Origin: Pseudomonas sp. P8_229
Lineage (GTDB): Bacteria > Pseudomonadota > Gammaproteobacteria > Pseudomonadales > Pseudomonadaceae
NCBI RefSeq assembly: GCF_034008635.1
Contig: NZ_CP125378.1
Span: 524,501-588,500 of the forward strand
DNA length: 64,000 bases
Reading direction: 5' to 3'
Shown: positions 1 to 64,000 of the stretch, one piece after another
Numbering within the stretch: the first letter of the stretch is position 1
Layout: every line of letters begins with the position of its first letter
Notes under the pieces: model-generated
What the model was told of the DNA's origin: nothing
The model's input: the letters and a program-made list of their open reading frames with translations, nothing else
Database searches by the model: none
Position numbers and translations under genes: made by a program

Positions 1-431
1 GTGGCCGGCGCATCCCGCCAGGCACGCAGGCCGGCGATCATGTCGCGGCGCATGCGCTCGTCGGCAAGCAATCGGGTGGTGGAGCGGCCACGGGCCTTGG
101 CGCGTTCGATGTCGGCCAGGTTCGCCGCTTCGATCAAGCGCCAGCAGTCCGGGGTTTCCAGACGTTGTGCAAACAGCTCGAAGAAGCGGCTGATGGCCTC
201 GTCGGACACCGCCGACAGCGTGCTGAACGCCGCTTCTGCACGCTCGATCGCCACCGCAGCGGCCTGTTGATCAACGACCGGAATCAGCAACAGCTCGCCG
301 CTCACCTGCTCGACCAGCAGGTGGTCACCGGGCTGAAACCGCGCGGCCAGTTCGGGGCTGACCACGGTCACGCGGTTACCAGCGAAAGGGATCGGCGTGC
401 CAGCGATTAGACGTTCGAGCGCAAGAGACAT
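1..431 (-). CDS. Partial protein, possibly aldehyde dehydrogenase/ProA-like (N-terminal part only)
   Basis: An open frame on the minus strand starts at the ATG at 431-429 (MSLALERLIAGTPIPFAGNR) and runs off the left edge without a stop, giving 143 codons. The visible part has an N-terminal beta-rich stretch followed by a helical, Arg-rich stretch (RAKARGRSTTRLLADERM). I have a weak recollection that such an N-terminus belongs to a long glutamate-5-semialdehyde-dehydrogenase-like family, but no NAD-binding or catalytic motif lies within the window, so the function is tentative. No strong ribosome binding site is visible. It is transcribed in the same direction as the glutaminase upstream, from which a REPIN separates it. 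Confidence 0.45.
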   Translation of the reverse strand, partial: MSLALERLIAGTPIPFAGNRVTVVSPELAARFQPGDHLLVEQVSGELLLIPVVDQQAAAVAIERAEAAFSTLSAVSDEAISRFFELFAQRLETPDCWRLIEAANLADIERAKARGRSTTRLLADERMRRDMIAGLRAWRDAPA

Positions 432-517
432 GAAGCGGATTCACCATACGAGGGGCGGCCGGAAAATGTAGCGGATTCTTCGCTGAAACACACGCGCCTG
501 AAACACCACATCTCCCC

Positions 518-607
518 TGTGGGAGCGGGCTTGCCCGCGAAGGCGGTGGGTCAGCGAAATATGTATCAACTGACACGACGCCTTCGCGAGCAAGCCCGCT
601 CCCACAG
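518..607. repeat. REPIN (REP doublet)
   Basis: Two REP sequences in inverted orientation (GTGGGAGCGGGCTTGCCCGC at the left, the complementary form at the right) enclose a spacer of about 40 bases. A run of seven T follows the right end. It fills most of the gap between the glutaminase and the partial gene at the left edge and may form a hairpin in the transcript. Confidence 0.9.
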
Positions 608-633
608 GTTTTTTTGGTGTTTGGCTAATCGGG

Positions 634-1542
634 TCAGAACACCGACCAGCCAATCCGCGAACTCAACATCTCCAGCGCCGCCATCCCCGCCAGTGAGTTG
701 CCGGCGGCGTTGAGTTCCGGCGACCATACACAGACCGTGAACTGCCCCGGCACTACCGCGACGATGCCGCCGCCGACTCCGCTCTTGCCGGGCAGGCCGA
801 CGCGATAGGCGAAGTTGCCGGCCTCGTCGTACAGACCGCTGGTGGCCATGATCGAGTTGACCTGTTGGGTCTGGCGTCGGGTAAGGATCTGTTCGCCGCT
901 GTGTTTGCAGAAACCGTCGTTGGCGAGGAAGCAGAACGCCCGCGCCAGGTCGATGCAGTTCATACGCAATGCGCAGTGGCTGAAGTAGCTGCGCAGCACC
1001 GCTTCGACGTCGTTGTGGAAGTTGCCGAACGATTGCATCAGGTACGCCATCGCCGCGTTGCGTGCACGATGCTGGTATTCAGACTCGGCGACCTTGCCGT
1101 CGACGATCACCTGCGGATTGCCCGACAGGCGCCGCACGAAGTCACGCATCGACAGGGCCGGCGCGGCGAAACGCGATTGGTTGATGTCGCAGATCACCAG
1201 TGCCCCGGCGTTGATGAACGGGTTGCGCGGACGCCCGCGTTCAAATTCCAGCTGCACCAGCGAGTTGAACGGCTGGCCGGACGGCTCGTGACCGAGACGG
1301 TCCCAGATCGCCTCGCCGGAATGCTCGATGGCCTGCACCAGGCTGAACACCTTGGAAATACTCTGCACCGAGAACGGCGTCTCGGCGTCGCCGGCGCAAT
1401 ACATTTCGCCGTCGTTGCCATACACCGCAATGCCCAGCTGATTGGCCGGCACGGTGCCGAGGGCAGGAATGTAGTCAGCCACTTTGCCCTGCCCGATCAG
1501 GGGCCGGACCGCGTCAAGAATCTCGTTCAACAGCGCTTGCAT
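634..1542 (-). CDS. glsA: Glutaminase
   Basis: The 302-residue product matches the serine-dependent beta-lactamase-fold glutaminase family over its full length. It hydrolyses L-glutamine to glutamate and ammonia in the cytoplasm. The nucleophile motif SISK (Ser61, Lys64) and the conserved stretches NPFINAGA and [10 protein letters not shown] are present. I chose the ATG giving [12 protein letters not shown], because the frame could be extended to 1641 but the extra 33 residues are not conserved-looking. It is probably monocistronic; a REPIN lies downstream. Confidence 0.95.
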
Positions 1543-1642
1543 GCCGGGTTCCGAAGTCTCGCCCCATGGGATTGCGGGGACACTGGGGCTAGACGCCGCA
1601 TAAGCTTTTGGAATCACACTGGCTGACACACTGAAATCCAAA

Positions 1643-1672
1643 TGTGGCAGCGGGCTTGCTCACTCCCACAGG
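1643..1672. repeat. Degenerate short REP
   Basis: A collapsed REP-like hairpin (GTGGCAGCGGGCTTGC joined directly to CTCACTCCCACAGG) lies between the glutaminase and the L,D-transpeptidase genes. Confidence 0.6.
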
Positions 1673-1692
1673 GTTATGTGGATGACTGGAGG

Positions 1693-3309
1693 TCAGTGTG
1701 CCCCGTCGAGTCCCGCCAGCAGTGCGCTGTCACGGCTGTAGATGTCCGGCGCGTAACGCACCTGCCCGTCACTGCCGACCTGCGCCGTCCAGTAGGTCAT
1801 CAGGATCGGCACAGGGGCCGACAGGCGAAATTCATGGGTGCTGCCGGTGGCGAGCAAGGTGTCGGTGCGCGTGCGTTCCGCCGGGGTCAGCAACAGGTCA
1901 CGCAGTTGCATCGGGTGCTCGACCCGCACACAGCCGGAGCTGAACGCCCGTGGGCCTTTGTCGAACAGGGCTTTGCTCGGCGTGTCGTGCAGGTACACCG
2001 CAAACGGGTTGGGGAAACGAATGACCATCTGCCCCAGCGGATTACGCGGCCCGGCGTCCTGGCGCAGCATGATGTTGCCGGGGTTGTCCCAGTCGATGTC
2101 CGCCGCGGCCAACGGCTGGCCGTGAGCGTCGAGCACTTGCAGGTTCTGGCGGCTGAGGAAGGTCTGGTCCTTGCGGATCGCCGGCAGCTTGTCTTCTTTC
2201 CAGATGGTTGGCGGCACGGTCCAGGTCGGGTTCAGGGTCAGGCGCGTGACTCGGGATTTGAGCAGCGGAGTCTGCCGCTCGGCGCGGCCGACCTGAGTGC
2301 GGGTCTGCCAGACCGCCCTGCCGCTCTGATACAGGGTCAACTCGGCAGCGGCGACGTTGACCAGCAAGCCGTTGGGTTCCATGTCCTGGGCCAGCCAGCG
2401 GAAGCGTTCGAGGTTGACCCGCAATTGTTCGCGGCGCGTCAGCGGACTGATGTTGAGCTCGGCGATCGTCCCCGGCCCGACCACCCCGTCGGCCTGCAAC
2501 GAATGGTTGGCCTGGAAGCTTTTAACCGCCTCCACCAGCACCCCGTCATAGGCATTGCCGGGGGTGCCGATGGCGTGAGTCAGATAGCCTTCGTTGAACA
2601 GGCGCTGGGCCAACTCCGGCACGCGCTTGTCCTCCATCGCCGGGCGCAGCAACGGGCCGTTGCCCACCGACTGCCAGTGCGGCAAGGCTTGCTGGCGTTG
2701 GCTGGCGTAGAGATGACGCAGGCTCTGGTACTGCGCCAGACGCGGACGCGCCAGATCGAACGCGGCCTTGATGTCGTGCAGCCCCGGTACAGCGATCGCG
2801 AGCAATTCGGCCTGGCGATCACGCGGGGTGTCGTCGGCATGCCACAAGGGCTCGAAATGCGACTGCAGCAGGCGCCCGTAATGCAAGTCCTGCAGGGCCT
2901 GCAGGTAATAGCGAGTGATGTCGATATCGGCGCACAGTTCGCCGTCCTGCGGCGGATTGACCGCCACCGGGTAGCGCTTGGGATTGAGTCCATCATCAGC
3001 CAACAGCTGCAATTGCCCCTGCAAGGCCGGCAAACGCCCAGATTCGCTGGCCCACACCGGCAGCCAGTCCTGCTGCTGATAGAATGCTTGCAGTTGCGTC
3101 AGTGCCGGGCCGCTCAGGTGCGCGGCAATCGCCGGGCACGCCTGCGGCAAACCGATCAGTACCGCTTGCAGCGGGCTTTGCGGTTGGACCGGCATTTCGG
3201 CCGGCGGCGTCGGCAGGGTCTGCAACGGCGGCAGTGCCTCGTCGGCACAAGCGACAAACGGCGCAGCGAGCAAACAAATGCTCAAGTAGCATGCGTACTT
3301 TTTGAACAA
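1693..3309 (-). CDS. Murein L,D-transpeptidase (LdtD/YcbB-like), exported
   Basis: The product of about 538 residues has an N-terminal signal peptide (FKKYACYLSICLLAAPFVACA), a middle peptidoglycan-binding domain (around GVVGPGTIAELN) and a C-terminal YkuD domain with the catalytic motif HDTPSK...SSGCVRVEHP, in which Cys is the nucleophile. Such enzymes make 3-3 crosslinks between meso-diaminopimelate residues in the periplasm. I prefer the TTG at 3309 as start because GGAG sits 8 bases upstream and it places the signal sequence at the N-terminus; a TTG at 3348 in the same frame is possible. It is divergent from the second YkuD-type gene at 3459. Confidence 0.9.
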   Translation of the reverse strand: MFKKYACYLSICLLAAPFVACADEALPPLQTLPTPPAEMPVQPQSPLQAVLIGLPQACPAIAAHLSGPALTQLQAFYQQQDWLPVWASESGRLPALQGQLQLLADDGLNPKRYPVAVNPPQDGELCADIDITRYYLQALQDLHYGRLLQSHFEPLWHADDTPRDRQAELLAIAVPGLHDIKAAFDLARPRLAQYQSLRHLYASQRQQALPHWQSVGNGPLLRPAMEDKRVPELAQRLFNEGYLTHAIGTPGNAYDGVLVEAVKSFQANHSLQADGVVGPGTIAELNISPLTRREQLRVNLERFRWLAQDMEPNGLLVNVAAAELTLYQSGRAVWQTRTQVGRAERQTPLLKSRVTRLTLNPTWTVPPTIWKEDKLPAIRKDQTFLSRQNLQVLDAHGQPLAAADIDWDNPGNIMLRQDAGPRNPLGQMVIRFPNPFAVYLHDTPSKALFDKGPRAFSSGCVRVEHPMQLRDLLLTPAERTRTDTLLATGSTHEFRLSAPVPILMTYWTAQVGSDGQVRYAPDIYSRDSALLAGLDGAH

Positions 3310-3458
3310 CTGCTTTACTCCAATCCATGGCCGTCTCAATGACGGCAACCTTACATCAGGTGCGCTGAACAGTCAGGCCCGAATCAGGGGTCTGTCGGGT
3401 ATGACTGGGAGTCAGGAGCCAACGTGCCAAATAAGTAGCCAGTGAGGACACTTTATAA

Positions 3459-4172
3459 ATGTTGACGTTTTTGCGCCGACTTCTGCTGACCACCGCGACC
3501 CTCGTCGTGGCGACCAGCCCAGCTTTCGCCGCCGGCAAACCATCGCCGGTTCTCTTGACCAGCCTCGCCCACGCCGCGCCGGAACTCAATCCCCAGGCGC
3601 TGAAAGGTGCCTTGAACGCCATGCAATGCGCGGTCAACAATGGCGCGAAACCGTCCCGGCACCTGGCGATCATCGATTATTCGCAGCCCTCCACCGCGCG
3701 CCGGCTGTGGATCTTCGACTTGAGCAGACAGAAACTGGTGCTGCGCGACCTGGTCGCCCACGGCTCCAATTCCGGGGAAAACTTCGCCACCCAGTTCTCC
3801 AATCGCGAAGGCAGTTACCAGTCCAGCCTCGGTCTGTTCCGCACGCAGGAAAGCTACGAGGGAACCCACGGTTATTCGCTGCGCATGGACGGTCTGGAGC
3901 CGGGTTTCAATGATCTGGCGCGCGACCGGGCCATCGTGATCCACGCCGCCGACTACGTGAATCCGTTGTGGAGCAAGCGTCAGGGCCGCATCGGGCGCAG
4001 CCAGGGCTGCCCGGCGGTGCGTCCGCAAGTGGCGAGGCAGGTGATCGATAAACTCAAGGACGGCCAGTTCATGTTTTCCTGGTACCCGGACCAGCGCTGG
4101 CTGAAATCCTCGCCGTACCTCAACTGCCAGCCGCAGCAAGTGGCGAGTATCTTGAGTACCCACGCCAGCTGA
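3459..4172 (+). CDS. Murein L,D-transpeptidase catalytic-domain protein (YkuD_2 type), exported
   Basis: The 237-residue product begins with a signal peptide (LRRLLLTTATLVVATSPAFA) and carries the Cys-containing motif GRSQGCPAVRP near residue 180, preceded by a conserved His in AIVIHAADYV. This matches the small L,D-transpeptidase-like family with a variant YkuD domain. It probably acts on peptidoglycan peptides in the periplasm. It is divergently oriented from the LdtD-like gene, so the pair may share a wall-remodelling role. The Shine-Dalgarno signal is weak (AGGA about 16 bases upstream). Confidence 0.85.
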   Translation: MLTFLRRLLLTTATLVVATSPAFAAGKPSPVLLTSLAHAAPELNPQALKGALNAMQCAVNNGAKPSRHLAIIDYSQPSTARRLWIFDLSRQKLVLRDLVAHGSNSGENFATQFSNREGSYQSSLGLFRTQESYEGTHGYSLRMDGLEPGFNDLARDRAIVIHAADYVNPLWSKRQGRIGRSQGCPAVRPQVARQVIDKLKDGQFMFSWYPDQRWLKSSPYLNCQPQQVASILSTHAS

Positions 4173-4191
4173 CAAACACGCATCATCTGAT

Positions 4192-4282
4192 TGTGGGAGC
4201 GAGCCTGCTCGCGAAGAGATCCTGTCAGTCAACCTTGGTGTTGACTGAAACGGCGCTTTCGCGAGCAGGCTCGCTCCCACAG
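4192..4282. repeat. REPIN overlapping the 3' end of the MFS gene
   Basis: The inverted REP pair GTGGGAGCGAGCCTGCTCGCGAA / TTCGCGAGCAGGCTCGCTCCCAC lies between convergent genes. The stop codon of the MFS gene lies in the spacer of this element, so the last ~20 codons of that gene are REP-derived. Confidence 0.9.
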
Positions 4283-5637
4283 GTGATCCGGGTTCGGCTG
4301 ACGATCAGGGCCATGACCATCAGCGCCGCCGCCACGCCGAACGTGCTGTGCAGGCCGCTGCCGATGACCTCGGCCGGGGCTTGTGTCGGGTCCCCGGTAG
4401 CGAATGCGAACACCGCCCCCATGACCGCTGCGCCAGTGATCAGGCCCAGATTGCGCGCCAGCCCGAGCAAGGCCGAGACCACGCCACGCTGAGCCTGACT
4501 GACCGTACTCATCAACCCGGTATTGTTCGCCGCCTGGAACAACGCGTAACTGCTGGCGATCACCGCCATCGGCAACAGGTATGCCGCCAAGCCGAAACGC
4601 GTCGGCAACAGCGCCAGCAAGCAGCAGCCACCAGCCAGCCCAAGCAACGCGCCGGGCACCACCCGCCGCGCGCCAAAGCGATCCACCAGACGCCCGGCCG
4701 GCACGCCGCCGCACGCCGCCAGCAATGGCCCCACCGACAACGCCAGGCCGACCACGGTGCTGCCCAGTCCCAAGCCCCGGCTCAGGTAAAACGGCCCGAC
4801 CACCAGCGTGGTCATCATCACCGTCGTCACCAGAAACGTCAGCGCCAGACTGCTGCTCAGTCGCGCATCGGCGAACAACGACAAACGAATCAGCGGTGCC
4901 CTGGCTTTCATCTCGACCCCGATAAACACCCCCGCGCCGCACAGGCTGATCAGCAGCAACATCAGCGTGTAGCCTTCGAGCGTCATCGCCAGTGCGTAGG
5001 CCGCCAGCGTCAACACCAGCACCAGGCTGCCGAGGTAGTCAAACGCAACAGCCGATTTCGCCGGCCGATCGGCCGGCAGATAGCGATAAACCAGCCACGC
5101 ATTGAGCAGCCCCAACGGCACGTTGAGGACAAAAATCGCCGGCCAGCCGACCTGCGCGATCAGCAGACCACCCAGCGATGGCCCGAGGCTGGTGCCAGTG
5201 GCCGACATCGTCGCCAGCAAGCCCATCGCACTGCCCGCCCGCGCCTTGGGCACCGCATCCGCCACCAGCGCAACCGTCAACGCAAACATGATCGCCGCGC
5301 CCAGGCCCTGCACCGCCCGGGCGCCGATCAACCAGCCCAGCCCCGGGGCCAGCGCGCAGCACAACGAAGCGCTGGTAAAAATGCCGATGCCGATCAGCAG
5401 CAATCGCCGCCGACCGATCCCGTCCCCCAGCCGCCCGACGCTGACAATCAACGTGGTGACCGCCAGCAGGTACGCCAGCACGATCCACTGCACCTGTTGA
5501 AAGGTCGCATCGAACGCTGCCGCCAAAGTCGGTAAGCCGGCGTTGGCGATGCTGGTGTCCAGCGACGGCATCAACATCGACAGCGCCAGACTGGTCAGCG
5601 CCCAGCGGGCTTGGGGGGGCAAGGCGGATTCGGACAT
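4225..5637 (-). CDS. MFS transporter, DHA2/EmrB-QacA type drug exporter
   Basis: The 470-residue hydrophobic protein has about 14 predicted membrane segments, the DHA2-type first-helix motif (MPSLDTSIANAGLPTL) and the loop motif GRLGDGIGRRR between helices 2 and 3. It likely exports a toxic compound by proton antiport across the inner membrane. The ATG at 5637 has AGGAG 6 bases upstream and is preferred over a TTG six codons earlier. The last residues (CGSEPARESAVSVNTKVD) are translated from a REPIN, an unusual tail. The LysR gene at 5741 is divergent and is the likely regulator. Confidence 0.9.
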   Translation of the reverse strand: MSESALPPQARWALTSLALSMLMPSLDTSIANAGLPTLAAAFDATFQQVQWIVLAYLLAVTTLIVSVGRLGDGIGRRRLLLIGIGIFTSASLCCALAPGLGWLIGARAVQGLGAAIMFALTVALVADAVPKARAGSAMGLLATMSATGTSLGPSLGGLLIAQVGWPAIFVLNVPLGLLNAWLVYRYLPADRPAKSAVAFDYLGSLVLVLTLAAYALAMTLEGYTLMLLLISLCGAGVFIGVEMKARAPLIRLSLFADARLSSSLALTFLVTTVMMTTLVVGPFYLSRGLGLGSTVVGLALSVGPLLAACGGVPAGRLVDRFGARRVVPGALLGLAGGCCLLALLPTRFGLAAYLLPMAVIASSYALFQAANNTGLMSTVSQAQRGVVSALLGLARNLGLITGAAVMGAVFAFATGDPTQAPAEVIGSGLHSTFGVAAALMVMALIVSRTRITCGSEPARESAVSVNTKVD

Positions 5638-5740
5638 CAGGCGCTCCTGGTGCAAAGGTCAGACGGCATAGCCTGAGTCTCGACAACGCAAGGCGCAAGA
5701 CGCATGCTTTGCACTTGATACCTGCATGGAACGCCATGTC
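5638..5740. promoter_or_regulatory. Divergent MFS / LysR promoter region with inverted repeat
   Basis: The 103-base gap between the divergent MFS and LysR genes contains the inverted repeat GTGCAAAG (5650-5657) / CTTTGCAC (5707-5714). This is a plausible but unproven regulator binding arrangement. Confidence 0.35.
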
Positions 5741-6628
5741 ATGAATACACCTGATCTGAACCTGTTGATCACCCTCGACGTGTTGTTGCGTGAAGGCAGC
5801 GTCGCGCGCGCCGCGCAAATTCTGCGGCTGAGCCCGTCGGCCATGAGCCGCGCCCTCGCCCGGCTGCGCGAAACCACCGGCGATCCGTTGCTGGTGCGCG
5901 CCGGTCGTGGCCTGGTGCCGACCCCGCGAGCGCTGGAGTTGCGCGAGCGGGTCAGTGGTCTGGTGCAGGAAGCCGAGGCGGCCTTGCGTCCCGCCGAGAT
6001 ACTCGACCCCGGCCAGTTGCAGCGCACCTTCACTTTGCGCAATACCGACGGTTTTGTTGAAACCTTCGCCGCCGCACTGCTCGCGCGCATCGCTGAAGAG
6101 GCGCCCGGCGTGCGCCTGCGGTTTGTGCAGAAAGCCGACAAGGACAGCACGCTGCTGCGTGAAGGCCGGGTGGATCTGGAGACCGGTGTGGTCGATGACA
6201 GCACCGATCCGGCGCTGCACAGCCGCATCCTGTTTCAGGATCACTGGATCGGTGTGGTTCGCGAGGACCATCCGTTGAATGCAGGCAAGATCAGCAGCAA
6301 ACGCTTTGCCGGCGGCCAACATATTCTCATCTCGCGCCGGGGGCGCAGCAGTGGTCCGGTGGACGAAGCGCTGCTCGCCTTGGGGCTGACGCGGGATATC
6401 GTCACTTCATTCGGTGGCTTCTCTGCAGCGTTGACACTGGTCCGCGAATCGGACCTGATCGCCACCGTTCCGGAGCGTCATACCAGCAAACTGCGCACGG
6501 GCCTGCACAGTTTCTCCCTGCCCTTCAAGATGCCGCCGATCAGCGTGTCGATGCTCTGGCACCCGAGAGTGGACGCCGATCCGGCGCACCGTTGGCTGCG
6601 CAATTGCGTACGCGAAGTCTGCGTCTAA
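5741..6628 (+). CDS. LysR-family transcriptional regulator
   Basis: The 295-residue protein has an N-terminal winged helix-turn-helix (SVARAAQILRLSPSAMSRAL, residues ~20-40) followed by a substrate-binding-like effector domain. It is divergent from the MFS exporter and probably controls it. An ATG five codons upstream is an alternative start. Its stop codon overlaps the stop of the convergent wall hydrolase gene by 3 bases. Confidence 0.9.
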   Translation: MNTPDLNLLITLDVLLREGSVARAAQILRLSPSAMSRALARLRETTGDPLLVRAGRGLVPTPRALELRERVSGLVQEAEAALRPAEILDPGQLQRTFTLRNTDGFVETFAAALLARIAEEAPGVRLRFVQKADKDSTLLREGRVDLETGVVDDSTDPALHSRILFQDHWIGVVREDHPLNAGKISSKRFAGGQHILISRRGRSSGPVDEALLALGLTRDIVTSFGGFSAALTLVRESDLIATVPERHTSKLRTGLHSFSLPFKMPPISVSMLWHPRVDADPAHRWLRNCVREVCV

Positions 6629-7245
6629 CGCGCCTCGCCGCCGGCCGGTTTGTAGAACAGGAATTTGCCGACCTCGGCGGTCTTTCGGTATTCCCTGGCC
6701 CAGCTCGGGTGCACGTTGCGATCATGAAAGTACAGCGCGCCGTGGGTGCGATCCGGCAACTGGCGGTTGAGTGCCTTGCCGGCGATATCCTTGGCCAGGG
6801 TGTATTCGGCGTCTTCCTTGACCTGATCCGCCTTGCCATCGCACCACCAGGAAAACTGGCAACTCTTGGTTTGCGAACCCTGTTTGACCACTTCGCACAC
6901 CGTACCGGGGAAGCCGTCGTGGCCGAGGCGGTTCATCACCACGTTGGCCACCGCTTGCATTTCCGGCGTGTCGCGGCCCTTGGCCTCCCAGTAGATACTG
7001 CGCGCCAGGCAGGTGATCGGATCGTCCAGCGGCGCTGAGCCGGCGGGGTCGACCGCCTGCACTTCGGTGGGGGTGATCGCTTCGGATTTGGGGGCCGGGG
7101 CCGCGCTGACCTTGTCGGCGGCTTTTTCTTCCAGCACTTGGGCTTTCTCTTCGGCCTTGGCCTTGATCGGGGCCTGCTCGGTGGCCATCGCCACACCGGC
7201 CAGCAGGGTTACTGCGAAACAGCCAGCCAACCATTTCAATCCCAT
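6625..7245 (-). CDS. Cell wall hydrolase (SleB/Hydrolase_2 family), exported
   Basis: The 206-residue product has a signal peptide (LKWLAGCFAVTLLAGVAMA), a Lys/Glu/Ala-rich linker (residues 25-70) and a C-terminal Hydrolase_2 domain with the typical ARSIYWEAKGR motif and the Cys/Trp-rich stretch KSCQFSWWCDGK. It is expected to cleave peptidoglycan glycan strands in the periplasm. The start was taken at the ATG at 7245, which places the signal peptide correctly; the open frame extends further upstream without a conserved sequence. Confidence 0.85.
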   Translation of the reverse strand: MGLKWLAGCFAVTLLAGVAMATEQAPIKAKAEEKAQVLEEKAADKVSAAPAPKSEAITPTEVQAVDPAGSAPLDDPITCLARSIYWEAKGRDTPEMQAVANVVMNRLGHDGFPGTVCEVVKQGSQTKSCQFSWWCDGKADQVKEDAEYTLAKDIAGKALNRQLPDRTHGALYFHDRNVHPSWAREYRKTAEVGKFLFYKPAGGEAR

Positions 7246-7444
7246 GTCAGTTCTTCCGGCTGAGCCCGGTCCGGGCAAGGTGTTTCGTCGGTGAGATGCC
7301 CGGTTTCCGGGGCCTTCGGAGAGTGTAGACGGCAAATACCGGTGCAACGTTCCACAGAAAAACCCACTCGATGAAGAAAAAGACATTGCACTGACCGGGG
7401 GCCTTTCGCGCATCATGGGCGCATTCCGCTCAAGGGAGATTTCC

Positions 7445-8296
7445 ATGCGCTTCATGCCATCCGTTTTGCGTTTTGCCGCGCTGTCCGTGGGCTTGGCCGT
7501 GGCTGCCTCGGCCATGGCTGCCGACGAGTCGCAACTGATCGAGTCGATCAACGCCTACCGTAGCCAACCACAGCGTTGCGGCAGCCAGGCGTCCAACGAA
7601 TTGCCACCGCTGTCGGCTGACCCTCGACTGAGACTGCCGGCCACCGGTGCGGTCGATCTGCAACAGGCCATGGCCAGCGCCAGCTACCCGATGGTCAACG
7701 TACAGGCAATCACCCTCAATGGCCCGCGCGACGCGGCGTCGGCGATGAAGGCAATTCAGGAAAGCTTCTGTCAGGTGGTGCTGGATCCGCAGTTCGTCGA
7801 TGTCGGGGTCAGCCGCGCCGATCGCGACTGGCGCATTGTGCTGGCGCGACCGTTGCTGTCGGCGAAACTGGGCGATGCGCAGAGCGAAGGCCAGAAGTTG
7901 CTCGAACAGCTCAACGCCGCCCGCGCCCAGCCGCGTCAATGCGGTGGTCAAGCCTTTGCCGCCGCAGCGCCGTTGGCCTGGAACGCGAGCCTGGGCAGCA
8001 TCTCCCAGGATCACAGCCGCGACATGGCCAACAACAACTACTTCGACCACAAGGACCGCGACGGCCGCACCCCGGGTGACCGCGCAGAACTGGCCGGCTA
8101 CAGCGGCCAACTGGTGGGCGAAAACATCGCCGCCGGGCAAGACACCGTGCGCAAAGTCGTCGACGGCTGGCTCGCCAGCCCCGGCCATTGCGCCAACCTG
8201 ATGAACCCGCAATACAAGGAACTCGGCGCCGCCTACGCAACCGACCCGAAGAGTAGCGCCGGGATCTACTGGACCGCGATGTTTGGTGCGCAATAA
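7445..8296 (+). CDS. Secreted CAP (SCP/PR1-like) domain protein
   Basis: The 283-residue product has a signal peptide (FAALSVGLAVAASAMA, cleavage near ADESQ) and a C-terminal CAP domain with the conserved segments YFDHKDRDGRTPGDR, VGENIAAG and SPGHCANLMNPQYKELGAAY. The N-terminal half (around NAYRSQPQRCG) and the CAP half (NAARAQPRQCGG) begin with similar sequences, suggesting an internal duplication. Bacterial CAP proteins are extracellular and of poorly defined role. GGGAG lies 7 bases before the chosen ATG. A paralog begins at 63444. Confidence 0.88.
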   Translation: MRFMPSVLRFAALSVGLAVAASAMAADESQLIESINAYRSQPQRCGSQASNELPPLSADPRLRLPATGAVDLQQAMASASYPMVNVQAITLNGPRDAASAMKAIQESFCQVVLDPQFVDVGVSRADRDWRIVLARPLLSAKLGDAQSEGQKLLEQLNAARAQPRQCGGQAFAAAAPLAWNASLGSISQDHSRDMANNNYFDHKDRDGRTPGDRAELAGYSGQLVGENIAAGQDTVRKVVDGWLASPGHCANLMNPQYKELGAAYATDPKSSAGIYWTAMFGAQ

Positions 8297-8322
8297 CCTT
8301 TATCTCATGCACCGCTACCCCC

Positions 8323-8412
8323 TGTAGGAGTGAGCCTGCTCGCGATAAGGCCAGCCCAGTCAACATCGCCATCGACTGACCCACCGCCATCGCGAGCAGG
8401 CTCACTCCTACA
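8323..8412. repeat. REPIN, GTAGGAGTGAGCCTGC subtype
   Basis: An inverted REP pair of the GTAGGAGTGAGCCTGCTCGCGA subtype directly follows the CAP gene. It differs in sequence from the units of the following array and so is probably an independent insertion. Confidence 0.9.
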
Positions 8413-8458
8413 CTGGATTGGTGGTGGATGAAGGATTCGGAGTTTGCCGTAGTCAAGG

Positions 8459-8845
8459 GTGGGAGTGGGCTTGCTCACGAAGGGGCCGGCACATCCAGCA
8501 TCCATGTCAACTGACCTGACGCCTTCGTCGGAACGCCGCCCGGAGCAAGCCCGCTCCCACACTGGATTGGTGGTGGATGACGGATTCGGGGCTGGTCGAA
8601 ATCAAGGGTGGGAGTGGGCTTGCTCACGAAGGGGTTGGCACATTCAGCATCAATGTCGACTGATCTGACGCCTTCGCGAGCAAGCCCGCTCCCACAGTAG
8701 ATTGGTGGTGGATGGAGGATTCGGGGCTGGTCGAAATCAAGGGTGGGAGTGGGCTTGCTCACGAAGGGGCCGGCTCATCCAGAATCAATGTCAACTGACC
8801 TGACGCCTTCGTCGGAACGCCGCCCGGAGCAAGCTCACTCCCACG
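8459..8845. repeat. Tandem REPIN array, left arm (three units)
   Basis: Three REPINs (8459-8562, 8609-8697, 8743-8845) of the form GTGGGAGTGGGCTTGCTCACGAAGG ... GCAAGCCCGCTCCCAC are separated by a nearly identical spacer of about 45 bases that starts TGGATTGGTGGTGGATG and ends TCGAAATCAAGGG. Units 1 and 3 carry a 14-base longer right REP (an inserted TCGGAACGCCGCCCG). The conserved spacer shows that whole units were amplified, not independently inserted. Confidence 0.92.
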
Positions 8846-8893
8846 GGGGATCGCATTTATTCTGACGGAATGCGCTGAATGTGCATCCGGAGC

Positions 8894-9352
8894 TCACACC
8901 CAGATCGCATCCCATAACGGATAGTCACCGAGTTTTTCCACCAGTCCGGCCCGCAATGGATTAGCGACTACATAGCGAGCAAGTTTCACCAGGTCCTCCT
9001 CTCGCCGTAATGCATGGTCATGAAAACCTTGCTGCCAGAGGCTTCCAGTTCTGCCGGCCGCCTCGTTGATTGAACGAGCACTCAAGGATTTGACTTGGCA
9101 CATCAATTGACCAAGTGTTCCTTTTTGCAACTGGATCAGCCAATGAAAATGATCCGGCATGACCACCCACGCCAATGTGTCGGCAACCCCCTCCTCCTGC
9201 GCCAGTCTGAACTGGTTCACGAGCAACCGGCCGAGTCTGTAATCCTTGAACACTGGTTCACGCCCTAAGGTGTTGGCAGTTAGAAGGTAGATCTGGCTCT
9301 CTTCGCAATGGCGACCGGTTCGCAGGCGATGTGATGAGTAACGTTCGGGCAT
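8894..9352 (-). CDS. REP-associated tyrosine transposase (RAYT, Y1_Tnp/IS200-like)
   Basis: The 152-residue product starts MPERYSSHRLRTGRH and has the HUH metal-binding motif in VMPDHFHWLIQL (His68, His70) and the catalytic tyrosine in LARYVVANPLRAGLV (Tyr127). These are hallmarks of RAYTs, single-copy chromosomal relatives of IS200/IS605 transposases that nick REP hairpins and are held to spread REPINs. The frame extends to 9406 but the RAYT N-terminus fits the ATG at 9352. The gene lies inside a tandem array of matching REPINs on both sides. Confidence 0.93.
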   Translation of the reverse strand: MPERYSSHRLRTGRHCEESQIYLLTANTLGREPVFKDYRLGRLLVNQFRLAQEEGVADTLAWVVMPDHFHWLIQLQKGTLGQLMCQVKSLSARSINEAAGRTGSLWQQGFHDHALRREEDLVKLARYVVANPLRAGLVEKLGDYPLWDAIWV

Positions 9353-9454
9353 TCCTTTGCCTTGTTCATGGTTGAATCGAGAAAAGGCTAGATCAGCCAG
9401 CACCATAGGCCGCGCATGTTTGTTGGCAGCATGTGTCTGCCATCCAGATCAAGG

Positions 9455-9963
9455 ATGGAAGTGGGCTTGCTCACGAAGGGGCCGGCACATTCAGCATCAA
9501 TGTCGACTGATCTGACGCCTTCGTCGGAACGCCGCCCGGAGCAAGCCCGCTCCCACAGTAGATTGGTGGTGGATGGAGGATTCGGGGCTGGTCGAAATCA
9601 AGGGTGGGAGTGGGCTTGCTCACGAAGGGGTTGGCACATCCAGCATCCATGTCGCCTGGCCTGACGCCTTCGCGAGCAAGCCCGCTCCCACAGTAGATTG
9701 GTGGTGGATGGAGGATTCGGGGCTGGTCGAAATCAAGGGTGGGAGTGGGCTTGCTCACGAAGGGGCCGGCACATCCAGCATCAATGTCGACTGATCTGAC
9801 GCCTTCGCGAGCAAGCCCGCTCCCACAGTAGATTGGTGGTGGATGGAGGATTCGGGGCTGGTCGAAATCAAGGGTGGGAGTGGGCTTGCTCACGAAGGGG
9901 CCGGAACATCCGGCATCAATGTCGACTGACATGACGCCTTCGCGAGCAAGCTCGCTCCCACAG
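9455..9963. repeat. Tandem REPIN array, right arm (four units)
   Basis: Four REPINs (9455-9558, 9604-9693, 9739-9828, 9874-9963) continue the array after the RAYT gene with the same spacer (GTAGATTGGTGGTGGATGG ... TCGAAATCAAGGG). The last three starts are exactly 135 bases apart. The first unit has a mutated left REP (TGGAAGTGGGC) and the 14-base longer right REP, like units 1 and 3 of the left arm. Confidence 0.92.
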
Positions 9964-9993
9964 TGTGGCATCAGCGTTTCCAGATGGCGGGCA

Positions 9994-10026
9994 CAAAAAA
10001 ACCGGAGCCAAGGCTCCGGTTTTTTC
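9994..10026. terminator. Bidirectional rho-independent terminator after the cio operon
   Basis: A perfect stem ACCGGAGCC-AA-GGCTCCGGT (10001-10020) is flanked by six A on the left and six T on the right. It lies 5 bases past the stop codon of the DUF2474 gene and so ends the minus-strand cio operon. Confidence 0.92.
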
Positions 10027-10030
10027 ATTA

Positions 10031-10186
10031 TCAGTGGATCCTCATCCCTGCTGCATACATCGCCAGTTTCAGCAGGCTCGCCACTACTGCGAGTGACACC
10101 ACACTGCCCAGCCAGATCAACAACAACCAGCCCAGGCGCTTGTACCAGCGGCTGGATCTGACCTCACGCGAATCAATGGTAGCCAT
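10031..10186 (-). CDS. DUF2474 small membrane protein, cio operon
   Basis: A 51-residue frame (MATIDSREVRSSRWYKRLGW...) overlaps the end of cioB by 14 bases. It has a basic N-terminus and one hydrophobic helix (LLLIWLGSVVSLAVVASLL). DUF2474 proteins are usually encoded just behind cytochrome bd-type oxidase subunit II, and the position here fits. By analogy with CydX it may be a small accessory subunit of the oxidase; that role is inference. Confidence 0.82.
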   Translation of the reverse strand: MATIDSREVRSSRWYKRLGWLLLIWLGSVVSLAVVASLLKLAMYAAGMRIH

Positions 10187-11189
10187 CGCCAATCCTCACT
10201 TTGCCGCGAAATACGTAGTAGCTCCAGAAGGTGTACATCAGGATCACCGGCAGGATGAACAGTGCGCCGATCAGGGCGAACAACTGGCTCGACGGCGGTG
10301 ACGCGGCGGCCCAGATGCTCACCGACGGCGGGATGATGTTTGGCCAGATGCTCAGTGCCAGACCGATGTAACCGAGGAACATCAGCACCAGGGTGAACAC
10401 GAACGGCCAGTGGGTGTGGCACTGACGCAAGGTGCGCAGCAAGCCGAACAACGCCAGCAGCGCCAGCACCACCAACCCGGCAAACACCATCAGGTGCCCA
10501 TGGCTGGACCAGCGCGAGGCCAGTTCCGGGTGCAGTAGCAGGGTCCACACGCCGATCACCACCACCATCGCCAGCAGCAACCACGCCAATGGCCGGGTGA
10601 ACAGACGCATCCGCGATTCGAGCATGCCTTCGGTCTTGACCAGCAACCAGGTGCTGCCCAGCAGCGCATAAGCCACCACCAGACCAACGCCGCACACCAG
10701 CGGGAACGGCGCCAGCCAGTCCAGGCCACCACCGGCAAACTGCCGATCCACCACGGGAATACCCGATACGTACGCGCCGATCACCACGCCCTGAGAGAAC
10801 GTCGCCAGCAGCGAGCCGCCGATGAACGCCTTGTCCCACCAATGGCGTTTGTGCGGTGACGACTTGAAGCGAAACTCGAACGCCACGCCACGGAAAATCA
10901 GTCCGCAGAGCATCAGGATCAGCGGCAGGTACAACGCTTCCAGAATCACTCCATACGCCAGCGGAAAAGCGCCATACAACGCCGCGCCACCGAGCACCAG
11001 CCAGGTTTCGTTGCCGTCCCAGACCGGGGCGACGGTGTTCATCATCACGTCGCGCTCCTGCTCATCGGGGATCAGCGGAAACAGGATCCCCAGCCCCAGA
11101 TCGAAGCCGTCCATGATCACGTACATCATCACCCCGAAGGCAATGATCACGCCCCAGATCAACGAGAGATCGATACCTTGAATACCCAT
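10173..11189 (-). CDS. cioB: Cytochrome bd-type (cyanide-insensitive) quinol oxidase subunit II
   Basis: The 338-residue protein has about eight membrane helices and the N-terminal CydB signature (VMMYVIMDGFDLGLGILFPLI, followed by NTVAPVWDGNETWLVLGG). With CioA it forms a terminal oxidase of the inner membrane that oxidises ubiquinol and reduces O2 to water. AAGGAG lies about 10 bases upstream of the ATG. It follows cioA by 17 bases and overlaps the DUF2474 gene. Confidence 0.95.
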   Translation of the reverse strand: MGIQGIDLSLIWGVIIAFGVMMYVIMDGFDLGLGILFPLIPDEQERDVMMNTVAPVWDGNETWLVLGGAALYGAFPLAYGVILEALYLPLILMLCGLIFRGVAFEFRFKSSPHKRHWWDKAFIGGSLLATFSQGVVIGAYVSGIPVVDRQFAGGGLDWLAPFPLVCGVGLVVAYALLGSTWLLVKTEGMLESRMRLFTRPLAWLLLAMVVVIGVWTLLLHPELASRWSSHGHLMVFAGLVVLALLALFGLLRTLRQCHTHWPFVFTLVLMFLGYIGLALSIWPNIIPPSVSIWAAASPPSSQLFALIGALFILPVILMYTFWSYYVFRGKVRIGDGYH

Positions 11190-11206
11190 GATTCAATGCT
11201 CCTTTA

Positions 11207-12622
11207 TCAGTGGATCCGGGTCGCGGATTCAAGGTGATCGGTCGCTGCCGAAAGAGGCCGGCGCGGTGTCTGCAAATGTTCATCCGCAGGCGGATGTTCG
11301 TGATGCGGCTGCGGACCTTTGCGTACCAGTTTCATCATGTAGCCGATGCCCACAGTGAACACCGAGCAGTAGATCACCACGAACAGCAGCAACGAGGTGC
11401 TCATCTGCGCCACCGAGTGGTGGGACGCCGCGTCATGGGTACGCATCAGGCCGTACACCACCCACGGCTGACGCCCTACTTCGGTAGTGATCCAGCCGGC
11501 CAGCAGCGCGATCAACCCGCTCGGCCCCATCAGCAATACCAGACGCTGGAAGCCACGATGCTGATAGAGCTTGCCACCACGGCGCAGGGCCAGGCCCAGC
11601 AGACCGACGAGGATCATCAACATGCCCAGCCCGGCCATCACGCGGAAGCTCCAGAAGATGATGGTCGAGTTCGGCCGATCCTCTTTCGGGAAGCTCTTGA
11701 GCGCCGGGATCTGCTTGTCGAGGCTGTGGGTCAGGATCAGGCTGCCCAGGTACGGGATTTCCAGCGCGTACTGGGTTTTCTCCGCCTGCATGTCGGGGAT
11801 GCCGAACAGCACCAGCGGCGTCGGACCGTTGTCGGCGTTTTCCCAGTGACCTTCGATGGCGGCGATTTTTGCCGGTTGATGCTCCAGGGTGTTCAAGCCA
11901 TGGGCGTCACCGACCACTGCCTGAATCGGCGCAACGATCAGCGCCATCCACAACGCCATGGAAAACATCTTGCGCACCGGCGCCGTGTTGTTGCCGCGCA
12001 GCAAGTGCCAGGCCGCCGACGCACCGACGAAGAACGACGTCGCAACGAACGCGGCAATCGCCATGTGCGCCAGACGGAACGGAAACGAGGGGTTGAACAC
12101 GATCGCCAGCCAGTCCAGCGGCATCACCCGACCGTCGACGATTTCGAAGCCCTGCGGGGTCTGCATCCAACTGTTGGAGGCGAGAATCCAGAAGGTCGAA
12201 ATCAACGTGCCGATGGCAACCATCACCGTGGCAAAGAAGTGCAGGCCACGGCCGACGCGGTTCCAGCCGAACAGCATGACCCCGAGGAAACCGGCCTCAA
12301 GGAAGAACGCCGTCAGCACCTCATAGGTCAGCAACGGCCCGGTGATGCTCCCGGCAAAGTCCGAGAACCCGCTCCAGTTGGTACCGAACTGGTACGCCAT
12401 GACCAGCCCCGAGACCACACCCATGCCGAAGTTGACGGCAAAGATCTTCGACCAGAAGTGGTAGAGATCGCGGTAGGTGTCGTTATGGGTTTTCAGCCAC
12501 AGGCCTTCGAGCACCGCAAGGAAACTCGCCAGGCCGATGGTGATCGCCGGGAAGATAATGTGGAACGAAACCGTGAACGCGAATTGAATTCGCGCCAGGT
12601 CCAGTGCCTCCATGTTGAGCAT
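11207..12622 (-). CDS. cioA: Cytochrome bd-type (cyanide-insensitive) quinol oxidase subunit I
   Basis: The 471-residue protein has the CydA features: an N-terminal His in TVSFHIIFPAITIG (haem ligand region) and the GWITTEVGRQPWVVYGLMRT signature. The periplasmic Q-loop is short, as in CioA-type enzymes. It carries the haems and the quinol site. The start at 12622 (MLNMEALDLARIQF) is preferred; the frame continues 12 codons upstream. The 107-base gap from the YdeP-type gene contains a GC hairpin (12675-12690) without a T run, so readthrough from that gene is possible. Confidence 0.94.
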   Translation of the reverse strand: MLNMEALDLARIQFAFTVSFHIIFPAITIGLASFLAVLEGLWLKTHNDTYRDLYHFWSKIFAVNFGMGVVSGLVMAYQFGTNWSGFSDFAGSITGPLLTYEVLTAFFLEAGFLGVMLFGWNRVGRGLHFFATVMVAIGTLISTFWILASNSWMQTPQGFEIVDGRVMPLDWLAIVFNPSFPFRLAHMAIAAFVATSFFVGASAAWHLLRGNNTAPVRKMFSMALWMALIVAPIQAVVGDAHGLNTLEHQPAKIAAIEGHWENADNGPTPLVLFGIPDMQAEKTQYALEIPYLGSLILTHSLDKQIPALKSFPKEDRPNSTIIFWSFRVMAGLGMLMILVGLLGLALRRGGKLYQHRGFQRLVLLMGPSGLIALLAGWITTEVGRQPWVVYGLMRTHDAASHHSVAQMSTSLLLFVVIYCSVFTVGIGYMMKLVRKGPQPHHEHPPADEHLQTPRRPLSAATDHLESATRIH

Positions 12623-12729
12623 GATGATGTCCTCATCCAGGCTGAAAAGCGGCAGCACGTCGCCGGGCCACCGCCAGGCGTGAACGCCTGCAGCCAGTCA
12701 AATTGCTATGATTTTTTATGAGTAGCGGG

Positions 12730-15054
12730 TCAGGCCACCGACGACGGGATCAGGTTGCTGACCTTGGCCGCTTCGAGGCGAATCGCGACGAATTTCGAGG
12801 TCGGCGTGTAGGTCCGGTCGCCGTAGCTTTCCAGCGGCACCAGCGGATTGGTTTCCGGGTAGTAAGCCGCCGCCTGACCGGGCGGAATGTCGTAGGCGAT
12901 CAGGGTGAAACCGCTGACCCGACGCTCACGGTCGTCATTCCACAGCGCCACCAGATCGACCTTCTGCCCCGGTTCGAAGCCTAGTCGCTGGATGTCCTGC
13001 TCGTTGGCGAAGATCACGTCGCGCATGCCGTAGACCCCGCGATAACGGTCGTCGAGGCCGTACAGCGTGGTGTTGTACTGATCGTGCGAACGCATGGTCT
13101 GCAGGATCAGATGCGGCTTGACCGGCAGGTTGCGCACGCCTTCGCTGATCAGGTGTTCCGGCAGCACGCACGGGGTGAACTGGGCTTTGCCGGACTCGGT
13201 GTTCCAGACCCGGTCCGAGGCGTCGTTGCCAAGGTGGAAGCCACCCGGGGTCAGCAGTTTTTCGTTGAAGTTCTCGAAACCCGGAATCACGTCGCCGATC
13301 AGGTTGCGGATGCGCCCGTAGTCGCCCACGACCCACTCCCAGTCGATTGGATGTTTGCCCAACGTGGCGGCGGCAATCCCGGCAATGATCGCCGGCTCGG
13401 ATTTCAAATGCGCCGACTTCGGTTTCAACTGGCCGAACGACAAATGCACCATGCTGAAGGTGTCTTCCACGGTCACGCCTTGCGGACCTTCGGCCTGGAT
13501 GTCGATGTCGGTGCGACCCAGGCACGGCAGGATCAACGCGTCACGCCCGGTCACCAGATGGCTGCGGTTGAGCTTGGTCGAGATATGTACGGTCAGGTCG
13601 AGTTTGCGCATCGCTTCGTGGGTACGCGGGGTGTCCGGTGTGGCTTGGGCAAAGTTGCCGCCCAGACCGATGAACACCTTGGCTTCGCCACGCTCCATGG
13701 CACCGATCGCCATGACGGTGTTGTGGCCGTGCATGCGCGGCACTTTGAAGTTGAAGCGGTTTTCCAGTGCGTCCATCAACTCCTTGGGCGCCAGTTCGTT
13801 GATGCCCATGGTGCGGTCGCCCTGCACGTTACTGTGACCGCGCACCGGCGACAGACCGGCACCCGGACGACCAACGTTGCCGCGCAACAGTTGCAGGTTG
13901 ATGACTTCCTGCAGGGTCGGCACAGAGTGCACGTGTTGGGTCAGGCCCATGGCCCAGCACATGATCACGCTCTTGGCTCGGCCATACATGCGCGCTGCCA
14001 GTTCGATGTCGTGCAACGGCACACCGGATTGCTCGACGATGTGCTCCCAGCTCGTGGCTTCGACTTCGGCCAGATAGCTGTCCAGACCTGAGGTGTGCTC
14101 AGCAATGAACGCGTGGTCGAACACCGGTTCGCCGCCGCTGGCCTGAGCCTCGCGCTCCCACTGCAGGAGGAATTTGGCCATACCGCGAATCATCGCCATG
14201 TCGCCACCCAGCGCCGGGCGGAAGTACGCGGTGTTGGTCGCTTCCCAGCCGTTGCTGAGCATCTCGATCGGGTTCTGCGGGTTCTGGAAACGTTCCAGGC
14301 CACGCTCCTTGAGCGGGTTGATGCACACCACTTGCGCACCGCGTTTTACCGCTTCACGCAGCGGTTCGAGCATGCGCGGGTGGTTGGTGCCGGGGTTCTG
14401 GCCGATGACGAAAATCGCGTCGGCGTGGTGCAGGTCCTCGTAGACCACGGTGCCTTTGCCGACGCCGAGGGTCTCGCCCATGCTCACCGCACTGGCTTCG
14501 TGGCACATGTTCGAGCAGTCGGGGAAATTGTTGGTGCCAAAGGCGCGGACGAACAACTGGTAGAGAAACGCCGCTTCGTTGCTGGCCCGGCCCGAGGTGT
14601 AGAACTCGGCCTCGTGCGGCGATTTCAGGCCCTTGAGGTGCTCGGCGATCAGCGCGAATGCCTCTTCCCAGGTGGTTTCCACATAGCGGTCGATCCGCGC
14701 GTCGTAACGCATCGGATGAGTCAGGCGGCCCTGATATTCCAGCCAGTAATCGCTCTGTTCAGCCAGGCTCGACACCGTGTACTTGTTGAAGAACACCGGG
14801 TCGACCAGGCGCCCGGTGGCCTCCCAGTTCACCGCTTTGGCGCCGTTCTCGCAGAACTTGAGCATGCTCGCGCCGGGGGCTTCACCCCACGCACAGCCCG
14901 GGCAGTCGAAACCGCCGTTCTGGTTGGTCTTGAGCATGGCGCGGATGTTTTTCAGGGCGTTTTCACTGCCCAGCCAGCTTTTGGTCAGGCTGATCACAGC
15001 CCCCCAACCCGCAGCGGCACCCTTGTAAGGTTTGTAACGGTCGACTTGTGACAT
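12730..15054 (-). CDS. FdhF/YdeP-family molybdopterin oxidoreductase
   Basis: The 774-residue protein belongs to the molybdopterin-bis(guanine dinucleotide) oxidoreductases of the YdeP branch. The N-terminus holds the cysteine motif CPGC (Cys51, Cys54) and FCENGAKAV (Cys68), and the metal-ligand position is a Cys in DCSNMCHEASAV (Cys184), where E. coli formate dehydrogenase H has selenocysteine. No partner electron-transfer subunit is encoded beside it. There is no signal peptide, so it is cytoplasmic. The substrate is unknown: YdeP is associated with acid resistance in E. coli, and formate has not been shown. The gene is divergent from moaA across a long regulatory region. Confidence 0.9.
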   Translation of the reverse strand: MSQVDRYKPYKGAAAGWGAVISLTKSWLGSENALKNIRAMLKTNQNGGFDCPGCAWGEAPGASMLKFCENGAKAVNWEATGRLVDPVFFNKYTVSSLAEQSDYWLEYQGRLTHPMRYDARIDRYVETTWEEAFALIAEHLKGLKSPHEAEFYTSGRASNEAAFLYQLFVRAFGTNNFPDCSNMCHEASAVSMGETLGVGKGTVVYEDLHHADAIFVIGQNPGTNHPRMLEPLREAVKRGAQVVCINPLKERGLERFQNPQNPIEMLSNGWEATNTAYFRPALGGDMAMIRGMAKFLLQWEREAQASGGEPVFDHAFIAEHTSGLDSYLAEVEATSWEHIVEQSGVPLHDIELAARMYGRAKSVIMCWAMGLTQHVHSVPTLQEVINLQLLRGNVGRPGAGLSPVRGHSNVQGDRTMGINELAPKELMDALENRFNFKVPRMHGHNTVMAIGAMERGEAKVFIGLGGNFAQATPDTPRTHEAMRKLDLTVHISTKLNRSHLVTGRDALILPCLGRTDIDIQAEGPQGVTVEDTFSMVHLSFGQLKPKSAHLKSEPAIIAGIAAATLGKHPIDWEWVVGDYGRIRNLIGDVIPGFENFNEKLLTPGGFHLGNDASDRVWNTESGKAQFTPCVLPEHLISEGVRNLPVKPHLILQTMRSHDQYNTTLYGLDDRYRGVYGMRDVIFANEQDIQRLGFEPGQKVDLVALWNDDRERRVSGFTLIAYDIPPGQAAAYYPETNPLVPLESYGDRTYTPTSKFVAIRLEAAKVSNLIPSSVA

Positions 15055-15411
15055 GGGACATCTCCATGACGATGCACACAGGCGTGAACCTGATCTTGGT
15101 TAAACAGCGACGGCCGACTTTGCACAGCAATAAAGCGGTCGTTTCAGTTGCCGGAACAAGGATATGAACCGATACAAAATATTGTCTAATCGCTATTTAT
15201 GACCACATTATCGAAACCATCTATCACGGTTAAAAACCCTTTATTCACGGGGCCTTGCGAAACTAAAGCGGTAACTTTCAGTGAGAAATAATTCATCATC
15301 GACGTAATCAATCAGCCGTTCATTAACAGTGATTGGACGCCTTCAAAAGTTGCCCATAACCTGCGCCAACCTGTTCCGTTAATACGGACTTCTCACTCCT
15401 GCGAGGCTGTC
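15055..15411. promoter_or_regulatory. Divergent ydeP-like / moaA control region
   Basis: This 357-base AT-richer gap has no gene. It contains two elements also found in the moaB / LysR intergenic region: a three-block motif (TGTCTAATC at 15183, ACCACATTATCGA at 15202, CTATC at 15221) and the decamer GATTGGACGC at 15331-15340. TTGGAC of the decamer is followed after 18 bases by TAACCT, giving a possible -35/-10 pair reading toward moaA. Confidence 0.6.
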
Positions 15412-16410
15412 ATGTCAGAGCGTGTCTTGATCGATGGTTACAACCGCCGCGTCGACTATCTGCGCATGTCGGTCACCGACCGCTGCGACTTCCGCTGCGT
15501 CTATTGCATGGCCGAGGACATGCAGTTTCTGCCGCGCCAGCAGGTACTGACGCTGGAAGAGATCTATCAACTGGCGCAGAGCTTCGTGGGGCTGGGCACG
15601 CGCAAAATCCGCCTCACTGGCGGTGAGCCGCTGATCCGTCCGGGCGTGGTCAAGTTGTGCGAGCAGATCGCCGCCCTGCCCGGCCTGCGTGAGCTGTGCA
15701 TGACCACCAATGGCTCGCAGTTGGGCAAACTCGCGGCGCCGCTGTTCGACGCCGGGGTCAAGCGCCTGAATATCAGCCTCGACAGCCTCGACCCCGAGCG
15801 CTTCAGGCAAATGACCCGCACCGGTGATCTGGCGCAGGTGATCAACGGCATCGATGCCGCGCGCAAGGCCGGTTTCACCCGCACTAAACTCAACGTGGTG
15901 GTGATGCAGGGGCGCAACGATCAGGAGATCAACGACCTGGTGAGTTTCGCCATCGACCGCCAGCTCGACATCTCCTTCATCGAGGAAATGCCGTTGGGGA
16001 TCATCAGCGAACACAGCCGGGCGGAGTCGTTTTTCTCCAGTGCCCAGGTACGCGAGAAAATCGCCGAACGCTACACCCTGATCGAGTCAGCGGAGTCGAC
16101 CCAGGGCCCGTCGCGCTACTGGCGCCTGGCCGAAGCGCCGGATATTCGCCTGGGCTTTATCTCGCCGCACAGCCACAATTTCTGCGGCACCTGCAACCGG
16201 GTGCGGCTGACCGTGGAGGGCCGCCTGCTACTGTGTCTGGGTAACGAGCATTCGGTGGATCTCAAAGCCGTGCTGCGCGCTCATCCGGGGCAACCGCAGC
16301 GGCTGGAGAAAGCCATTATCGAGGCGATGAAACTCAAGCCGTATCGGCACAATTTCGAAGTGAACGACGACGTCCAGGTCGTGCGCTTCATGAACATGAC
16401 CGGCGGTTGA
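15412..16410 (+). CDS. moaA: GTP 3',8-cyclase MoaA
   Basis: The 332-residue radical-SAM enzyme carries the N-terminal CxxxCxxC motif (Cys25, Cys29, Cys32 in [12 protein letters not shown]) and the C-terminal cluster motif [18 protein letters not shown], and ends in Gly-Gly as MoaA proteins do. It catalyses the first step of molybdenum cofactor synthesis, turning GTP into 3',8-cyclo-H2GTP for MoaC. Its position next to a molybdoenzyme gene suggests a dedicated supply of cofactor. Confidence 0.97.
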
Positions 16411-16446
16411 GACCGCCCTCACCCTGCGTAACCGGGATCGCCCAGC

Positions 16447-17346
16447 ATGATCATCAGACCCAAGGTCAACCAATTCGCCATCCTCTTCACCCTCAAGGGT
16501 TCGATTGCCAAACGCATCGCCCTGCGCACCCTGATGGTCACCCTGCTGGCCTCGGCCATCGTCCTGATTGAAATCCTTCACCCGAGCAACTTCACCAAGG
16601 TCAACGCCACGCCGTTCACCCTGCTCGGGCTGTCGCTGTCGATCTTCATGAATTTTCGCAACAACGCCTGCTATGACCGCTGGTACGAAGCGCGCAAGGC
16701 CTGGGGGGATGTGCTGGTGCACATTCGTTCGGTGATCCGCGAAACCCATGTCATCCGTGAATCGGTGCAGCGCAAACCGTTGCTGCTCAATCTCTGCGGG
16801 TTTGCTCATGCGCTGAATGCGCGGTTGCGCCGGGAAAGCGAAGCGGCCGCCAGCCGTGCCTGGATCACGCCGCAACACGATACGCAGGTGCCGGATTACA
16901 GCGGGCGGATTCTGCAGCAGGTCGGCCAACAGTGTTCCGACCTGCATCAGAGCGGCGAGCTGACCGAATGGCGCTACATGCTCCTGGCCAATCACCTGAC
17001 CAGCCTGACCCAGGCACAAGCGGTGTGCGAACGGATCAAAAACACCCCGCTGCCCTTCCCCTACACCTTGCTGCTGCACCGCACGATCTACCTGTTCTGC
17101 ATCCTGCTGCCGTTCGCCATGGCCGAACCGCTGGGCTGGCTGACGCCGTTGTTCACGGCGATTGTCAGCTACACCTTCTTTGGTCTGGATGCGATTGCCG
17201 ATGAACTGGAAGATCCGTTCGGCCGCGACGAAAACGACCTGGCAACTGACTCGCTGGTACGCACCATCGAGCGCGATATCCTGTCCGAACTGGGTGTGAC
17301 CGACCTGCCGCCAATGCTGCTGCCGGTGGACTATGTGCTGAGCTGA
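16447..17346 (+). CDS. Bestrophin-family anion channel
   Basis: The 299-residue membrane protein has the bestrophin signature (FMNFRNNACYDRWYEARKAWG, read in two parts around residues 68-88) and about four membrane helices. Bacterial bestrophins form pentameric ion channels of the inner membrane. It starts 36 bases after moaA in the same direction, so it may be co-transcribed, although a functional link to cofactor synthesis is not evident. Confidence 0.9.
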   Translation: MIIRPKVNQFAILFTLKGSIAKRIALRTLMVTLLASAIVLIEILHPSNFTKVNATPFTLLGLSLSIFMNFRNNACYDRWYEARKAWGDVLVHIRSVIRETHVIRESVQRKPLLLNLCGFAHALNARLRRESEAAASRAWITPQHDTQVPDYSGRILQQVGQQCSDLHQSGELTEWRYMLLANHLTSLTQAQAVCERIKNTPLPFPYTLLLHRTIYLFCILLPFAMAEPLGWLTPLFTAIVSYTFFGLDAIADELEDPFGRDENDLATDSLVRTIERDILSELGVTDLPPMLLPVDYVLS

Positions 17347-17370
17347 TCCCGACCTCCACACACATTCCCC

Positions 17371-17998
17371 TGTAGGAGTGAGCCTGCTCACGAATGCGTC
17401 TGGTCAGACGACACTATGTTGAATGTGCCGGCCTCTTCGCGAGCAGGCTCGCTCCCACAGGCTTGAAGTACATCTCGAAAAATGGATCAGCATCACAAAT
17501 CCAAATGTAGGAGTGAGCCTGCTCGCGATGACGGTGGCACAGTCAGCATATGCGCTGACTAATCGACCGCTATCGCGAGCAGGCTCACTCCTACAGGTTT
17601 GATGTCCACCCACAAAATGGCCGAGCACCACATAACCAATGTGGGAGTGAGCCTGCTCACGAATGCGTCAGGTCAGACAACGCGATGTTGAATGTACCGG
17701 CCTCTTCGCGAGCAAGCTCGCTCCCACAGGTTTGAAGTACATCTCGTAAAATGGATCAGCATCACAAATCCAAATGTAGGAGCGAGCCTGCTCGCGATGA
17801 CGGTGGCACAGTCAGCATATGCGCTGACTAATCGACCGCTATCGCGAGCAGGCTCACTCCTACAGGTTTGATGTCCACCCACAAAATGGCCGAGCACCAC
17901 ATAACCAATGTAGGAGTGAGCCTGCTCACGAATGCGTCAGGTCAGACGACGCGATGTTGAATGTACCGGCCTCTTCGCGAGCAAGCTCGCTCCCACAG
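17371..17998. repeat. Tandem array of five REPINs with a 269-bp composite period
   Basis: REPINs lie at 17371-17460, 17506-17596, 17640-17729, 17775-17865 and 17909-17998. Two alternating types with their own spacers (one containing ATGGATCAGCATCACAAATC, the other GATGTCCACCCACAAAATGG) form a unit that recurs every 269 bases, giving 2.3 copies. The array fills the 670-base gap between the convergent bestrophin and moeA genes. Confidence 0.93.
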
Positions 17999-18016
17999 GT
18001 TTGATTGGTGCCAGGG

Positions 18017-19222
18017 TCAGAAGAGTTCGCTGAAGGGAATGAAGCGCAGCGGATCACCCATGCGATGGGTGCTGTTTTCCGGCACTTCCACCAGGCCGTC
18101 GGCCCAGGTTGCGCCGAGCAAGACACCGGAGCTTTGATTCGGATACAGCACCGCACTCCCCGCCTCCAGCCGCACCCGCAGGTATTCGCGGCGGCTGCCT
18201 GCCTTGTGCCAGTCGAATCCGGCATTCACCGAAAAGCTCAGTGGCATGACATCTTCCACGCCCTGGATACGCAGCAGATACGGCCGCGCCAGCAGCCCGA
18301 AGGTCACCAGTGCCGAGGTCGGATTGCCCGGCAGGCCGATCACCGGCACCGTGCCGAAATGGCCCACGGTCAATGGCTTGCCAGGCTTGATCGCCAGCTT
18401 CCACAGCAGCGGTTTGCCGTCCTCGCGCAGCACTTGCCCGAGGCAATCGGCATCGCCGGCAGACACGCCGCCGGTGGTCAGGATCAAGTCGGCCGCCACT
18501 TGCAGTTGTTCAAGCTTGAGCCGTGTCTGCGCCGGGCGGTCCGGGAGAATCCCGGCGTCGATCACCTCGCAGCCCAGTTCACGCAACCAGTGACCGAGCA
18601 ACACGCGGTTGCTGTTGTAGATGCTGCCGGGGCGCAGCGGCTGGCCCGGTTCGACCAGTTCGTCACCGGTCGACAGCAGCGCCACGCGTGGGCGACGCAC
18701 CACGTGCAACTGCGCCAGCCCCTGCCCGGCGGCGACCGCCAACTCGAATGGCCCAAGGCGTTTGCCGGCGCGCAGCAGGGTATCGCCAACGCGATTTTCC
18801 TGGCCTTGTGCGCGAATGTTCTGCCCTGCCTTCAGCGGCTGCAAGAAGCGCACGCGGCCGTCCTCCAGCACTTCGACGTTTTCCTGCATCTCAACACTGG
18901 TGGCGCCGGGCGGCAGCGGTGCGCCGGTAAAAATCCGCGCGCAGGTGCCAGGCAGCAACGCGTCCGGCGCCAGCCCGGCGTAGACCTTTTGAGATACCTT
19001 CAGCGGCTGGCGATGCAAGTCAGCAAGATTGAGCGCGTAACCGTCCATGGCACTGTTCGGCCACGGCGGCAGGTCGAGTGTCGCCACCAGATCACTGGCC
19101 AGCACCCGCCCACGCGCATCGTCGAGCGGCAACAGTTCGCTGTCGGCCAGACGTTGCTCATTGGCCATGCCCAGCAATTGGTCGAGGGCATCCTCGACCG
19201 GCATCAACGGTGCCTTGCTCAT
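18017..19222 (-). CDS. moeA: Molybdopterin molybdotransferase MoeA
   Basis: The 401-residue product inserts molybdate into adenylylated molybdopterin. The sequence shows the family's N-terminal DALDQLLGMA and the PNSAMDGYAL segment, the MoCF-like domain with STGDELVEPGQPLRPGSIYNSN (read in two parts) and TTGGVSAGDAD, and the C-terminal domain IV. The ATG overlaps the moaB stop codon by 4 bases (ATGA), so the two genes are translationally coupled. Confidence 0.96.
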   Translation of the reverse strand: MSKAPLMPVEDALDQLLGMANEQRLADSELLPLDDARGRVLASDLVATLDLPPWPNSAMDGYALNLADLHRQPLKVSQKVYAGLAPDALLPGTCARIFTGAPLPPGATSVEMQENVEVLEDGRVRFLQPLKAGQNIRAQGQENRVGDTLLRAGKRLGPFELAVAAGQGLAQLHVVRRPRVALLSTGDELVEPGQPLRPGSIYNSNRVLLGHWLRELGCEVIDAGILPDRPAQTRLKLEQLQVAADLILTTGGVSAGDADCLGQVLREDGKPLLWKLAIKPGKPLTVGHFGTVPVIGLPGNPTSALVTFGLLARPYLLRIQGVEDVMPLSFSVNAGFDWHKAGSRREYLRVRLEAGSAVLYPNQSSGVLLGATWADGLVEVPENSTHRMGDPLRFIPFSELF

Positions 19223-19758
19223 CCGCGTGGCCCACAGGCTTGCACTGCCTTGAGGTGTGGCACGAAGTTGCACGGGCGATGACGGTTATCCAGTTGCTCG
19301 GCGAGAATGCCTTCCCACGCGGTGCGGCAAGCACCGGTCGAGCCCGGCAGGCAGCACACCAACGTGCCGTTGGACAACCCGGCCAGCGCTCGGCTTTGCA
19401 CGGTGGACGTGCCGATGTCGAGAATCGAAATGGCGCGGAACAACTCACCAAAACCGTCGATCTGCTTGTCGAGCAGACAGGCGACTGCTTCGGGGGTGCT
19501 GTCGCGGCCGGTGAACCCGGTGCCGCCGGTGATCAGTACCACCTGAATCGTGTCGTCGGCAATCCAGTGAGCAACCTGGGCGCGAATCTTGTACAGGTCA
19601 TCCTTGAGCAGGTTGCGCTCGCTCAGGGTGTGCCCGGCCTCCAGCAGACGGCTGACCAGCAACTGACCCGAAGTATCGCTGGCGTAATCGCGGGTATCGC
19701 TGACCGTCAGCACGGCGATGTTCAGGGGGACAAACAGGGCATCCGCTTTCGCACTCAT
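19219..19758 (-). CDS. moaB: Molybdenum cofactor biosynthesis protein MoaB (molybdopterin adenylyltransferase-type)
   Basis: The 179-residue protein has the MoaB/Mog fold signatures VLTVSDTRDYASDTSG and LITGGTGFTGRDSTPEA. Members adenylylate molybdopterin before metal insertion by MoeA, with which this gene overlaps by 4 bases. In E. coli Mog does this reaction; pseudomonads rely on MoaB-type proteins. It is divergent from the LysR gene at 20044. Confidence 0.95.
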   Translation of the reverse strand: MSAKADALFVPLNIAVLTVSDTRDYASDTSGQLLVSRLLEAGHTLSERNLLKDDLYKIRAQVAHWIADDTIQVVLITGGTGFTGRDSTPEAVACLLDKQIDGFGELFRAISILDIGTSTVQSRALAGLSNGTLVCCLPGSTGACRTAWEGILAEQLDNRHRPCNFVPHLKAVQACGPRG

Positions 19759-20043
19759 GGGACTCTCCAGCAGTAGTTGATCACATTGCCCAGCAGCCTA
19801 AGTGCCACTTATGAGTACTGTCTAATCACTCTGACCAACCACATTATCGACCCGCTCTATCGGTCCCGTTGACCTCGACCAAAGCCTTTGAAATCATGGG
19901 CGATAGAGCTGATCGATAGGCTTTTCAATTCTTCCGATTGGACGCAAACACAGTCAGATGAGATCGTCTCGCCTCGCGTTTTTCGTGCGCTGTGCGCATC
20001 TGCGTCAATACTCATTCCAATTTCTCAACGAGCAGGTGCCATC
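19759..20043. promoter_or_regulatory. Divergent moaB-moeA / LysR control region
   Basis: This gap carries the same three-block motif as the ydeP-like/moaA region, with identical spacing (TGTCTAATC 19819, ACCACATTATCGA 19838, CTATC 19857). It also has the decamer GATTGGACGC at 19936-19945 and the exact inverted pair GCTCTATCG (19854-19862) / CGATAGAGC (19901-19909). An additional CGATAG lies at 19914. The arrangement suits binding by the adjacent LysR-type regulator. Confidence 0.6.
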
Positions 20044-20943
20044 GTGGACATCAAACAACTCAAGTTCCTGATCGCACTGGATGAAACCCGACACTTCGGC
20101 CAGGCCGCCGCACGCTGCCATATCACCCAGCCAACCTTGTCGATGCGTCTGCGCAACCTGGAAGATGAGCTGGATCTGGTGCTGGTCAATCGCGGCCAGC
20201 GTTTTGAAGGTTTCACCCAGGCCGGTGAACGGGTACTGGCCTGGGCGCGCACGTTGCTGGCCGCCCATGACGGCTTGTTCGCCGAAGCGGCGGCGTGCCG
20301 CGGGCAACTGGTCGGCAGCCTGCGTCTGGGGCTGGTGCCGTTGAGCAGCTTCAACCCGGTCAATTACATTCAGGGTTTGTCCGCCACTTACCCCGAGCTG
20401 AAATTCAGCCTGTCGTCGCTCAGTTCCAACGAGATCATCGAGGGGCTGGGCAACAACCAGCTGGATCTGGGCGTGTGCTATCTGGACCACGTCAACCCGA
20501 ACTACTTCGAGTTTTTCGAGATCGGCGAAACCCGCGTCGGGCTGCTTTACGACAACCGTCACTTCCATTTCGAAGGCTCGGAAATGAGCTGGGAAGACGC
20601 CGCCGAACTGCCGCTGGGAATGATCACCACCGGCATGCACTACCGCAAATCCATCGACCTGAGCTTCCGCAGCCGCGGGCTCAATCCGCAGCCGATTCTG
20701 GAAAGCGATTCGACCTATCAGCTGTTGCAGGCGATTCACCAGGGCTTCTGCTGCTCGATCATGCCGCTGGACAGCGGGCTGGAACAGCCGATCGAACATT
20801 TGTCGTTCATGCAGTTGCCGGATGCCAGCGTGCTCGCGCCGCTGGGGCTGGTGATGCGCAAGACCGAGCCGCGTTCGGCGATTGCCGAGAAGTGCTTTGC
20901 CGAGGCGCGCAAGTTATTTGGGGTTGAGGCTCCAGTTGTTTGA
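20044..20943 (+). CDS. LysR-family regulator of the Mo-cofactor island (proposed)
   Basis: The 299-residue protein starts at a GTG (VDIKQLKFLIALDETRHFG) and has an N-terminal winged helix-turn-helix (FGQAAARCHITQPTLSMRLRN, in two parts, near residues 17-38) and a typical effector-binding domain. The frame extends to 19888 but those residues fall in the promoter region with its repeats, so GTG 20044 is preferred. It is divergent from moaB-moeA and upstream of fdhD-moaCDE. Control of these genes and of the ydeP-like/moaA pair is inferred from shared promoter motifs. Confidence 0.88.
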   Translation: MDIKQLKFLIALDETRHFGQAAARCHITQPTLSMRLRNLEDELDLVLVNRGQRFEGFTQAGERVLAWARTLLAAHDGLFAEAAACRGQLVGSLRLGLVPLSSFNPVNYIQGLSATYPELKFSLSSLSSNEIIEGLGNNQLDLGVCYLDHVNPNYFEFFEIGETRVGLLYDNRHFHFEGSEMSWEDAAELPLGMITTGMHYRKSIDLSFRSRGLNPQPILESDSTYQLLQAIHQGFCCSIMPLDSGLEQPIEHLSFMQLPDASVLAPLGLVMRKTEPRSAIAEKCFAEARKLFGVEAPVV

Positions 20944-20981
20944 GTGACCTGCCCAGACATTGATGCTGGATGTCAGGCCGT

Positions 20982-21052
20982 CTTCGCGAGCAAGCCCGCT
21001 CCCACAGGTTGAATGCATTTCAAATGTGGGAGCGGGCTTGCTCGCGAAGAGG
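20982..21052. repeat. Outward-facing REP pair
   Basis: TTCGCGAGCAAGCCCGCTCC and its complement are arranged tail-to-tail with a short 20-base centre, opposite to the usual REPIN order. It lies between the LysR gene and fdhD. Confidence 0.88.
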
Positions 21053-21124
21053 CCCGACCAGCCAACACACATTTCGGATGTGAAGGTGGTGATCGACCCA
21101 CCCAATCACCAGATCAGAACAAGC

Positions 21125-21148
21125 GATTGGACGCACTTTTAACTCCCC
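21125..21148 (+). promoter_or_regulatory. GATTGGACGC promoter element upstream of fdhD
   Basis: The decamer GATTGGACGC (21125-21134) found in the two other Mo-island control regions recurs about 55 bases before fdhD. TTGGAC is followed after 18 bases by TAGCCT, resembling the TTGGAC-N18-TAACCT seen before moaA, so it may be a promoter. Confidence 0.45.
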
Positions 21149-21187
21149 CGTAGCCTGACCTGACTTCAGCGCTTCGGGACTTTCAAG

Positions 21188-22030
21188 ATGCTGTGCCAAG
21201 TTGATCCAACAGTCGAACCGGGCGATGCCAACGCCCCCGCGCCGCAACCGTCACAAGTGGCGTTTCGCGAATACCTGCCGCACGCCCCGCTCTCGCACGC
21301 CGCCCTGGCCTCGGAAATCGCCCTGGCGATCTCCTTCAACGGCCTGAGCCAGGCAGTGATGATGGTCTCGCCCGGCAACCTCGAAGATTTCATCCGTGGC
21401 TTCAGCCTGAGCAACGCGATCATCGACAGTGTCGACGAGATCTACGACATCCGCCTGAGCCATTTCGATCAGGCCTGCCAGGCTGACGTGCAGATTTCCA
21501 GTCGCGCCTTCTGGGCGCTGAAAGACCACCGTCGACAAATGGCCGGCAGCAGCGGCTGCGGCATCTGTGGTGTCGAAGCGCTGGAGCAGGCGTTGCCGCA
21601 ACTGCAGATTCTGCAACCCTGCGCACTGCCGCCGGCTGCGCATTTCGACGGCATCCGCCAACGCATCGAACAGGCCCAGCAACTGGCCCGCAGCAGCGGC
21701 GCCCTGCACGCGGCGCTGTACTTCGATGCCAGCGGTGAGGCGCTGCTGTGCCGTGAAGACATCGGCCGGCACAACGCCCTCGACAAGCTGATCGGTGCAA
21801 TGCAAATCGCCGAGGTCGATGCGCGCCAGGGCTTTGTGGTGGTCACCAGTCGTTGCAGCCTTGAACTGATCCACAAAGCGGTGCGCGCCCGCCTCGGCAC
21901 CCTTGTCAGCCTGTCCGCCCCGACGGCGTTGACCGTGCGCTGGGCGCTCAAGCACAGGCTCAATCTGATCCACGTCCCGCACCGCAACGCCCCCCGAATC
22001 TACAGCCCGATCCAGGAGCTAACGCAATGA
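21188..22030 (+). CDS. fdhD: FdhD sulfurtransferase (formate dehydrogenase accessory protein)
   Basis: The 280-residue protein has the FdhD signature with the sulfur-relay cysteines in [10 protein letters not shown] (Cys124, Cys127) and the conserved [15 protein letters not shown] and [10 protein letters not shown] segments. FdhD carries sulfur from IscS to the bis-MGD cofactor of formate-dehydrogenase-type enzymes. The only such enzyme in the window is the YdeP-type protein at 12730-15054, a likely client. The stop overlaps the moaC start by 4 bases. Confidence 0.95.
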
Positions 22031-22512
22031 GCAACACCCTCACCCACCTCGACGATCAGGGCCGCGCCAACATGGTCGACGTCAGCGACAAAGCACCGAC
22101 CCGCCGCGAAGCCACCGCGCAAGCCTGGGTGCAGATGCGCCCGGAAACGCTGCAGATGATCCAGGCCAACGGTCACCCCAAGGGCGATGTGTTTGCCGTG
22201 GCGCGGATCGCCGGGATTCAAGCGGCCAAGCGCACCCACGAGCTGATCCCGCTGTGCCACGCGCTGTTGCTCAGTTCGATTCACGTCGAACTCAAGGCCT
22301 GCGAACCGGACCGCGTGCAAATCACCAGCACCTGCCGCCTCACCGGCCAGACCGGGGTCGAACTCGAAGCCCTGACCGCCGCCAGCGTCGCGGCACTGAC
22401 CATTTACGACATGTGCAAGGCTGTGGACCGGGCGATGGTCATCGGCGACATCCGCCTGCTCAGCAAACAGGGCGGTCGCTCCGGGCACTTTCAATGGGAG
22501 GACGTGCAATGA
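22027..22512 (+). CDS. moaC: Cyclic pyranopterin monophosphate synthase MoaC
   Basis: The 161-residue protein shows the MoaC landmarks [26 protein letters not shown] and [11 protein letters not shown]. It converts 3',8-cyclo-H2GTP from MoaA to cyclic pyranopterin monophosphate. It overlaps fdhD and moaD by 4 bases each, showing a tight operon fdhD-moaC-moaD-moaE. Confidence 0.97.
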
Positions 22513-22760
22513 TCCTGATCAACTACTTCGCCAGCTACCGTGATCGCCTCAATCTGGGCGGCGAAAAAATCCCCCTGACCAACGACCTGACCAGCATCGA
22601 GGACGTGCGGCAGATGCTCATGGCCCGTGGTGAGGAATGGCGCGAAGTCCTCGGCGCCGGCAACCTGATGTGTGCGTTGAATCAGGAGCTGTGCCAACCG
22701 AGCGCAGCCATCGAAGACTTCGACGAGATCGCGTTTTTTCCACCGGTCACCGGGGGCTGA
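22509..22760 (+). CDS. moaD: Molybdopterin synthase sulfur carrier subunit MoaD
   Basis: The 83-residue ubiquitin-like protein ends in the Gly-Gly tail (FPPVTGG) that is thiocarboxylated and donates sulfur to the dithiolene of molybdopterin. The start ATG overlaps the moaC stop. It pairs with MoaE, whose gene begins 2 bases after the moaD stop. Confidence 0.94.
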
Positions 22761-22762
22761 GC

Positions 22763-23224
22763 ATGACGGTACGAGTCCAGCATAAAAGTTTCGATGTCGG
22801 CCAATTGACCGCCGACTTGCATGCGCGTAATCCACGGGTCGGCGCAGTGGTGAATTTCATCGGCTACGTGCGCGATATGAACATCGGCCAAAGCGTGAAT
22901 GAGCTGTTCCTCGAACACTATCCAGGCATGACCGAAAAGGCCCTCGAACAGATCGCCCGAGAGGCCCGCGAGCGTTGGCCGCTGCTGGGGGTGGAGATTG
23001 TGCATCGGGTCGGCGCACTGTCTGTCAGCGAGCCGATCGTGTTCGTCGGCGTCAGCAGCAAGCACCGGCACATGGCGTTCGAAGCCTGCGCCTTCATCAT
23101 GGATGTGCTCAAGACCCGTGCGCCGTTCTGGAAGCGCGAGAGCACGGCGCAGGGTTCGCATTGGGTCGAGGCGCGGGAGAGCGACCAGAATGCGGCACTG
23201 CGCTGGAGCCTGGCGCATGCCTGA
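22763..23224 (+). CDS. moaE: Molybdopterin synthase catalytic subunit MoaE
   Basis: The 153-residue product has the MoaE signatures GAVVNFIGYVRD, LEHYPGMTEKAL, RVGALSVSEPIVFVGVSS and a C-terminal PFWKRE motif with the catalytic lysine. With MoaD it forms the heterotetramer converting cyclic pyranopterin monophosphate into molybdopterin. I chose the ATG at 22763, 2 bases after moaD. Confidence 0.95.
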   Translation: MTVRVQHKSFDVGQLTADLHARNPRVGAVVNFIGYVRDMNIGQSVNELFLEHYPGMTEKALEQIAREARERWPLLGVEIVHRVGALSVSEPIVFVGVSSKHRHMAFEACAFIMDVLKTRAPFWKRESTAQGSHWVEARESDQNAALRWSLAHA

Positions 23225-23234
23225 AGATCAAGAG

Positions 23235-23413
23235 CCCCTCACCCTAACCCTCTCCCGGAGGGAGAGGGGACTGATTGGGGGATATTGAAGAAATTCACCG
23301 AATCGAAAGATTGGCTCTGAATCCATAATCGACTCAATCTTCAGGTCGATGGATAACGCCAGACACCTCGGTCGGCCCCCTCTCCCTCTGGGAGAGGGCT
23401 GGGGTGAGGGTTG
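23235..23413. repeat. CCCTCACCCTAACCCTCTCCC-type inverted repeat element
   Basis: Two hairpin-forming ends (23235-23270 with CCCTCTCCCGGAGGGAGAGG; 23376-23413 with TCTCCCTCTGGGAGAGGG) in inverted order enclose about 105 bases. The same family recurs at 42673-42849 and as a short hairpin at 59773. It is a second intergenic repeat family distinct from the REPINs. Confidence 0.8.
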
Positions 23414-23463
23414 AAAGTCTGATTAGATAGCAACTCCGCCAGGATTAAATTCCGGAGTCTCGT

Positions 23464-24807
23464 TTGAGCACAGCGCCCAACAACCTGCCCCGCCCCGATC
23501 CCGTCACGCTGCGCCAGGCCTGGCGCTTCTGGTTCAAGCTCGGCTGCATCGGCTTCGGCGGCCCGGCCGGGCAGATCGCGATCATGCATCAGGAACTGGT
23601 CGAACGCCGGCGCTGGATCTCCGAACGGCGTTTCCTGCATGCGCTCAACTACTGCATGTTGCTGCCCGGCCCCGAGGCCCAGCAACTGGCGACCTACATT
23701 GGCTGGCTGTTGCATCGCACCTGGGGCGGGGTGATTGCCGGAGCGCTGTTCGTGCTGCCGTCGTTGTTCATCCTGATTGCCCTGTCGTGGGTGTACATCG
23801 CGTTCGGCGACGTGCCGGTGGTGGCCGGGATCTTTTACGGAATCAAACCGGCGGTGACCGCAATTGTGTTGCACGCGGCGCATCGCATCGGCTCGCGGGC
23901 GCTGAAAAACAGTTGGCTGTGGGCCATCGCCGGAGCGTCGTTCGTGGCGATTTTTGCGTTCAACCTGCCGTTCCCGTTGATCGTGCTCGGTGCGGCGCTG
24001 ATCGGTTATGTCGGCGGGCGACTGGCGCCGCAACGCTTCGACAATGGCGGCCAGCGCAGCAGCGCCAAATCCTTCGGTCCGGCGTTGATCGATGACGACA
24101 CGCCAACACCTGAACATGCGCGATTCAGCCTGCCGAAGCTGTGGCGCTTGCTGTTGGTCGGCGCGGCGCTGTGGTGCTTGCCGATGGGGCTGCTGACCGC
24201 GCTGTTCGGCTGGGACGGCACGTTCACGCAAATGGGCTGGTTTTTCACCAAGGCCGCGTTGCTGACGTTTGGCGGCGCTTATGCGGTGTTGCCGTATGTC
24301 TATCAGGGCGCCGTCGGGCATTATGGCTGGCTGACGCCGACACAGATGATCGATGGCCTCGCGCTGGGCGAAACCACGCCCGGGCCGCTGATCATGGTGG
24401 TGGCGTTTGTCGGTTTCATCGGCGGTTATGTGCAACCGGCGTTCGGTGCGGAACATGCGTTCGCTGCTGGCGCACTGGCGGCGACGCTGGTGACCTGGTT
24501 CACCTTCCTGCCCTCGTTTCTGTTCATCCTCGCTGGCGGGCCGCTGGTGGAGTCGACCCACAACGAACTGAAGTTCACCGCACCGTTGACCGCGATTACC
24601 GCTGCGGTGGTCGGGGTGATTCTCAACCTGGCGTGTTTCTTCGCTTATCACGTGTTCTGGCCGAGCGGTTTTGCCGGGCAAGCGGATGTGTTTTCGATCG
24701 GGCTGGCACTGCTGGCCGCGTTGGCGCTGTTCGTTTTCAAACGCGGGGTGATTGCAGTGTTGATCGTTTGCGCCCTCGCCGGGCTGGGCTTTCACCTGCT
24801 GCGCTGA
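23464..24807 (+). CDS. chrA: Chromate efflux transporter ChrA
   Basis: The 447-residue membrane protein consists of two homologous halves of the CHR family. The first carries FKLGCIGFGGPAGQIAIMHQ and the second GWFFTKAALLTFGGAYAVLPYV (in two parts), the typical duplicated FGG motif region. It exports chromate across the inner membrane. The start is a TTG with GGAG 7 bases upstream. No chrB-type regulator is adjacent. Confidence 0.92.
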   Translation: MSTAPNNLPRPDPVTLRQAWRFWFKLGCIGFGGPAGQIAIMHQELVERRRWISERRFLHALNYCMLLPGPEAQQLATYIGWLLHRTWGGVIAGALFVLPSLFILIALSWVYIAFGDVPVVAGIFYGIKPAVTAIVLHAAHRIGSRALKNSWLWAIAGASFVAIFAFNLPFPLIVLGAALIGYVGGRLAPQRFDNGGQRSSAKSFGPALIDDDTPTPEHARFSLPKLWRLLLVGAALWCLPMGLLTALFGWDGTFTQMGWFFTKAALLTFGGAYAVLPYVYQGAVGHYGWLTPTQMIDGLALGETTPGPLIMVVAFVGFIGGYVQPAFGAEHAFAAGALAATLVTWFTFLPSFLFILAGGPLVESTHNELKFTAPLTAITAAVVGVILNLACFFAYHVFWPSGFAGQADVFSIGLALLAALALFVFKRGVIAVLIVCALAGLGFHLLR

Positions 24808-24934
24808 GCGTCGATCAATGGTACAGGGGCGCAATCATCGGTTTACACACCCGCAGATTGCCCCTTACTATCCGGGCACACCGGTCGGCGGGCCTGCCCC
24901 GCCACCGACGTTTTCCGCCAACGGAAACACGCGT

Positions 24935-25012
24935 ATGAGTACGTCACCACAACAAGCAAAAATGTTGAACGTCTCCGCTGTGTGCGCCCTCTGTCACAGG
25001 GGCCGCGCATGA
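24935..25012 (+). CDS. Mini-ORF with two cysteines, possible leader peptide
   Basis: A 25-codon frame (MSTSPQQAKMLNVSAVCALCH followed by RGRA, two cysteines three apart) lies in the 550-base gap after chrA. Its stop overlaps the start of the next mini-ORF by 4 bases (ATGA), an arrangement typical of real coupled genes. Its short length and the Cys-x-x-Cys are reminiscent of regulatory leader peptides, but I see no attenuator hairpin pair and no strong ribosome binding site. Confidence 0.35.
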   Translation: MSTSPQQAKMLNVSAVCALCHRGRA

Positions 25013-25092
25013 ATCGCATCGTCAATCTCCCCATGGCCCTGCGCCGTTCCAAGCTGCGTCACTCCGCACGCCCGCCGGATATCGCCTGCTGA
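25009..25092 (+). CDS. Mini-ORF, basic 27-residue peptide coupled to the previous one
   Basis: The frame encodes a basic peptide (MNRIVNLPMALRRSKLRHSA followed by RPPDIAC). Its ATG overlaps the stop of the preceding mini-ORF. No family is recognised. The next gene, a glutamylpolyamine synthetase homolog, begins 264 bases downstream beyond a repeat element. Confidence 0.3.
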   Translation: MNRIVNLPMALRRSKLRHSARPPDIAC

Positions 25093-25117
25093 TTTCTGTC
25101 AGTTAGAAAAGATCCAT

Positions 25118-25212
25118 TGTGGCGAGGGGATTCATCCCCGATGGACTGCGCAGCAGTCCCTGTCTTTTTGGCCCGCTACGCGCGCCGTCGGGGATAAATC
25201 CCCTCACCACAG
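25118..25212. repeat. GTGGCGAGGGGATTCATCCCC-type inverted repeat
   Basis: The ends TGTGGCGAGGGGATTCATCC and GGATAAATCCCCTCACCACA are inverted around a core that includes CTGCGCAGCAG. This is a third repeat family, also present at 48625-48746 and, in modified forms, at 31262 and 38449. Confidence 0.8.
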
Positions 25213-25355
25213 GTTCAGTGTCACTTCCGACTGCCGGGCATTAGCGAAATACTTTTTTCTTTTTGATATCCCTGCCAGGACACCCACGCCTATTTACCGC
25301 GTCGTGTCCGGCCCGAATCTGCGCGCCCGTGCGGCGCCATCGTGAGTGATTGATT

Positions 25356-26720
25356 ATGAAATTCGCAGCCATCGAAGACGCACGCCTGTTCCTTGAACAG
25401 AACCCCGATATCGACATGATCGAGCTGTTCATCCTCGACGCCAACGGCGTGCCGCGCGGCAAGCTGTTGCACCGCGAAGAACTGCTGGCGGTGTATGAAA
25501 GTGGTCGCCCGTTACCCAGCACCATCCTCGGCCTGACCGTACAGGGTGAGGACGTGGAGAACTCCGGTCTGGTGTGGGACGTCGGCGACATCGACTGCCG
25601 CGCCTACCCGCTCGAAGGCAGTCTGGTGCGTCTGCCATGGCGACAGATTCCGACCGCTGCGGTGCAGGTCAGCATGCATCCGACCGAGGGCATGCCGGCG
25701 AGCATCGCCGACCCGCGTCACCTGCTGATCAAGGTGATCGACGGCCTCAAAGCCGAGGGTTATCACCCGGTCATGGCCTGCGAGCTGGAGTTCTATCTGC
25801 TCGACGCCAAACGCGATCACAACGGCCGACCGCAACCGGCGCTGGACGCCGACGGTGGCCGACCGCGACACACCCAGGTCTACGGCTTGCGTGAACTGGA
25901 GCAGATCGAACCGTTCCTCGCCGACCTCTACCAGGCCTGCAAACTGCACGGTATTCCGGCGCGCACGGCGATCTCCGAATACGCCCCGGGGCAGGTGGAA
26001 ATCACCCTCGAACACGGCGATGCACTGCAGGCGATGGATCAGGCGGTACGCTACAAACGTCTGGTCAAAGCCGTGGCGCACAAACACGGCATGCAGGCGA
26101 CGTTCATGGCCAAGCCGTTCGATGACCTGGCCGGCACCGGTATGCACATGCACGTCAGCCTCGCCGATGGTGCTGGGCACAACCTGTTCGCCTCGCAAGA
26201 TCCGGCCGGCACCCCGCTGCTGCGCACCGCGATAGGCGGCATGCTCGCCTCCCTGCTCGATACGCTGCTGCTGTTCTGCCCCAACGCCAACTCGTACCGC
26301 CGGTTCCAGGCCAACAGCTACGCGCCATTGGCGCCGACCTGGGGCGTCGACAATCGCACCGTCAGCCTGCGTGTTCCTGGCGGCCCGGCCAACACCCGGC
26401 ACATCGAACACCGCATCTGCGGCGCCGATGCCAACCCGTATCTGGCGGCAGCAGCGATCCTCGCCGGCATCCATCGCGGCATTCGTGAAGACCTTGATCC
26501 GGGGGCGCCGGTTGAAGGCAATGGCTACGCGCAGGCGAAGGAATTGTTACCGACTGATTGGCTGACGTCGCTGCGGGCACTGGAGAATTCGGTGTGGGCG
26601 CGGGATGCCCTAGGGCAAGCATTTCTCGGGGTGTATCTGGCGGTGAAACGGGCCGAGTACCGGCAGTTCATGGCCGAGGTGGGTGAGCAGGACTGGCGCT
26701 GGTACCTGACCGAAGCCTGA
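25356..26720 (+). CDS. Glutamine synthetase family ligase, gamma-glutamylpolyamine synthetase-like (second copy)
   Basis: The 454-residue protein has the glutamine synthetase fold signatures ACELEFYLLD, GTGMHMHVSL, PNANSYRRFQ and GADANPYLAAAAILAGI. It resembles PuuA/PauA enzymes, which ligate glutamate to an amine using ATP, more than nitrogen-assimilating GlnA. It is paired with an FAD oxidase at 26790, as PuuA and PuuB are. The true amine substrate is unknown. The ATG at 25356 is chosen; a TTG two codons upstream is the only alternative. Confidence 0.88.
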   Translation: MKFAAIEDARLFLEQNPDIDMIELFILDANGVPRGKLLHREELLAVYESGRPLPSTILGLTVQGEDVENSGLVWDVGDIDCRAYPLEGSLVRLPWRQIPTAAVQVSMHPTEGMPASIADPRHLLIKVIDGLKAEGYHPVMACELEFYLLDAKRDHNGRPQPALDADGGRPRHTQVYGLRELEQIEPFLADLYQACKLHGIPARTAISEYAPGQVEITLEHGDALQAMDQAVRYKRLVKAVAHKHGMQATFMAKPFDDLAGTGMHMHVSLADGAGHNLFASQDPAGTPLLRTAIGGMLASLLDTLLLFCPNANSYRRFQANSYAPLAPTWGVDNRTVSLRVPGGPANTRHIEHRICGADANPYLAAAAILAGIHRGIREDLDPGAPVEGNGYAQAKELLPTDWLTSLRALENSVWARDALGQAFLGVYLAVKRAEYRQFMAEVGEQDWRWYLTEA

Positions 26721-26735
26721 AGCCTCACACCATCC

Positions 26736-26757
26736 CCCCCTGTGGGAGCGGGCTTGC
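26736..26757. repeat. Truncated single REP
   Basis: A lone left REP half (CTGTGGGAGCGGGCTTGC) is cut off after the loop. It lies in the 69-base gap between the ligase and oxidase genes of the putative pauA/pauB pair. Confidence 0.7.
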
Positions 26758-26789
26758 ACTCTGACTCCCGAATTTGTGTGGACACTGAC

Positions 26790-28085
26790 ATGACCGAACG
26801 CTGCAATTCCTACTACACCGCCACGCTCAACCAGGACACCGACTACCCGACCCTGCAAGGCCGCCACCAGGTCGATGTGGTGATCATCGGCGGCGGTTTC
26901 ACCGGTGTTGCCACCGCCGTCGAACTCGCCGAAAAGGGCCTGAAAGTCGCCATCGTCGAGAGCCATAAAATCGGCTGGGGCGCCACCGGGCGCAATGGCG
27001 GGCAAGTCACCGGCAGCCTCTCCGGCGACGGCGCGATGCGCAAACAGATGCGCCCGAAACTCGGCGATGAAGTCGACGATTTCATCTGGCACCTGCGCTG
27101 GCGCGGACACGAAATCATCCAGCAGCGCGTCGAGAAATATGGCATCCAGTGCGACCTCAAGCACGGCCATCTGCACGCAGCCTACAAACCGAGTCACATG
27201 GACGGTTTGCGCCAGGATTACGAAGAAGCCGTGCGCCGTGGGATGGCCGACGAGGTCAGCCTGCTCGACCGCAGTCAGGTGCGCGATCTGCTGCAAAGCG
27301 ACCTCTACCACGGCGCAATCAGGAACACCCGCAACATGCACCTGCACCCGCTCAACCTGTGCATTGGCGAGGCGCGGGCGGCGGAAAGTCTGGGGGCGCT
27401 GATCTTCGAAAACAGTGAAGTACTGGAGATCATTCACGGCACGGCTCCTCACAAAAGCCCTGGCGTCAGAACCGCCCACGGCCAGATCGATGCCAGGCAG
27501 GTGATGCTCGCCGGTGACGTCTATCACAAGCTTGAACCGGGTCAGCTCAAGGGCAAGATTTTCCCGGCCATGGGCGGCATTGTCACCACCGCGCCGCTGG
27601 GAGACCTGGCGCGGCAGATCAACCCCGAGGACCTGGCGGTGTACGACTGCCGCTTCGTCCTCGATTACTACCGCCTCACGGCCGACGGTCGGCTGCTGTT
27701 CGGCGGCGGCGCCAACTACAGCGGCAAGGATTCGCGGGACATCGCCGCCGAGCTGCGCCCGTGCATCGAGCAGACGTTCCCGGCGCTCAGAGGGGTGAAA
27801 ATCGATTACCAGTGGAGCTGCGCGATGGGCATCGTGATCAACCGCATCCCGCAACTGGGCAAGCTCTCGGACAACGTCTGGTATTGCCAGGGCTACTCGG
27901 GACACGGCATCGCGACGACGCACATCATGGGCGAAATCATGAGCCGGGCGATCACCGGGCAGATGGAACAGTTCGACACCTTTGCCGCGTGCCAGCATAT
28001 TCGCGTGCCAATGGGGGATTTGCTGGGCAACCCGCTGTTGGCGGCGGGGATGTGGTATTACCAGATGCTCGAAAAACTGCGTTGA
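26790..28085 (+). CDS. FAD-dependent amine oxidoreductase, PuuB/PauB-like (second copy)
   Basis: The 431-residue protein has the N-terminal dinucleotide-binding motif VVIIGGGFTGVATAVELAEKG (in two parts, near residues 35-55) and the DAO-family segment GWGATGRNGGQV. It probably oxidises the gamma-glutamylated amine made by the neighbouring ligase to an aldehyde. The homologous protein at 39784-41067 is the likely main-pathway enzyme. The start at 26790 is chosen because upstream codons come from a REP remnant. Confidence 0.87.
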   Translation: MTERCNSYYTATLNQDTDYPTLQGRHQVDVVIIGGGFTGVATAVELAEKGLKVAIVESHKIGWGATGRNGGQVTGSLSGDGAMRKQMRPKLGDEVDDFIWHLRWRGHEIIQQRVEKYGIQCDLKHGHLHAAYKPSHMDGLRQDYEEAVRRGMADEVSLLDRSQVRDLLQSDLYHGAIRNTRNMHLHPLNLCIGEARAAESLGALIFENSEVLEIIHGTAPHKSPGVRTAHGQIDARQVMLAGDVYHKLEPGQLKGKIFPAMGGIVTTAPLGDLARQINPEDLAVYDCRFVLDYYRLTADGRLLFGGGANYSGKDSRDIAAELRPCIEQTFPALRGVKIDYQWSCAMGIVINRIPQLGKLSDNVWYCQGYSGHGIATTHIMGEIMSRAITGQMEQFDTFAACQHIRVPMGDLLGNPLLAAGMWYYQMLEKLR

Positions 28086-28099
28086 TCGCACAGGCCCTT

Positions 28100-28440
28100 T
28101 CGCGAGCAAGCCCGCTCCCACATTCGAATGCATTCCAAATGTGGGAGCGGGCTTGCTCGCGAAGACGCCAGCAGCCCCAATACAAATCTCAACCAGTCAA
28201 CTGCTCCCACATTGGAGTCCATTCCAAATGTGGGCGCGAGCCTGCTCGCGAAGACGCCAGCAGCCCCAATACAAATCTCAACCAGACAACTGCTCCCACA
28301 TTGGAGTCCATTCCAAATGTGGGCGCGGGCTTGCTCGCGAAGACGCCAGCAGCCCCAATACAAATCTCAACCAGACAACTGCTCCCACATTGGAGTCCAT
28401 TCCAAATGTGGGAGCGGGCTTGCTCGCGAAGACGCCAGCA
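28100..28440. repeat. Tandem REP array, 89-bp period
   Basis: The segment CATTCCAAATGTGGG followed by a REP recurs at 28131, 28220, 28309 and 28398, exactly 89 bases apart. Each unit holds GCGGGCTTGCTCGCGAAGACGC (or a GCGAGCC variant), a spacer with CAGCCCCAATACAAATCTCAA, and CTGCTCCCACATTGGAGTC. The right REP half in each unit is reduced to CTGCTCCCAC, so the amplified unit differs from a full REPIN. It separates two convergent genes. Confidence 0.9.
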
Positions 28441-28455
28441 GCCTTACTACAAATT

Positions 28456-29241
28456 TCAGTCCGGCAACTGCTCCACCACAATCCCCAACCGCCGATAATC
28501 CTCGACACTGCCCGACGCCACATGCCGTTCGGTAATCAGCGTATGCAGACGAGCACAAGAAGCCACCACAAACGGCTCCACCGCCCCCAACTTGTCCGCC
28601 GTGGTCACTGCAATCACCCGCGTCGCACTGTCGAGCAAAGCCTGTTTGACCGGCACTTCATCGAAATGCAGCGAGGTGATGCCCACCTCCGGGTGAATCG
28701 CGCAGACCCCGGTAAACGCCAGATCCGCCTTGATCCCGGCCAGCATGCGCACCGCCTCATGCCCGCCGGCCGACATCGTGCGCGGGTTCAGTTGCCCGCC
28801 GGCCAGAATCACCTTCACGCCCTTGTACTCGGACAAGGCAATGGCCGTCATCGGCGCCGCCGTCACCGCCGTGATCTGGATATCCGCGCGCATCGAGCGC
28901 GCGACCTGCAACGTGGTCGAGCCGGAATCGAACAGCACAATCTGGCCGTCCTCGACCTTTTGCGCCGCCACCTGCGCCAGACGCACCTTCACCTCGTCGC
29001 TCTCCTCCAGGCGGGTGAAGTAGTCCTTGCCGGTGTCCTTGGGTCGCGGCAGCGCCCCGCCGTGCACCCGCTGCACCAAGCCCGCGTGGTCCAGTTCGGC
29101 GAGATCGCGGCGAATGGTGTCTTCGGACACGGCAAAATGCTGGCTCAACTCCGAAGCCATGACCTTGCCGTCGCGTTCAAGGATCAGGAGGATTTTCTGC
29201 CGACGCAGGGACGGCAGTTCGGTGACCGAATGATCGTGCAT
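28456..29241 (-). CDS. DeoR/GlpR-family transcriptional regulator
   Basis: The 261-residue product has the N-terminal DeoR helix-turn-helix (RRQKILLILERDGKVMASEL, then FAVSEDTIRRDLAELDHAGL) and a C-terminal sugar-phosphate-isomerase-like sensor domain with VLFDSGSTT. DeoR-type proteins usually repress carbon-source genes in response to phosphorylated metabolites. It is convergent to the second pauA/pauB pair, so a link to those genes is only suggested by proximity. Confidence 0.9.
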   Translation of the reverse strand: MHDHSVTELPSLRRQKILLILERDGKVMASELSQHFAVSEDTIRRDLAELDHAGLVQRVHGGALPRPKDTGKDYFTRLEESDEVKVRLAQVAAQKVEDGQIVLFDSGSTTLQVARSMRADIQITAVTAAPMTAIALSEYKGVKVILAGGQLNPRTMSAGGHEAVRMLAGIKADLAFTGVCAIHPEVGITSLHFDEVPVKQALLDSATRVIAVTTADKLGAVEPFVVASCARLHTLITERHVASGSVEDYRRLGIVVEQLPD

Positions 29242-29419
29242 GAGTTTGCCTGTTTGTGCTTGTAGTTGCAGGTTTTCCGAGACTAGCGAAAGCCCCGGGC
29301 AAACACAAACCGGCCGGTATCAATTGTTTCGATCATTGGAATCAACAAGCCGAATTTTTTCTTTGCCTGGCGCCTGTTCAGAATGGCCCCACTCCAAAAA
29401 GGCTCAGGATGAACAGCTG

Positions 29420-29488
29420 ATGAATCTCAATTTTGCGTTTGCGTGCATGATCGTCGTGTCTTTTGCGATTGCCCTGGGCCACGCCTGA
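29420..29488 (+). CDS. Very small hydrophobic peptide ORF
   Basis: A 22-codon frame (MNLNFAFACMIVVSFAIALG followed by HA) would give a single membrane helix. CAGGATG with AGGA lies about 12 bases upstream of the ATG. It sits between the divergent DeoR gene and the LysR gene that faces it. No family is recognised; it is comparable in size to known small membrane regulators. Confidence 0.35.
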   Translation: MNLNFAFACMIVVSFAIALGHA

Positions 29489-29492
29489 GGCG

Positions 29493-30386
29493 CTAGACCG
29501 ACGCCGCCAGATGTTCACGCAACCACTTGTGTGCCGGATCGCGGTGCGAGCGTTCGCCCCAGAACATCGCCATTTCGTAGCCCGGCACCTGCAGTGGTGC
29601 GTCGACCACCTGCAACGCCGGGTTGCCGCGCACCAGCCGTGACGGCAGCATCGCCACCAGATCCGTGCTGACCAGCACCGACATCACCATCAGAAAATGT
29701 GGCACCGACAGCACCACGTTGCGCGCCAGGCCGACCTCGGCCAGAGCCTTGTCGGTCACGCCAAAAAAGCCCCCGCCCTCGCGCGACACCATCACGTGTT
29801 CCAGTGCGCAGAACTGTTCGCGGTTCGGCTTGCGCTTCAAGCGCGGATGGCCGACGCGACCGGCCAATACGTAGTGCTCGGTGAACAGCACCCGTTGATG
29901 CAGATCCAGCGGCGCGTCTTCGGTGATGTGCAACGCCAGGTCGAACACGCCCTGCTCCGCCTGCTTGACCAACTGCGCCGGCATCAGGTCGAGCACCGCC
30001 AGCCGCGTGCCCGGTGCCTGAATGCGCAGACCGCTGAGGGCCGGCAGCACCACCGTCGATTCACCGTAATCGGTCGCCGAGACTTTCCAGATCTGGCTGG
30101 CCTGCGCCGGATCGAACGCACTGGCCGGCGCCACCGCCCGTTCCAGTGCTTCCAGCGCCTCGCGCAACGGCTCGCGCAATTCATCGGCCCGCGCGGTTGG
30201 CCGCATGCCCCGTGGCCCGGGCAGCAACAGCGGGTCGGCAAAGATGTCGCGCAGCTTGGCCAGGTGCACACTCACCGACGGCTGCGACAGGTTCAACCGC
30301 TCTGCGGCGCGGGTTACGTTGTGTTCTGCCAATAACACGTCTAGGGTCAACAGCAAGTTGATGTCCAGACGTCGTAAATTATTCAT
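29493..30386 (-). CDS. LysR-family transcriptional regulator
   Basis: The 297-residue protein starts MNNLRRLDINLLLTLDVLLAE and has a clear N-terminal winged helix-turn-helix (NVTRAAERLNLSQPSVSVHL). The upstream eight codons of the open frame are less likely to be translated. It is divergent from the NAD(P)H-dependent oxidoreductase at 30471 and likely controls it; the shared 84-base gap is AT-rich and holds TGACATATCA, a small palindrome-like site. Confidence 0.9.
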   Translation of the reverse strand: MNNLRRLDINLLLTLDVLLAEHNVTRAAERLNLSQPSVSVHLAKLRDIFADPLLLPGPRGMRPTARADELREPLREALEALERAVAPASAFDPAQASQIWKVSATDYGESTVVLPALSGLRIQAPGTRLAVLDLMPAQLVKQAEQGVFDLALHITEDAPLDLHQRVLFTEHYVLAGRVGHPRLKRKPNREQFCALEHVMVSREGGGFFGVTDKALAEVGLARNVVLSVPHFLMVMSVLVSTDLVAMLPSRLVRGNPALQVVDAPLQVPGYEMAMFWGERSHRDPAHKWLREHLAASV

Positions 30387-30470
30387 GGCTATACCTGACA
30401 TATCAGACATTCATTTCCAATATACCGATCAAGGATTGATCCTGCTTACATTCAACCAAGGAGTTGCAAC

Positions 30471-31247
30471 ATGAATGTGCTACTGGTCTACGCCCACCCC
30501 GAACCCACCTCGCTCAACGGCTCGCTCAAGGACTTCACCGTCCAGCGCCTGCAGGCCGCCGGTCACTCCGTGCAGGTCTCCGACCTGTACGCGATGAACT
30601 GGAAGACCACCCTCGACGCCGACGACGCCCCCGGTCGCGACGAGAGTCGACCGTTCCACGCCTCGCAGGATTCGAAACTGGCTTACCAGCAGGGCCGGCA
30701 GTCCGCCGACATTGCCCGCGAGCAGGAAAAACTGCTGTGGGCCGACGCGCTGATCCTGCAGTTCCCGCTGTGGTGGTTCACCATGCCAGCAATCCTCAAG
30801 GGCTGGGTCGAACGCGTTTACGCCTACGGGTTCGCCTACGGTGTCGGCGAACATTCCGATAGCCGTTGGGGTGAGCGTTACGGCGAAGGGAAGATGAAAG
30901 GCAAGCGTGCGATGTTGGTGGTTACTACCGGAGGCTGGGATTCGCACTACGGCTCACGCGGGATCAACGGGCCGATTGATGACCTGCTGTTTCCGATTCA
31001 GCACGGCGTGCTGTTTTATCCCGGTTTCGAGGTGGTGCCGCCATTCCTGGTGTACCGCGCCAGCCGCATGGATGAAGCGCGGTTTGCCGAGACCTGCGAA
31101 GCGCTGGGCACGCGTCTGGATGAGTTGTGGAGCACGCGGCCGATTGCGTATCGGCAACAGAATGGCGGGGAATATCAGATCCCCGCTCTGACGCTCAAGG
31201 ATGACATCGCCCCCGGCGAGGAAGGCTTCACCGTCCACCTGCGCTGA
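30471..31247 (+). CDS. NAD(P)H-dependent quinone reductase-like flavoprotein
   Basis: The 258-residue protein has a flavodoxin-like fold: an N-terminal strand-loop VLLVYAHPEPTSLNGSLKD and the conserved QFPLWWFTMPAILKGWVERV (with W-x-x-P-A-I-L-K). It resembles the NQO1/KefF-type oxidoreductases that reduce quinones or nitro compounds by two electrons using FMN or FAD. It is divergent from a LysR regulator, a common arrangement for such detoxifying enzymes. Confidence 0.87.
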   Translation: MNVLLVYAHPEPTSLNGSLKDFTVQRLQAAGHSVQVSDLYAMNWKTTLDADDAPGRDESRPFHASQDSKLAYQQGRQSADIAREQEKLLWADALILQFPLWWFTMPAILKGWVERVYAYGFAYGVGEHSDSRWGERYGEGKMKGKRAMLVVTTGGWDSHYGSRGINGPIDDLLFPIQHGVLFYPGFEVVPPFLVYRASRMDEARFAETCEALGTRLDELWSTRPIAYRQQNGGEYQIPALTLKDDIAPGEEGFTVHLR

Positions 31248-31261
31248 TCACACCCCGCACC

Positions 31262-31293
31262 TTGTGGTGAGGGATTTTGTCCCTTCACCACAA
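31262..31293. repeat. Short GTGGTGAGGGATTTTGTCCC hairpin
   Basis: A perfect-stem hairpin (TTGTGGTGAGGGA-TTTTG-TCCCTTCACCACAA) lies between convergent genes. It is a collapsed member of the GTGGCGAGGGG repeat family and may act as a transcription end signal. Confidence 0.65.
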
Positions 31294-31310
31294 CGGCTTG
31301 CGCTCCGGAT

Positions 31311-31829
31311 TCAGGCCGACACTACCTTCGCCGTGCGCACAAACAGCGCATGCGCCTTGTCCCAGAAATTGCCGCCGAGCACGAAGAAACTGCCGATGAA
31401 CATCAGGTCACCCAGCAGTTGCATCTGCCACAGATTGGGGCGCAATCCTGGCCAGAAGTTATCGAAATACGGTTCCAGAAACGCGGTCAGCAGCGGCAGC
31501 CAGAACATCACCACGCCGATCCGGTGACGCATCGGCCCGACCTGATCGACCGGCGTCGGAATGATCCCCGACACGTAACCGCCGATCTTGCGCTTGAGTT
31601 CGGCAAACCCGGCCTTGCCCATCACGGCGATCACCAGCAGCAACAGCACCTTGTTGCTGATGAACAGCACCCCGGTCAGCGCGGCGACTTTCGAGCCGGG
31701 CACATCGAGGCTGGCCGCGAGCGGTACCATCAGCCACGAGCCGAGCATCAGGCAGATGATTGCTACACCGGCCTTGAAGCGCCAGTTGGCAGCGGTGGGC
31801 GGTACAACCGATTCCTGTGAGGTGTCCAT
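31311..31829 (-). CDS. Integral membrane protein, transporter-suffix-domain type
   Basis: The 172-residue protein has four hydrophobic helices (near residues 20-38, 48-68, 103-122 and 140-158) with the conserved-looking loop VMGKAGFAELKRKIGGYVSG between helices 2 and 3. It resembles small proteins annotated with a transporter suffix domain, whose function is unknown. It is transcribed alone and divergent from the efflux operon. Confidence 0.7.
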   Translation of the reverse strand: MDTSQESVVPPTAANWRFKAGVAIICLMLGSWLMVPLAASLDVPGSKVAALTGVLFISNKVLLLLVIAVMGKAGFAELKRKIGGYVSGIIPTPVDQVGPMRHRIGVVMFWLPLLTAFLEPYFDNFWPGLRPNLWQMQLLGDLMFIGSFFVLGGNFWDKAHALFVRTAKVVSA

Positions 31830-31959
31830 GGCTTCGTACCTTTTTATCGAGGGCGCGGGTCGGGAAGGCGCGCTTGAAAAGCGTAGCAGCAGATTCGCCC
31901 GATCAACCGGTCATCTGCCGTCTATGCTCCAGTGATATTTGCGATCAGGGACACGCGCA

Positions 31960-33513
31960 ATGCCTGCCACCACCGCCCTGCTGACACGGCCCGGCCACTT
32001 GTTGTTGCTTGGCGCCTTGAGTTTGAGCGGTTGCGTACGCCTGGGACCGGATTTCCAGCCGCCGGGCGAAGCCTGGAGCAAGCAATGGAACAGCACGGCG
32101 CTGGAGCAGGCCAGCGAACGGGCCGATCAGCCGGACCTGCGCCAGTGGTGGCAAGTGTTCGCCGACCCGGTGCTCGACCGCCTGATCGCCGAAGCCGATG
32201 CACACAACAGCAGCCTGAAAATCGCCGGGTTGCGGGTGCTCGAAGCCCGCGCACAATTGGGCATCGCCGAAAGCGGCCGCTACCCGCAAGTACAGCAGGT
32301 CGGCGTCGACAGCCTCTACGTCGATCGCCATCAGGCCGGCGGCAACAACCCGCAGAATCATCAATTCTGGCGACACAGCGCGGCGTTCGATGTCGGCTGG
32401 GAGCTGGATTTCTGGGGCCGCTTCAGCCGCGCCATTGAATCGTCCGATGCCAGTTACTTCGCCGCCCAGGCCAACTACGAAGACGCGCTGGTGTTGCTGC
32501 GCGCGCAAGTCGCCGACACCTATTTTCTGCTGCGCACCACCGAAGCACGGCTGCGGGTCGCCCGGGAAAACGCCGCCCAGCAGAAACGCAATTTCGAGAT
32601 CACCGAAAAACTCTTCAACAGCGGCCAGACCGCCGAACTCGACCTGCAACAGGCGAAAACCCAGTACCTGGGCACGCTGAGCAGCCTCCCGGCGTTCGAA
32701 GATCAGCTGCTGCGCACCCGTAACGCGCTGGCGGTGCTGGTCGGTCAGCCACCCGGTGGCGCGGCGCTGCTGGCTGAGCAAGCGGGGCTGATTCCACTGG
32801 TTGATCGCGCGGTGCTGCAGGACGTCCCGGCGAACCTGCTGCTGCGCCGCCCGGATGTGCGGGCGGCAGAACTGAACGTGGCTGCGCAATCGGCGCTGGT
32901 CGGGGTCGCCGAAACCGATCTGTACCCGTCGCTGACTTTACTGGGCAGCATCGTCTGGTCCACCGACACCCTCAGCGCCACCCCGCGCAGCCTCGACCTG
33001 ATTGGCGGCCCGAGCCTGCGCTGGAACATCTTTGATTACGGGCGTATCCGCAACAATATCCGGGTGCAGGACGCGCGCCTGCAGCAACTGATCGAAGCCT
33101 ATCGCGACAAGGTGCGCCAGGCCGCGCGCGAGGCCGACGATGCCGCCAGCGGCCTGAGCAAAGCGCTGGAGCGCGAGCGTATTCTGCGCGAGGCCGAAGG
33201 TGCGGCGCGACGCTCACTGGTGCTGGCCAACACACAATACCGCGAAGGTTATTCGGACTTTCAACGGGTGCTCGACGCCCAGCGTGCGCTGCTGGAACTG
33301 CAAGACAACTATCTGGTCAGCCGCAGCGATGCGGTGAGCAACCTGATCGCCCTGTACAAAGCCCTCGGTGGCGGCTGGCAAAACAGCGCACCGCCGATCG
33401 ACGAGCCCACCCGGCAACAGATGCAGCAGCGCACCAACTGGGGCGACTTGCTCAACGCACCGCCCGCCCCAGCGGCGTATCCCCTCCCATCGCAGGTAAG
33501 CCGCCATGACTGA
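31960..33513 (+). CDS. Outer membrane efflux lipoprotein (NodT/OprM family)
   Basis: The 517-residue protein has a lipoprotein signal peptide with lipobox LSLSGC (Cys near residue 24) and two OEP repeats, typical of TolC-like trimeric channels of tripartite pumps (SGQTAELDLQQAKTQYLGTL and the later EGYSDFQRVLDAQRALLEL). A TTG seven codons upstream is possible but the ATG at 31960 fits the signal peptide. It overlaps the next gene by 8 bases, showing an operon with the HlyD adaptor and DUF2955 protein. Confidence 0.9.
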   Translation: MPATTALLTRPGHLLLLGALSLSGCVRLGPDFQPPGEAWSKQWNSTALEQASERADQPDLRQWWQVFADPVLDRLIAEADAHNSSLKIAGLRVLEARAQLGIAESGRYPQVQQVGVDSLYVDRHQAGGNNPQNHQFWRHSAAFDVGWELDFWGRFSRAIESSDASYFAAQANYEDALVLLRAQVADTYFLLRTTEARLRVARENAAQQKRNFEITEKLFNSGQTAELDLQQAKTQYLGTLSSLPAFEDQLLRTRNALAVLVGQPPGGAALLAEQAGLIPLVDRAVLQDVPANLLLRRPDVRAAELNVAAQSALVGVAETDLYPSLTLLGSIVWSTDTLSATPRSLDLIGGPSLRWNIFDYGRIRNNIRVQDARLQQLIEAYRDKVRQAAREADDAASGLSKALERERILREAEGAARRSLVLANTQYREGYSDFQRVLDAQRALLELQDNYLVSRSDAVSNLIALYKALGGGWQNSAPPIDEPTRQQMQQRTNWGDLLNAPPAPAAYPLPSQVSRHD

Positions 33514-34630
33514 CGCCGCGCCTCCAGCGCCCGCCCCCGCACCGGCTCAGCCTGACCCGGCGAAAAAAGGCATCCGTTGGGTGCTGCTGTTGATCGTGCT
33601 GAGTCTGGCCTGGTACCTGTTGGCCGACCGCTACACGCCTTACACCCAGCAGGCGCGGGTCGGCGCGTTCGTGATTCCGGTGGCGGCGGAAGTCGCGGGT
33701 CGGGTGATCAAAGTCAACGTGCGCAACAATCAGGACGTCAAGGCTGGCGACATCCTCTTCGAACTCGACCCGCAGCCGCTGCAAATTGCCGTCGACCGCG
33801 CCAGGGCGGACCTTGAATCGACCCGCCGTCAAGTCGGCGCCAGCACCGCCGGCATCGCTTCGGCGCAGGCTTCGCTACGCGCCGCGCAGGCCAACGAACT
33901 CAAGGCACGCCAGGACAATCAGCGCCTCGAAGGCTTGTACAAACAGGACCCTGGCACGGTCTCGGTGCGCCTGCTGGAAGTGTCGCGCGCCAACCGCGAA
34001 CAAGCGGTCGCGCAGGTCGCCGCCGCACGCGCCGAAGTGCAACGGGCGCAGGAACAGGAAGGCGGCAACACCGACACCAACGCCCAACTGCGCAGCGCCG
34101 CCGCGGCACTGGCCAAGGCCGAACTGGACCTGGCCAACACGCGCATCGGCGCGCGCTCGGCCGGTTTGATCACCGACCTGCGCACCGACGTCGGCCAGTT
34201 CACCGCCGTCGGCAGCCCGCTGATGACCCTGATCGCCATTCACGACGTGTGGATCAGCGCCGACCTCACCGAAAACAATCTCGGCCGTGTGCAACCCGGC
34301 ACCCCGGTGGCGATCGTCCTCGACGCGCTACCCGGCGAAGTGCTCGACGGTCGCGTGCGCAGCGTCGGCTATGGCGTCAGTGTCGGTCAGACCCCAGCGC
34401 CCGGCACCCTGCCAAGCATCCAGAACAGCCGCGACTGGCTGCGTCCGGCGCAGCGTTTCCCGGTGATCATCGAGTTCACTGACGAGGCGAAAAAGCGCCT
34501 GTTCGACAGCCGTGCGATCCGCGCTGGTGGCCAGGCAGAGGTCATGGCCTTCCCCTCCGAGGGCAATCTGCTCAATCCGTTGGGGCGGCTGTTTGTCGGT
34601 CTGATGAGCTGGCTGTCGTATGCCTATTGA
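33506..34630 (+). CDS. HlyD-family efflux adaptor (membrane fusion protein)
   Basis: The 374-residue protein has a Pro-rich cytoplasmic start, one membrane helix (IRWVLLLIVLSLAWYLLA) and the HlyD/biotinyl-lipoyl-like domain split by a coiled coil (residues ~95-215). It bridges an inner membrane pump and the outer membrane channel. It overlaps the upstream lipoprotein gene by 8 bases and the downstream DUF2955 gene by 11 bases. Confidence 0.92.
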   Translation: MTDAAPPAPAPAPAQPDPAKKGIRWVLLLIVLSLAWYLLADRYTPYTQQARVGAFVIPVAAEVAGRVIKVNVRNNQDVKAGDILFELDPQPLQIAVDRARADLESTRRQVGASTAGIASAQASLRAAQANELKARQDNQRLEGLYKQDPGTVSVRLLEVSRANREQAVAQVAAARAEVQRAQEQEGGNTDTNAQLRSAAAALAKAELDLANTRIGARSAGLITDLRTDVGQFTAVGSPLMTLIAIHDVWISADLTENNLGRVQPGTPVAIVLDALPGEVLDGRVRSVGYGVSVGQTPAPGTLPSIQNSRDWLRPAQRFPVIIEFTDEAKKRLFDSRAIRAGGQAEVMAFPSEGNLLNPLGRLFVGLMSWLSYAY

Positions 34631-35639
34631 GCGCAGCGTGCCGGCGCAACGGGCGTTGCGCCTGGCGTTCGGCACGGCGTTTTGCACCGCCGCCAGCTAT
34701 GGTTTCGCGTTGCCGTTGCCATTTGTCTCGCCGGTACTGGCGGTGCTTCTGCTCGCCAGCCTGCCGCGTCCGCTGCCGCTGAAAGGCGCGTTGGCGCTGG
34801 CGCTGGTGGCCGCGTTCACCACCAGCATCGGCCTGCTGCTGGTGCCGTTGCTGCGTTACTACCCGGTGAGCGGCGTGTTGCTGATCGGCCTCGGCCTGTT
34901 TCTGGTGTTCCGCTTTGGCCTGCGTGGCGGTAATCCATTGATCATGATGTTTCTGGTGATCGGCATGACCATGATTTCCGCCGCCGGATTCGCCGAATTC
35001 GATCTGGCAATGGCGGTGATCGGCGCGCTGGTCAAAGGCCTGCTGCTGGCGGTGGCGGTGGTCGGCGTCAGCCACACTTTGTTCCCGGAACGCCCCGACA
35101 GCCCTGCTGCCCCGAAATCGCCGGCCATGCCTGCCGATGACGTACCGCGCGTGGCCCTGCGCGCCACGCTGATCGTACTGCCGACCTTTCTGCTGGCTCT
35201 GAGCGACCCGGCGAGCTACCTGCCGATCATCCTCAAAGCGGTCAGCCTCGGTCAGCAGACCTCCACCACCCAGACCCACCACGCCGGCCGCGAACTGCTT
35301 GGCTCAACGCTCCTGGCCGGCGTACTGGCGGTGCTGCTCTGGTGCGGCTTGAGTCTGTTCGTGCACCTGTGGATGTTCTTTCTGTGGACGCTGCTGTTCG
35401 GCCTGTGGCTGGCACGCAAACTCTATCGCCTGAGCCCGACGCAATTCAGCCCGGGCTTCTGGATCAACACCCTGATCACCCTGCTCATCCTGCTCGGCCA
35501 ATCGGTGCAGGACAGTGCAGCGGGCAAGGACGTGTACACCGCGTTCGCGGTGCGCATGGGATTGTTTATTCTGGTGACGCTGTACGGCACGTTGATGATG
35601 CATGTGCTGGTCGCGCACAGGTCCGGCGTCAAGGCGTGA
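34620..35639 (+). CDS. DUF2955 membrane protein, FUSC-like pump component
   Basis: The 339-residue protein has about ten membrane helices in two similar halves and matches the DUF2955 family, related to FUSC/aromatic acid exporter permeases (AaeB-like). With the HlyD adaptor and NodT-type channel it forms a predicted proton-driven exporter, perhaps for aromatic or weak-acid compounds; that substrate is inference. The stop is directly followed by the convergent AbrB-type gene with no gap. Confidence 0.82.
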   Translation: MPIERSVPAQRALRLAFGTAFCTAASYGFALPLPFVSPVLAVLLLASLPRPLPLKGALALALVAAFTTSIGLLLVPLLRYYPVSGVLLIGLGLFLVFRFGLRGGNPLIMMFLVIGMTMISAAGFAEFDLAMAVIGALVKGLLLAVAVVGVSHTLFPERPDSPAAPKSPAMPADDVPRVALRATLIVLPTFLLALSDPASYLPIILKAVSLGQQTSTTQTHHAGRELLGSTLLAGVLAVLLWCGLSLFVHLWMFFLWTLLFGLWLARKLYRLSPTQFSPGFWINTLITLLILLGQSVQDSAAGKDVYTAFAVRMGLFILVTLYGTLMMHVLVAHRSGVKA

Positions 35640-36659
35640 TCAGCTTTCCGCCCGCACCCGCCGTACCTGCACCAACAACGCCGGCGCAAAGTGCAGCAAC
35701 ACCATCCGCGCCAGATGATGCGTGAGGATAAACACCACGTTCAGCCCGCCGGCGAAGGCGACAATCGCAATCGTCTCGATCGCGCCCGGCATGTACGCCA
35801 GCCACAGCGACAAAGCATCACTGCCCAACCACCGCGCCGCCACTTCGGCGAACACCGCCGCGACCACGATCATCAACCCCACCGACACCAGCGCCGTACG
35901 ACCATGCCGCCCCAGCTCCGCAACGCCCAGGCCCTGAAAGCGCGAACCGATCCGTACGCCGAGAATCAGCGCCGCCAGATTCAGGCTCCAGTCCGGCATA
36001 TGAAAACCGTGCAGCCATCCCGACTTCACAAACACCGCAGTCAGCAGAATCGCCGTCAACATGAACGGCGCCGGCACGCCAATCACCAGCAACAAGCGCC
36101 CGAGCACCACACTCAAGCCGATCAGCGCCAGCACGGTCAACGCCATGCCCGTGCTCAACGGACCGCTTTCAACCACTGCCACCGACGCCTGCCCGGGGAT
36201 CAAAAAGCTCACCAGCACGGTGATCAACAGCAAGCGCATCAAGTGCACGATGATGACCTTGCTCGAGGCCTTTTCCGACTCCAGCAAATCAAACACCGCC
36301 GCCAGTGCGCCGGGGTATACCGCCAACAGCGCGTCGGTGCGGTTCCAGCCTGCGCCGCGCGTCAGCCACCATCCAGCCAGAGCGATCTGTACGGTCAGAC
36401 ACAGCAGCAAAACGCCGAGGCTTGGCAACATGGCCGAGGCCGTCGCGCTGTCCCACGCCTCGAACATCAGCCCGGTGGCGATGCCCAGCGTGACCTGGAT
36501 GTAGCCCAGCCCATAAGGGGTTGCGGGGGCGAAACCGGTTCGCGTGGTGACCAGCGCAGTGACGAGAATCGCCCCCAGCAACAGGCCATGAGGAACACCG
36601 CTGACTTGCAACGCAGCGCCAACGGCGGCAGCGATCAACAAACACAGAATCGATTTCAT
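35640..36659 (-). CDS. AbrB-family (AbrB duplication) membrane protein
   Basis: The 339-residue hydrophobic protein has two repeats of an AbrB-type membrane domain (around VPHGLLLGAILVTALV and IGVPAPFMLTAILLTAVFV) and about ten helices. Family members are often named putative ammonia monooxygenase, but the true role is unknown and probably transport. The ATG at 36659 is preceded by GGAAGGCGAAAAT. It lies 38 bases after the HD hydrolase gene in the same direction. Confidence 0.82.
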   Translation of the reverse strand: MKSILCLLIAAAVGAALQVSGVPHGLLLGAILVTALVTTRTGFAPATPYGLGYIQVTLGIATGLMFEAWDSATASAMLPSLGVLLLCLTVQIALAGWWLTRGAGWNRTDALLAVYPGALAAVFDLLESEKASSKVIIVHLMRLLLITVLVSFLIPGQASVAVVESGPLSTGMALTVLALIGLSVVLGRLLLVIGVPAPFMLTAILLTAVFVKSGWLHGFHMPDWSLNLAALILGVRIGSRFQGLGVAELGRHGRTALVSVGLMIVVAAVFAEVAARWLGSDALSLWLAYMPGAIETIAIVAFAGGLNVVFILTHHLARMVLLHFAPALLVQVRRVRAES

Positions 36660-36697
36660 ATTTTCGCCTTCCTGGCTATTCAACTGACCATTGGTAC

Positions 36698-37120
36698 TTA
36701 CGCGCGCAACCGTCCAATCGCCCGCCGATATTTTTCGATCCGCTCCAGATCCTCCCAACTTGGCGAGGCAATCCGCGACAGGTCGCTGTTCTCTTCCAGA
36801 TCCGCCAGTTTCACCACCCGGCCAATCGGGTTCTGCGCCGCACGCTCGACGAAATCCTCGTAGGATTCGCCCGGCACTTTGGTCACCGATTCGATGGCTG
36901 ACAGGACGTCTTCGCTGAAGCCTTCATTGCGCAGATCTTCGAGGCTGATACCGCAATCCTCGACTACATCGTGCAGTACGGCGACGATGCGTTCTTCCAG
37001 TGTGTTCATGCGCAACATGACTTTCAGCGGATGCAGAATGTACGGCGCACCGCCCTTGTCCACCTGCCCGGCGTGCGCGGTGGCAGCGAGGGCGATGGCG
37101 CGTTCGAGTGTCTGGGGCAT
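36698..37120 (-). CDS. HD-domain hydrolase (RelA/SpoT-like hydrolase domain)
   Basis: The 140-residue protein shows the HD motif region (AATAHAGQVDKGGAPYILHP and VAVLHDVVEDCG) typical of the (p)ppGpp hydrolase domain, without a synthetase domain. It could be a small alarmone or nucleotide hydrolase; the substrate is not shown. It follows the unknown gene at 37136 by 15 bases and probably forms an operon with it. Confidence 0.85.
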   Translation of the reverse strand: MPQTLERAIALAATAHAGQVDKGGAPYILHPLKVMLRMNTLEERIVAVLHDVVEDCGISLEDLRNEGFSEDVLSAIESVTKVPGESYEDFVERAAQNPIGRVVKLADLEENSDLSRIASPSWEDLERIEKYRRAIGRLRA

Positions 37121-37135
37121 GGAGAATTCCTCGGA

Positions 37136-37543
37136 TTAAATACCGTAACGGCCGCCGACGTGGATATTGCGCTTGAGCCAAGCGCCAATCGCCTGCAAAC
37201 GGCTGAGGGGTTTGGCAGGTTTAGCAGGTTTGGCGGATTCGGAATGTTTTTGCAGAATCAGCGCCACCAGCGTTGCCTGATCTGCACCGTTATTCGCATC
37301 GATCAGCTCTGCGACCCACGCACAATCGGCTTTTTTCAGAAACCCACGCCACTCGCCGGGCCAGGCGTCCAGCTCATCCAGTGCCAACCAACGTGCTCCG
37401 CCCTGCTCGGCATGCCCACCGCCAATCGATTGCTGGAAGCAGAAAGGCGTGGCCGCTCGGGACAGGTCGATGCAGAAGAAGTAGACGTCGTGGGTCTTGT
37501 GTTGCGGCGTGGGGGCATTGTTGCGGCCGCCGATGTCGATCAT
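37136..37543 (-). CDS. Conserved protein of unknown function
   Basis: The 135-residue protein starts MIDIGGRNNAPTPQHKTHDV and contains a conserved-looking core (QQSIGGGHAEQGGARWLALDE) and a Lys/Pro-rich linker (AKPAKPAKPLSRL) near the C-terminus. I recognise no family. There is no signal peptide or membrane helix. It is the first gene of a probable operon with the HD hydrolase and the AbrB-type protein. Confidence 0.65.
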   Translation of the reverse strand: MIDIGGRNNAPTPQHKTHDVYFFCIDLSRAATPFCFQQSIGGGHAEQGGARWLALDELDAWPGEWRGFLKKADCAWVAELIDANNGADQATLVALILQKHSESAKPAKPAKPLSRLQAIGAWLKRNIHVGGRYGI

Positions 37544-37852
37544 GGGCAATGTTCCAATCCTTGGGGTGCTAGATGTGTCCGATTGTTTCGCAGTCTACGT
37601 CACCGGCGCAAATGAAAAACCGGTGGAAAGCCTTCCTCGCCACGGGGGTCAGTTTTACGTGGAATGCGCCGTCTCAATTTGATAGCTTCAACGCCATCTA
37701 TTGGCCATCATCCATTGCGAAACAGTGACGGCCAGAGCCCGACAAGGTTCACTGACGCGGGCACTCGCAAAAAGCAGTATCCAACGGTGACAGGCTCCCT
37801 GCAAAAGAATCTGTCATCTGTGTTTCCCTTTCCAATACGGACCGATATTCCC

Positions 37853-38371
37853 ATGAAACTGCTGTATGCAGGCTCATTCCTGCTTCTGATTGCGGGCTGC
37901 TCGCCAATGCCGCAATACGCTCCCCCTGCCAACGCCCCTCAAGCGCAGATTCGCAGTGAGATGGACGCGGCATTCAACCGTCGTAACTACGTGAGCCTCA
38001 GCGCAGCGCCGGCGATAGCCTGCAAATACGGCAGGTCGGTACCCGTGACACCCGCTCTGCGCCTGTTCTCCGTACGCGGAGGGGAACCATCGAATCAGGA
38101 AGGTTTTCGAGCCATTGAAGCCGGCAAACCGATCCACCTGCTGCTTGAAGGCGGGGCCAGCGGCAACCGTACCTGTACAGTCGATTTTGTCAGTGAGTTC
38201 GTGCCGGGCGCCCGTTATGTGATCAAAGGCGGCCTGACCGGTACCCCGACTGACCTGTACGGCTGCCAGATCAGCATCGTTGATCTGGACTCCGGCGCTC
38301 GACTCCTCCAGGCGAAACAGGCACCGGCCAACAACTGCGCTCTGGATCGACTATCAATGCCGGGGTCTTGA
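37853..38371 (+). CDS. Lipoprotein of unknown function
   Basis: The 172-residue product has a lipoprotein signal peptide (MKLLYAGSFLLLIAGC, lipobox IAGC at residue 16). The mature part has two short repeats beginning with conserved Cys and Arg residues and no recognised domain. The long open frame continues upstream to 37664, but the signal peptide and position fix the start here. Confidence 0.75.
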   Translation: MKLLYAGSFLLLIAGCSPMPQYAPPANAPQAQIRSEMDAAFNRRNYVSLSAAPAIACKYGRSVPVTPALRLFSVRGGEPSNQEGFRAIEAGKPIHLLLEGGASGNRTCTVDFVSEFVPGARYVIKGGLTGTPTDLYGCQISIVDLDSGARLLQAKQAPANNCALDRLSMPGS

Positions 38372-38448
38372 ACTCGGCCATTCACGTTCGTGACAGACGT
38401 TGATCAAACAGATTTTTGCGTCTGAAAAGCTTGTAGGAAACCACCCTA

Positions 38449-38582
38449 TGTGGCGAGGGAGCTTGCTCTCGCTGGCCTGCGAAGCGGCCCCAAAACCGGA
38501 TAGTCCGTTTCTCCCGAATATGCCGCAGGCCGCGAATTACGCCGACTGCGTCGCCGAGCAGGAGCAAGCTCCCTCGCCACAG
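38449..38582. repeat. GTGGCGAGGGAGCTTGCTC-type inverted repeat
   Basis: The ends TGTGGCGAGGGAGCTTGCTC and GAGCAAGCTCCCTCGCCACA are exact inverted repeats around a 90-base core. It belongs to the third repeat family but with a REP-like GCTTGCTC core, so it may be a hybrid type. Confidence 0.8.
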
Positions 38583-38683
38583 GTTCGCGATCTAGGAGCC
38601 GTCGTTTCCTCGCAGAATGATAGCGCATAGACATCACTAATATTTATCACATGAAACGGAATGACTTACTAAGAATAAAGTAT

Positions 38684-38710
38684 AAAAAAACCGCATTTCT
38701 GCGGCTTTTT
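38684..38710 (-). terminator. Rho-independent terminator of the pauR-like gene
   Basis: The stem CCGCATTTCTGCGG (38691-38704) is flanked by A on the left (38684-38690), which becomes a T run on the minus strand. It lies about 40 bases past the stop of the XRE-cupin gene. Confidence 0.85.
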
Positions 38711-38744
38711 AATCTGTTGAGAGGGTAGCTGCGAAGAATCAACG

Positions 38745-39293
38745 TCAAAAATTCGCCGGCGTATTCGCACTAATAATCTCAGCCTCATCCGCCCCGATAT
38801 TCCGGAACTTATGCGGCAGCGTGGTCGGAAAGTAATACCCATCCCCCGCATTCAACACACTCACCGACCCATCCACGGTCAACTCCACAGTGCCACGCGT
38901 CACCAGCCCACACTCCTCGCCTTCCGCATGCACAATCGGCTCTTCGCCGGAGCTTGCGCCCGGCGCGTATTGCTCACGCAGCAGGCGCATCTGGCGGCTC
39001 GGCACGGAGGCGCCGATCAGCAGCAAACGCAGGCCATGGCGGCCGAGGTCTGGCTGTTCATTGGCGCGGAAGACGTATTGGTGTTCGCGCGGGGGCTGGT
39101 CGAAGGTGAAGAAGTCGGCCAGGGACATCGGGATGCCTTCGAGCAGCTTTTTCAGCGAGCTGACGGAAGGGCTGACACGATTCTGTTCGATCAGGGAGAT
39201 GGTGGCATTGGTCACGCCGCTACGCCGGGCCAGCTCGCGCTGGGAGAGTTTGTAGCTTTCGCGTACTAGTTTGAGTCGAGAACCCGTATCCAT
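38745..39293 (-). CDS. XRE-cupin regulator, PuuR/PauR-like
   Basis: The 182-residue protein has an N-terminal helix-turn-helix (RLKLVRESYKLSQRELARRSGV, in two parts, then NATISLIEQNRVSPS) and a C-terminal cupin domain with a HAEGEECGLVTRG segment. This is the architecture of PuuR of E. coli and PauR of Pseudomonas, which repress polyamine catabolism until polyamine or its derivative is bound. It lies beside the pathway genes at 39.8-45.3 kb. Confidence 0.9.
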   Translation of the reverse strand: MDTGSRLKLVRESYKLSQRELARRSGVTNATISLIEQNRVSPSVSSLKKLLEGIPMSLADFFTFDQPPREHQYVFRANEQPDLGRHGLRLLLIGASVPSRQMRLLREQYAPGASSGEEPIVHAEGEECGLVTRGTVELTVDGSVSVLNAGDGYYFPTTLPHKFRNIGADEAEIISANTPANF

Positions 39294-39483
39294 GACAGCC
39301 TTATGTGAGAACGACTTAAGGGCGATGGGGGTGGGTGGCGGGTGACGCGCCGAGGGCGCGGATCACGTTGCTCCCGTGTCCCGGAACCGTGAAAGGCGGC
39401 TATTAAATCACGTTTGGTGGTGTTGCTCAGCAGGTTCGATGGACGGTGCGGTAAAAGTCTTTCGGGCCTTGGTAATACGGACC

Positions 39484-39642
39484 TGTAGGAGTGAGCCTGC
39501 TCGCGATTCGGTAGCACATCCAACATCAATTTGCCTGGATGACCGCCTTCGCGAGCAAGCCCGCTCCCACAGGGTTTGTGGTGTTTCTGTGGGAGGGATG
39601 ATGGCTGGGTTGGCCCCATCGCGAGCAGGCTCACTCCTACAA
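39484..39642. repeat. REPIN plus truncated REPIN
   Basis: A complete GTAGGAGTGAGCCTGC-type REPIN (39484-39572) is followed by a shortened one (39589-39642) that lacks the left core. A lone right REP half is at 39691-39714. Together they occupy most of the 490-base gap between the regulator and the oxidase genes; the rest (39294-39483) shows no gene. Confidence 0.85.
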
Positions 39643-39783
39643 TTTGATCTTTGGTATTTCAGCAGGATTGATTTTGCCTTTGCTGGCCTCTTCGCGAGCA
39701 AGCCCGTTCCCACAGTTGGACATCTGGGGTATTGCGAGAATAAAAACCGGCGGGGTCTTGGGGGCCGCCGCCGGGGAGGTAAC

Positions 39784-41067
39784 TTAGATGCCGAAACGGT
39801 CGCGCAGCGAATAGTAGACGGCACCGAGGGCGGTCAATGGGGCAGAAAAGGTGCGACCGCCGATCATTGGCATGTGCGGCAGGGAGGCGAAGGCATCGAA
39901 GCGTTCAGCGTCGCCGCGGATCATTTCCGAGATCAGTTTGCCGGCCAGGTGCGAGCACGTGACGCCGTGGCCGCTGTAGCCCTGCATGTAGTAGGCGTTT
40001 TTCTCGATGCGGCCGAATTGCGGCATGCGTGACATGGTCAGCAGGAAGTTGCCGGTCCAGCGGTAGTCGATTTTCACGTCCTTGAGCTGCGGAAAAGTCT
40101 TGAGGATCTTCGGGCGGATCAGTTGTTCGATGTCGTCCGGTTCACGAGCGCCATAGACCACGCCGCCGCCGTACAGCAGACGGTTGTCAGCGGTGAGACG
40201 GTAGTAATCCAACAGGTAGTTGCAGTCTTCGACACAGTAGTTGTTGGTGATCAGGCTGCGCGCCTGTTTCTCGGTCAACGGTTCGGTGACGACGATCTGC
40301 GAGCCGCACGGCATGCTTTTCGCGGTCACGCGGTTGTCCAGGCCTTGCGGCAGGTAGGCGTTGCCGGCGATCAGCAGGTACTTGGCGCGCACCTGGCCTT
40401 TGGCCGTGCGCACGACGTTGGGCTCGCCGTATTTGATTTCCACGGCAGCCGACTGCTCGTAGATCTTGCCGCCCAGACGCACGATGGCCGCGGCTTCACC
40501 GAGGGCCAGGTTCAGCGGATGAACGTGGCCGCCCTGCATGTCCAGCATGCCGCCAACGTAGGCATCGGAGCCGACTTCGCGACGGATATCAGCAGCGTCG
40601 AGCATCTTCAGGTTCTTGTTGCCGTAACGCTCCCAACTGCGCTTTTGCTCGGCGAGACCATTGAGTTGTTTCTTGTTCATCGCTGCGAAGATGCCGCCCG
40701 GGCGGTAGTCGCATTTGATGTCGTATTCCTTGATGCGCGAACGGATGATGTCGGCACCTTCGAAGATCATGCTGCCGAGGATTTCTGCAGTCTTGTCGCC
40801 GTAGCGCTCTTCGATCACATCGACGTCGCGGCTGTAGGAGTTGACCAGTTGCCCGCCATTGCGACCGCTGGCGCCGTAGCCGACTTTCGCCGCTTCGAGC
40901 ACGGTCACTTTGTAACCGGCTTCAGTCAGGAACAGCGCCGAGGACAGGCCGGTGTAGCCGGCGCCGATGATGCAGACGTCGCACTCGACCGACTCTTGAA
41001 GAACCGGGAAGTCGATGACTTCGTTGCGAGTGGCGGCGTAGTAGCTGTTGACGTGTTGTTGCTTCAT
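39784..41067 (-). CDS. puuB: Gamma-glutamylpolyamine FAD oxidase (PuuB/PauB-like)
   Basis: The 427-residue protein starts MKQQHVNSYYAATRNEVIDF and has the FAD-binding motif CIIGAGYTGLSSALFLTEAG near residue 32 and the GYGASGRNGGQLVNSY segment. It oxidises gamma-glutamyl-putrescine to gamma-glutamyl-aminobutyraldehyde with release of H2O2 and ammonia. It follows the aldehyde dehydrogenase by 51 bases in the same direction, consistent with an operon, and is a paralog of the protein at 26790. Confidence 0.9.
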   Translation of the reverse strand: MKQQHVNSYYAATRNEVIDFPVLQESVECDVCIIGAGYTGLSSALFLTEAGYKVTVLEAAKVGYGASGRNGGQLVNSYSRDVDVIEERYGDKTAEILGSMIFEGADIIRSRIKEYDIKCDYRPGGIFAAMNKKQLNGLAEQKRSWERYGNKNLKMLDAADIRREVGSDAYVGGMLDMQGGHVHPLNLALGEAAAIVRLGGKIYEQSAAVEIKYGEPNVVRTAKGQVRAKYLLIAGNAYLPQGLDNRVTAKSMPCGSQIVVTEPLTEKQARSLITNNYCVEDCNYLLDYYRLTADNRLLYGGGVVYGAREPDDIEQLIRPKILKTFPQLKDVKIDYRWTGNFLLTMSRMPQFGRIEKNAYYMQGYSGHGVTCSHLAGKLISEMIRGDAERFDAFASLPHMPMIGGRTFSAPLTALGAVYYSLRDRFGI

Positions 41068-41118
41068 TTTATTGTTCTCCGAGGGTCGCTCATCAGAAGC
41101 GACCACCGCTGTAGAAAA

Positions 41119-42609
41119 TCAGAGCTTGATCCAGGTCGCTTTCAGCTCGGTGTACTTGTCGAACGCGTGCAGCGATTTGTCGCGACCGTTGCCCGACTGT
41201 TTAAAGCCACCGAACGGCGCAGTCATGTCGCCGCCGTCGTACTGGTTGACCCACACGCTGCCGGCACGCAGGCCACGGGCGAAGGTGTGCGCCTTGCTCA
41301 GGTTGCTGGTCCAGACGCCGGCGGCGAGGCCGAAGATGCTGTCGTTGGCGATCTGCAGCGCTTCTTCAACGGTGTCGAAGGTGATCAGCGACAGCACCGG
41401 GCCGAAGATTTCTTCGCGGGCGATGGTCATCGCGTTGGTCACGCCGTCGAACAGCGCCGGTTGCACGTACAGGCCGCCGGTTTCTTCAAGGGTGCGTTGG
41501 CCGCCGGCAATCAGTTCGGCGCCCTGCTCGCGACCGATGCTGATGTAGCGCAGCACGTTGTCCAGTTGACGCTGATCGACCACGGCGCCGACGGTGGTGG
41601 CCGGGTCGAGGGCATGCCCCGGTTTCCACGCTTGCAGCGCTTCGACCAGCAGCGGAATGAATTGCTCGCGGATCGAACGCTCGACCAGCAGACGCGAACC
41701 GGCGGTGCAGACTTCACCCTGGTTGAACGCGATGGCGCCGGCCGCCGCTTGTGCTGCCGCACGCAAATCCGGTGCGTCGGCAAACACCACGTTGGGACTC
41801 TTGCCGCCGGCTTCGAGCCAAACGCGTTTCATGTTGCTTTGGCCGGCATAAATCATCAGTTGCTTGGCAATCGCCGTGGAGCCGGTGAAGGCCAGCACGT
41901 CGACATCCATATGCAGCGCCAGCGCCTTGCCAACGGTGTGACCGAAACCTGGCAGAACGTTGAATACGCCTTTCGGAATGCCGGCGTCCAGCGCCAACCG
42001 GGCGATGCGGATCGCGGTCAGCGGCGACTTTTCCGAAGGTTTCAGAATGAATGAGTTGCCCGCCGCCAGGGCTGGAGCGAACTTCCAGCTGGCCATGATC
42101 AGCGGGAAATTCCACGGCACGATCGCGGCGACCACACCGGACGGTTCGCGGGTCACCAGACCGAGTTGGTCGTGCGGCGTGGCGGCGACTTCGTCGTAGA
42201 TCTTGTCTATGGCCTCGGCGCTCCAGCGGATCGCGTTGGCGGTCGCCGGGATGTCGATGCTCATCGAGTCGCTGATCGGTTTGCCCATATCGAGGGTTTC
42301 CAGCAGCGCCAGTTCTTCCTGGTGTTGCAGGATCAGATCGGCGAAGCGGATCAGGATGCGCTTGCGCTCGGCCGGGGCCTTGTGCGCCCACACGCCGGAT
42401 TCAAAGGACTGGCGTGCGACTTCGACGGCGAGGTTGGCGTCGGCTTCATCGGTGCTGGCCACGGAGGCGAGGAAACGGCCGTCGACGGGGCTGAGGCATT
42501 CGAAGGTGGCGCCGCTGATCGCCGGGCGATATTCACCATTGATGAACGCGCGGGATTCGATGGTCAGGGACTGGAAGCGTTGTTCCCAGTCGTTGCGGGT
42601 CGTTGTCAT
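41119..42609 (-). CDS. puuC: NAD(P)-dependent gamma-glutamyl-aminobutyraldehyde dehydrogenase (PuuC/PauC/KauB-like)
   Basis: The 496-residue aldehyde dehydrogenase has the nucleophile in FNQGEVCTAGSR (Cys301) and the general base in WLEAGGKSPN (Glu266), plus the cofactor loop FTGSTAIAKQ. In polyamine catabolism it oxidises the glutamylated aldehyde to gamma-glutamyl-GABA. The closest Pseudomonas counterpart is called KauB/PauC. The GT-rich start region (MTTTRNDWEQRF) fits the family. Confidence 0.92.
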   Translation of the reverse strand: MTTTRNDWEQRFQSLTIESRAFINGEYRPAISGATFECLSPVDGRFLASVASTDEADANLAVEVARQSFESGVWAHKAPAERKRILIRFADLILQHQEELALLETLDMGKPISDSMSIDIPATANAIRWSAEAIDKIYDEVAATPHDQLGLVTREPSGVVAAIVPWNFPLIMASWKFAPALAAGNSFILKPSEKSPLTAIRIARLALDAGIPKGVFNVLPGFGHTVGKALALHMDVDVLAFTGSTAIAKQLMIYAGQSNMKRVWLEAGGKSPNVVFADAPDLRAAAQAAAGAIAFNQGEVCTAGSRLLVERSIREQFIPLLVEALQAWKPGHALDPATTVGAVVDQRQLDNVLRYISIGREQGAELIAGGQRTLEETGGLYVQPALFDGVTNAMTIAREEIFGPVLSLITFDTVEEALQIANDSIFGLAAGVWTSNLSKAHTFARGLRAGSVWVNQYDGGDMTAPFGGFKQSGNGRDKSLHAFDKYTELKATWIKL

Positions 42610-42672
42610 TGTTGTGGCTCGACAAGGGGGAATTGGGGGGTGTCGGGTTGCTGTGTCTGGCTGGAGATGGCT

Positions 42673-42849
42673 GCCCTCTCCCTAGCCCTCTCCCGGGGGA
42701 GAGGGGACCGACCGAAGTGTCTCGGGAGATGCACCGACCTGAACGACCGAGTCGGATATGGATTCGGTAAAAATCGTTCAGGTCGGCGGATTTCCCGAGC
42801 ATCCCCGGATCAGTCCCCTCTCCCTCTGGGAGAGGGTTAGGGTGAGGGG
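42673..42849. repeat. CCCTCTCCC-type element with inner inverted repeat
   Basis: The outer ends (42673-42706 and 42813-42849) are the same hairpin family as at 23235-23413. Inside, CCGACCTGAACGA (42734-42746) and TCGTTCAGGTCGG (42774-42786) are a perfect 13-base inverted repeat. The element fills the gap between puuC and puuA. Confidence 0.8.
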
Positions 42850-42877
42850 CTCTTCAGCTTTTGAGGGCCTCAGCCAA

Positions 42878-44254
42878 TCAGACCGTATGCAGATACCAGT
42901 TGTACTCAAGGTCAGAGATCGAGTTCTCGAACTCGGCCAGTTCGCTTTCTTTACAAGCGACAAATACATCGATGTACATCGGGTCGATGTAGCGGGCCAT
43001 GACTTCGCTGTCGTCCAGCTCGCGCAAGGCATCACGCAAGTTGTTCGGCAGGCTCTGTTCGTTCTGCTCGTAGCTGTTGCCTTCGACTGGCGAGCCCGGC
43101 TCGATCTGGTTGGTCAGGCCGTGGTGAATACCGGCCAGCACCGAAGCCATCAGCAGGTACGGGTTGGCGTCGGCACCTGCCACACGGTGCTCGATACGCA
43201 CGGCGTCGGCCGAACCGGTCGGCACACGTACCGCCACGGTACGGTTGTCGATGCCCCAGCTCGGCGAGTTCGGCACGTAGAACTGCGCGCCGAAGCGGCG
43301 GTACGAGTTGACGTTCGGGCAGAGGAAGGCCATTTGCGCAGGCAGGGTCTCCAGCACACCGCCGATCGCGTGTCGCAGCGCGGCGTTCTGCTCGGGATCC
43401 TCGCTGGCGAAGATGTTGTTGCCTTCTTTGTCCAGGATCGAAATGTGCACGTGCAGACCGTTGCCCGCCTGGCCCGGATACGGCTTGGCCATGAAGGTGG
43501 TGTCCATCTCGTGGTCGTAGGCGATGTTCTTCACCAGACGCTTGAGCAGGACCGCGTAGTCGCACGCCTTGATCGGGTCGGAGACGTGATGCAGGTTGAC
43601 TTCGAACTGCGCCGGGGCGCTTTCCTTGACGATGGCGTCAGCCGGGATGCCCTGCTCTTTCGCACCTTCGAGGATGTCTTGCAGACAGTCGACGTATTCG
43701 TCGAGATCGTCGATCAGGTACACCTGAGTCGACACCGGACGCTTGCCGGACACCGGCGAACGTGGCGACTGCGGACGGCCGTTCACGTTGTCCTGGTCGA
43801 TCAAATAGAACTCCAGTTCGAACGCCGCGCAGATGGTCAGACCCAGTTCGTCGAACTTGCGCACGACGTTGGCCAGCACTTCACGCGGATCGGCGAAGAA
43901 CGGCTCGCCTTCGATCTCGTGCATGGTCATCAAGAGTTGTGCGGTTGGGCGCTTCTGCCACGGCTCGATGCTCAGGGTGCCCGGGATCGGGTAGCAGATG
44001 CGGTCGGCGTCGCCGATGTCCAGACCCAGACCGGTGCTTTCCACCGTAGAACCATTGATGTCCAGCGCGAAGAGAGAGGCCGGCAGGTTGATGCCTTTCT
44101 CGTAAACCTTGTGAAGACTGGTGCGCTCGATGCGCTTGCCGCGCACCACACCGTTCATGTCTGCAATCAGAAGGTCGACGTACAAAACCTCAGGATGTTT
44201 CTTAAGGAATGCGTTTGCTTCGTTGAGTTGAACGGCACGCAGAGGGACCGACAT
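42878..44254 (-). CDS. puuA: Gamma-glutamylpolyamine synthetase (PuuA/PauA/SpuI-like)
   Basis: The 458-residue ligase has the glutamine synthetase motifs AAFELEFYLID, NGLHVHISIL, PNVNSYRRFG and GADANPYLLMASVLAGIHHG (in two parts). It couples L-glutamate to putrescine or a related polyamine in an ATP-dependent cytoplasmic reaction, the first step of the gamma-glutamylation pathway. The neighbours puuC, puuB, puuD and the importer define the pathway. The start MSVPLRAVQLNEANAFL fits the family. Confidence 0.92.
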   Translation of the reverse strand: MSVPLRAVQLNEANAFLKKHPEVLYVDLLIADMNGVVRGKRIERTSLHKVYEKGINLPASLFALDINGSTVESTGLGLDIGDADRICYPIPGTLSIEPWQKRPTAQLLMTMHEIEGEPFFADPREVLANVVRKFDELGLTICAAFELEFYLIDQDNVNGRPQSPRSPVSGKRPVSTQVYLIDDLDEYVDCLQDILEGAKEQGIPADAIVKESAPAQFEVNLHHVSDPIKACDYAVLLKRLVKNIAYDHEMDTTFMAKPYPGQAGNGLHVHISILDKEGNNIFASEDPEQNAALRHAIGGVLETLPAQMAFLCPNVNSYRRFGAQFYVPNSPSWGIDNRTVAVRVPTGSADAVRIEHRVAGADANPYLLMASVLAGIHHGLTNQIEPGSPVEGNSYEQNEQSLPNNLRDALRELDDSEVMARYIDPMYIDVFVACKESELAEFENSISDLEYNWYLHTV

Positions 44255-44535
44255 GATGCACCTATTTAGCTGTTAATTATTATGTTCACCGCTGTTTCGC
44301 AGAGCCAGTCAATCCGAAAGGCAAAGTGAAGTCAATAGCGAACACCCGGCCGCTCAGCGTTTATTTTTCGGGCTTTTTTTAACACTCACGTGCCAACGCA
44401 GGCGCCACAAGGCCGAAAATCATGAAGATTTGATGAACGGCGTTTAGAATTTTTTACATGGTAGTTGTTAATTAAAATCAACGAGGCTAAGCTCCGGAAA
44501 GCTCGTTCAAGTGTCAAACTTCGAGGTGAATAAAA
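44255..44535. promoter_or_regulatory. Divergent puuA / puuD control region
   Basis: The 281-base AT-rich gap between the divergent ligase and hydrolase genes contains the direct repeat AGCTGTTAATTA (44268-44279) and AGTTGTTAATTA (44463-44474), one near each gene start. Such a pair could be operators for the nearby XRE-cupin regulator, which is inference. Confidence 0.45.
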
Positions 44536-45297
44536 ATGGCATTCAAGCCATTGATCGGCGTTACTGCGTGCGTCAAACAGATTGGCCTGCACCCCTATCA
44601 CATCAGCGGCGACAAATACGTTCGCGCTGTCAGCGTTGCGGCGCTGGGGTTGCCGGTGGTCATTCCTTCCCTTGGCAAACTGACTGAAATCGAAGACCTG
44701 CTCGGTCAACTCGACGGTCTGTTGCTGACCGGCTCGCCCTCGAATGTGGAACCCTTCCACTATCAAGGCCCGGCCAGCGCCCCCGGCACGGATCACGATC
44801 CGGCACGAGACGCCACTACCCTTCCTCTATTGCGTGCAGCCATTGCGGCGGGCGTTCCGGTGCTCGGCATCTGCCGTGGTTTCCAGGAAATGAACGTGGG
44901 CTTCGGCGGCAGCCTGCATCAGAAGGTGCACGAGCTGCCGGGCATGCTCGATCACCGCGAAGCCGACAGTCCGGACCTGGCCGTGCAGTACGCACCGGCG
45001 CATGCCGTCACCGTGCTGGCAGGTGGCGTGTTCGAAGCGCTGGAGTTGCCGGGCGAATTCCAGGTCAACTCGATCCACAGTCAGGGCATCGACCGCCTCG
45101 CTCCCGGCCTGCGTGCCGAAGCCGTGGCGCCGGATGGCCTGATCGAGGCGGTCTCGGTCGAACACAGCCCGACTTTTGCCCTCGGCGTGCAATGGCACCC
45201 GGAATGGCAGGTGCTGGACAACCCGAACTACCTGCGGATTTTCCAGGCGTTCGGCGAAGCCTGCCGGCAACGGGCGGCGCGACGCAACCAGCGCTGA
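44536..45297 (+). CDS. puuD: Gamma-glutamyl-GABA hydrolase (PuuD/PauD/SpuA-like)
   Basis: The 253-residue class I glutamine amidotransferase-type protein has the nucleophile elbow LGICRGFQEMNVGFGG (Cys113) and the His-Glu pair in QWHPEWQ near the C-terminus. It hydrolyses gamma-glutamyl-GABA to glutamate and GABA, completing the pathway. It is divergent from puuA, the classical arrangement of spuA in Pseudomonas. Confidence 0.93.
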   Translation: MAFKPLIGVTACVKQIGLHPYHISGDKYVRAVSVAALGLPVVIPSLGKLTEIEDLLGQLDGLLLTGSPSNVEPFHYQGPASAPGTDHDPARDATTLPLLRAAIAAGVPVLGICRGFQEMNVGFGGSLHQKVHELPGMLDHREADSPDLAVQYAPAHAVTVLAGGVFEALELPGEFQVNSIHSQGIDRLAPGLRAEAVAPDGLIEAVSVEHSPTFALGVQWHPEWQVLDNPNYLRIFQAFGEACRQRAARRNQR

Positions 45298-45364
45298 ATC
45301 AACCCAGGATTTCAAAACTGTTTACTGCCCCCACGGGGTCGGCGGCTGCGCGTGTGCGCATCCG

Positions 45365-45475
45365 TCATCCGTGAAAACAACAAACCGCAATAACAACAAG
45401 TACGACCCAGGCAGCCAGGACGGCGGCGCCGACCAAGCCGGATCGGTATGAGCAGTGCCCGTCAGGACAACGCAA
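45365..45475 (-). CDS. Possible small membrane peptide
   Basis: A frame of 36 codons from a TTG start (MRCPDGHCSYRSGLVGAAVL followed by a hydrophobic helix and two Cys) ends at 45365. It lies in the 371-base gap between puuD and the importer. The start codon and ribosome binding site are poor and the upstream part overlaps a REPIN, so it may be spurious. Confidence 0.22.
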   Translation of the reverse strand: MRCPDGHCSYRSGLVGAAVLAAWVVLVVIAVCCFHG

Positions 45476-45480
45476 AACCT

Positions 45481-45571
45481 TGTGGGAGCGGGCTTGCTCG
45501 CGAAAGCGGTGCGTCAGGCAATAACGCTGTCGACTGACACGACGCCTTCGCGAGCAAGCCCGCTCCCACAG
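45481..45571. repeat. REPIN
   Basis: A standard inverted REP pair (GTGGGAGCGGGCTTGCTCGC on the left, complement on the right) with a 40-base spacer lies before the importer genes. The remaining sequence of the gap, including 45572-45668, shows no gene other than the doubtful small frame. Confidence 0.9.
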
Positions 45572-45668
45572 GGGATGTGATCCGACAGGAAATGCGCTTA
45601 CAGCTCTGCAATCCACTTTTAAGCCCGGCCACGTTGGCCGAGCGAACGAAACCTGTTGGGAGTTTCAC

Positions 45669-46811
45669 ATGGCAAACGCCTCCAGCACTTACCGGAAGGC
45701 ACTTGAAGGCCATCAGCAACCGAAAAAGGTTCTGGTGAAAGTCGATCGTGTCACCAAGAAGTTCGACGAAACCACGGCAGTGGATGATGTGTCCCTGGAG
45801 ATCCATCAGGGCGAAATCTTTGCCCTGCTCGGCGGCTCCGGTTCGGGCAAATCGACCCTGCTGCGCATGCTCGCCGGTTTCGAGCGCCCGACTGAAGGGC
45901 GGATTCTGCTCGACGGCGTGGACATCACCGACATGCCGCCGTACGAGCGGCCGATCAACATGATGTTCCAGTCCTACGCGCTGTTCCCGCACATGACGGT
46001 GGCGCAGAACATTGCCTTCGGCCTCAAGCAGGACCGTTTGCCGGCCAGCGAAATCGACGCCCGCGTCGATGAAATGCTGCGCCTTGTACACATGACCCAA
46101 TACGCCAAACGCAAACCGCACCAGTTGTCCGGCGGCCAGCGTCAGCGCGTCGCCCTCGCCCGCTCCCTGGCCAAGCGTCCGAAGCTGCTGTTGCTCGACG
46201 AACCGATGGGCGCACTGGATAAAAAGCTGCGTTCGCAGATGCAACTGGAGCTGGTGCAGATCATCGAGCGCGTCGGCGTGACCTGCGTGATGGTGACCCA
46301 CGACCAGGAAGAGGCCATGACCATGGCCGAGCGCATCGCGATCATGCACCTGGGCTGGATCGCGCAGATCGGCAGCCCGGTGGACATCTATGAAGCGCCG
46401 GTCAGCCGCATGGTCTGCGAATTCATCGGCAACGTGAACGCCTTCGACGGCACCGTGGTGGAAGACCTTGAAGGTCACGCGATCATTCACAGCCCGGACT
46501 TGCAGCAGAAGATCTACGTCGGCCACGGCGTCAGCACCTCGGTGCAGGACAAGTCGATCACCTACGCGATCCGCCCGGAAAAAATGCTCGTCAGCACCCT
46601 CAAGCCAGAGACCCGCTACAACTGGTCCGAAGGCAAAGTGCATGACATCGCCTACCTCGGCGGCCACTCGGTGTTCTACGTCGAGCTGCCTGGCGGCAAG
46701 ATCGTCCAGTCGTTCATGGCCAACGCCGAACGCCGTGGCGCGCGTCCGACCTGGGACGACAAGGTTTACGTGTGGTGGGAAGACGACAGCGGCGTGGTAC
46801 TGCGCTCATGA
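45669..46811 (+). CDS. potA: Polyamine ABC transporter ATP-binding protein (PotA/PotG-type)
   Basis: The 380-residue protein has the ABC ATPase motifs: Walker A GGSGSGKST (Lys61), signature LSGGQRQRVALARSLA, Walker B LLLLDEPMGALD, and a C-terminal TOBE domain typical of polyamine and iron importers. It powers the permeases encoded next. The stop overlaps the next start by 4 bases. Being adjacent to the polyamine catabolism genes supports polyamine as substrate. Confidence 0.93.
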   Translation: MANASSTYRKALEGHQQPKKVLVKVDRVTKKFDETTAVDDVSLEIHQGEIFALLGGSGSGKSTLLRMLAGFERPTEGRILLDGVDITDMPPYERPINMMFQSYALFPHMTVAQNIAFGLKQDRLPASEIDARVDEMLRLVHMTQYAKRKPHQLSGGQRQRVALARSLAKRPKLLLLDEPMGALDKKLRSQMQLELVQIIERVGVTCVMVTHDQEEAMTMAERIAIMHLGWIAQIGSPVDIYEAPVSRMVCEFIGNVNAFDGTVVEDLEGHAIIHSPDLQQKIYVGHGVSTSVQDKSITYAIRPEKMLVSTLKPETRYNWSEGKVHDIAYLGGHSVFYVELPGGKIVQSFMANAERRGARPTWDDKVYVWWEDDSGVVLRS

Positions 46812-47722
46812 GAACCTTCAATCAGCAATTCCTGCGCTTGGTGCCCAGCGGGCGAAAACTCGTCATTGGCATCCCGTTCATCTGGCTGTTCCTGTTCTTC
46901 ATGCTGCCGTTCTTCCTGGTGATGAAGATCAGTTTCTCGGAAGCTGCGCTGTCGATCCCGCCGTACACGGAGATCTACACCTACGCCGAACAGAAATTCC
47001 AGCTGATGCTCAACATCGGCAACTACACCATGCTCGGCGAAGACGAGTTGTACCTGTCGGCCTACCTCGGTTCGCTGAAGGTTGCAGCGCTGAGCACGCT
47101 GATGTGCCTGGTGATCGGTTTCCCGATGGCGTATGCGATCACCAAGGCGAGCAAGGAAGCGCAAAACGTCCTGCTGTTGTTGATCATGATGCCGACCTGG
47201 ACCGCGATTCTGATCCGCGTTTACGCGTGGATGGGCATCCTCAGCAACAACGGTCTGCTCAACGCGTTTCTGATGTGGACGGGGCTCACCGATCACCCGA
47301 TCGAGATCCTCAACACCAACACGGCCGTGTATATCGGCGTGGTCTACGCCTACCTGCCGTTCATGGTGCTGCCGCTGTACGCCAACCTCGTCAAGCACGA
47401 TGGCAGCCTGCTGGAAGCCGCGTCGGACCTGGGCTCGAGCAACTTCAACAACTTCTGGAAAATCACCGTGCCGCTGGCCAAGAACGGGATCATCGCTGGC
47501 TGCATGCTGGTGTTCATTCCGGTGGTCGGTGAGTTCGTGATTCCGGAACTGCTGGGTGGCCCTGAGACGCTGATGATCGGTCGCGTGCTGTGGCAAGAGT
47601 TCTTCAATAACCGCGACTGGCCGGTGGCGTCTGCCCTGGCGGTGGTGATGCTGTTGATCCTGATTGTGCCGATTCTGCTGTTCAACCGCAGTCAGGCCAA
47701 AGAGATGGAGGCACGGGGATGA
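46808..47722 (+). CDS. potH: Polyamine ABC transporter permease (PotB/PotH-type)
   Basis: The 304-residue membrane protein has about six helices and the permease EAA-like loop LLEAASDLGSSNFNNFWKIT (near residues 200-220), typical of binding-protein-dependent importers. It forms one half of the inner membrane channel. Its ATG overlaps the stop of the ATPase gene, and its stop overlaps the next start. Confidence 0.92.
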   Translation: MRTFNQQFLRLVPSGRKLVIGIPFIWLFLFFMLPFFLVMKISFSEAALSIPPYTEIYTYAEQKFQLMLNIGNYTMLGEDELYLSAYLGSLKVAALSTLMCLVIGFPMAYAITKASKEAQNVLLLLIMMPTWTAILIRVYAWMGILSNNGLLNAFLMWTGLTDHPIEILNTNTAVYIGVVYAYLPFMVLPLYANLVKHDGSLLEAASDLGSSNFNNFWKITVPLAKNGIIAGCMLVFIPVVGEFVIPELLGGPETLMIGRVLWQEFFNNRDWPVASALAVVMLLILIVPILLFNRSQAKEMEARG

Positions 47723-48591
47723 AACGCTTCGGTTTTTCCAAGTTCATGTTGATCTTCGGCCTGATGTTCATTTATCTGCCGATGCTGATCCTGGTGATCT
47801 ACTCGTTCAACGCCTCCAAACTGGTGACGGTGTGGGGCGGCTGGTCGGTGAAGTGGTACGTCGGCCTGCTCGACAACACGCAACTGATGGGCTCGGTGGT
47901 GCGCTCGCTGGAAATCGCCTGCTACACCGCGATTGCTGCCGTTGCGCTGGGCACCCTCGCCGCTTTCGTTCTGACTCGGGTCACGCGCTTCAAGGGTCGC
48001 ACGCTGTTCGGTGGTCTGGTGACCGCGCCGCTGGTGATGCCGGAAGTAATCACCGGTCTGTCGCTGTTGCTGCTGTTCGTGGCCATGGCGCAGTTGATCG
48101 GCTGGCCGCAGGAGCGTGGCATCGTCACCATCTGGATCGCCCACACCACGTTTTGTGCCGCCTATGTGGCGGTGGTAGTCTCCGCCCGCCTGCGTGAACT
48201 GGATCTGTCGATCGAAGAAGCCGCGATGGATCTGGGAGCCAAGCCGTTCAAGGTGTTTTTCCTGATCACCATTCCGATGATCGCGCCGTCGCTGGCAGCG
48301 GGCGGGATGATGTCGTTCGCCCTGTCGCTGGATGACCTGGTGCTGGCGAGCTTCGTTTCCGGCCCAGGCTCGACAACGTTGCCGATGGAAGTGTTCTCGG
48401 CGGTGCGTCTGGGTGTGAAGCCTGAGATCAACGCCGTGGCCAGCCTGATTCTGCTGGCGGTGTCGCTGGTGACCTTCCTGGTCTGGTACTTCGGCCGCAA
48501 AGCGGAAGCCAACCGCAAACGGGCGATTCAGGAAGCGATGGATCAGACGGCGAATGAGTCGTGGCAGCAGCCTGCAGCGGCGACTGCCTGA
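47719..48591 (+). CDS. potI: Polyamine ABC transporter permease (PotC/PotI-type)
   Basis: The 290-residue protein has six helices and the EAA-like loop SIEEAAMDLGAKPFKVFFLI. It pairs with the preceding permease. The start overlaps the previous stop by 4 bases. The C-terminal tail (RAIQEAMDQTANESWQQPAA) is hydrophilic. Confidence 0.92.
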   Translation: MKRFGFSKFMLIFGLMFIYLPMLILVIYSFNASKLVTVWGGWSVKWYVGLLDNTQLMGSVVRSLEIACYTAIAAVALGTLAAFVLTRVTRFKGRTLFGGLVTAPLVMPEVITGLSLLLLFVAMAQLIGWPQERGIVTIWIAHTTFCAAYVAVVVSARLRELDLSIEEAAMDLGAKPFKVFFLITIPMIAPSLAAGGMMSFALSLDDLVLASFVSGPGSTTLPMEVFSAVRLGVKPEINAVASLILLAVSLVTFLVWYFGRKAEANRKRAIQEAMDQTANESWQQPAAATA

Positions 48592-48624
48592 CTTGATGAA
48601 GATCTGATGTGGTGAGAGGGGTTT

Positions 48625-48746
48625 TGTGGTGAGGGGATTTATCCCCGATGGGTCGCGAAGCGGCCCCGGCAGGTCTAGCTGAAAACCGAGTACTCAGGTT
48701 TTGCGACTGCTTCGCAGCCGATCGGGGATAAATCCCCTCGCCACAG
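48625..48746. repeat. GTGGTGAGGGGATTTATCCCC-type inverted repeat
   Basis: The ends TGTGGTGAGGGGATTTATCC and GGATAAATCCCCTCGCCACA are inverted around a core with GGTCGCGAAGCGGCC. It lies in the gap between the second permease and the binding protein of the importer, possibly uncoupling their expression. Confidence 0.8.
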
Positions 48747-48816
48747 AAGCTGATTCACCACAGATTTACTGCAGTTCAGATTTGTGTTTTTGAATAAAAA
48801 GAATGGAGTTTCACCG

Positions 48817-49914
48817 ATGAAAATGTTTGGCAGGACTCTGCTGACACTGTCCTTAATGGGCGCAATCGCCACGGGCGTCCAGGCCAACGACAAGGTGCTG
48901 CGTGTTTACAACTGGTCCGATTACATCGCGCCGGACACCGTCAAGAAATTCGAAGACGAGACCGGCATCCAGGTGACCTACGACGTGTTCGACAGCAACG
49001 AGACCCTCGAGGCACGTTTGCTGGCGGGCAAATCCGGTTATGACATCGTCGTGCCGTCCAACAGTTTCCTGGCCAAGCAGATCAAGGCCGGGGTCTATCA
49101 GCCGCTGGACAAATCGAAGCTGTCGAACTGGAAGAACCTCAACCCGGTGCTGTTGAAAAACGCCTCCGCCAGTGATCCGGACAACGCCCACGCGTTCCCG
49201 TACATGTGGGGCTCGATCGGCATCGGCTACAACCCGGACAAGGTCAAGGAAGTGCTCGGCGCCAACGCCCCGACCAACTCCTGGGACCTGCTGTTCAAGC
49301 CGCAAAACGCTGAAAAGCTGAAAGCCTGCGGCATCAGTTTCCTCGACTCGCCGACCGAAATGATCCCGGCCGCCCTGCACTATCTGGGCTACCCGGTGAA
49401 CGACAAGGACAAGGCGCACATCCTCGAAGCCGAAGCGCTGTTCATGAAGATCCGTCCGTACGTGGCGTACTTCCATTCCTCGAAGTACATCTCGGACCTG
49501 GCCAACGGCAACATCTGCGTGGCGGTCGGTTACTCCGGTGACGTGCTGCAGGCCAAGGCCCGCGCCGTGGAAGCCGGCAACAAGGTGAAGATCGACTACA
49601 GCATTCCGAAGGAAGGCGCCGGCAGTTTCTATGACATGGTCGCGATCCCGCGTGATGCCGCGAACGTCGACAACGCCTACCTGTTCATGAACTTCCTGAT
49701 GCGCCCGGACATCATTGCCGAGATCACCAACAGCAACGGCTACAGCAACGCCAACTCGGCCGCCACGCCACTGGTGGACGAAGCGATCCGCAACGACCCG
49801 GGCTCGTACCCGTCGCAAGCGGTGATGGCAACGTTGTACGCGGTGCCGGATCAACCGATCGCCACGCAGCGGATCATGACCCGAGGCTGGACCCGGGTGA
49901 AGCTCGGCAAGTAA
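48817..49914 (+). CDS. potF: Periplasmic polyamine-binding protein (PotD/PotF-type)
   Basis: The 365-residue protein starts [20 protein letters not shown] with a signal peptide cleaved after VQA, then has the polyamine-binding signature [15 protein letters not shown] and the acidic-aromatic ligand residues of the PotF family. It captures polyamine for the ABC importer encoded upstream. GGAG is 8 bases before the ATG. The product is long-conserved in pseudomonads as SpuD/SpuE; which polyamine it prefers cannot be read from the sequence. Confidence 0.92.
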
Positions 49915-49925
49915 CCGAATCCCCC

Positions 49926-50116
49926 TGTGGGAGCGGCGGTGCGACGATTCGACTTGCTCGCGAAAGCAGTGTGCCAGTCAATGAACAGGCTGGCTGTGCC
50001 AACCAATAACACCGGCGAATAACCCTGTAGGAGTGAGCCTGCTCGCGATGGCGGTATGTCAGGCAGCAATGATGCTGAATGTGCCGACGTCATCGCGAGC
50101 AGGCTCACTCCCACAG
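49926..50116. repeat. Variant REP plus complete REPIN
   Basis: The first element starts GTGGGAGCGG but then carries a 15-base longer loop (CGGTGCGACGATTCGA) before CTTGCTCGCGAA. A normal REPIN with GTAGGAGTGAGCCTGC follows (50026-50116). The same unusual loop occurs at 51111. The stretch from 50117 to 50224 shows no gene. Confidence 0.82.
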
Positions 50117-50230
50117 TGGGTCGATGTTGTGACACAAAGAACTAATGATTTCCCGTTCACGCAGCGCCTTACCACCGCTGCACCCTGCAATGAACGGCCT
50201 CACCTGGCTTCCTCGGCTCAGGTGAATTTC

Positions 50231-50253
50231 AGGCGCCCTCGGGCGCCTTTTTT
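50231..50253 (+). terminator. Rho-independent terminator
   Basis: The stem AGGCGCC-CTCG-GGCGCCT is followed by seven T on the plus strand. It is more than 300 bases past potF, so it may end that transcript or stop readthrough into the antisense of thpR. Confidence 0.8.
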
Positions 50254-50259
50254 GTGCGC

Positions 50260-50799
50260 TCAATTCAGCGGCCAATCCTGCAGGATCCGGTAGCGCCCCT
50301 TGTGCGACTCGAACAGGGCAAAGCGCTCGGCACGCAGGAAAAACTCCGGCGGTGTGGCGGATTCCGGCTCCGCTGCGCGGTAGTCCCGGGCCAGGGTCAG
50401 GTGCGGGCGAAACTCGCGCGGCGACTCTTCGAAGCCGAACGGCAGCATCGCCTGTTCCAGCGCATACACCAGGCGCAACAACGCCGGAGGTGCCTGCTCG
50501 GGTGCAAGGGAGAGGATCCCGGCGCGATGCCAGACCTGCAGGCGATCCAGCGCAATCTTCAACGTTTCACCCGGCGTGCGCACCTTGCCAGCGGCCTCGC
50601 AGACTTCATTGATCTGCGCCAGCGGCACACCACCGAGGAACAGTAGCGTCAGGTGAAAGTTGTCCGCCGGCACCGGTTTGCCTGCCCTCAGCCCCAGGTC
50701 GCCGCGCCACTGAGCAATCGCCTTGCGTTGCGGTGGCGGGCAGTCGAGGGCGAAAAACAGTCGCTTGAACGGTTCATCCCTACGCGCGTCATCGGTCAT
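50260..50799 (-). CDS. thpR: RNA 2',3'-cyclic phosphodiesterase (ThpR/LigT type)
   Basis: The 179-residue protein has two HxTx motifs (FHLTLLFLG near residue 48 and PHLTLARDY near residue 132) and the N-terminal LFFALDCPPP, which identify the 2H phosphoesterase family acting on RNA 2',3'-cyclic phosphates. The role in cells is unclear. It is divergent from the small gene at 50905. Confidence 0.9.
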   Translation of the reverse strand: MTDDARRDEPFKRLFFALDCPPPQRKAIAQWRGDLGLRAGKPVPADNFHLTLLFLGGVPLAQINEVCEAAGKVRTPGETLKIALDRLQVWHRAGILSLAPEQAPPALLRLVYALEQAMLPFGFEESPREFRPHLTLARDYRAAEPESATPPEFFLRAERFALFESHKGRYRILQDWPLN

Positions 50800-50904
50800 C
50801 GCCCTGCTCCTTCGCTCGTTGATCGGCCGATTCTACACAGCCTTCTCTGACGACTCGCGACACCCGGCTATAGTTCAAGGATTGCCATCGAACCGGAGGC
50901 CGCC

Positions 50905-51099
50905 ATGCGCGAGATCCTCAGCAAAGAACCGTGGTGGGCCCGACCACCGAACCCCGGGCAGGATGAAACCGAGCTGGAATGGGGCTGGCTGGTGCATTAC
51001 AGCGAAGGTGAACCGCGCTTCGAATTCGTCCGCGAACGGCCGACGGAGGAAGAAATCCGCAACCGCAAAAGCTGCCGGATTACCCCGTCTTCAGACTGA
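50905..51099 (+). CDS. Small acidic/basic protein of unknown function
   Basis: The 64-residue protein (MREILSKEPWWARPPNPGQD...) is rich in charged residues and tryptophan and has no signal peptide. GGAGG is 7 bases upstream of the ATG, so it is probably translated. I recognise no domain. REPINs follow immediately. Confidence 0.65.
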   Translation: MREILSKEPWWARPPNPGQDETELEWGWLVHYSEGEPRFEFVRERPTEEEIRNRKSCRITPSSD

Positions 51100-51110
51100 C
51101 CACAATCCCT

Positions 51111-51350
51111 TGTGGGAGCGGCGGTGCGACAATTCGACTTGCCCGCGAAGAGGTCGGCACGGCCAGCATTTTCAGCGGCTGACACTCAGCCATCGCGAGC
51201 AAGCCCGCTCCCACACAGTTTTGCAGGATGACGACGATTGTGGGCACGCTACACATCCCCTCTGGGAGCGAGCCTGCTCGCGAAGAGGTCGGCACGGCCA
51301 GCATCTTCAGCGGCTGACACACAGCCATCGCGGGCAGGCTCACTCCTACA
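51111..51350. repeat. Two REPINs, first with the long-loop variant
   Basis: The first REPIN (51111-51215) has the same 15-base longer left loop (CGGTGCGACAATTCGA) seen at 49926. The second (51262-51350) is standard. They fill the gap between the small gene and the DUF1428 gene. Confidence 0.85.
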
Positions 51351-51366
51351 CGGAATCTGCTGAATT

Positions 51367-51720
51367 TCAGGATTCAAGAATGTCTTTGAAGCCGCCAAAG
51401 ATCATGCGCTGACCATCAAACCCCATCGGGTTGACGTCCGGTTGCATGCGCGGGTCTTCCATCATTCTGGCCATGCCGGCATCGCGGGTGGCTTTGTCTG
51501 GCCAGATCAGCCAGCCGGACGCAACCGTCTCGCCTTCCTTGAGTTTTACCGCCAACGGGAATGACGTGACTTTGCCCTCCGGCACGTCATCGCCCCAGCA
51601 CTGGACCACATCCTTCGCACCGTATTCCTTGAACAACCTGGCGGCGATCTCACAGTGTTTTTTGTATTGTTCACGATTGGCATTCGGCACAGGTGCTACA
51701 AAAATATCGATATAAGCCAT
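51367..51720 (-). CDS. DUF1428 domain protein
   Basis: The 117-residue protein starts MAYIDIFVAPVPNANREQYK and has the DUF1428 pattern of a dimeric alpha/beta-barrel-type fold, including KCEIAARLFKEYGAKDVVQCW-like text (in parts) and FPLAVKLKEGETVASGW. Members may be related to NIPSNAP-type small proteins of unknown activity. The start is 2 bases after the stop of the lipoprotein gene upstream, so they are co-transcribed. Confidence 0.85.
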   Translation of the reverse strand: MAYIDIFVAPVPNANREQYKKHCEIAARLFKEYGAKDVVQCWGDDVPEGKVTSFPLAVKLKEGETVASGWLIWPDKATRDAGMARMMEDPRMQPDVNPMGFDGQRMIFGGFKDILES

Positions 51721-51722
51721 GA

Positions 51723-52802
51723 TCATTCTCCTTGCACGTTGGGTTCGATCTGCTGAGTAGTCGATTGCGGCGGCCGCCATTCGACACGATTCGTACCCAT
51801 CCCGACCGACGGTTGTTCGCCCCCGCCAAGACTGCCTTCGACCTGCCTGGCAATATGCAACGTACCGGCCATGACCCCGGTGGTCGGGTTCTGCAGCAGT
51901 TTCGCCCAGGCCTTGTCGAAGGTGCTGCCCAGGCTGCTGCGAATCAGCGCTTCGCTGTCGGGTCGGTCACTGGCCTGGATGATCGCGCGAATGCCCGCCA
52001 CGCCGATCGAAATTACCCCGCCGACCAGCTTGCCCGCCGCAGCCGCCACGGCACTGGCCGCACCGCGCGGGGCCATTTCCGCTTCCATTCGCTGGCTGGC
52101 GCGTTTGGCCACCGGTGCCATGCCGGCGTCGGTCGAGGCGATGCCCTTGCTCCCGCCTTCGGTGTGGATCTTGTCGATCAGCGCGGCGTACGCCGGCAAC
52201 GTGTTCAGCGGTTCGGTGCTGATGATCTGATACAGCGACGCATCCCGCGCCGGCGGCGGCCCCAGGGCGATGGCCGGGACTTTCTGCAAGTGCCCGTTGA
52301 GCTGAGCCACCGGCAAGCCATAGCGCTGGGCGATGAGCGGTATCTGCTGGGCCATCAGTTGCGCGTAGAACGCCGTGGCCTGGCCGAGGATCGCATCCGG
52401 ATCGATCTCCACCGCGACCGGTGCCAGCACTCTTTCCTGATATTGCTCAAGCAGATAGCTCGCCAGGCGCTTGGCCGACGCATCCTGTTCACCGCCGGCA
52501 TTGATCGTGTACCAACTGACCTTCATCGACAGCCATTCCTGGGTCCAGTAGCTGCTGAACCACGGAATGAAATTTTCTTCAGTTTGCTGATAGACGCGAG
52601 TGCGCCAATGTTCCATCGAGCCCCGGGCGAATAGCTTGACCTGCTCGGTGGACTGCTGCGAGGCGCTGACGATGTCCCGGTCGATCTGCTGCCAGGTCGC
52701 CGGCGACACCACCACAGCCGGTGGCGCCACCGGGGCCCGTACCGAGGAGGCGCAACCAGCCAGCAGCAACAGTGCGGCGACGCTCAGTGCACGCAGGTTC
52801 AC
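51723..52802 (-). CDS. Large lipoprotein of unknown function
   Basis: The 359-residue product starts at a GTG (AAGGA about 10 bases upstream) and has a lipoprotein signal VNLRALSVAALLLLAGCASS. The mature part is rich in helix (residues 45-200) and ends with two hydrophobic Gly/Ala stretches (near GGVISIGVAGIRAIIQ) and a Gln-rich tail. The frame can be extended through a REPIN up to 53033, which is not credible. I recognise no family. Confidence 0.72.
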   Translation of the reverse strand: MNLRALSVAALLLLAGCASSVRAPVAPPAVVVSPATWQQIDRDIVSASQQSTEQVKLFARGSMEHWRTRVYQQTEENFIPWFSSYWTQEWLSMKVSWYTINAGGEQDASAKRLASYLLEQYQERVLAPVAVEIDPDAILGQATAFYAQLMAQQIPLIAQRYGLPVAQLNGHLQKVPAIALGPPPARDASLYQIISTEPLNTLPAYAALIDKIHTEGGSKGIASTDAGMAPVAKRASQRMEAEMAPRGAASAVAAAAGKLVGGVISIGVAGIRAIIQASDRPDSEALIRSSLGSTFDKAWAKLLQNPTTGVMAGTLHIARQVEGSLGGGEQPSVGMGTNRVEWRPPQSTTQQIEPNVQGE

Positions 52803-52887
52803 GGTGGTGGAGTCCTTGAATGGAAGAAAACAGATTTGAGTATAGGTGCGCGGGTTGGGCCGTTTGTCGGTTGCGACCGGATTGGCC

Positions 52888-53019
52888 GCTTCGCGAGCAA
52901 GCTCGCTCCCACCATGAAATGCGTCCCCCTGTGGGAGCGGGCTTGCTCGCGAAAGCGGTGTGTCAGGCAACAACGATGTCGACTGAAACGACGCATTCGC
53001 GAGCAAGCCCGCTCCCACA
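52888..53019. repeat. Half REP plus complete REPIN
   Basis: A lone right REP half (TTCGCGAGCAAGCTCGCTCCC, 52888-52912) precedes a complete REPIN (52930-53019). They separate the divergent lipoprotein gene and the small gene at 53136. Confidence 0.85.
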
Positions 53020-53135
53020 CGGGGAGGCATCAACCATCAACGCCGTCGATATACACCATCGCCACGATTGCCTTTCACACGCCAGCCGGCAGAGGCACGA
53101 TTGACCTATCCGAGACGCAACGAGGAGTACACATC

Positions 53136-53408
53136 ATGATTCACACCATCGCACTCTCCGTGAGTTTCCCGGTGTTCGGCAGCAACTATTACAAACAGCA
53201 CGTGGTGTCGCGCAAGGCGCAAGCACTGGTGTTCAACGAAGATTTCGACGATCTGCTGATGCCCGCTGCGAGCAATCACTTCAGTAATGAAGTGGTTGGT
53301 ATCAACGATCAGTTCCGTTTTCTGAGCGACATACTCGCCACCCATTTGCTGGATCTCGAGGCCTCTGCGCCTGCGCATTCCAGCGTCCGGGCGAGCGCTC
53401 ATTTTTAA
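53136..53408 (+). CDS. Small protein of unknown function
   Basis: The 90-residue protein starts MIHTIALSVSFPVFGSNYYK with GAGGAG about 10 bases upstream. There is a possible short hydrophobic N-terminus but no clear signal cleavage. It is rich in Phe, Asn and Asp in the middle (NEDFDDLL). No family recognised. Confidence 0.6.
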   Translation: MIHTIALSVSFPVFGSNYYKQHVVSRKAQALVFNEDFDDLLMPAASNHFSNEVVGINDQFRFLSDILATHLLDLEASAPAHSSVRASAHF

Positions 53409-53413
53409 TCGAC

Positions 53414-53441
53414 GAGGGCGCTCCCGTTGCGGGAACGCCCT
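53414..53441. terminator. Hairpin between convergent genes
   Basis: GAGGGCG-TTCCC-type stem (GAGGGCGCTCCCG / CGGGAACGCCCTC) lies between the small gene at 53136 and the lipoprotein at 53454. There is no long T run on either strand, so it is only a probable terminator. Confidence 0.55.
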
Positions 53442-53453
53442 CTTGATACTCAA

Positions 53454-53660
53454 TCAATCATCGTCGCGATCACGGTAGTGACGGCGTCCGTCGCGTCGAC
53501 CATCATCACGGTCATCCCAGCGCCGATCATGGTCGTAATAACGCCCGTGATCGCGGTCGTAATGCCGCCCATGGCGGTAGTCATCATCAAAGTCCGCCAC
53601 ACAGCCAGCCAGCAAAACGGCGGCGGTCACGGTCAGCAGCATCGTTGTAGCGTGCTTCAT
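53454..53660 (-). CDS. Small His/Asp/Arg-rich lipoprotein
   Basis: The 68-residue product has a lipobox signal (TVTAAVLLAGC) and a mature part made almost only of Asp, Arg, His and Tyr (DDDYRHGRHYDRDHGRYYDH...). Such composition could bind metal ions, but no function is known. It may arise from a low-complexity repeat and should be treated as hypothetical. Confidence 0.65.
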   Translation of the reverse strand: MKHATTMLLTVTAAVLLAGCVADFDDDYRHGRHYDRDHGRYYDHDRRWDDRDDGRRDGRRHYRDRDDD

Positions 53661-53902
53661 TCAACACTTCCCTAAAACCAAGGTCTTGACGACGGAACGG
53701 CTGTCACTGCCCACGCCTTCAGGACGCAGTGCGCGCAGCCGCAGATACGACCGGGTAAACGGACTTTGATTCACTGACCGACCACGACCGTTGATCGGCC
53801 CGCCGTCCGCCCCCGGACAGCGGCGTAATGCCACCTATACTGCTGGTTACCGACTCCCACGCAATGGATCTGCGCCTCGATAACAACAAGCAGAGGTGGA
53901 CC

Positions 53903-55657
53903 ATGGTCTGGCAGCAAATCTACGACCCGTTCGGCAATCCGCTGATCTCTACGCTCATGGCCGCCACCCCGGTGGTGGTGATGCTCGTGGCGCTCGCGTT
54001 CTTTCACGTCAAGGCGCATCTGGCCGCCCTGCTCGCCCTGGCTTCGGCGTTGCTGATTTCGATCTTCGCCTTCGGCATGCCGGCCAGCATGGCCGGCTCG
54101 GCAGCGTTGTTCGGCGCGGCCAATGGCTTGCTGCCGATCGGCTGGATCGTGCTCAACATCATCTTTCTGCACCGCCTGACCACCGAGAACGGCTCGTTCA
54201 AAGTGCTGCAGGATTCCCTGGCGCGGATCACCGATGACCGCCGTTTGCAGTTGCTGCTGATCGCCTTCTGTTTCGGCGCATTTTTCGAGGGCGCGGCCGG
54301 GTTCGGTACGCCGGTGGCCGTGACCGGGGCGATTCTGATCGGCCTCGGCTTTTCGCCGTTGGCCGCGTCGGGCCTGGCGTTGATTGCCAACACCGCACCG
54401 GTGGCGTTCGGCGCGCTCGGCACGCCGATCATCACCCTGGCCAAGGTCACCGGGCTGGATGAGATGGAGTTGTCGATGATGGTTGGTCGGCAGCTGCCAT
54501 TTTTCTCGGTACTGGTGCCGTTCTGGCTGATCTGGGCATTTGCCGGGTGGCGCAAGATGCTGGAGATCTGGCCGGCGATTCTGGTGGCCGGAGTCAGCTT
54601 CGCGGTGCCGCAATTCCTGGTGTCGAACTACCATGGGCCGATGCTGGTGGACGTGATCGCCGCACTGATTTCGATGGCCTGCCTGACCCTGTTTCTGCGG
54701 GTCTGGAAACCGGCGACGGTGTACACCTCGGCCGCCCTGTCAGGCCGCGTCGACAACTCCCGGGTCGAGGAAGAAAAAGTCACCGCCAGTGCCACCTTCA
54801 GCGATCAAGCACGCCCGGCGGTGATGCGCGCGTGGATGCCATGGATCATCCTCACCGTGTTCGTGTTTGCCTGGGGCACCCAGGGCTTCAAGAACATCTT
54901 CGACGTGCGCCCGGCGCTGGACCCGGTAACGCATTCCGTCAAACTTGATCCGCAAGGTAAACCGCTGAGCGAGGCCAATCCGATTTTCTCGCCGGCGCTG
55001 ACCTTCACCACTCTGCATCTGCAAGTGCAGAAAGTCCCGCCGGTGGTGCCGGCACCGAAAGCCGAAGAAGCGATCTACAAGTTCACCTGGTTCACCGCCA
55101 CCGGCAGCGGCATTCTGCTGGCGGCGATTGTCGGCGGGTTGCTGATGGGCTATTCGATCCCGCAGTTGATCAAGCAGTACCTGCGTACGTTGTGGGTGGT
55201 GCGGTTTTCGCTGATCACTATTGCCGCGATGCTGGCACTGGGGTTCCTCACGCGTTATTCCGGACTGGACGCCACCATGGGCCTGGCGTTCGCGGCGACC
55301 GGGGTGTTCTACCCGATGTTCGGCACCCTGCTCGGCTGGCTCGGCGTGGCATTGACCGGCTCGGACACGGCCTCGAACGTGCTGTTCGGCGGGCTGCAAC
55401 GGGTGACCTCGGAACAGTTGGGCATCAGCCCTGTTTTGATGGCGGCGGCCAACAGTTCCGGCGGGGTGATGGGCAAAATGGTCGATGCGCAATCGATCGT
55501 GGTCGCCTCCACCGCGACCCGCTGGTATGGGCATGAGGGTGAGATTCTGCGCTACGTGTTCTTCCACTCGATTGTGCTGGCGGTGCTGGTGGGCGGGCTG
55601 GTGACGCTGCAGGCGTATGTGGCGCCGTTTACGCATATGGTGGTTGGCGGACATTGA
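53903..55657 (+). CDS. lldP: L-lactate permease (LctP family)
   Basis: The 584-residue protein with about 13 helices matches the LctP family; signatures include GFGTPVAVTGAILIGLGFSP and the conserved GVMGKMVDAQSIVVAS (near residue 545). It takes up L-lactate (and possibly glycolate) with protons. AGGTGG is about 7 bases before the ATG at 53903. No lactate dehydrogenase gene is adjacent, so the gene is isolated here. Confidence 0.92.
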   Translation: MVWQQIYDPFGNPLISTLMAATPVVVMLVALAFFHVKAHLAALLALASALLISIFAFGMPASMAGSAALFGAANGLLPIGWIVLNIIFLHRLTTENGSFKVLQDSLARITDDRRLQLLLIAFCFGAFFEGAAGFGTPVAVTGAILIGLGFSPLAASGLALIANTAPVAFGALGTPIITLAKVTGLDEMELSMMVGRQLPFFSVLVPFWLIWAFAGWRKMLEIWPAILVAGVSFAVPQFLVSNYHGPMLVDVIAALISMACLTLFLRVWKPATVYTSAALSGRVDNSRVEEEKVTASATFSDQARPAVMRAWMPWIILTVFVFAWGTQGFKNIFDVRPALDPVTHSVKLDPQGKPLSEANPIFSPALTFTTLHLQVQKVPPVVPAPKAEEAIYKFTWFTATGSGILLAAIVGGLLMGYSIPQLIKQYLRTLWVVRFSLITIAAMLALGFLTRYSGLDATMGLAFAATGVFYPMFGTLLGWLGVALTGSDTASNVLFGGLQRVTSEQLGISPVLMAAANSSGGVMGKMVDAQSIVVASTATRWYGHEGEILRYVFFHSIVLAVLVGGLVTLQAYVAPFTHMVVGGH

Positions 55658-55675
55658 GATCGGTAATGAGGGACT

Positions 55676-55746
55676 CTTCGCGAGCAGGCTCGCTCCCACA
55701 TTTGGAATGCATGTCCCCTGTGGGAGCGAGCCTGCTCGCGAAAGCG
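55676..55746. repeat. Outward-facing REP pair
   Basis: TTCGCGAGCAGGCTCGCTCC and its complement are arranged tail-to-tail around a 22-base centre. The rest of the gap (55747-55989) before the aldehyde oxidoreductase genes shows no gene and no clear motif. Confidence 0.85.
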
Positions 55747-55989
55747 GCATGCCATTCAACCAAAAACTGCCTGACCCTCCGACTTTGGTAGCAAGCCCTC
55801 CCCCACAATATGGCTCAGCGTCGTTTAGCAGATTAATGAACCCTGCGCATAACTCTATAGCGCAAATCCGCAAAAACCTTTTCCCCTCCGCGCAGGTCAT
55901 TCCAAGAACGAGACCGGCAACCATGCCGGCGCGCCCGAGCGGGCCTTTGTACCCCTGCCGTCCTGATTCAGCCAGAGAGGGATCGAAGC

Positions 55990-56613
55990 ATGACGATTTC
56001 CCGACGTAGATTCCTGATCCTCGGTGCCGTGACCGCCACGGCCTTCGCGATGCCGCCGTTCATCAGCCTCAAGGCCTACGCGGCCAACCTGGAGCAACCT
56101 GCCATGAGCAAAGTGACGATTCAAGTCAACGGAAAGCCGCAGGCCCTTGATGTCGACAACCGCACCACCCTGCTCGACGCCCTGCGCGAGCACCTGCACC
56201 TGACCGGCAGCAAAAAAGGCTGCGACCACGGCCAGTGCGGTGCCTGCACAGTGATCGCCGGTGGCCGGCGGATCAACGCCTGCCTGACCCTGGCGGTGAT
56301 GCACGAAGGCAGCGCGATCACCACCATCGAAGGCCTAGGCATGCCCGACAATCTGCACCCGATGCAGGCCGCGTTCATCAAGCACGACGGATATCAGTGC
56401 GGCTATTGCACGCCAGGGCAGATCTGCTCGGCGGTGGCAGTGCTCAAGGAAATCCGCGAGGGCATTCCCAGCCACGTCAGCCCCAGCCTGACCGACGCGC
56501 CGCAACTGATCGCCAGCGAATTCCAGGAGCGCATGAGCGGCAATATCTGCCGCTGCGGCGCCTACTCCAACATCATCGAAGCGATCACTGAAGTCGCGGA
56601 GGTGCCGGTATGA
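55990..56613 (+). CDS. paoA: Tat-exported [2Fe-2S] subunit of aldehyde oxidoreductase (PaoA/YagT-type)
   Basis: The 207-residue protein begins with a Tat signal ([20 protein letters not shown]) and has two [2Fe-2S] motifs, the plant-ferredoxin type [12 protein letters not shown] and the alpha-helical type [12 protein letters not shown] with CRCG. It is the electron-accepting subunit of a xanthine-dehydrogenase-family periplasmic enzyme. Its stop overlaps the start of the next gene by 4 bases. Confidence 0.93.
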
Positions 56614-57566
56614 GACCGTTCAACTACAGCCGCGCCGACTCTCCCGCCGCAGCGGCCGCACAAGCGGCGCAGGTCGAAGGCGCGAAGTTCATCGCCGGCG
56701 GCACCAACCTGCTGGACCTGATGAAACTCGACATCGAAACCCCGCTGCACCTGATCGACATCAACCACCTCGGTCTTGATCAAATCGAAGCCACACCCGA
56801 AGGCGGATTGCGCATCGGCGCGCTGGTGCGCAACACCGATCTGGCCGCCGACAGCCGCGTGCGCAAGGACTACGCCCTGCTCTCCCGCGCCTTGCTCGCC
56901 GGGGCCTCCGGCCAGTTGCGCAACATGGCGAGCACCGCCGGCAACCTGTTGCAACGCACCCGCTGCGCCTACTTTTATGACGTCAATCAGGCCTGCAACA
57001 AACGTCAGCCCGGCAGTGGTTGCGCAGCGATTGGCGGGGTCAGTCGGCAACTGGGGCTGATCGGCGTCAGCGACGCCTGCATCGCCACTCATCCCAGCGA
57101 TATGGCGATTGCGATGCGCGCCCTCGATGCGCAGATAGAAACGGTCAAACCCGACGGCAGCACCCGCAGCATCGCCATCGCCGAATTCCATCGACTGCCG
57201 GGTAACACGCCGAACATCGAAACCAGCCTCACGCCCGGCGAGTTCATCACTTCGGTAACCCTGCCCGCCCCGGTCGGCGGCACGCACATTTATCACAAGG
57301 TCCGCGATCGTTCGTCCTACGCCTTCGCACTGGTATCGGTCGGCCTGATCCTGCAAAAGGACGGCAGTGGCCGCGTGGCAGTCGGCGGTATTGCACCGAA
57401 ACCGTGGCGGGTCGAAGACGCCGACGCGTTGCTGCCCAAAGGCGCCAAAGCCGTGAGCGAACGCCTGCTCGATGGAGCCACGCCGACCCACGACAACCAA
57501 TTCAAACTGACCCTGGTCGAGCGCACGCTCGGCTCGGTGTTGGCGCAAGCGAGGGATGAAGCATGA
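56610..57566 (+). CDS. paoB: FAD-binding subunit of aldehyde oxidoreductase (PaoB/YagS-type)
   Basis: The 318-residue protein has the FAD-binding pattern [17 protein letters not shown] and a cysteine cluster in [20 protein letters not shown] followed by GC, the place where E. coli PaoB binds an extra [4Fe-4S] cluster. It transfers electrons from the Mo subunit. It overlaps paoA and paoC by 4 bases. Confidence 0.93.
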
Positions 57567-59758
57567 AGTTCGACACGCCCGCCACCACCAACCCGATCGA
57601 CCAACTGAAGGTGATCGGCAAACCCACCGACCGCATCGAAGGCCCGCTGAAAACCAGCGGCCAGGCGCCGTATGCCTATGAGCAGCACGAGGCCGTGGCG
57701 AATCAGGCTTACGGTTTCATGGTCGGCTCGGCCATCGCCAAGGGCCGTATCAGCCACATCGATCTTGACGCCGCCGAAGCCGCGCCCGGCGTGCTCGTGA
57801 TCGTCACCGCCGCTAATGCCGGCAAACTCGGCAAGGGCCAATACAACGCGGCGCCGCTGCTCGCCGTGCCCGAGGTGCAGCACTATCACCAGGCAGTGGC
57901 GCTGGTAGTCGCCGAGACTTTCGAACAGGCCCGCGCTGCGGCGCAATTGGTCAAGGTCGATTACGTCACGGCCAAAGGCGAGTTCGAGCTGGCCAACGTG
58001 CGCGACCAGGGTGTCGAAGACGACGAGTTGCCCGACGTCACCCACGGCGATTTCGACAAGGCCTTCGCCGCCGCGCCGGTGCAGTTCGACCAGACCTACA
58101 CCACTCCCGACCAGACCCACGCGATGATGGAGCCGCACGCGACGCTGGCCGCATGGAAAGGTGATCATCTGACCTTGTGGACCTCCAATCAGATGATCGC
58201 CTGGAGCGTCGGCGACGTCGCCACTACCCTTGGCCTGCCCAAGGAAAATGTGCGCCTGATCTCGCCGTACATTGGCGGCGGCTTCGGCGGCAAACTGTTC
58301 ATTCGTGCCGACGCGATCCTCGCCGCCCTCGGTGCGCGCCTGGCCAACCGCCCGGTGAAAGTCGCCCTCGCCCGCCCGCAAATGGCCAACAACACCACCC
58401 ACCGCCCGGCCACGATCCAGCGCATTCGGATGGGCGCCACGGCGGACGGCAAGCTCAGCGCCATCGCTCACGAAGGCTGGTCGGGCAACCTCAAGGACGG
58501 CAAGGTTGAAGTCGCCGCGCAACCGAGCCAGCTGCTTTATGCCGGGGAAAATCGCCGGGTAACCATGCGCCGGGCGCCACTGGATCTGCCCGAGGGCAAC
58601 TCCATGCGCGCGCCGGGTGAAGCGCCGGGGCTGATGGCGCTGGAAATCGCCATGGACGAAATGGCCGAGCAGCTCAAACTCGACCCGGTGCAGTTCCGCA
58701 TCCTCAATGACACGCAGGTTGATCCGGTGAAAACCGAGCGCCCGTTTTCCCAGCGACGCCTGATCGAATGCTTGCAGACCGGTGCCGAGAAATTCGGCTG
58801 GAACCAGCGCAATGCTAGTCCCGGCAGCCGTCGCGAAGGTCGCTGGCTGATCGGCATGGGCGTCGCTGCGGCGTTTCGCAACAACCTGCTGCTGAAGTCC
58901 GGCGCCCGAGTGCGGCTGGAGTGCGACGGCAAGATCACGGTGGAAACCGACATGACCGACATCGGCACCGGCAGCTACACCGTCATCGCCCAGACCGCAG
59001 CCGAGATGATGGGTGTGGACCTGGCGGACGTCACCGTGCATCTGGGTGATTCGAGCTTTCCGGTATCGTCCGGCTCAGGTGGCCAGTTCGGCGGCAACTG
59101 CTCGACTGCCGGGGTGTATGCCGCGTGCATGAAACTGCGCGAAGCGGTGGCGACGAAGCTGGGCATGAGCGGTGGTGACGTCGAGTTTGCCGACGGTCAA
59201 GTCCGCGCTGGCGGCAAGGCCCTGCCGCTGCGTGATGCGGCAAAAGATGGCGTGGTCGAGGCAGAGGACAGCATCGAATTCGCCGACCTCGCCAAGCAGT
59301 ACCAGCAGTCGACCTTCGGCGCGCATTTCGTTGAAGTTGCGGTGGATGCAGCGACCGGCGAAGTTCGCGTGCGGCGCATGCTCGCCGTATGCGCAGCGGG
59401 ACGGATTCTCAACCCGAAAGCCGCGCGCAGCCAGGTGATCGGCGCGATGACCATGGGCGTCGGTGCGGCGTTGATGGAAGAGCTGGCGGTGGACAAACGG
59501 CTGGGCTTTTTCGTCAATCATGACCTCGCCGGATACGAGGTGCCGGTGCACGCCGACATTCCACATCAAGAGGTGATTTTCCTCGACGAAACCGATCCGA
59601 TTTCATCGCCGATGAAAGCCAAGGGTGTGGGTGAACTGGGGATTTGCGGCGTGAGCGCGGCGGTGGCGAATGCGATCTACAACGCCACCGGGGCGCGGGT
59701 GCGCGAGTATCCGATCACGCTGGACAAGATTCTCTCTTCCTTGCCGGAGATGATCTAG
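57563..59758 (+). CDS. paoC: Molybdenum-binding catalytic subunit of aldehyde oxidoreductase (PaoC/YagR-type)
   Basis: The 731-residue subunit of the xanthine oxidase family carries the Mo-site motifs [13 protein letters not shown] and the C-terminal [19 protein letters not shown], where the Glu of GVGE is the family's catalytic base. It oxidises aldehydes, such as aromatic ones, with water as oxygen source in the periplasm. The cofactor in this family is a cytosine dinucleotide form inserted by a PaoD/XdhC-type chaperone that is not seen in the window. Confidence 0.93.
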
Positions 59759-59772
59759 TCATCTGCACATCC

Positions 59773-59807
59773 AAGCCCTCTCCCCGAGCGATATGGGGTG
59801 AGGGCTT
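59773..59807. terminator. Hairpin between convergent paoC and cupin genes
   Basis: AAGCCCTCTCCCC and GGGGTGAGGGCTT form a nearly perfect stem around a 9-base loop, with a T mismatch on each side in the middle. It lies 14 bases after paoC and resembles a shortened CCCTCTCCC-type repeat, so it is a likely transcript end for both genes. Confidence 0.6.
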
Positions 59808-59852
59808 CGGTAGCGCACCAGCATGGGGTGCTAGGGGTCGAGGATGCGAAAG

Positions 59853-60329
59853 TTACTCCGATCTTGGATATTGTGCCTCACTCACCTGCTCCATCCAGTC
59901 CACTACTTTGCCATCCAGCACTTCGGCAATTGCAATGTGGGTCATCGCCGTGTTCGGTGCAGCTCCGTGCCAATGCTTGGCGCCGGGAGCGATCCACACG
60001 GTATCGCCAGGACGGATCTCGCGAACCGGTTGCCCCCACTCCTGCACAAAACCGGCCCCGGCGGTGACGATCAACGTCTGCCCCAACGGATGGGTATGCC
60101 ACGCGGTGCGTGCACCCGGCTCGAACGTCACCGTGGCACCGCTGACTCGCGCCGCATCACTGCCCTTGAACGGCGCGTCGACACGCACAGTGCCGGTAAA
60201 CCAGTCTGCCGGGCCTTTGGCCGAGGGTTGCGAGCCGTTGGCGGTGACGGTGACGCGTGGGGGTTCGTTGGCCTGGGCCTCGCCCGCGAGTAAGGACAGG
60301 GGCAATGCGGAAGCGGCAATCGGGTTCAT
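59853..60329 (-). CDS. Cupin-domain protein
   Basis: The 158-residue protein has an N-terminal hydrophobic stretch ([18 protein letters not shown], a possible signal) and a cupin barrel with the metal-binding histidines in [17 protein letters not shown] and the second motif PGAKHWHGA. It may be an isomerase or a dioxygenase-like enzyme. It is divergent from the LysR gene at 60427, which probably regulates it. Confidence 0.87.
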
Positions 60330-60426
60330 GGCGGTGGTCTCCGGTGAGCAATAACCGCACTTTACCGAGCTGAACTGTTCGGATAATCGACTAGAATTTG
60401 AAAAAACTTATGCGGGACACTCATCA

Positions 60427-61368
60427 ATGCTTCGCGAAAACGCCAGTGACCTGCTCGCCTTCCTCGCCGTGGCCCGCGAGCGCAGTTTCACCAAAGCTGC
60501 GGCCAAACTCGGCGTCTCGCAATCGGCGCTCAGCCATACCATCCGTGCGCTGGAAGCGCGCCTGGGCCTGCGCCTGCTGACCCGCACCACGCGCAGCGTC
60601 TCGCCCACCGAGGCCGGCGAACATCTGTTGCAAACGATCGGCCCGCGCTTCGAAGAAATCGAACTGGAACTGGCGGCCCTGAGCAGCCTGCGCGAAACCC
60701 CGGCAGGCCGCATCCGCATCAGCGCCACCGACCACTCACTGAACTGGCTGCTGCGGCCGGTGCTCAAGGCGTTTCTGCCGAAATATCCGGACATCGCCGT
60801 GGAGGTGTCTTGCGACTACGGTTTCGTCGACATCGCCGGGCAGGGTTTCGACGCCGGCATACGCCTGGGCGAAGACGTGGCGCAAGGCATGATCGCTACC
60901 CGCATCGGCCCGGACATGCGCATGGCGGTGGTCGGCTCGCCCGCTTATTTCGCCAGCCGCTCGCGGCCGCAATCGCCGAGAGATTTGACTGACCACGCCT
61001 GCAACAATCTGCGCCTGCCGACCAACGGAGGGCTGTATTCCTGGGAGTTCGAAAAGAACGGCGAAAGCCTCAAGGTGCGCGTGTCCGGGCAAGTCACCCT
61101 GAATGGCGTGTACCCGCTGCTCGACGCCGCACTCGACGGTTTCGGCCTCAGCTACATCCCGGAAAACATCGTCGCACCGCACCTGGCCGAAGGGCGTTTG
61201 GTGCAAGTGCTGGCAGACTGGTGCCCGACGTTTGCCGGCTATCACCTGTACTACCCGAGCCGACGGCAGGCAGCGCCGGCGTTTGCGCTGTTGCTGGAGG
61301 CGTTGCGTTATCGCGCGCAAACGCTTAGCCCAGCAGCGCAATCAACTGATGCCGCTGCGCATCGGTGA
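60427..61368 (+). CDS. LysR-family transcriptional regulator
   Basis: The 313-residue protein has the N-terminal winged helix-turn-helix (SFTKAAAKLGVSQSALSHTI). It controls an adjacent divergent cupin gene and possibly the aldo/keto reductase. The last ~15 residues (QTLSPAAQSTDAAAHR) lie antisense to the end of the reductase gene, a 44-base overlap of convergent coding regions, so this tail is likely not conserved. Confidence 0.9.
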   Translation: MLRENASDLLAFLAVARERSFTKAAAKLGVSQSALSHTIRALEARLGLRLLTRTTRSVSPTEAGEHLLQTIGPRFEEIELELAALSSLRETPAGRIRISATDHSLNWLLRPVLKAFLPKYPDIAVEVSCDYGFVDIAGQGFDAGIRLGEDVAQGMIATRIGPDMRMAVVGSPAYFASRSRPQSPRDLTDHACNNLRLPTNGGLYSWEFEKNGESLKVRVSGQVTLNGVYPLLDAALDGFGLSYIPENIVAPHLAEGRLVQVLADWCPTFAGYHLYYPSRRQAAPAFALLLEALRYRAQTLSPAAQSTDAAAHR

Positions 61369-62281
61369 GCATCGGCCCGAACCCGGCGCCGGCGTTATCG
61401 GCCATGTAGCGCGGATTGCCGGTGCCGGGAATCACGCAGGTCACCGCCGGGTGCGACAGCAGGAATTTCAGCGCCAGTTGCGGCCAGCTGCTGACCTGCA
61501 CATCCGAGACCCAGGCTGGCAATGGCTTGCCCTTGAGTCGAGTCAGCAACCCACCGCCGCCGAACGGTCGATTGCAGATCACCGCGACCCCGCGTTCGCG
61601 GCACAGCGGCAGGATGCGTTTTTCCACGCCACGGTCATCGAGAGCGTAGTTGATTTGCAGGAAGTCGAGCTGTTCGGCCTTCAGTACCGCCTCGACTTCG
61701 TCGTAGGCCGAAGGCGTGTAATGGGTGATGCCGATGTAGCGGATGCGGCCCTGTTCTTTCCATTCGCGCAGGGTCGGCAGATGAGTCTGCCAGTCCAGCA
61801 GATTATGGATCTGCATCAGGTCGATGCGTTCAGTACGCAGCAGACGGAAGGATTGTTCCATCTGCGCGATGCCCTCCTTGCGTCCGCGTGTCCATACCTT
61901 GGTCGCCAGAAACGCGGGTGAACGCGGTTCGTGGATCGACAGCAACTCGCCGGTGGTTTGCTCGGCGCGGCCGTACATCGGTGAGTTGTCGATCAGCGTT
62001 CCGCCCTTTCTGAACAACTCGTCGAGCACCGCTGGCAGTTGTTTATAGGCGGTTTCGCCGGGCGCTACGTCAAAGCCGCGATAAGTGCCCAGGCCCACCA
62101 TGGGCAGCAACTCGACGCTTGAGGGGATGGCGCGGGTCTGCATGGTCTGGTCTCCTGCCTGGCTCGGCGAAGTGGCAGTCGGCGCGGCACTGGCCAACGC
62201 TCGGTCAAAGGTCAGGACCGCCGAAACCCCGGCAGCCAGCGTAAGCAATCGGCGACGGGAGCAACCCTCAGTGTGGCTCAT
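61325..62281 (-). CDS. Aldo/keto reductase with Tat signal
   Basis: The 318-residue protein starts MSHTEGCSRRRLLTLAAGVS, a twin-arginine signal, then has an aldo/keto reductase barrel with the NADP-site (GLGTYRGFDV), the tetrad Asp and Tyr in IDNSPMYGRAE, the Lys in ATKVWTRG and the His in LMQIHNLLDW. It would reduce aldehydes or ketones with NADPH in the periplasm, unusual because NADPH is cytoplasmic. It overlaps the LysR gene by 44 bases at its 3' end. Confidence 0.87.
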   Translation of the reverse strand: MSHTEGCSRRRLLTLAAGVSAVLTFDRALASAAPTATSPSQAGDQTMQTRAIPSSVELLPMVGLGTYRGFDVAPGETAYKQLPAVLDELFRKGGTLIDNSPMYGRAEQTTGELLSIHEPRSPAFLATKVWTRGRKEGIAQMEQSFRLLRTERIDLMQIHNLLDWQTHLPTLREWKEQGRIRYIGITHYTPSAYDEVEAVLKAEQLDFLQINYALDDRGVEKRILPLCRERGVAVICNRPFGGGGLLTRLKGKPLPAWVSDVQVSSWPQLALKFLLSHPAVTCVIPGTGNPRYMADNAGAGFGPMLTDAQRHQLIALLG

Positions 62282-62393
62282 GCTGGTTCCCCTGCTGCGT
62301 GAATCTGTTGCACGTTGTGTTCAACAGCGGCCACCGTGTACCGCTCGGCTACACTGCGACTGCGAACACCCGCGCCCCGCTAAAGTTAGCCGA

Positions 62394-63167
62394 ATGTCCA
62401 GAATCCTGATGTCACTCGTCGCCTTGATCATCGCCCTGTATCTGGTGTTGTGCGGTGCACTGTTCGTGTTTCAGCGCTCCCTGATCTATTTCCCCCGGCC
62501 CGACAACGCCGTTGCCACGCCCGATTCGCGAATGAAGCTGTCGATGCCGGATGCCGATGTCTGGGTGACCATTCGCGCGCACGCCGGGCCAAAGGCGCTG
62601 ATCTACTTTGGTGGCAATGCCGAGGATGTGTCGCGCAACCTGCCTGCGTTCAGCCAGGCCTTCCCCGACTACGCGCTGTATCTGCTGAATTACCGGGGCT
62701 TTGGCGGCAGCGGCGGCGCGCCATCGGAGGAGGCGATTGCCGAAGATGCATTGGCGCTGTTCGATCAGGTGTACGCCAGCCATCCACAGATTGCCGTTGT
62801 AGGGCGCAGCCTGGGTTCGGGAGTGGCGGTGCGGCTGGCAAGTCAGCGCCCGGCGACAAAACTGATTCTGGTGACGCCGTACAACAGCCTCGAAGAAGTC
62901 GCCGTCCGCCAATACCCGTGGCTACCGGTGCAGTGGTTGCTCAAGGATCGTTTCGAGTCGGGCCGCTATGCCGCGCACATTCAGGTGCCGACCTTGCTGC
63001 TGGCGGCCAGCGATGACGAGGTTATTCCACGGGACAGCACGCAACGGCTGTTGGCGCATTTCCCCAAAGGCGTGGCGACGCTGCGGGTGGTGCCGGACGC
63101 GGGGCACAACTCGATTTCCGAGCGGGTGCAGTATCTGCAGTGGATGGGGGATGTGCTTAATCGCTGA
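62394..63167 (+). CDS. Membrane-anchored alpha/beta hydrolase
   Basis: The 257-residue protein starts with a hydrophobic anchor (MSRILMSLVALIIALYLVLC) and has the nucleophile elbow VVGRSLGSGVAV (GxSxG around residue 142), an Asp in AASDDEV and a His in DAGHNSI. It belongs to the hydrolases related to Bem46/ABHD13-type membrane proteins. The substrate is unknown. The ATG at 62394 is chosen because it begins the anchor; the frame extends to 62085. Confidence 0.87.
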   Translation: MSRILMSLVALIIALYLVLCGALFVFQRSLIYFPRPDNAVATPDSRMKLSMPDADVWVTIRAHAGPKALIYFGGNAEDVSRNLPAFSQAFPDYALYLLNYRGFGGSGGAPSEEAIAEDALALFDQVYASHPQIAVVGRSLGSGVAVRLASQRPATKLILVTPYNSLEEVAVRQYPWLPVQWLLKDRFESGRYAAHIQVPTLLLAASDDEVIPRDSTQRLLAHFPKGVATLRVVPDAGHNSISERVQYLQWMGDVLNR

Positions 63168-63208
63168 TCGGGTTTGATCAACAAATCTGGTGGTGTTGCG
63201 ACTGGCCT

Positions 63209-63277
63209 CTTCGCGAGCAAGCCGCTCCCACCTTTGGCAATGCGTTCCCCCTGTGGGAGCGAGCTTGCTCGCGAAGG
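63209..63277. repeat. Outward-facing REP pair
   Basis: CTTCGCGAGCAAGCCGCTCCC and GTGGGAGCGAGCTTGCTCGC are arranged tail-to-tail, the same layout as at 20982 and 55676. It separates the hydrolase from the CAP-domain gene. Confidence 0.85.
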
Positions 63278-63443
63278 CGCCAGTCCGGGCAACACAAAAT
63301 CCAGGCTTGCCCCACCCTCCATCACCCACCAAAAAAAAGCCATGTGGCCAGCATGAACCAAGTCCCAAAAGCCCAGTCCTAGAGGCGCCGCATTTCGCGG
63401 ATCCGCACTTCAGCACTGTCCTTTTCCCAGAGCCTGCCGTCCC

Positions 63444-64000
63444 ATGCGCCATGTCGTTCGCTCATCACGCTTCGTTTCGCTGTGCCTGCTGATCCTTGCC
63501 CCACTGTTCACCGAGACCACCCACGCCAGCGAAGAGCGGCAACTGGTGGCGGCCATCAATGACTACCGCGCTCATCCGCAACGCTGCGACCGCCGGCCGG
63601 CCCAACGTCTGGCGCCGTTGGCGATGAAATCCAATCTCGCATTGCCGATCGGCTATGGCTACGGCGGTGGTTTGCGCGAGACGTTGAAGTCTTCGGGTTA
63701 TTCGGCGGTGGCCGTGCGCAGCATCCGCATTGTCGGTGCCGGGGATGCCGAGCAAGCCTTTGAACAGCTGCAAGACAGCCACTGCACCGCCCTGCTCGAC
63801 GCTCAGTACGCCGACATCGGCGTCAGTCGTTCCCGTGGTGAGTGGCAAGTAGTGCTGGCGCAACCGGTGCTCGACAGCCGGGTCGGCGACAACCGCAGCG
63901 TCGGTAAAGCCTTGCTCGCCGAGGTCAACGCCGCCCGGGCGCGCCCACGGATGTGCGGACGCCAGCGCTTCGCCGCCGCCCGGCCCCTGAGCTGGAACCC
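63444..64000 (+). CDS. Secreted CAP-domain protein, partial (paralog of 7445-8296)
   Basis: The frame begins MRHVVRSSRFVSLCLLILAP with a signal peptide and runs off the right edge after 185 codons. It aligns with the CAP-domain protein at 7445 in its N-terminal half (NDYRAHPQRCD, then IVGAGDAEQAFEQLQDSHC and NAARARPRMCG), so the two are paralogs. The C-terminal CAP domain itself lies beyond the window. Confidence 0.82.
   Translation, partial: MRHVVRSSRFVSLCLLILAPLFTETTHASEERQLVAAINDYRAHPQRCDRRPAQRLAPLAMKSNLALPIGYGYGGGLRETLKSSGYSAVAVRSIRIVGAGDAEQAFEQLQDSHCTALLDAQYADIGVSRSRGEWQVVLAQPVLDSRVGDNRSVGKALLAEVNAARARPRMCGRQRFAAARPLSWN

Follow-up and report, generated by a model that had tools for sequence, protein, structure and literature searches.

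A putative LysR-type operator linking a molybdenum formate dehydrogenase to its cofactor genes in Pseudomonas

A 43-bp motif that recurs in the 64,000-nucleotide stretch of Pseudomonas sp. P8_229 DNA analyzed here (the window) is, with good confidence, a putative operator of LysR1, the LysR-type regulator encoded at 20044, through which a molybdenum formate dehydrogenase and the genes for its cofactor would be activated, with formate as the most likely co-inducer. Sequence comparisons point to a real and conserved LysR regulon for this enzyme and its cofactor, of a familiar type and apparently undescribed so far in the searched literature.

Results

As had been reported in an earlier note on this DNA, three blocks (TGTCTAATC-N10-ACCACATTATCGA-N6-CTATC) occur in the same order and with starts 19 and 38 bases apart, matching exactly on the forward strand at 15183-15225 and 19819-19861, with 27 specified letters common to both copies. 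The likeness had been judged unlikely to arise by chance and this judgement is borne out, with no match in 100 dinucleotide-shuffled versions of the window (0 expected by chance), no third place in the whole genome (6,365,050 bases) at ≤3 mismatches, and no match in the same 6,365,050 bases for the motif read backward. The earlier count of two copies was incomplete. Both are present, along with three more on the minus strand (starting at 19902, 15297, and 21091), and each reported copy is half of an inverted pair.

A scoring matrix was derived from 157 distinct sites, drawn from the window and 80 related loci (80 of the 556 confirmed candidates obtained by scanning the LysR protein against named genome contigs), and gives the consensus YGTCYAATC-N9-RACY-N3-T-N-ATCGA-N5-TCTATC for the 43-bp site. 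Five copies in the window score 21.1–62.0 by this matrix, against a best score of -5.9 in 20 mononucleotide shuffles. Four of them form inverted pairs, one in the fdhF|moaA region and one in the moaB|lysR region, and a weak fifth stands alone before fdhD. Every copy is oriented away from its presumed target gene, and a -10-like element is present 17–18 nt beyond the site (~9 nt for lysR).

Copy A (15183..15225, forward strand; score 62.0), an exact match to the motif with T-N11-A boxes at 15190/15202 (proximal) and 15211/15223 (distal), is the putative operator of fdhF (12730..15054, minus strand), which encodes an FdhF/YdeP family (ydeP-like) molybdopterin oxidoreductase and probable formate dehydrogenase (TIGR01701, 912 bits; cut-off, 582). 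The putative -10 of fdhF, a conserved TATCCT (15159..15164, minus strand), lies 18 nt beyond the site. Next after fdhF, also on the minus strand and presumably in one unit with it, come cydA and cydB (10173..12658), for subunits I and II of a bd-type oxidase; cydB exceeds the TIGR00203 cut-off, while cydA resembles bd oxidase models and scores below their cut-offs. The inverted partner of copy A, copy B (15297..15339, minus strand; score 39.0), would serve moaA (15412..16410, forward strand; above the TIGR02666 cut-off), with a conserved putative -10, TAACCT (15357..15362, forward strand), 17 nt beyond the site and a bestrophin-family gene (16447..17346, forward strand; PF25539, 328.8 bits) behind moaA.

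Copy C (19819..19861, forward strand; score 60.6), the second exact match, is the putative operator of moaB and then moeA (18017..19758, minus strand), with a conserved putative -10, TAGGCT (19795..19800, minus strand), 18 nt beyond; moaB exceeds the TIGR02667 cut-off and moeA has its best match in PRK10680 (349 bits; cut-off, 440). Its inverted partner, copy D (19902..19944, minus strand; score 42.9), stands before lysR1 (20044..20943, forward strand), a placement consistent with possible autoregulation. Putative copy E (21091..21133, minus strand), before fdhD, is weak, with a score of 21.1; a conserved putative -10, TAGCCT (21151..21156, forward strand), follows after 17 nt, and then fdhD, moaC (TIGR00129 and TIGR00581, above cut-off), and two genes that we take from their sequences to be moaD- and moaE-like (together 21188..23224, forward strand).

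Elsewhere in the window, arrays of tandemly repeated GAGCAAGC/GCTCGCTCCCAC-type units (periods, 135 and 269 bases) occupy 17371-18004, 9539-9964, and 8543-8811. We take these arrays to be REP-like, and an open reading frame at 8894-9406 presumably encodes a REP-associated transposase.

The LysR1 protein has both domains of a LysR-type regulator above cut-off (HTH_1, PF00126, 57.3 bits; LysR_substrate, PF03466, 96.8 bits), and its closest relative among the matches listed is 99% identical (Pseudomonas sp. H1h). Assignments as CidR, OxyR, or another listed equivalog were rejected, all falling below the NCBIfam cut-offs, and so was CynR, the nearest NCBIfam model, with a full-length match of 111.6 bits against a cut-off of 277.

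In LysR operators generally, a T-N11-A recognition box is accompanied by a second box nearer the promoter. This arrangement is found here, each site having two T-N11-A boxes (T7/A19 and T28/A40) with centers 21 bp apart, and both pairs are intact in all 140 non-redundant sites, these having been selected with the matrix. Within the site the information content averages 1.00 bit per position, against 0.19 and 0.08 in the 40-bp flanks, and the -10-like element contributes about half of the left-flank signal. A location next to the regulator gene or divergent from it, also typical of LysR operators, was found in 62/62 moaB|lysR regions, with the regulator-adjacent site lacking in 9 of the 80 loci, whose stretches contain no set gene other than lysR.

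The motif, which had been expected at the same promoters in relatives, was found there throughout. Using leave-one-out matrices from which near-identical sites were also left out, both orientations of the site were recovered in 44/44 fdhF|moaA regions, and at least one site in 62/62 moaB|lysR regions, 55 of which have both orientations (the inverted partner is absent from L010, L012, L081, L082, L083, L084, and L086). The best score among 530 dinucleotide shuffles was -8.1, and 10 of 489 control stretches of equal length from the same loci scored >15. Across both strands of 81 stretches, 250 sites scored >15, with ten at 10–15, one at 5–10, and none at 0–5; among 1620 random 350-base stretches, 82 overlapped a listed site and the remaining 1538 peaked at 14.0. 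As the matrix was trained on the same loci, these site and random-stretch counts show specificity and not discovery. Almost all of the sites scoring >15 (237 of 250 in 1.64 Mb) are found no more than 450 bp upstream of a set gene, facing away from that gene (moaB, 62; moaA, 56; lysR, 53; fdhF, 44; fdhD, 15; moaC, 3; moaD, 2; bestrophin, 2), and for the other 13 the gene expected from gene order is missing, farther away, or beyond the stretch end.

In four loci (L030, L032, L034, and L042) the fdhF-moaA pair is relocated and inverted, with the site pair travelling along. The nine loci free of sites (L031, L049, L059, L060, L061, L062, L065, L068, and L085) all have lysR as their sole set gene, which indicates that a site at the regulator gene itself can be done without in these loci. 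Five orphan lysR1 genes far from the targets (L059, L060, L061, L062, and L068) retain an upstream TTGGAC and TACAAT, with the rest of the site gone.

Toward the gene, the promoters present a distal dyad, a proximal box ending in GATTRGAC, and then TAnnCT after 17–18 nt, a consensus drawn from the promoters of fdhF (44), moaA (56), moaB (62), and fdhD (10). At the lysR promoters (50) a weaker -10-like element occurs ~9 nt past the site. Scans with consensus promoters returned one match per region, near shuffle level, and coincided with the putative -10 of fdhF only.

Across the genus, a degenerate site pattern matched at ≤3 mismatches in 193 of 298 Pseudomonas genomes; read backward as a control, the pattern matched in at least one genome (G079). 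All 30 loci picked with the pattern (among the matches listed, one per genome; seven of them, L087, L093, L103, L108, L110, L114, and L116, already among the matrix loci) adjoin fdhF/fdhF2, fdhD, moaA, moaB, lysR1, lysR2, or bestrophin. No set gene except bestrophin was recognized beside the site in L091, L094, and L098, which marks bestrophin as a set member by itself, and in L097 and L109 moaA carries the site away from any lysR.

A LysR match (E ≤ 1e-80; lysR1 and relatives taken together) is present in 277 of the 298 genomes and an FdhF match (E ≤ 1e-200) in 283. The site pattern occurs in 191/277 LysR-bearing vs 2/21 LysR-less genomes (Fisher p = 8e-8, kinship ignored), and FdhF in 276/277 vs 7/21 (p = 5e-18, kinship ignored). 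Where the LysR is ≥83% identical, 45 of 46 genomes have a pattern match among the matches listed. The pattern is strict, missing two genomes (G076 and G273) in which the matrix finds a site, and 86 of the 277 LysR-bearing genomes have no match to it. Of the seven FdhF-bearing genomes counted as LysR-less, four hold a damaged lysR2, cut by the contig end (G223, G076, and G273) or split over two frames (G080), beside sites scoring 32.0, 31.7, 27.4, and 24.2, respectively; G223 and G080 are the two LysR-less genomes with a pattern match. In G013 (L137/L146) and G240 (L138/L147), fdhD-fdhF2 is present with neither LysR nor site nearby, and G248 has FdhF at 47% only. In a sample of 194 genomes of the order, lysR2 adjoins fdhD in three genomes that belong to another genus of the family, with sites scoring 28, 25, and 14 (the last, L130, weak), and no site was found at L133, where a 47% LysR relative from another family is encoded.

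The paralogous regulator gene lysR2 precedes fdhD2-fdhF2, with the site between lysR2 and fdhD2; we take PA5179–PA5181 to be the P. aeruginosa counterparts of lysR2-fdhD2-fdhF2. In ten sampled cases LysR2 is 85–92% identical to LysR1 over residues 1–65 and 51–58% in the effector domain, and the LysR of L132 is 82% and 46% identical, compared with 38–43% over residues 1–65 for three unrelated LysRs of this genome. At the second fdhD-fdhF locus of this genome (L127, G000:C1:3275314-3278355), lysR2 has decayed to ~65 C-terminal residues and the operator copy is retained, forming the third match of the degenerate pattern in the genome (G000:C1:3276814; three mismatches; score, 30.4), before the fdhD-fdhF pair.

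Discussion

The suggestion of an operator for the LysR encoded at 20044 gains support from the LysR-box geometry, the adjacency to the LysR gene, the site shared with the paralogue, and co-occurrence over 298 genomes. The present analysis extends the earlier note by the pairing of copies in inverted orientation, by sites at the promoters of fdhD and bestrophin, by the paralogue, and by a likely formate signal. The operator reading is based on sequence, conservation, geometry, gene association, and co-occurrence, from which we infer binding, activation, the formate signal, and autoregulation. A LysR1 tetramer would cover the 43 bp, with the gene-distal dyad ATNGA-N5-TCNAT as the recognition box and the gene-proximal ATC-N9-GAY as the activation box. 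With centers 21 bp apart, both boxes would lie on one face of the DNA, and the proximal edge (GATTRGAC toward the gene) would overlap the -35 region. The order of distal dyad, proximal box, and -10 is the layout of LysR-activated promoters. With its co-inducer, most likely formate, LysR1 is predicted to activate fdhF(-cydAB), moaA(-bestrophin), and moaB-moeA, and probably also fdhD-moaCDE, such that formate dehydrogenase, its sulphurtransferase, and the cofactor pathway would be produced together. The shorter distance from the site to the -10-like element at lysR suggests autoregulation.

That formate is the signal of the LysR1 regulon is the likelier case and a reasonably probable one, the likely link coming from P. 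putida. In the available part of an RNA-seq study, formate raised expression of the FdhF/YdeP family genes PP_4596 and PP_0256, fdhD (PP_0257), moaA (PP_4597; log2FC, 2.4), and moaB-II (PP_4600; log2FC, 4.3), cioAB ranked with the most changed genes, and deletion of PP_0256-0257 or PP_4596 reduced formate tolerance (PMC10308882). As this set comprises fdhF-, fdhD-, moaA-, and moaB-type genes, formate is the likely signal. The locus numbers match the order of fdhF, moaA, and moaB in the window and in P. putida 31753 (L079), and we infer that the neighboring gene in KT2440 is the lysR1 orthologue; the cioAB of P. putida is located elsewhere. The main text of that paper, in the form available, has no occurrence of LysR and gives no regulator or operator. 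A search of open-licence papers listed none that names LysR1 or its operator in the title, the opening of the abstract, or the available text, and the regulator was not found in the available text of PMC12455946, PMC12314914, and PMC6449761. The LysR in the available text of PMC12421819 is PP_4156, an insertion site whose link to these genes is not stated there.

Among the closest known systems is that of FdsR of Cupriavidus necator, a LysR-type regulator with a formate-inducible system (half-maximum, 130 μM) described in the accessible part of PMC7057948. The two have in common the regulator type, the tie to a formate dehydrogenase (a probable one for LysR1), and, for LysR1 as a prediction, a response to formate. 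The putative LysR1 regulon differs in that moaA, moaB-moeA, fdhD, and a bestrophin gene are joined to an enzyme of the FdhF/YdeP type. CynR, besides the equivalog cut-off that LysR1 falls far below, differs in gene neighborhood. The ModE site and the Moco riboswitch are known controls of molybdenum cofactor genes. Neither a Moco riboswitch nor another Rfam element matched at gathering score in window positions 9000-26000, and unlike the riboswitch the LysR1 site stands upstream of the putative -10 and not within the leader.

Several other explanations of the site were weighed. Recent duplication, a mobile repeat, or chance could be entertained given two copies with 27 common specified letters and repeat arrays nearby (17371-18004), yet the site is kept in 44/44 and 62/62 regions with unconserved flanks, lies outside the arrays, and has a chance expectation of 0, leaving this account with a negligible probability. 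The 17–18 nt spacing held in four promoter classes would suit GATTRGAC and TAnnCT being the promoter of an alternative sigma factor, with no activator site, but the ~30 further conserved bases upstream with their two T-N11-A dyads, and the different -10 distance at lysR, render that highly improbable. It is less far-fetched, and still improbable, that another transcription factor (e.g., a global molybdenum, redox, or acid regulator) binds the site with LysR as a mere neighbor. Sites away from any lysR, at bestrophin in L091, L094, and L098 and at moaA in L097 and L109, favor such a factor, against which stand the two-box LysR geometry, the adjoining of sites to lysR1 or lysR2 even at ~65% identity and outside the genus (L130, weak, 14), and the lack of a site where LysR is truly absent beside fdhD-fdhF2 (G013 and G240).

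The most serious competitor, somewhat unlikely on balance, keeps the operator with the LysR family and changes the signal to molybdate, cofactor shortage, cyanide, or another small anion. The cyanate regulator CynR being the nearest NCBIfam model (112 bits, far below the cut-off of 277) and the presence of a bd-type oxidase and a bestrophin channel within or beside the units lean in this direction, while the induction of a matching gene set by formate in P. putida (available part of PMC10308882) and the existence of a LysR-type, formate-responsive FdsR (accessible part of PMC7057948) favor formate.

Under the preferred reading of the site as a LysR1 operator, the near-identical DNA-binding domains and operators of LysR1 and LysR2, combined with effector domains that have drifted to 51–58% identity, may mean that two signals act on one operator set. 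We tentatively extend this to a joint scheme, held at less than even confidence, in which LysR1 and LysR2 bring two signals (formate, with cofactor or redox status as a possible second) to shared operators, lysR1 has inherited fdhD2-fdhF2 where lysR2 has decayed, as in this genome, and the bestrophin under the same operator may be a channel for formate or another anion.

For a molybdenum formate dehydrogenase response of P. putida that lacks a regulator in the searched papers, the analysis proposes a regulator together with its operator and target genes. Engineering of P. putida is directed at formate tolerance and C1 use, for which a single LysR setting both the enzyme and the supply of its cofactor would be of practical value and might serve as a formate sensor. 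The regulon also suggests a role for the bestrophin channel, and would offer a natural case of paralogous regulators with one common operator code.
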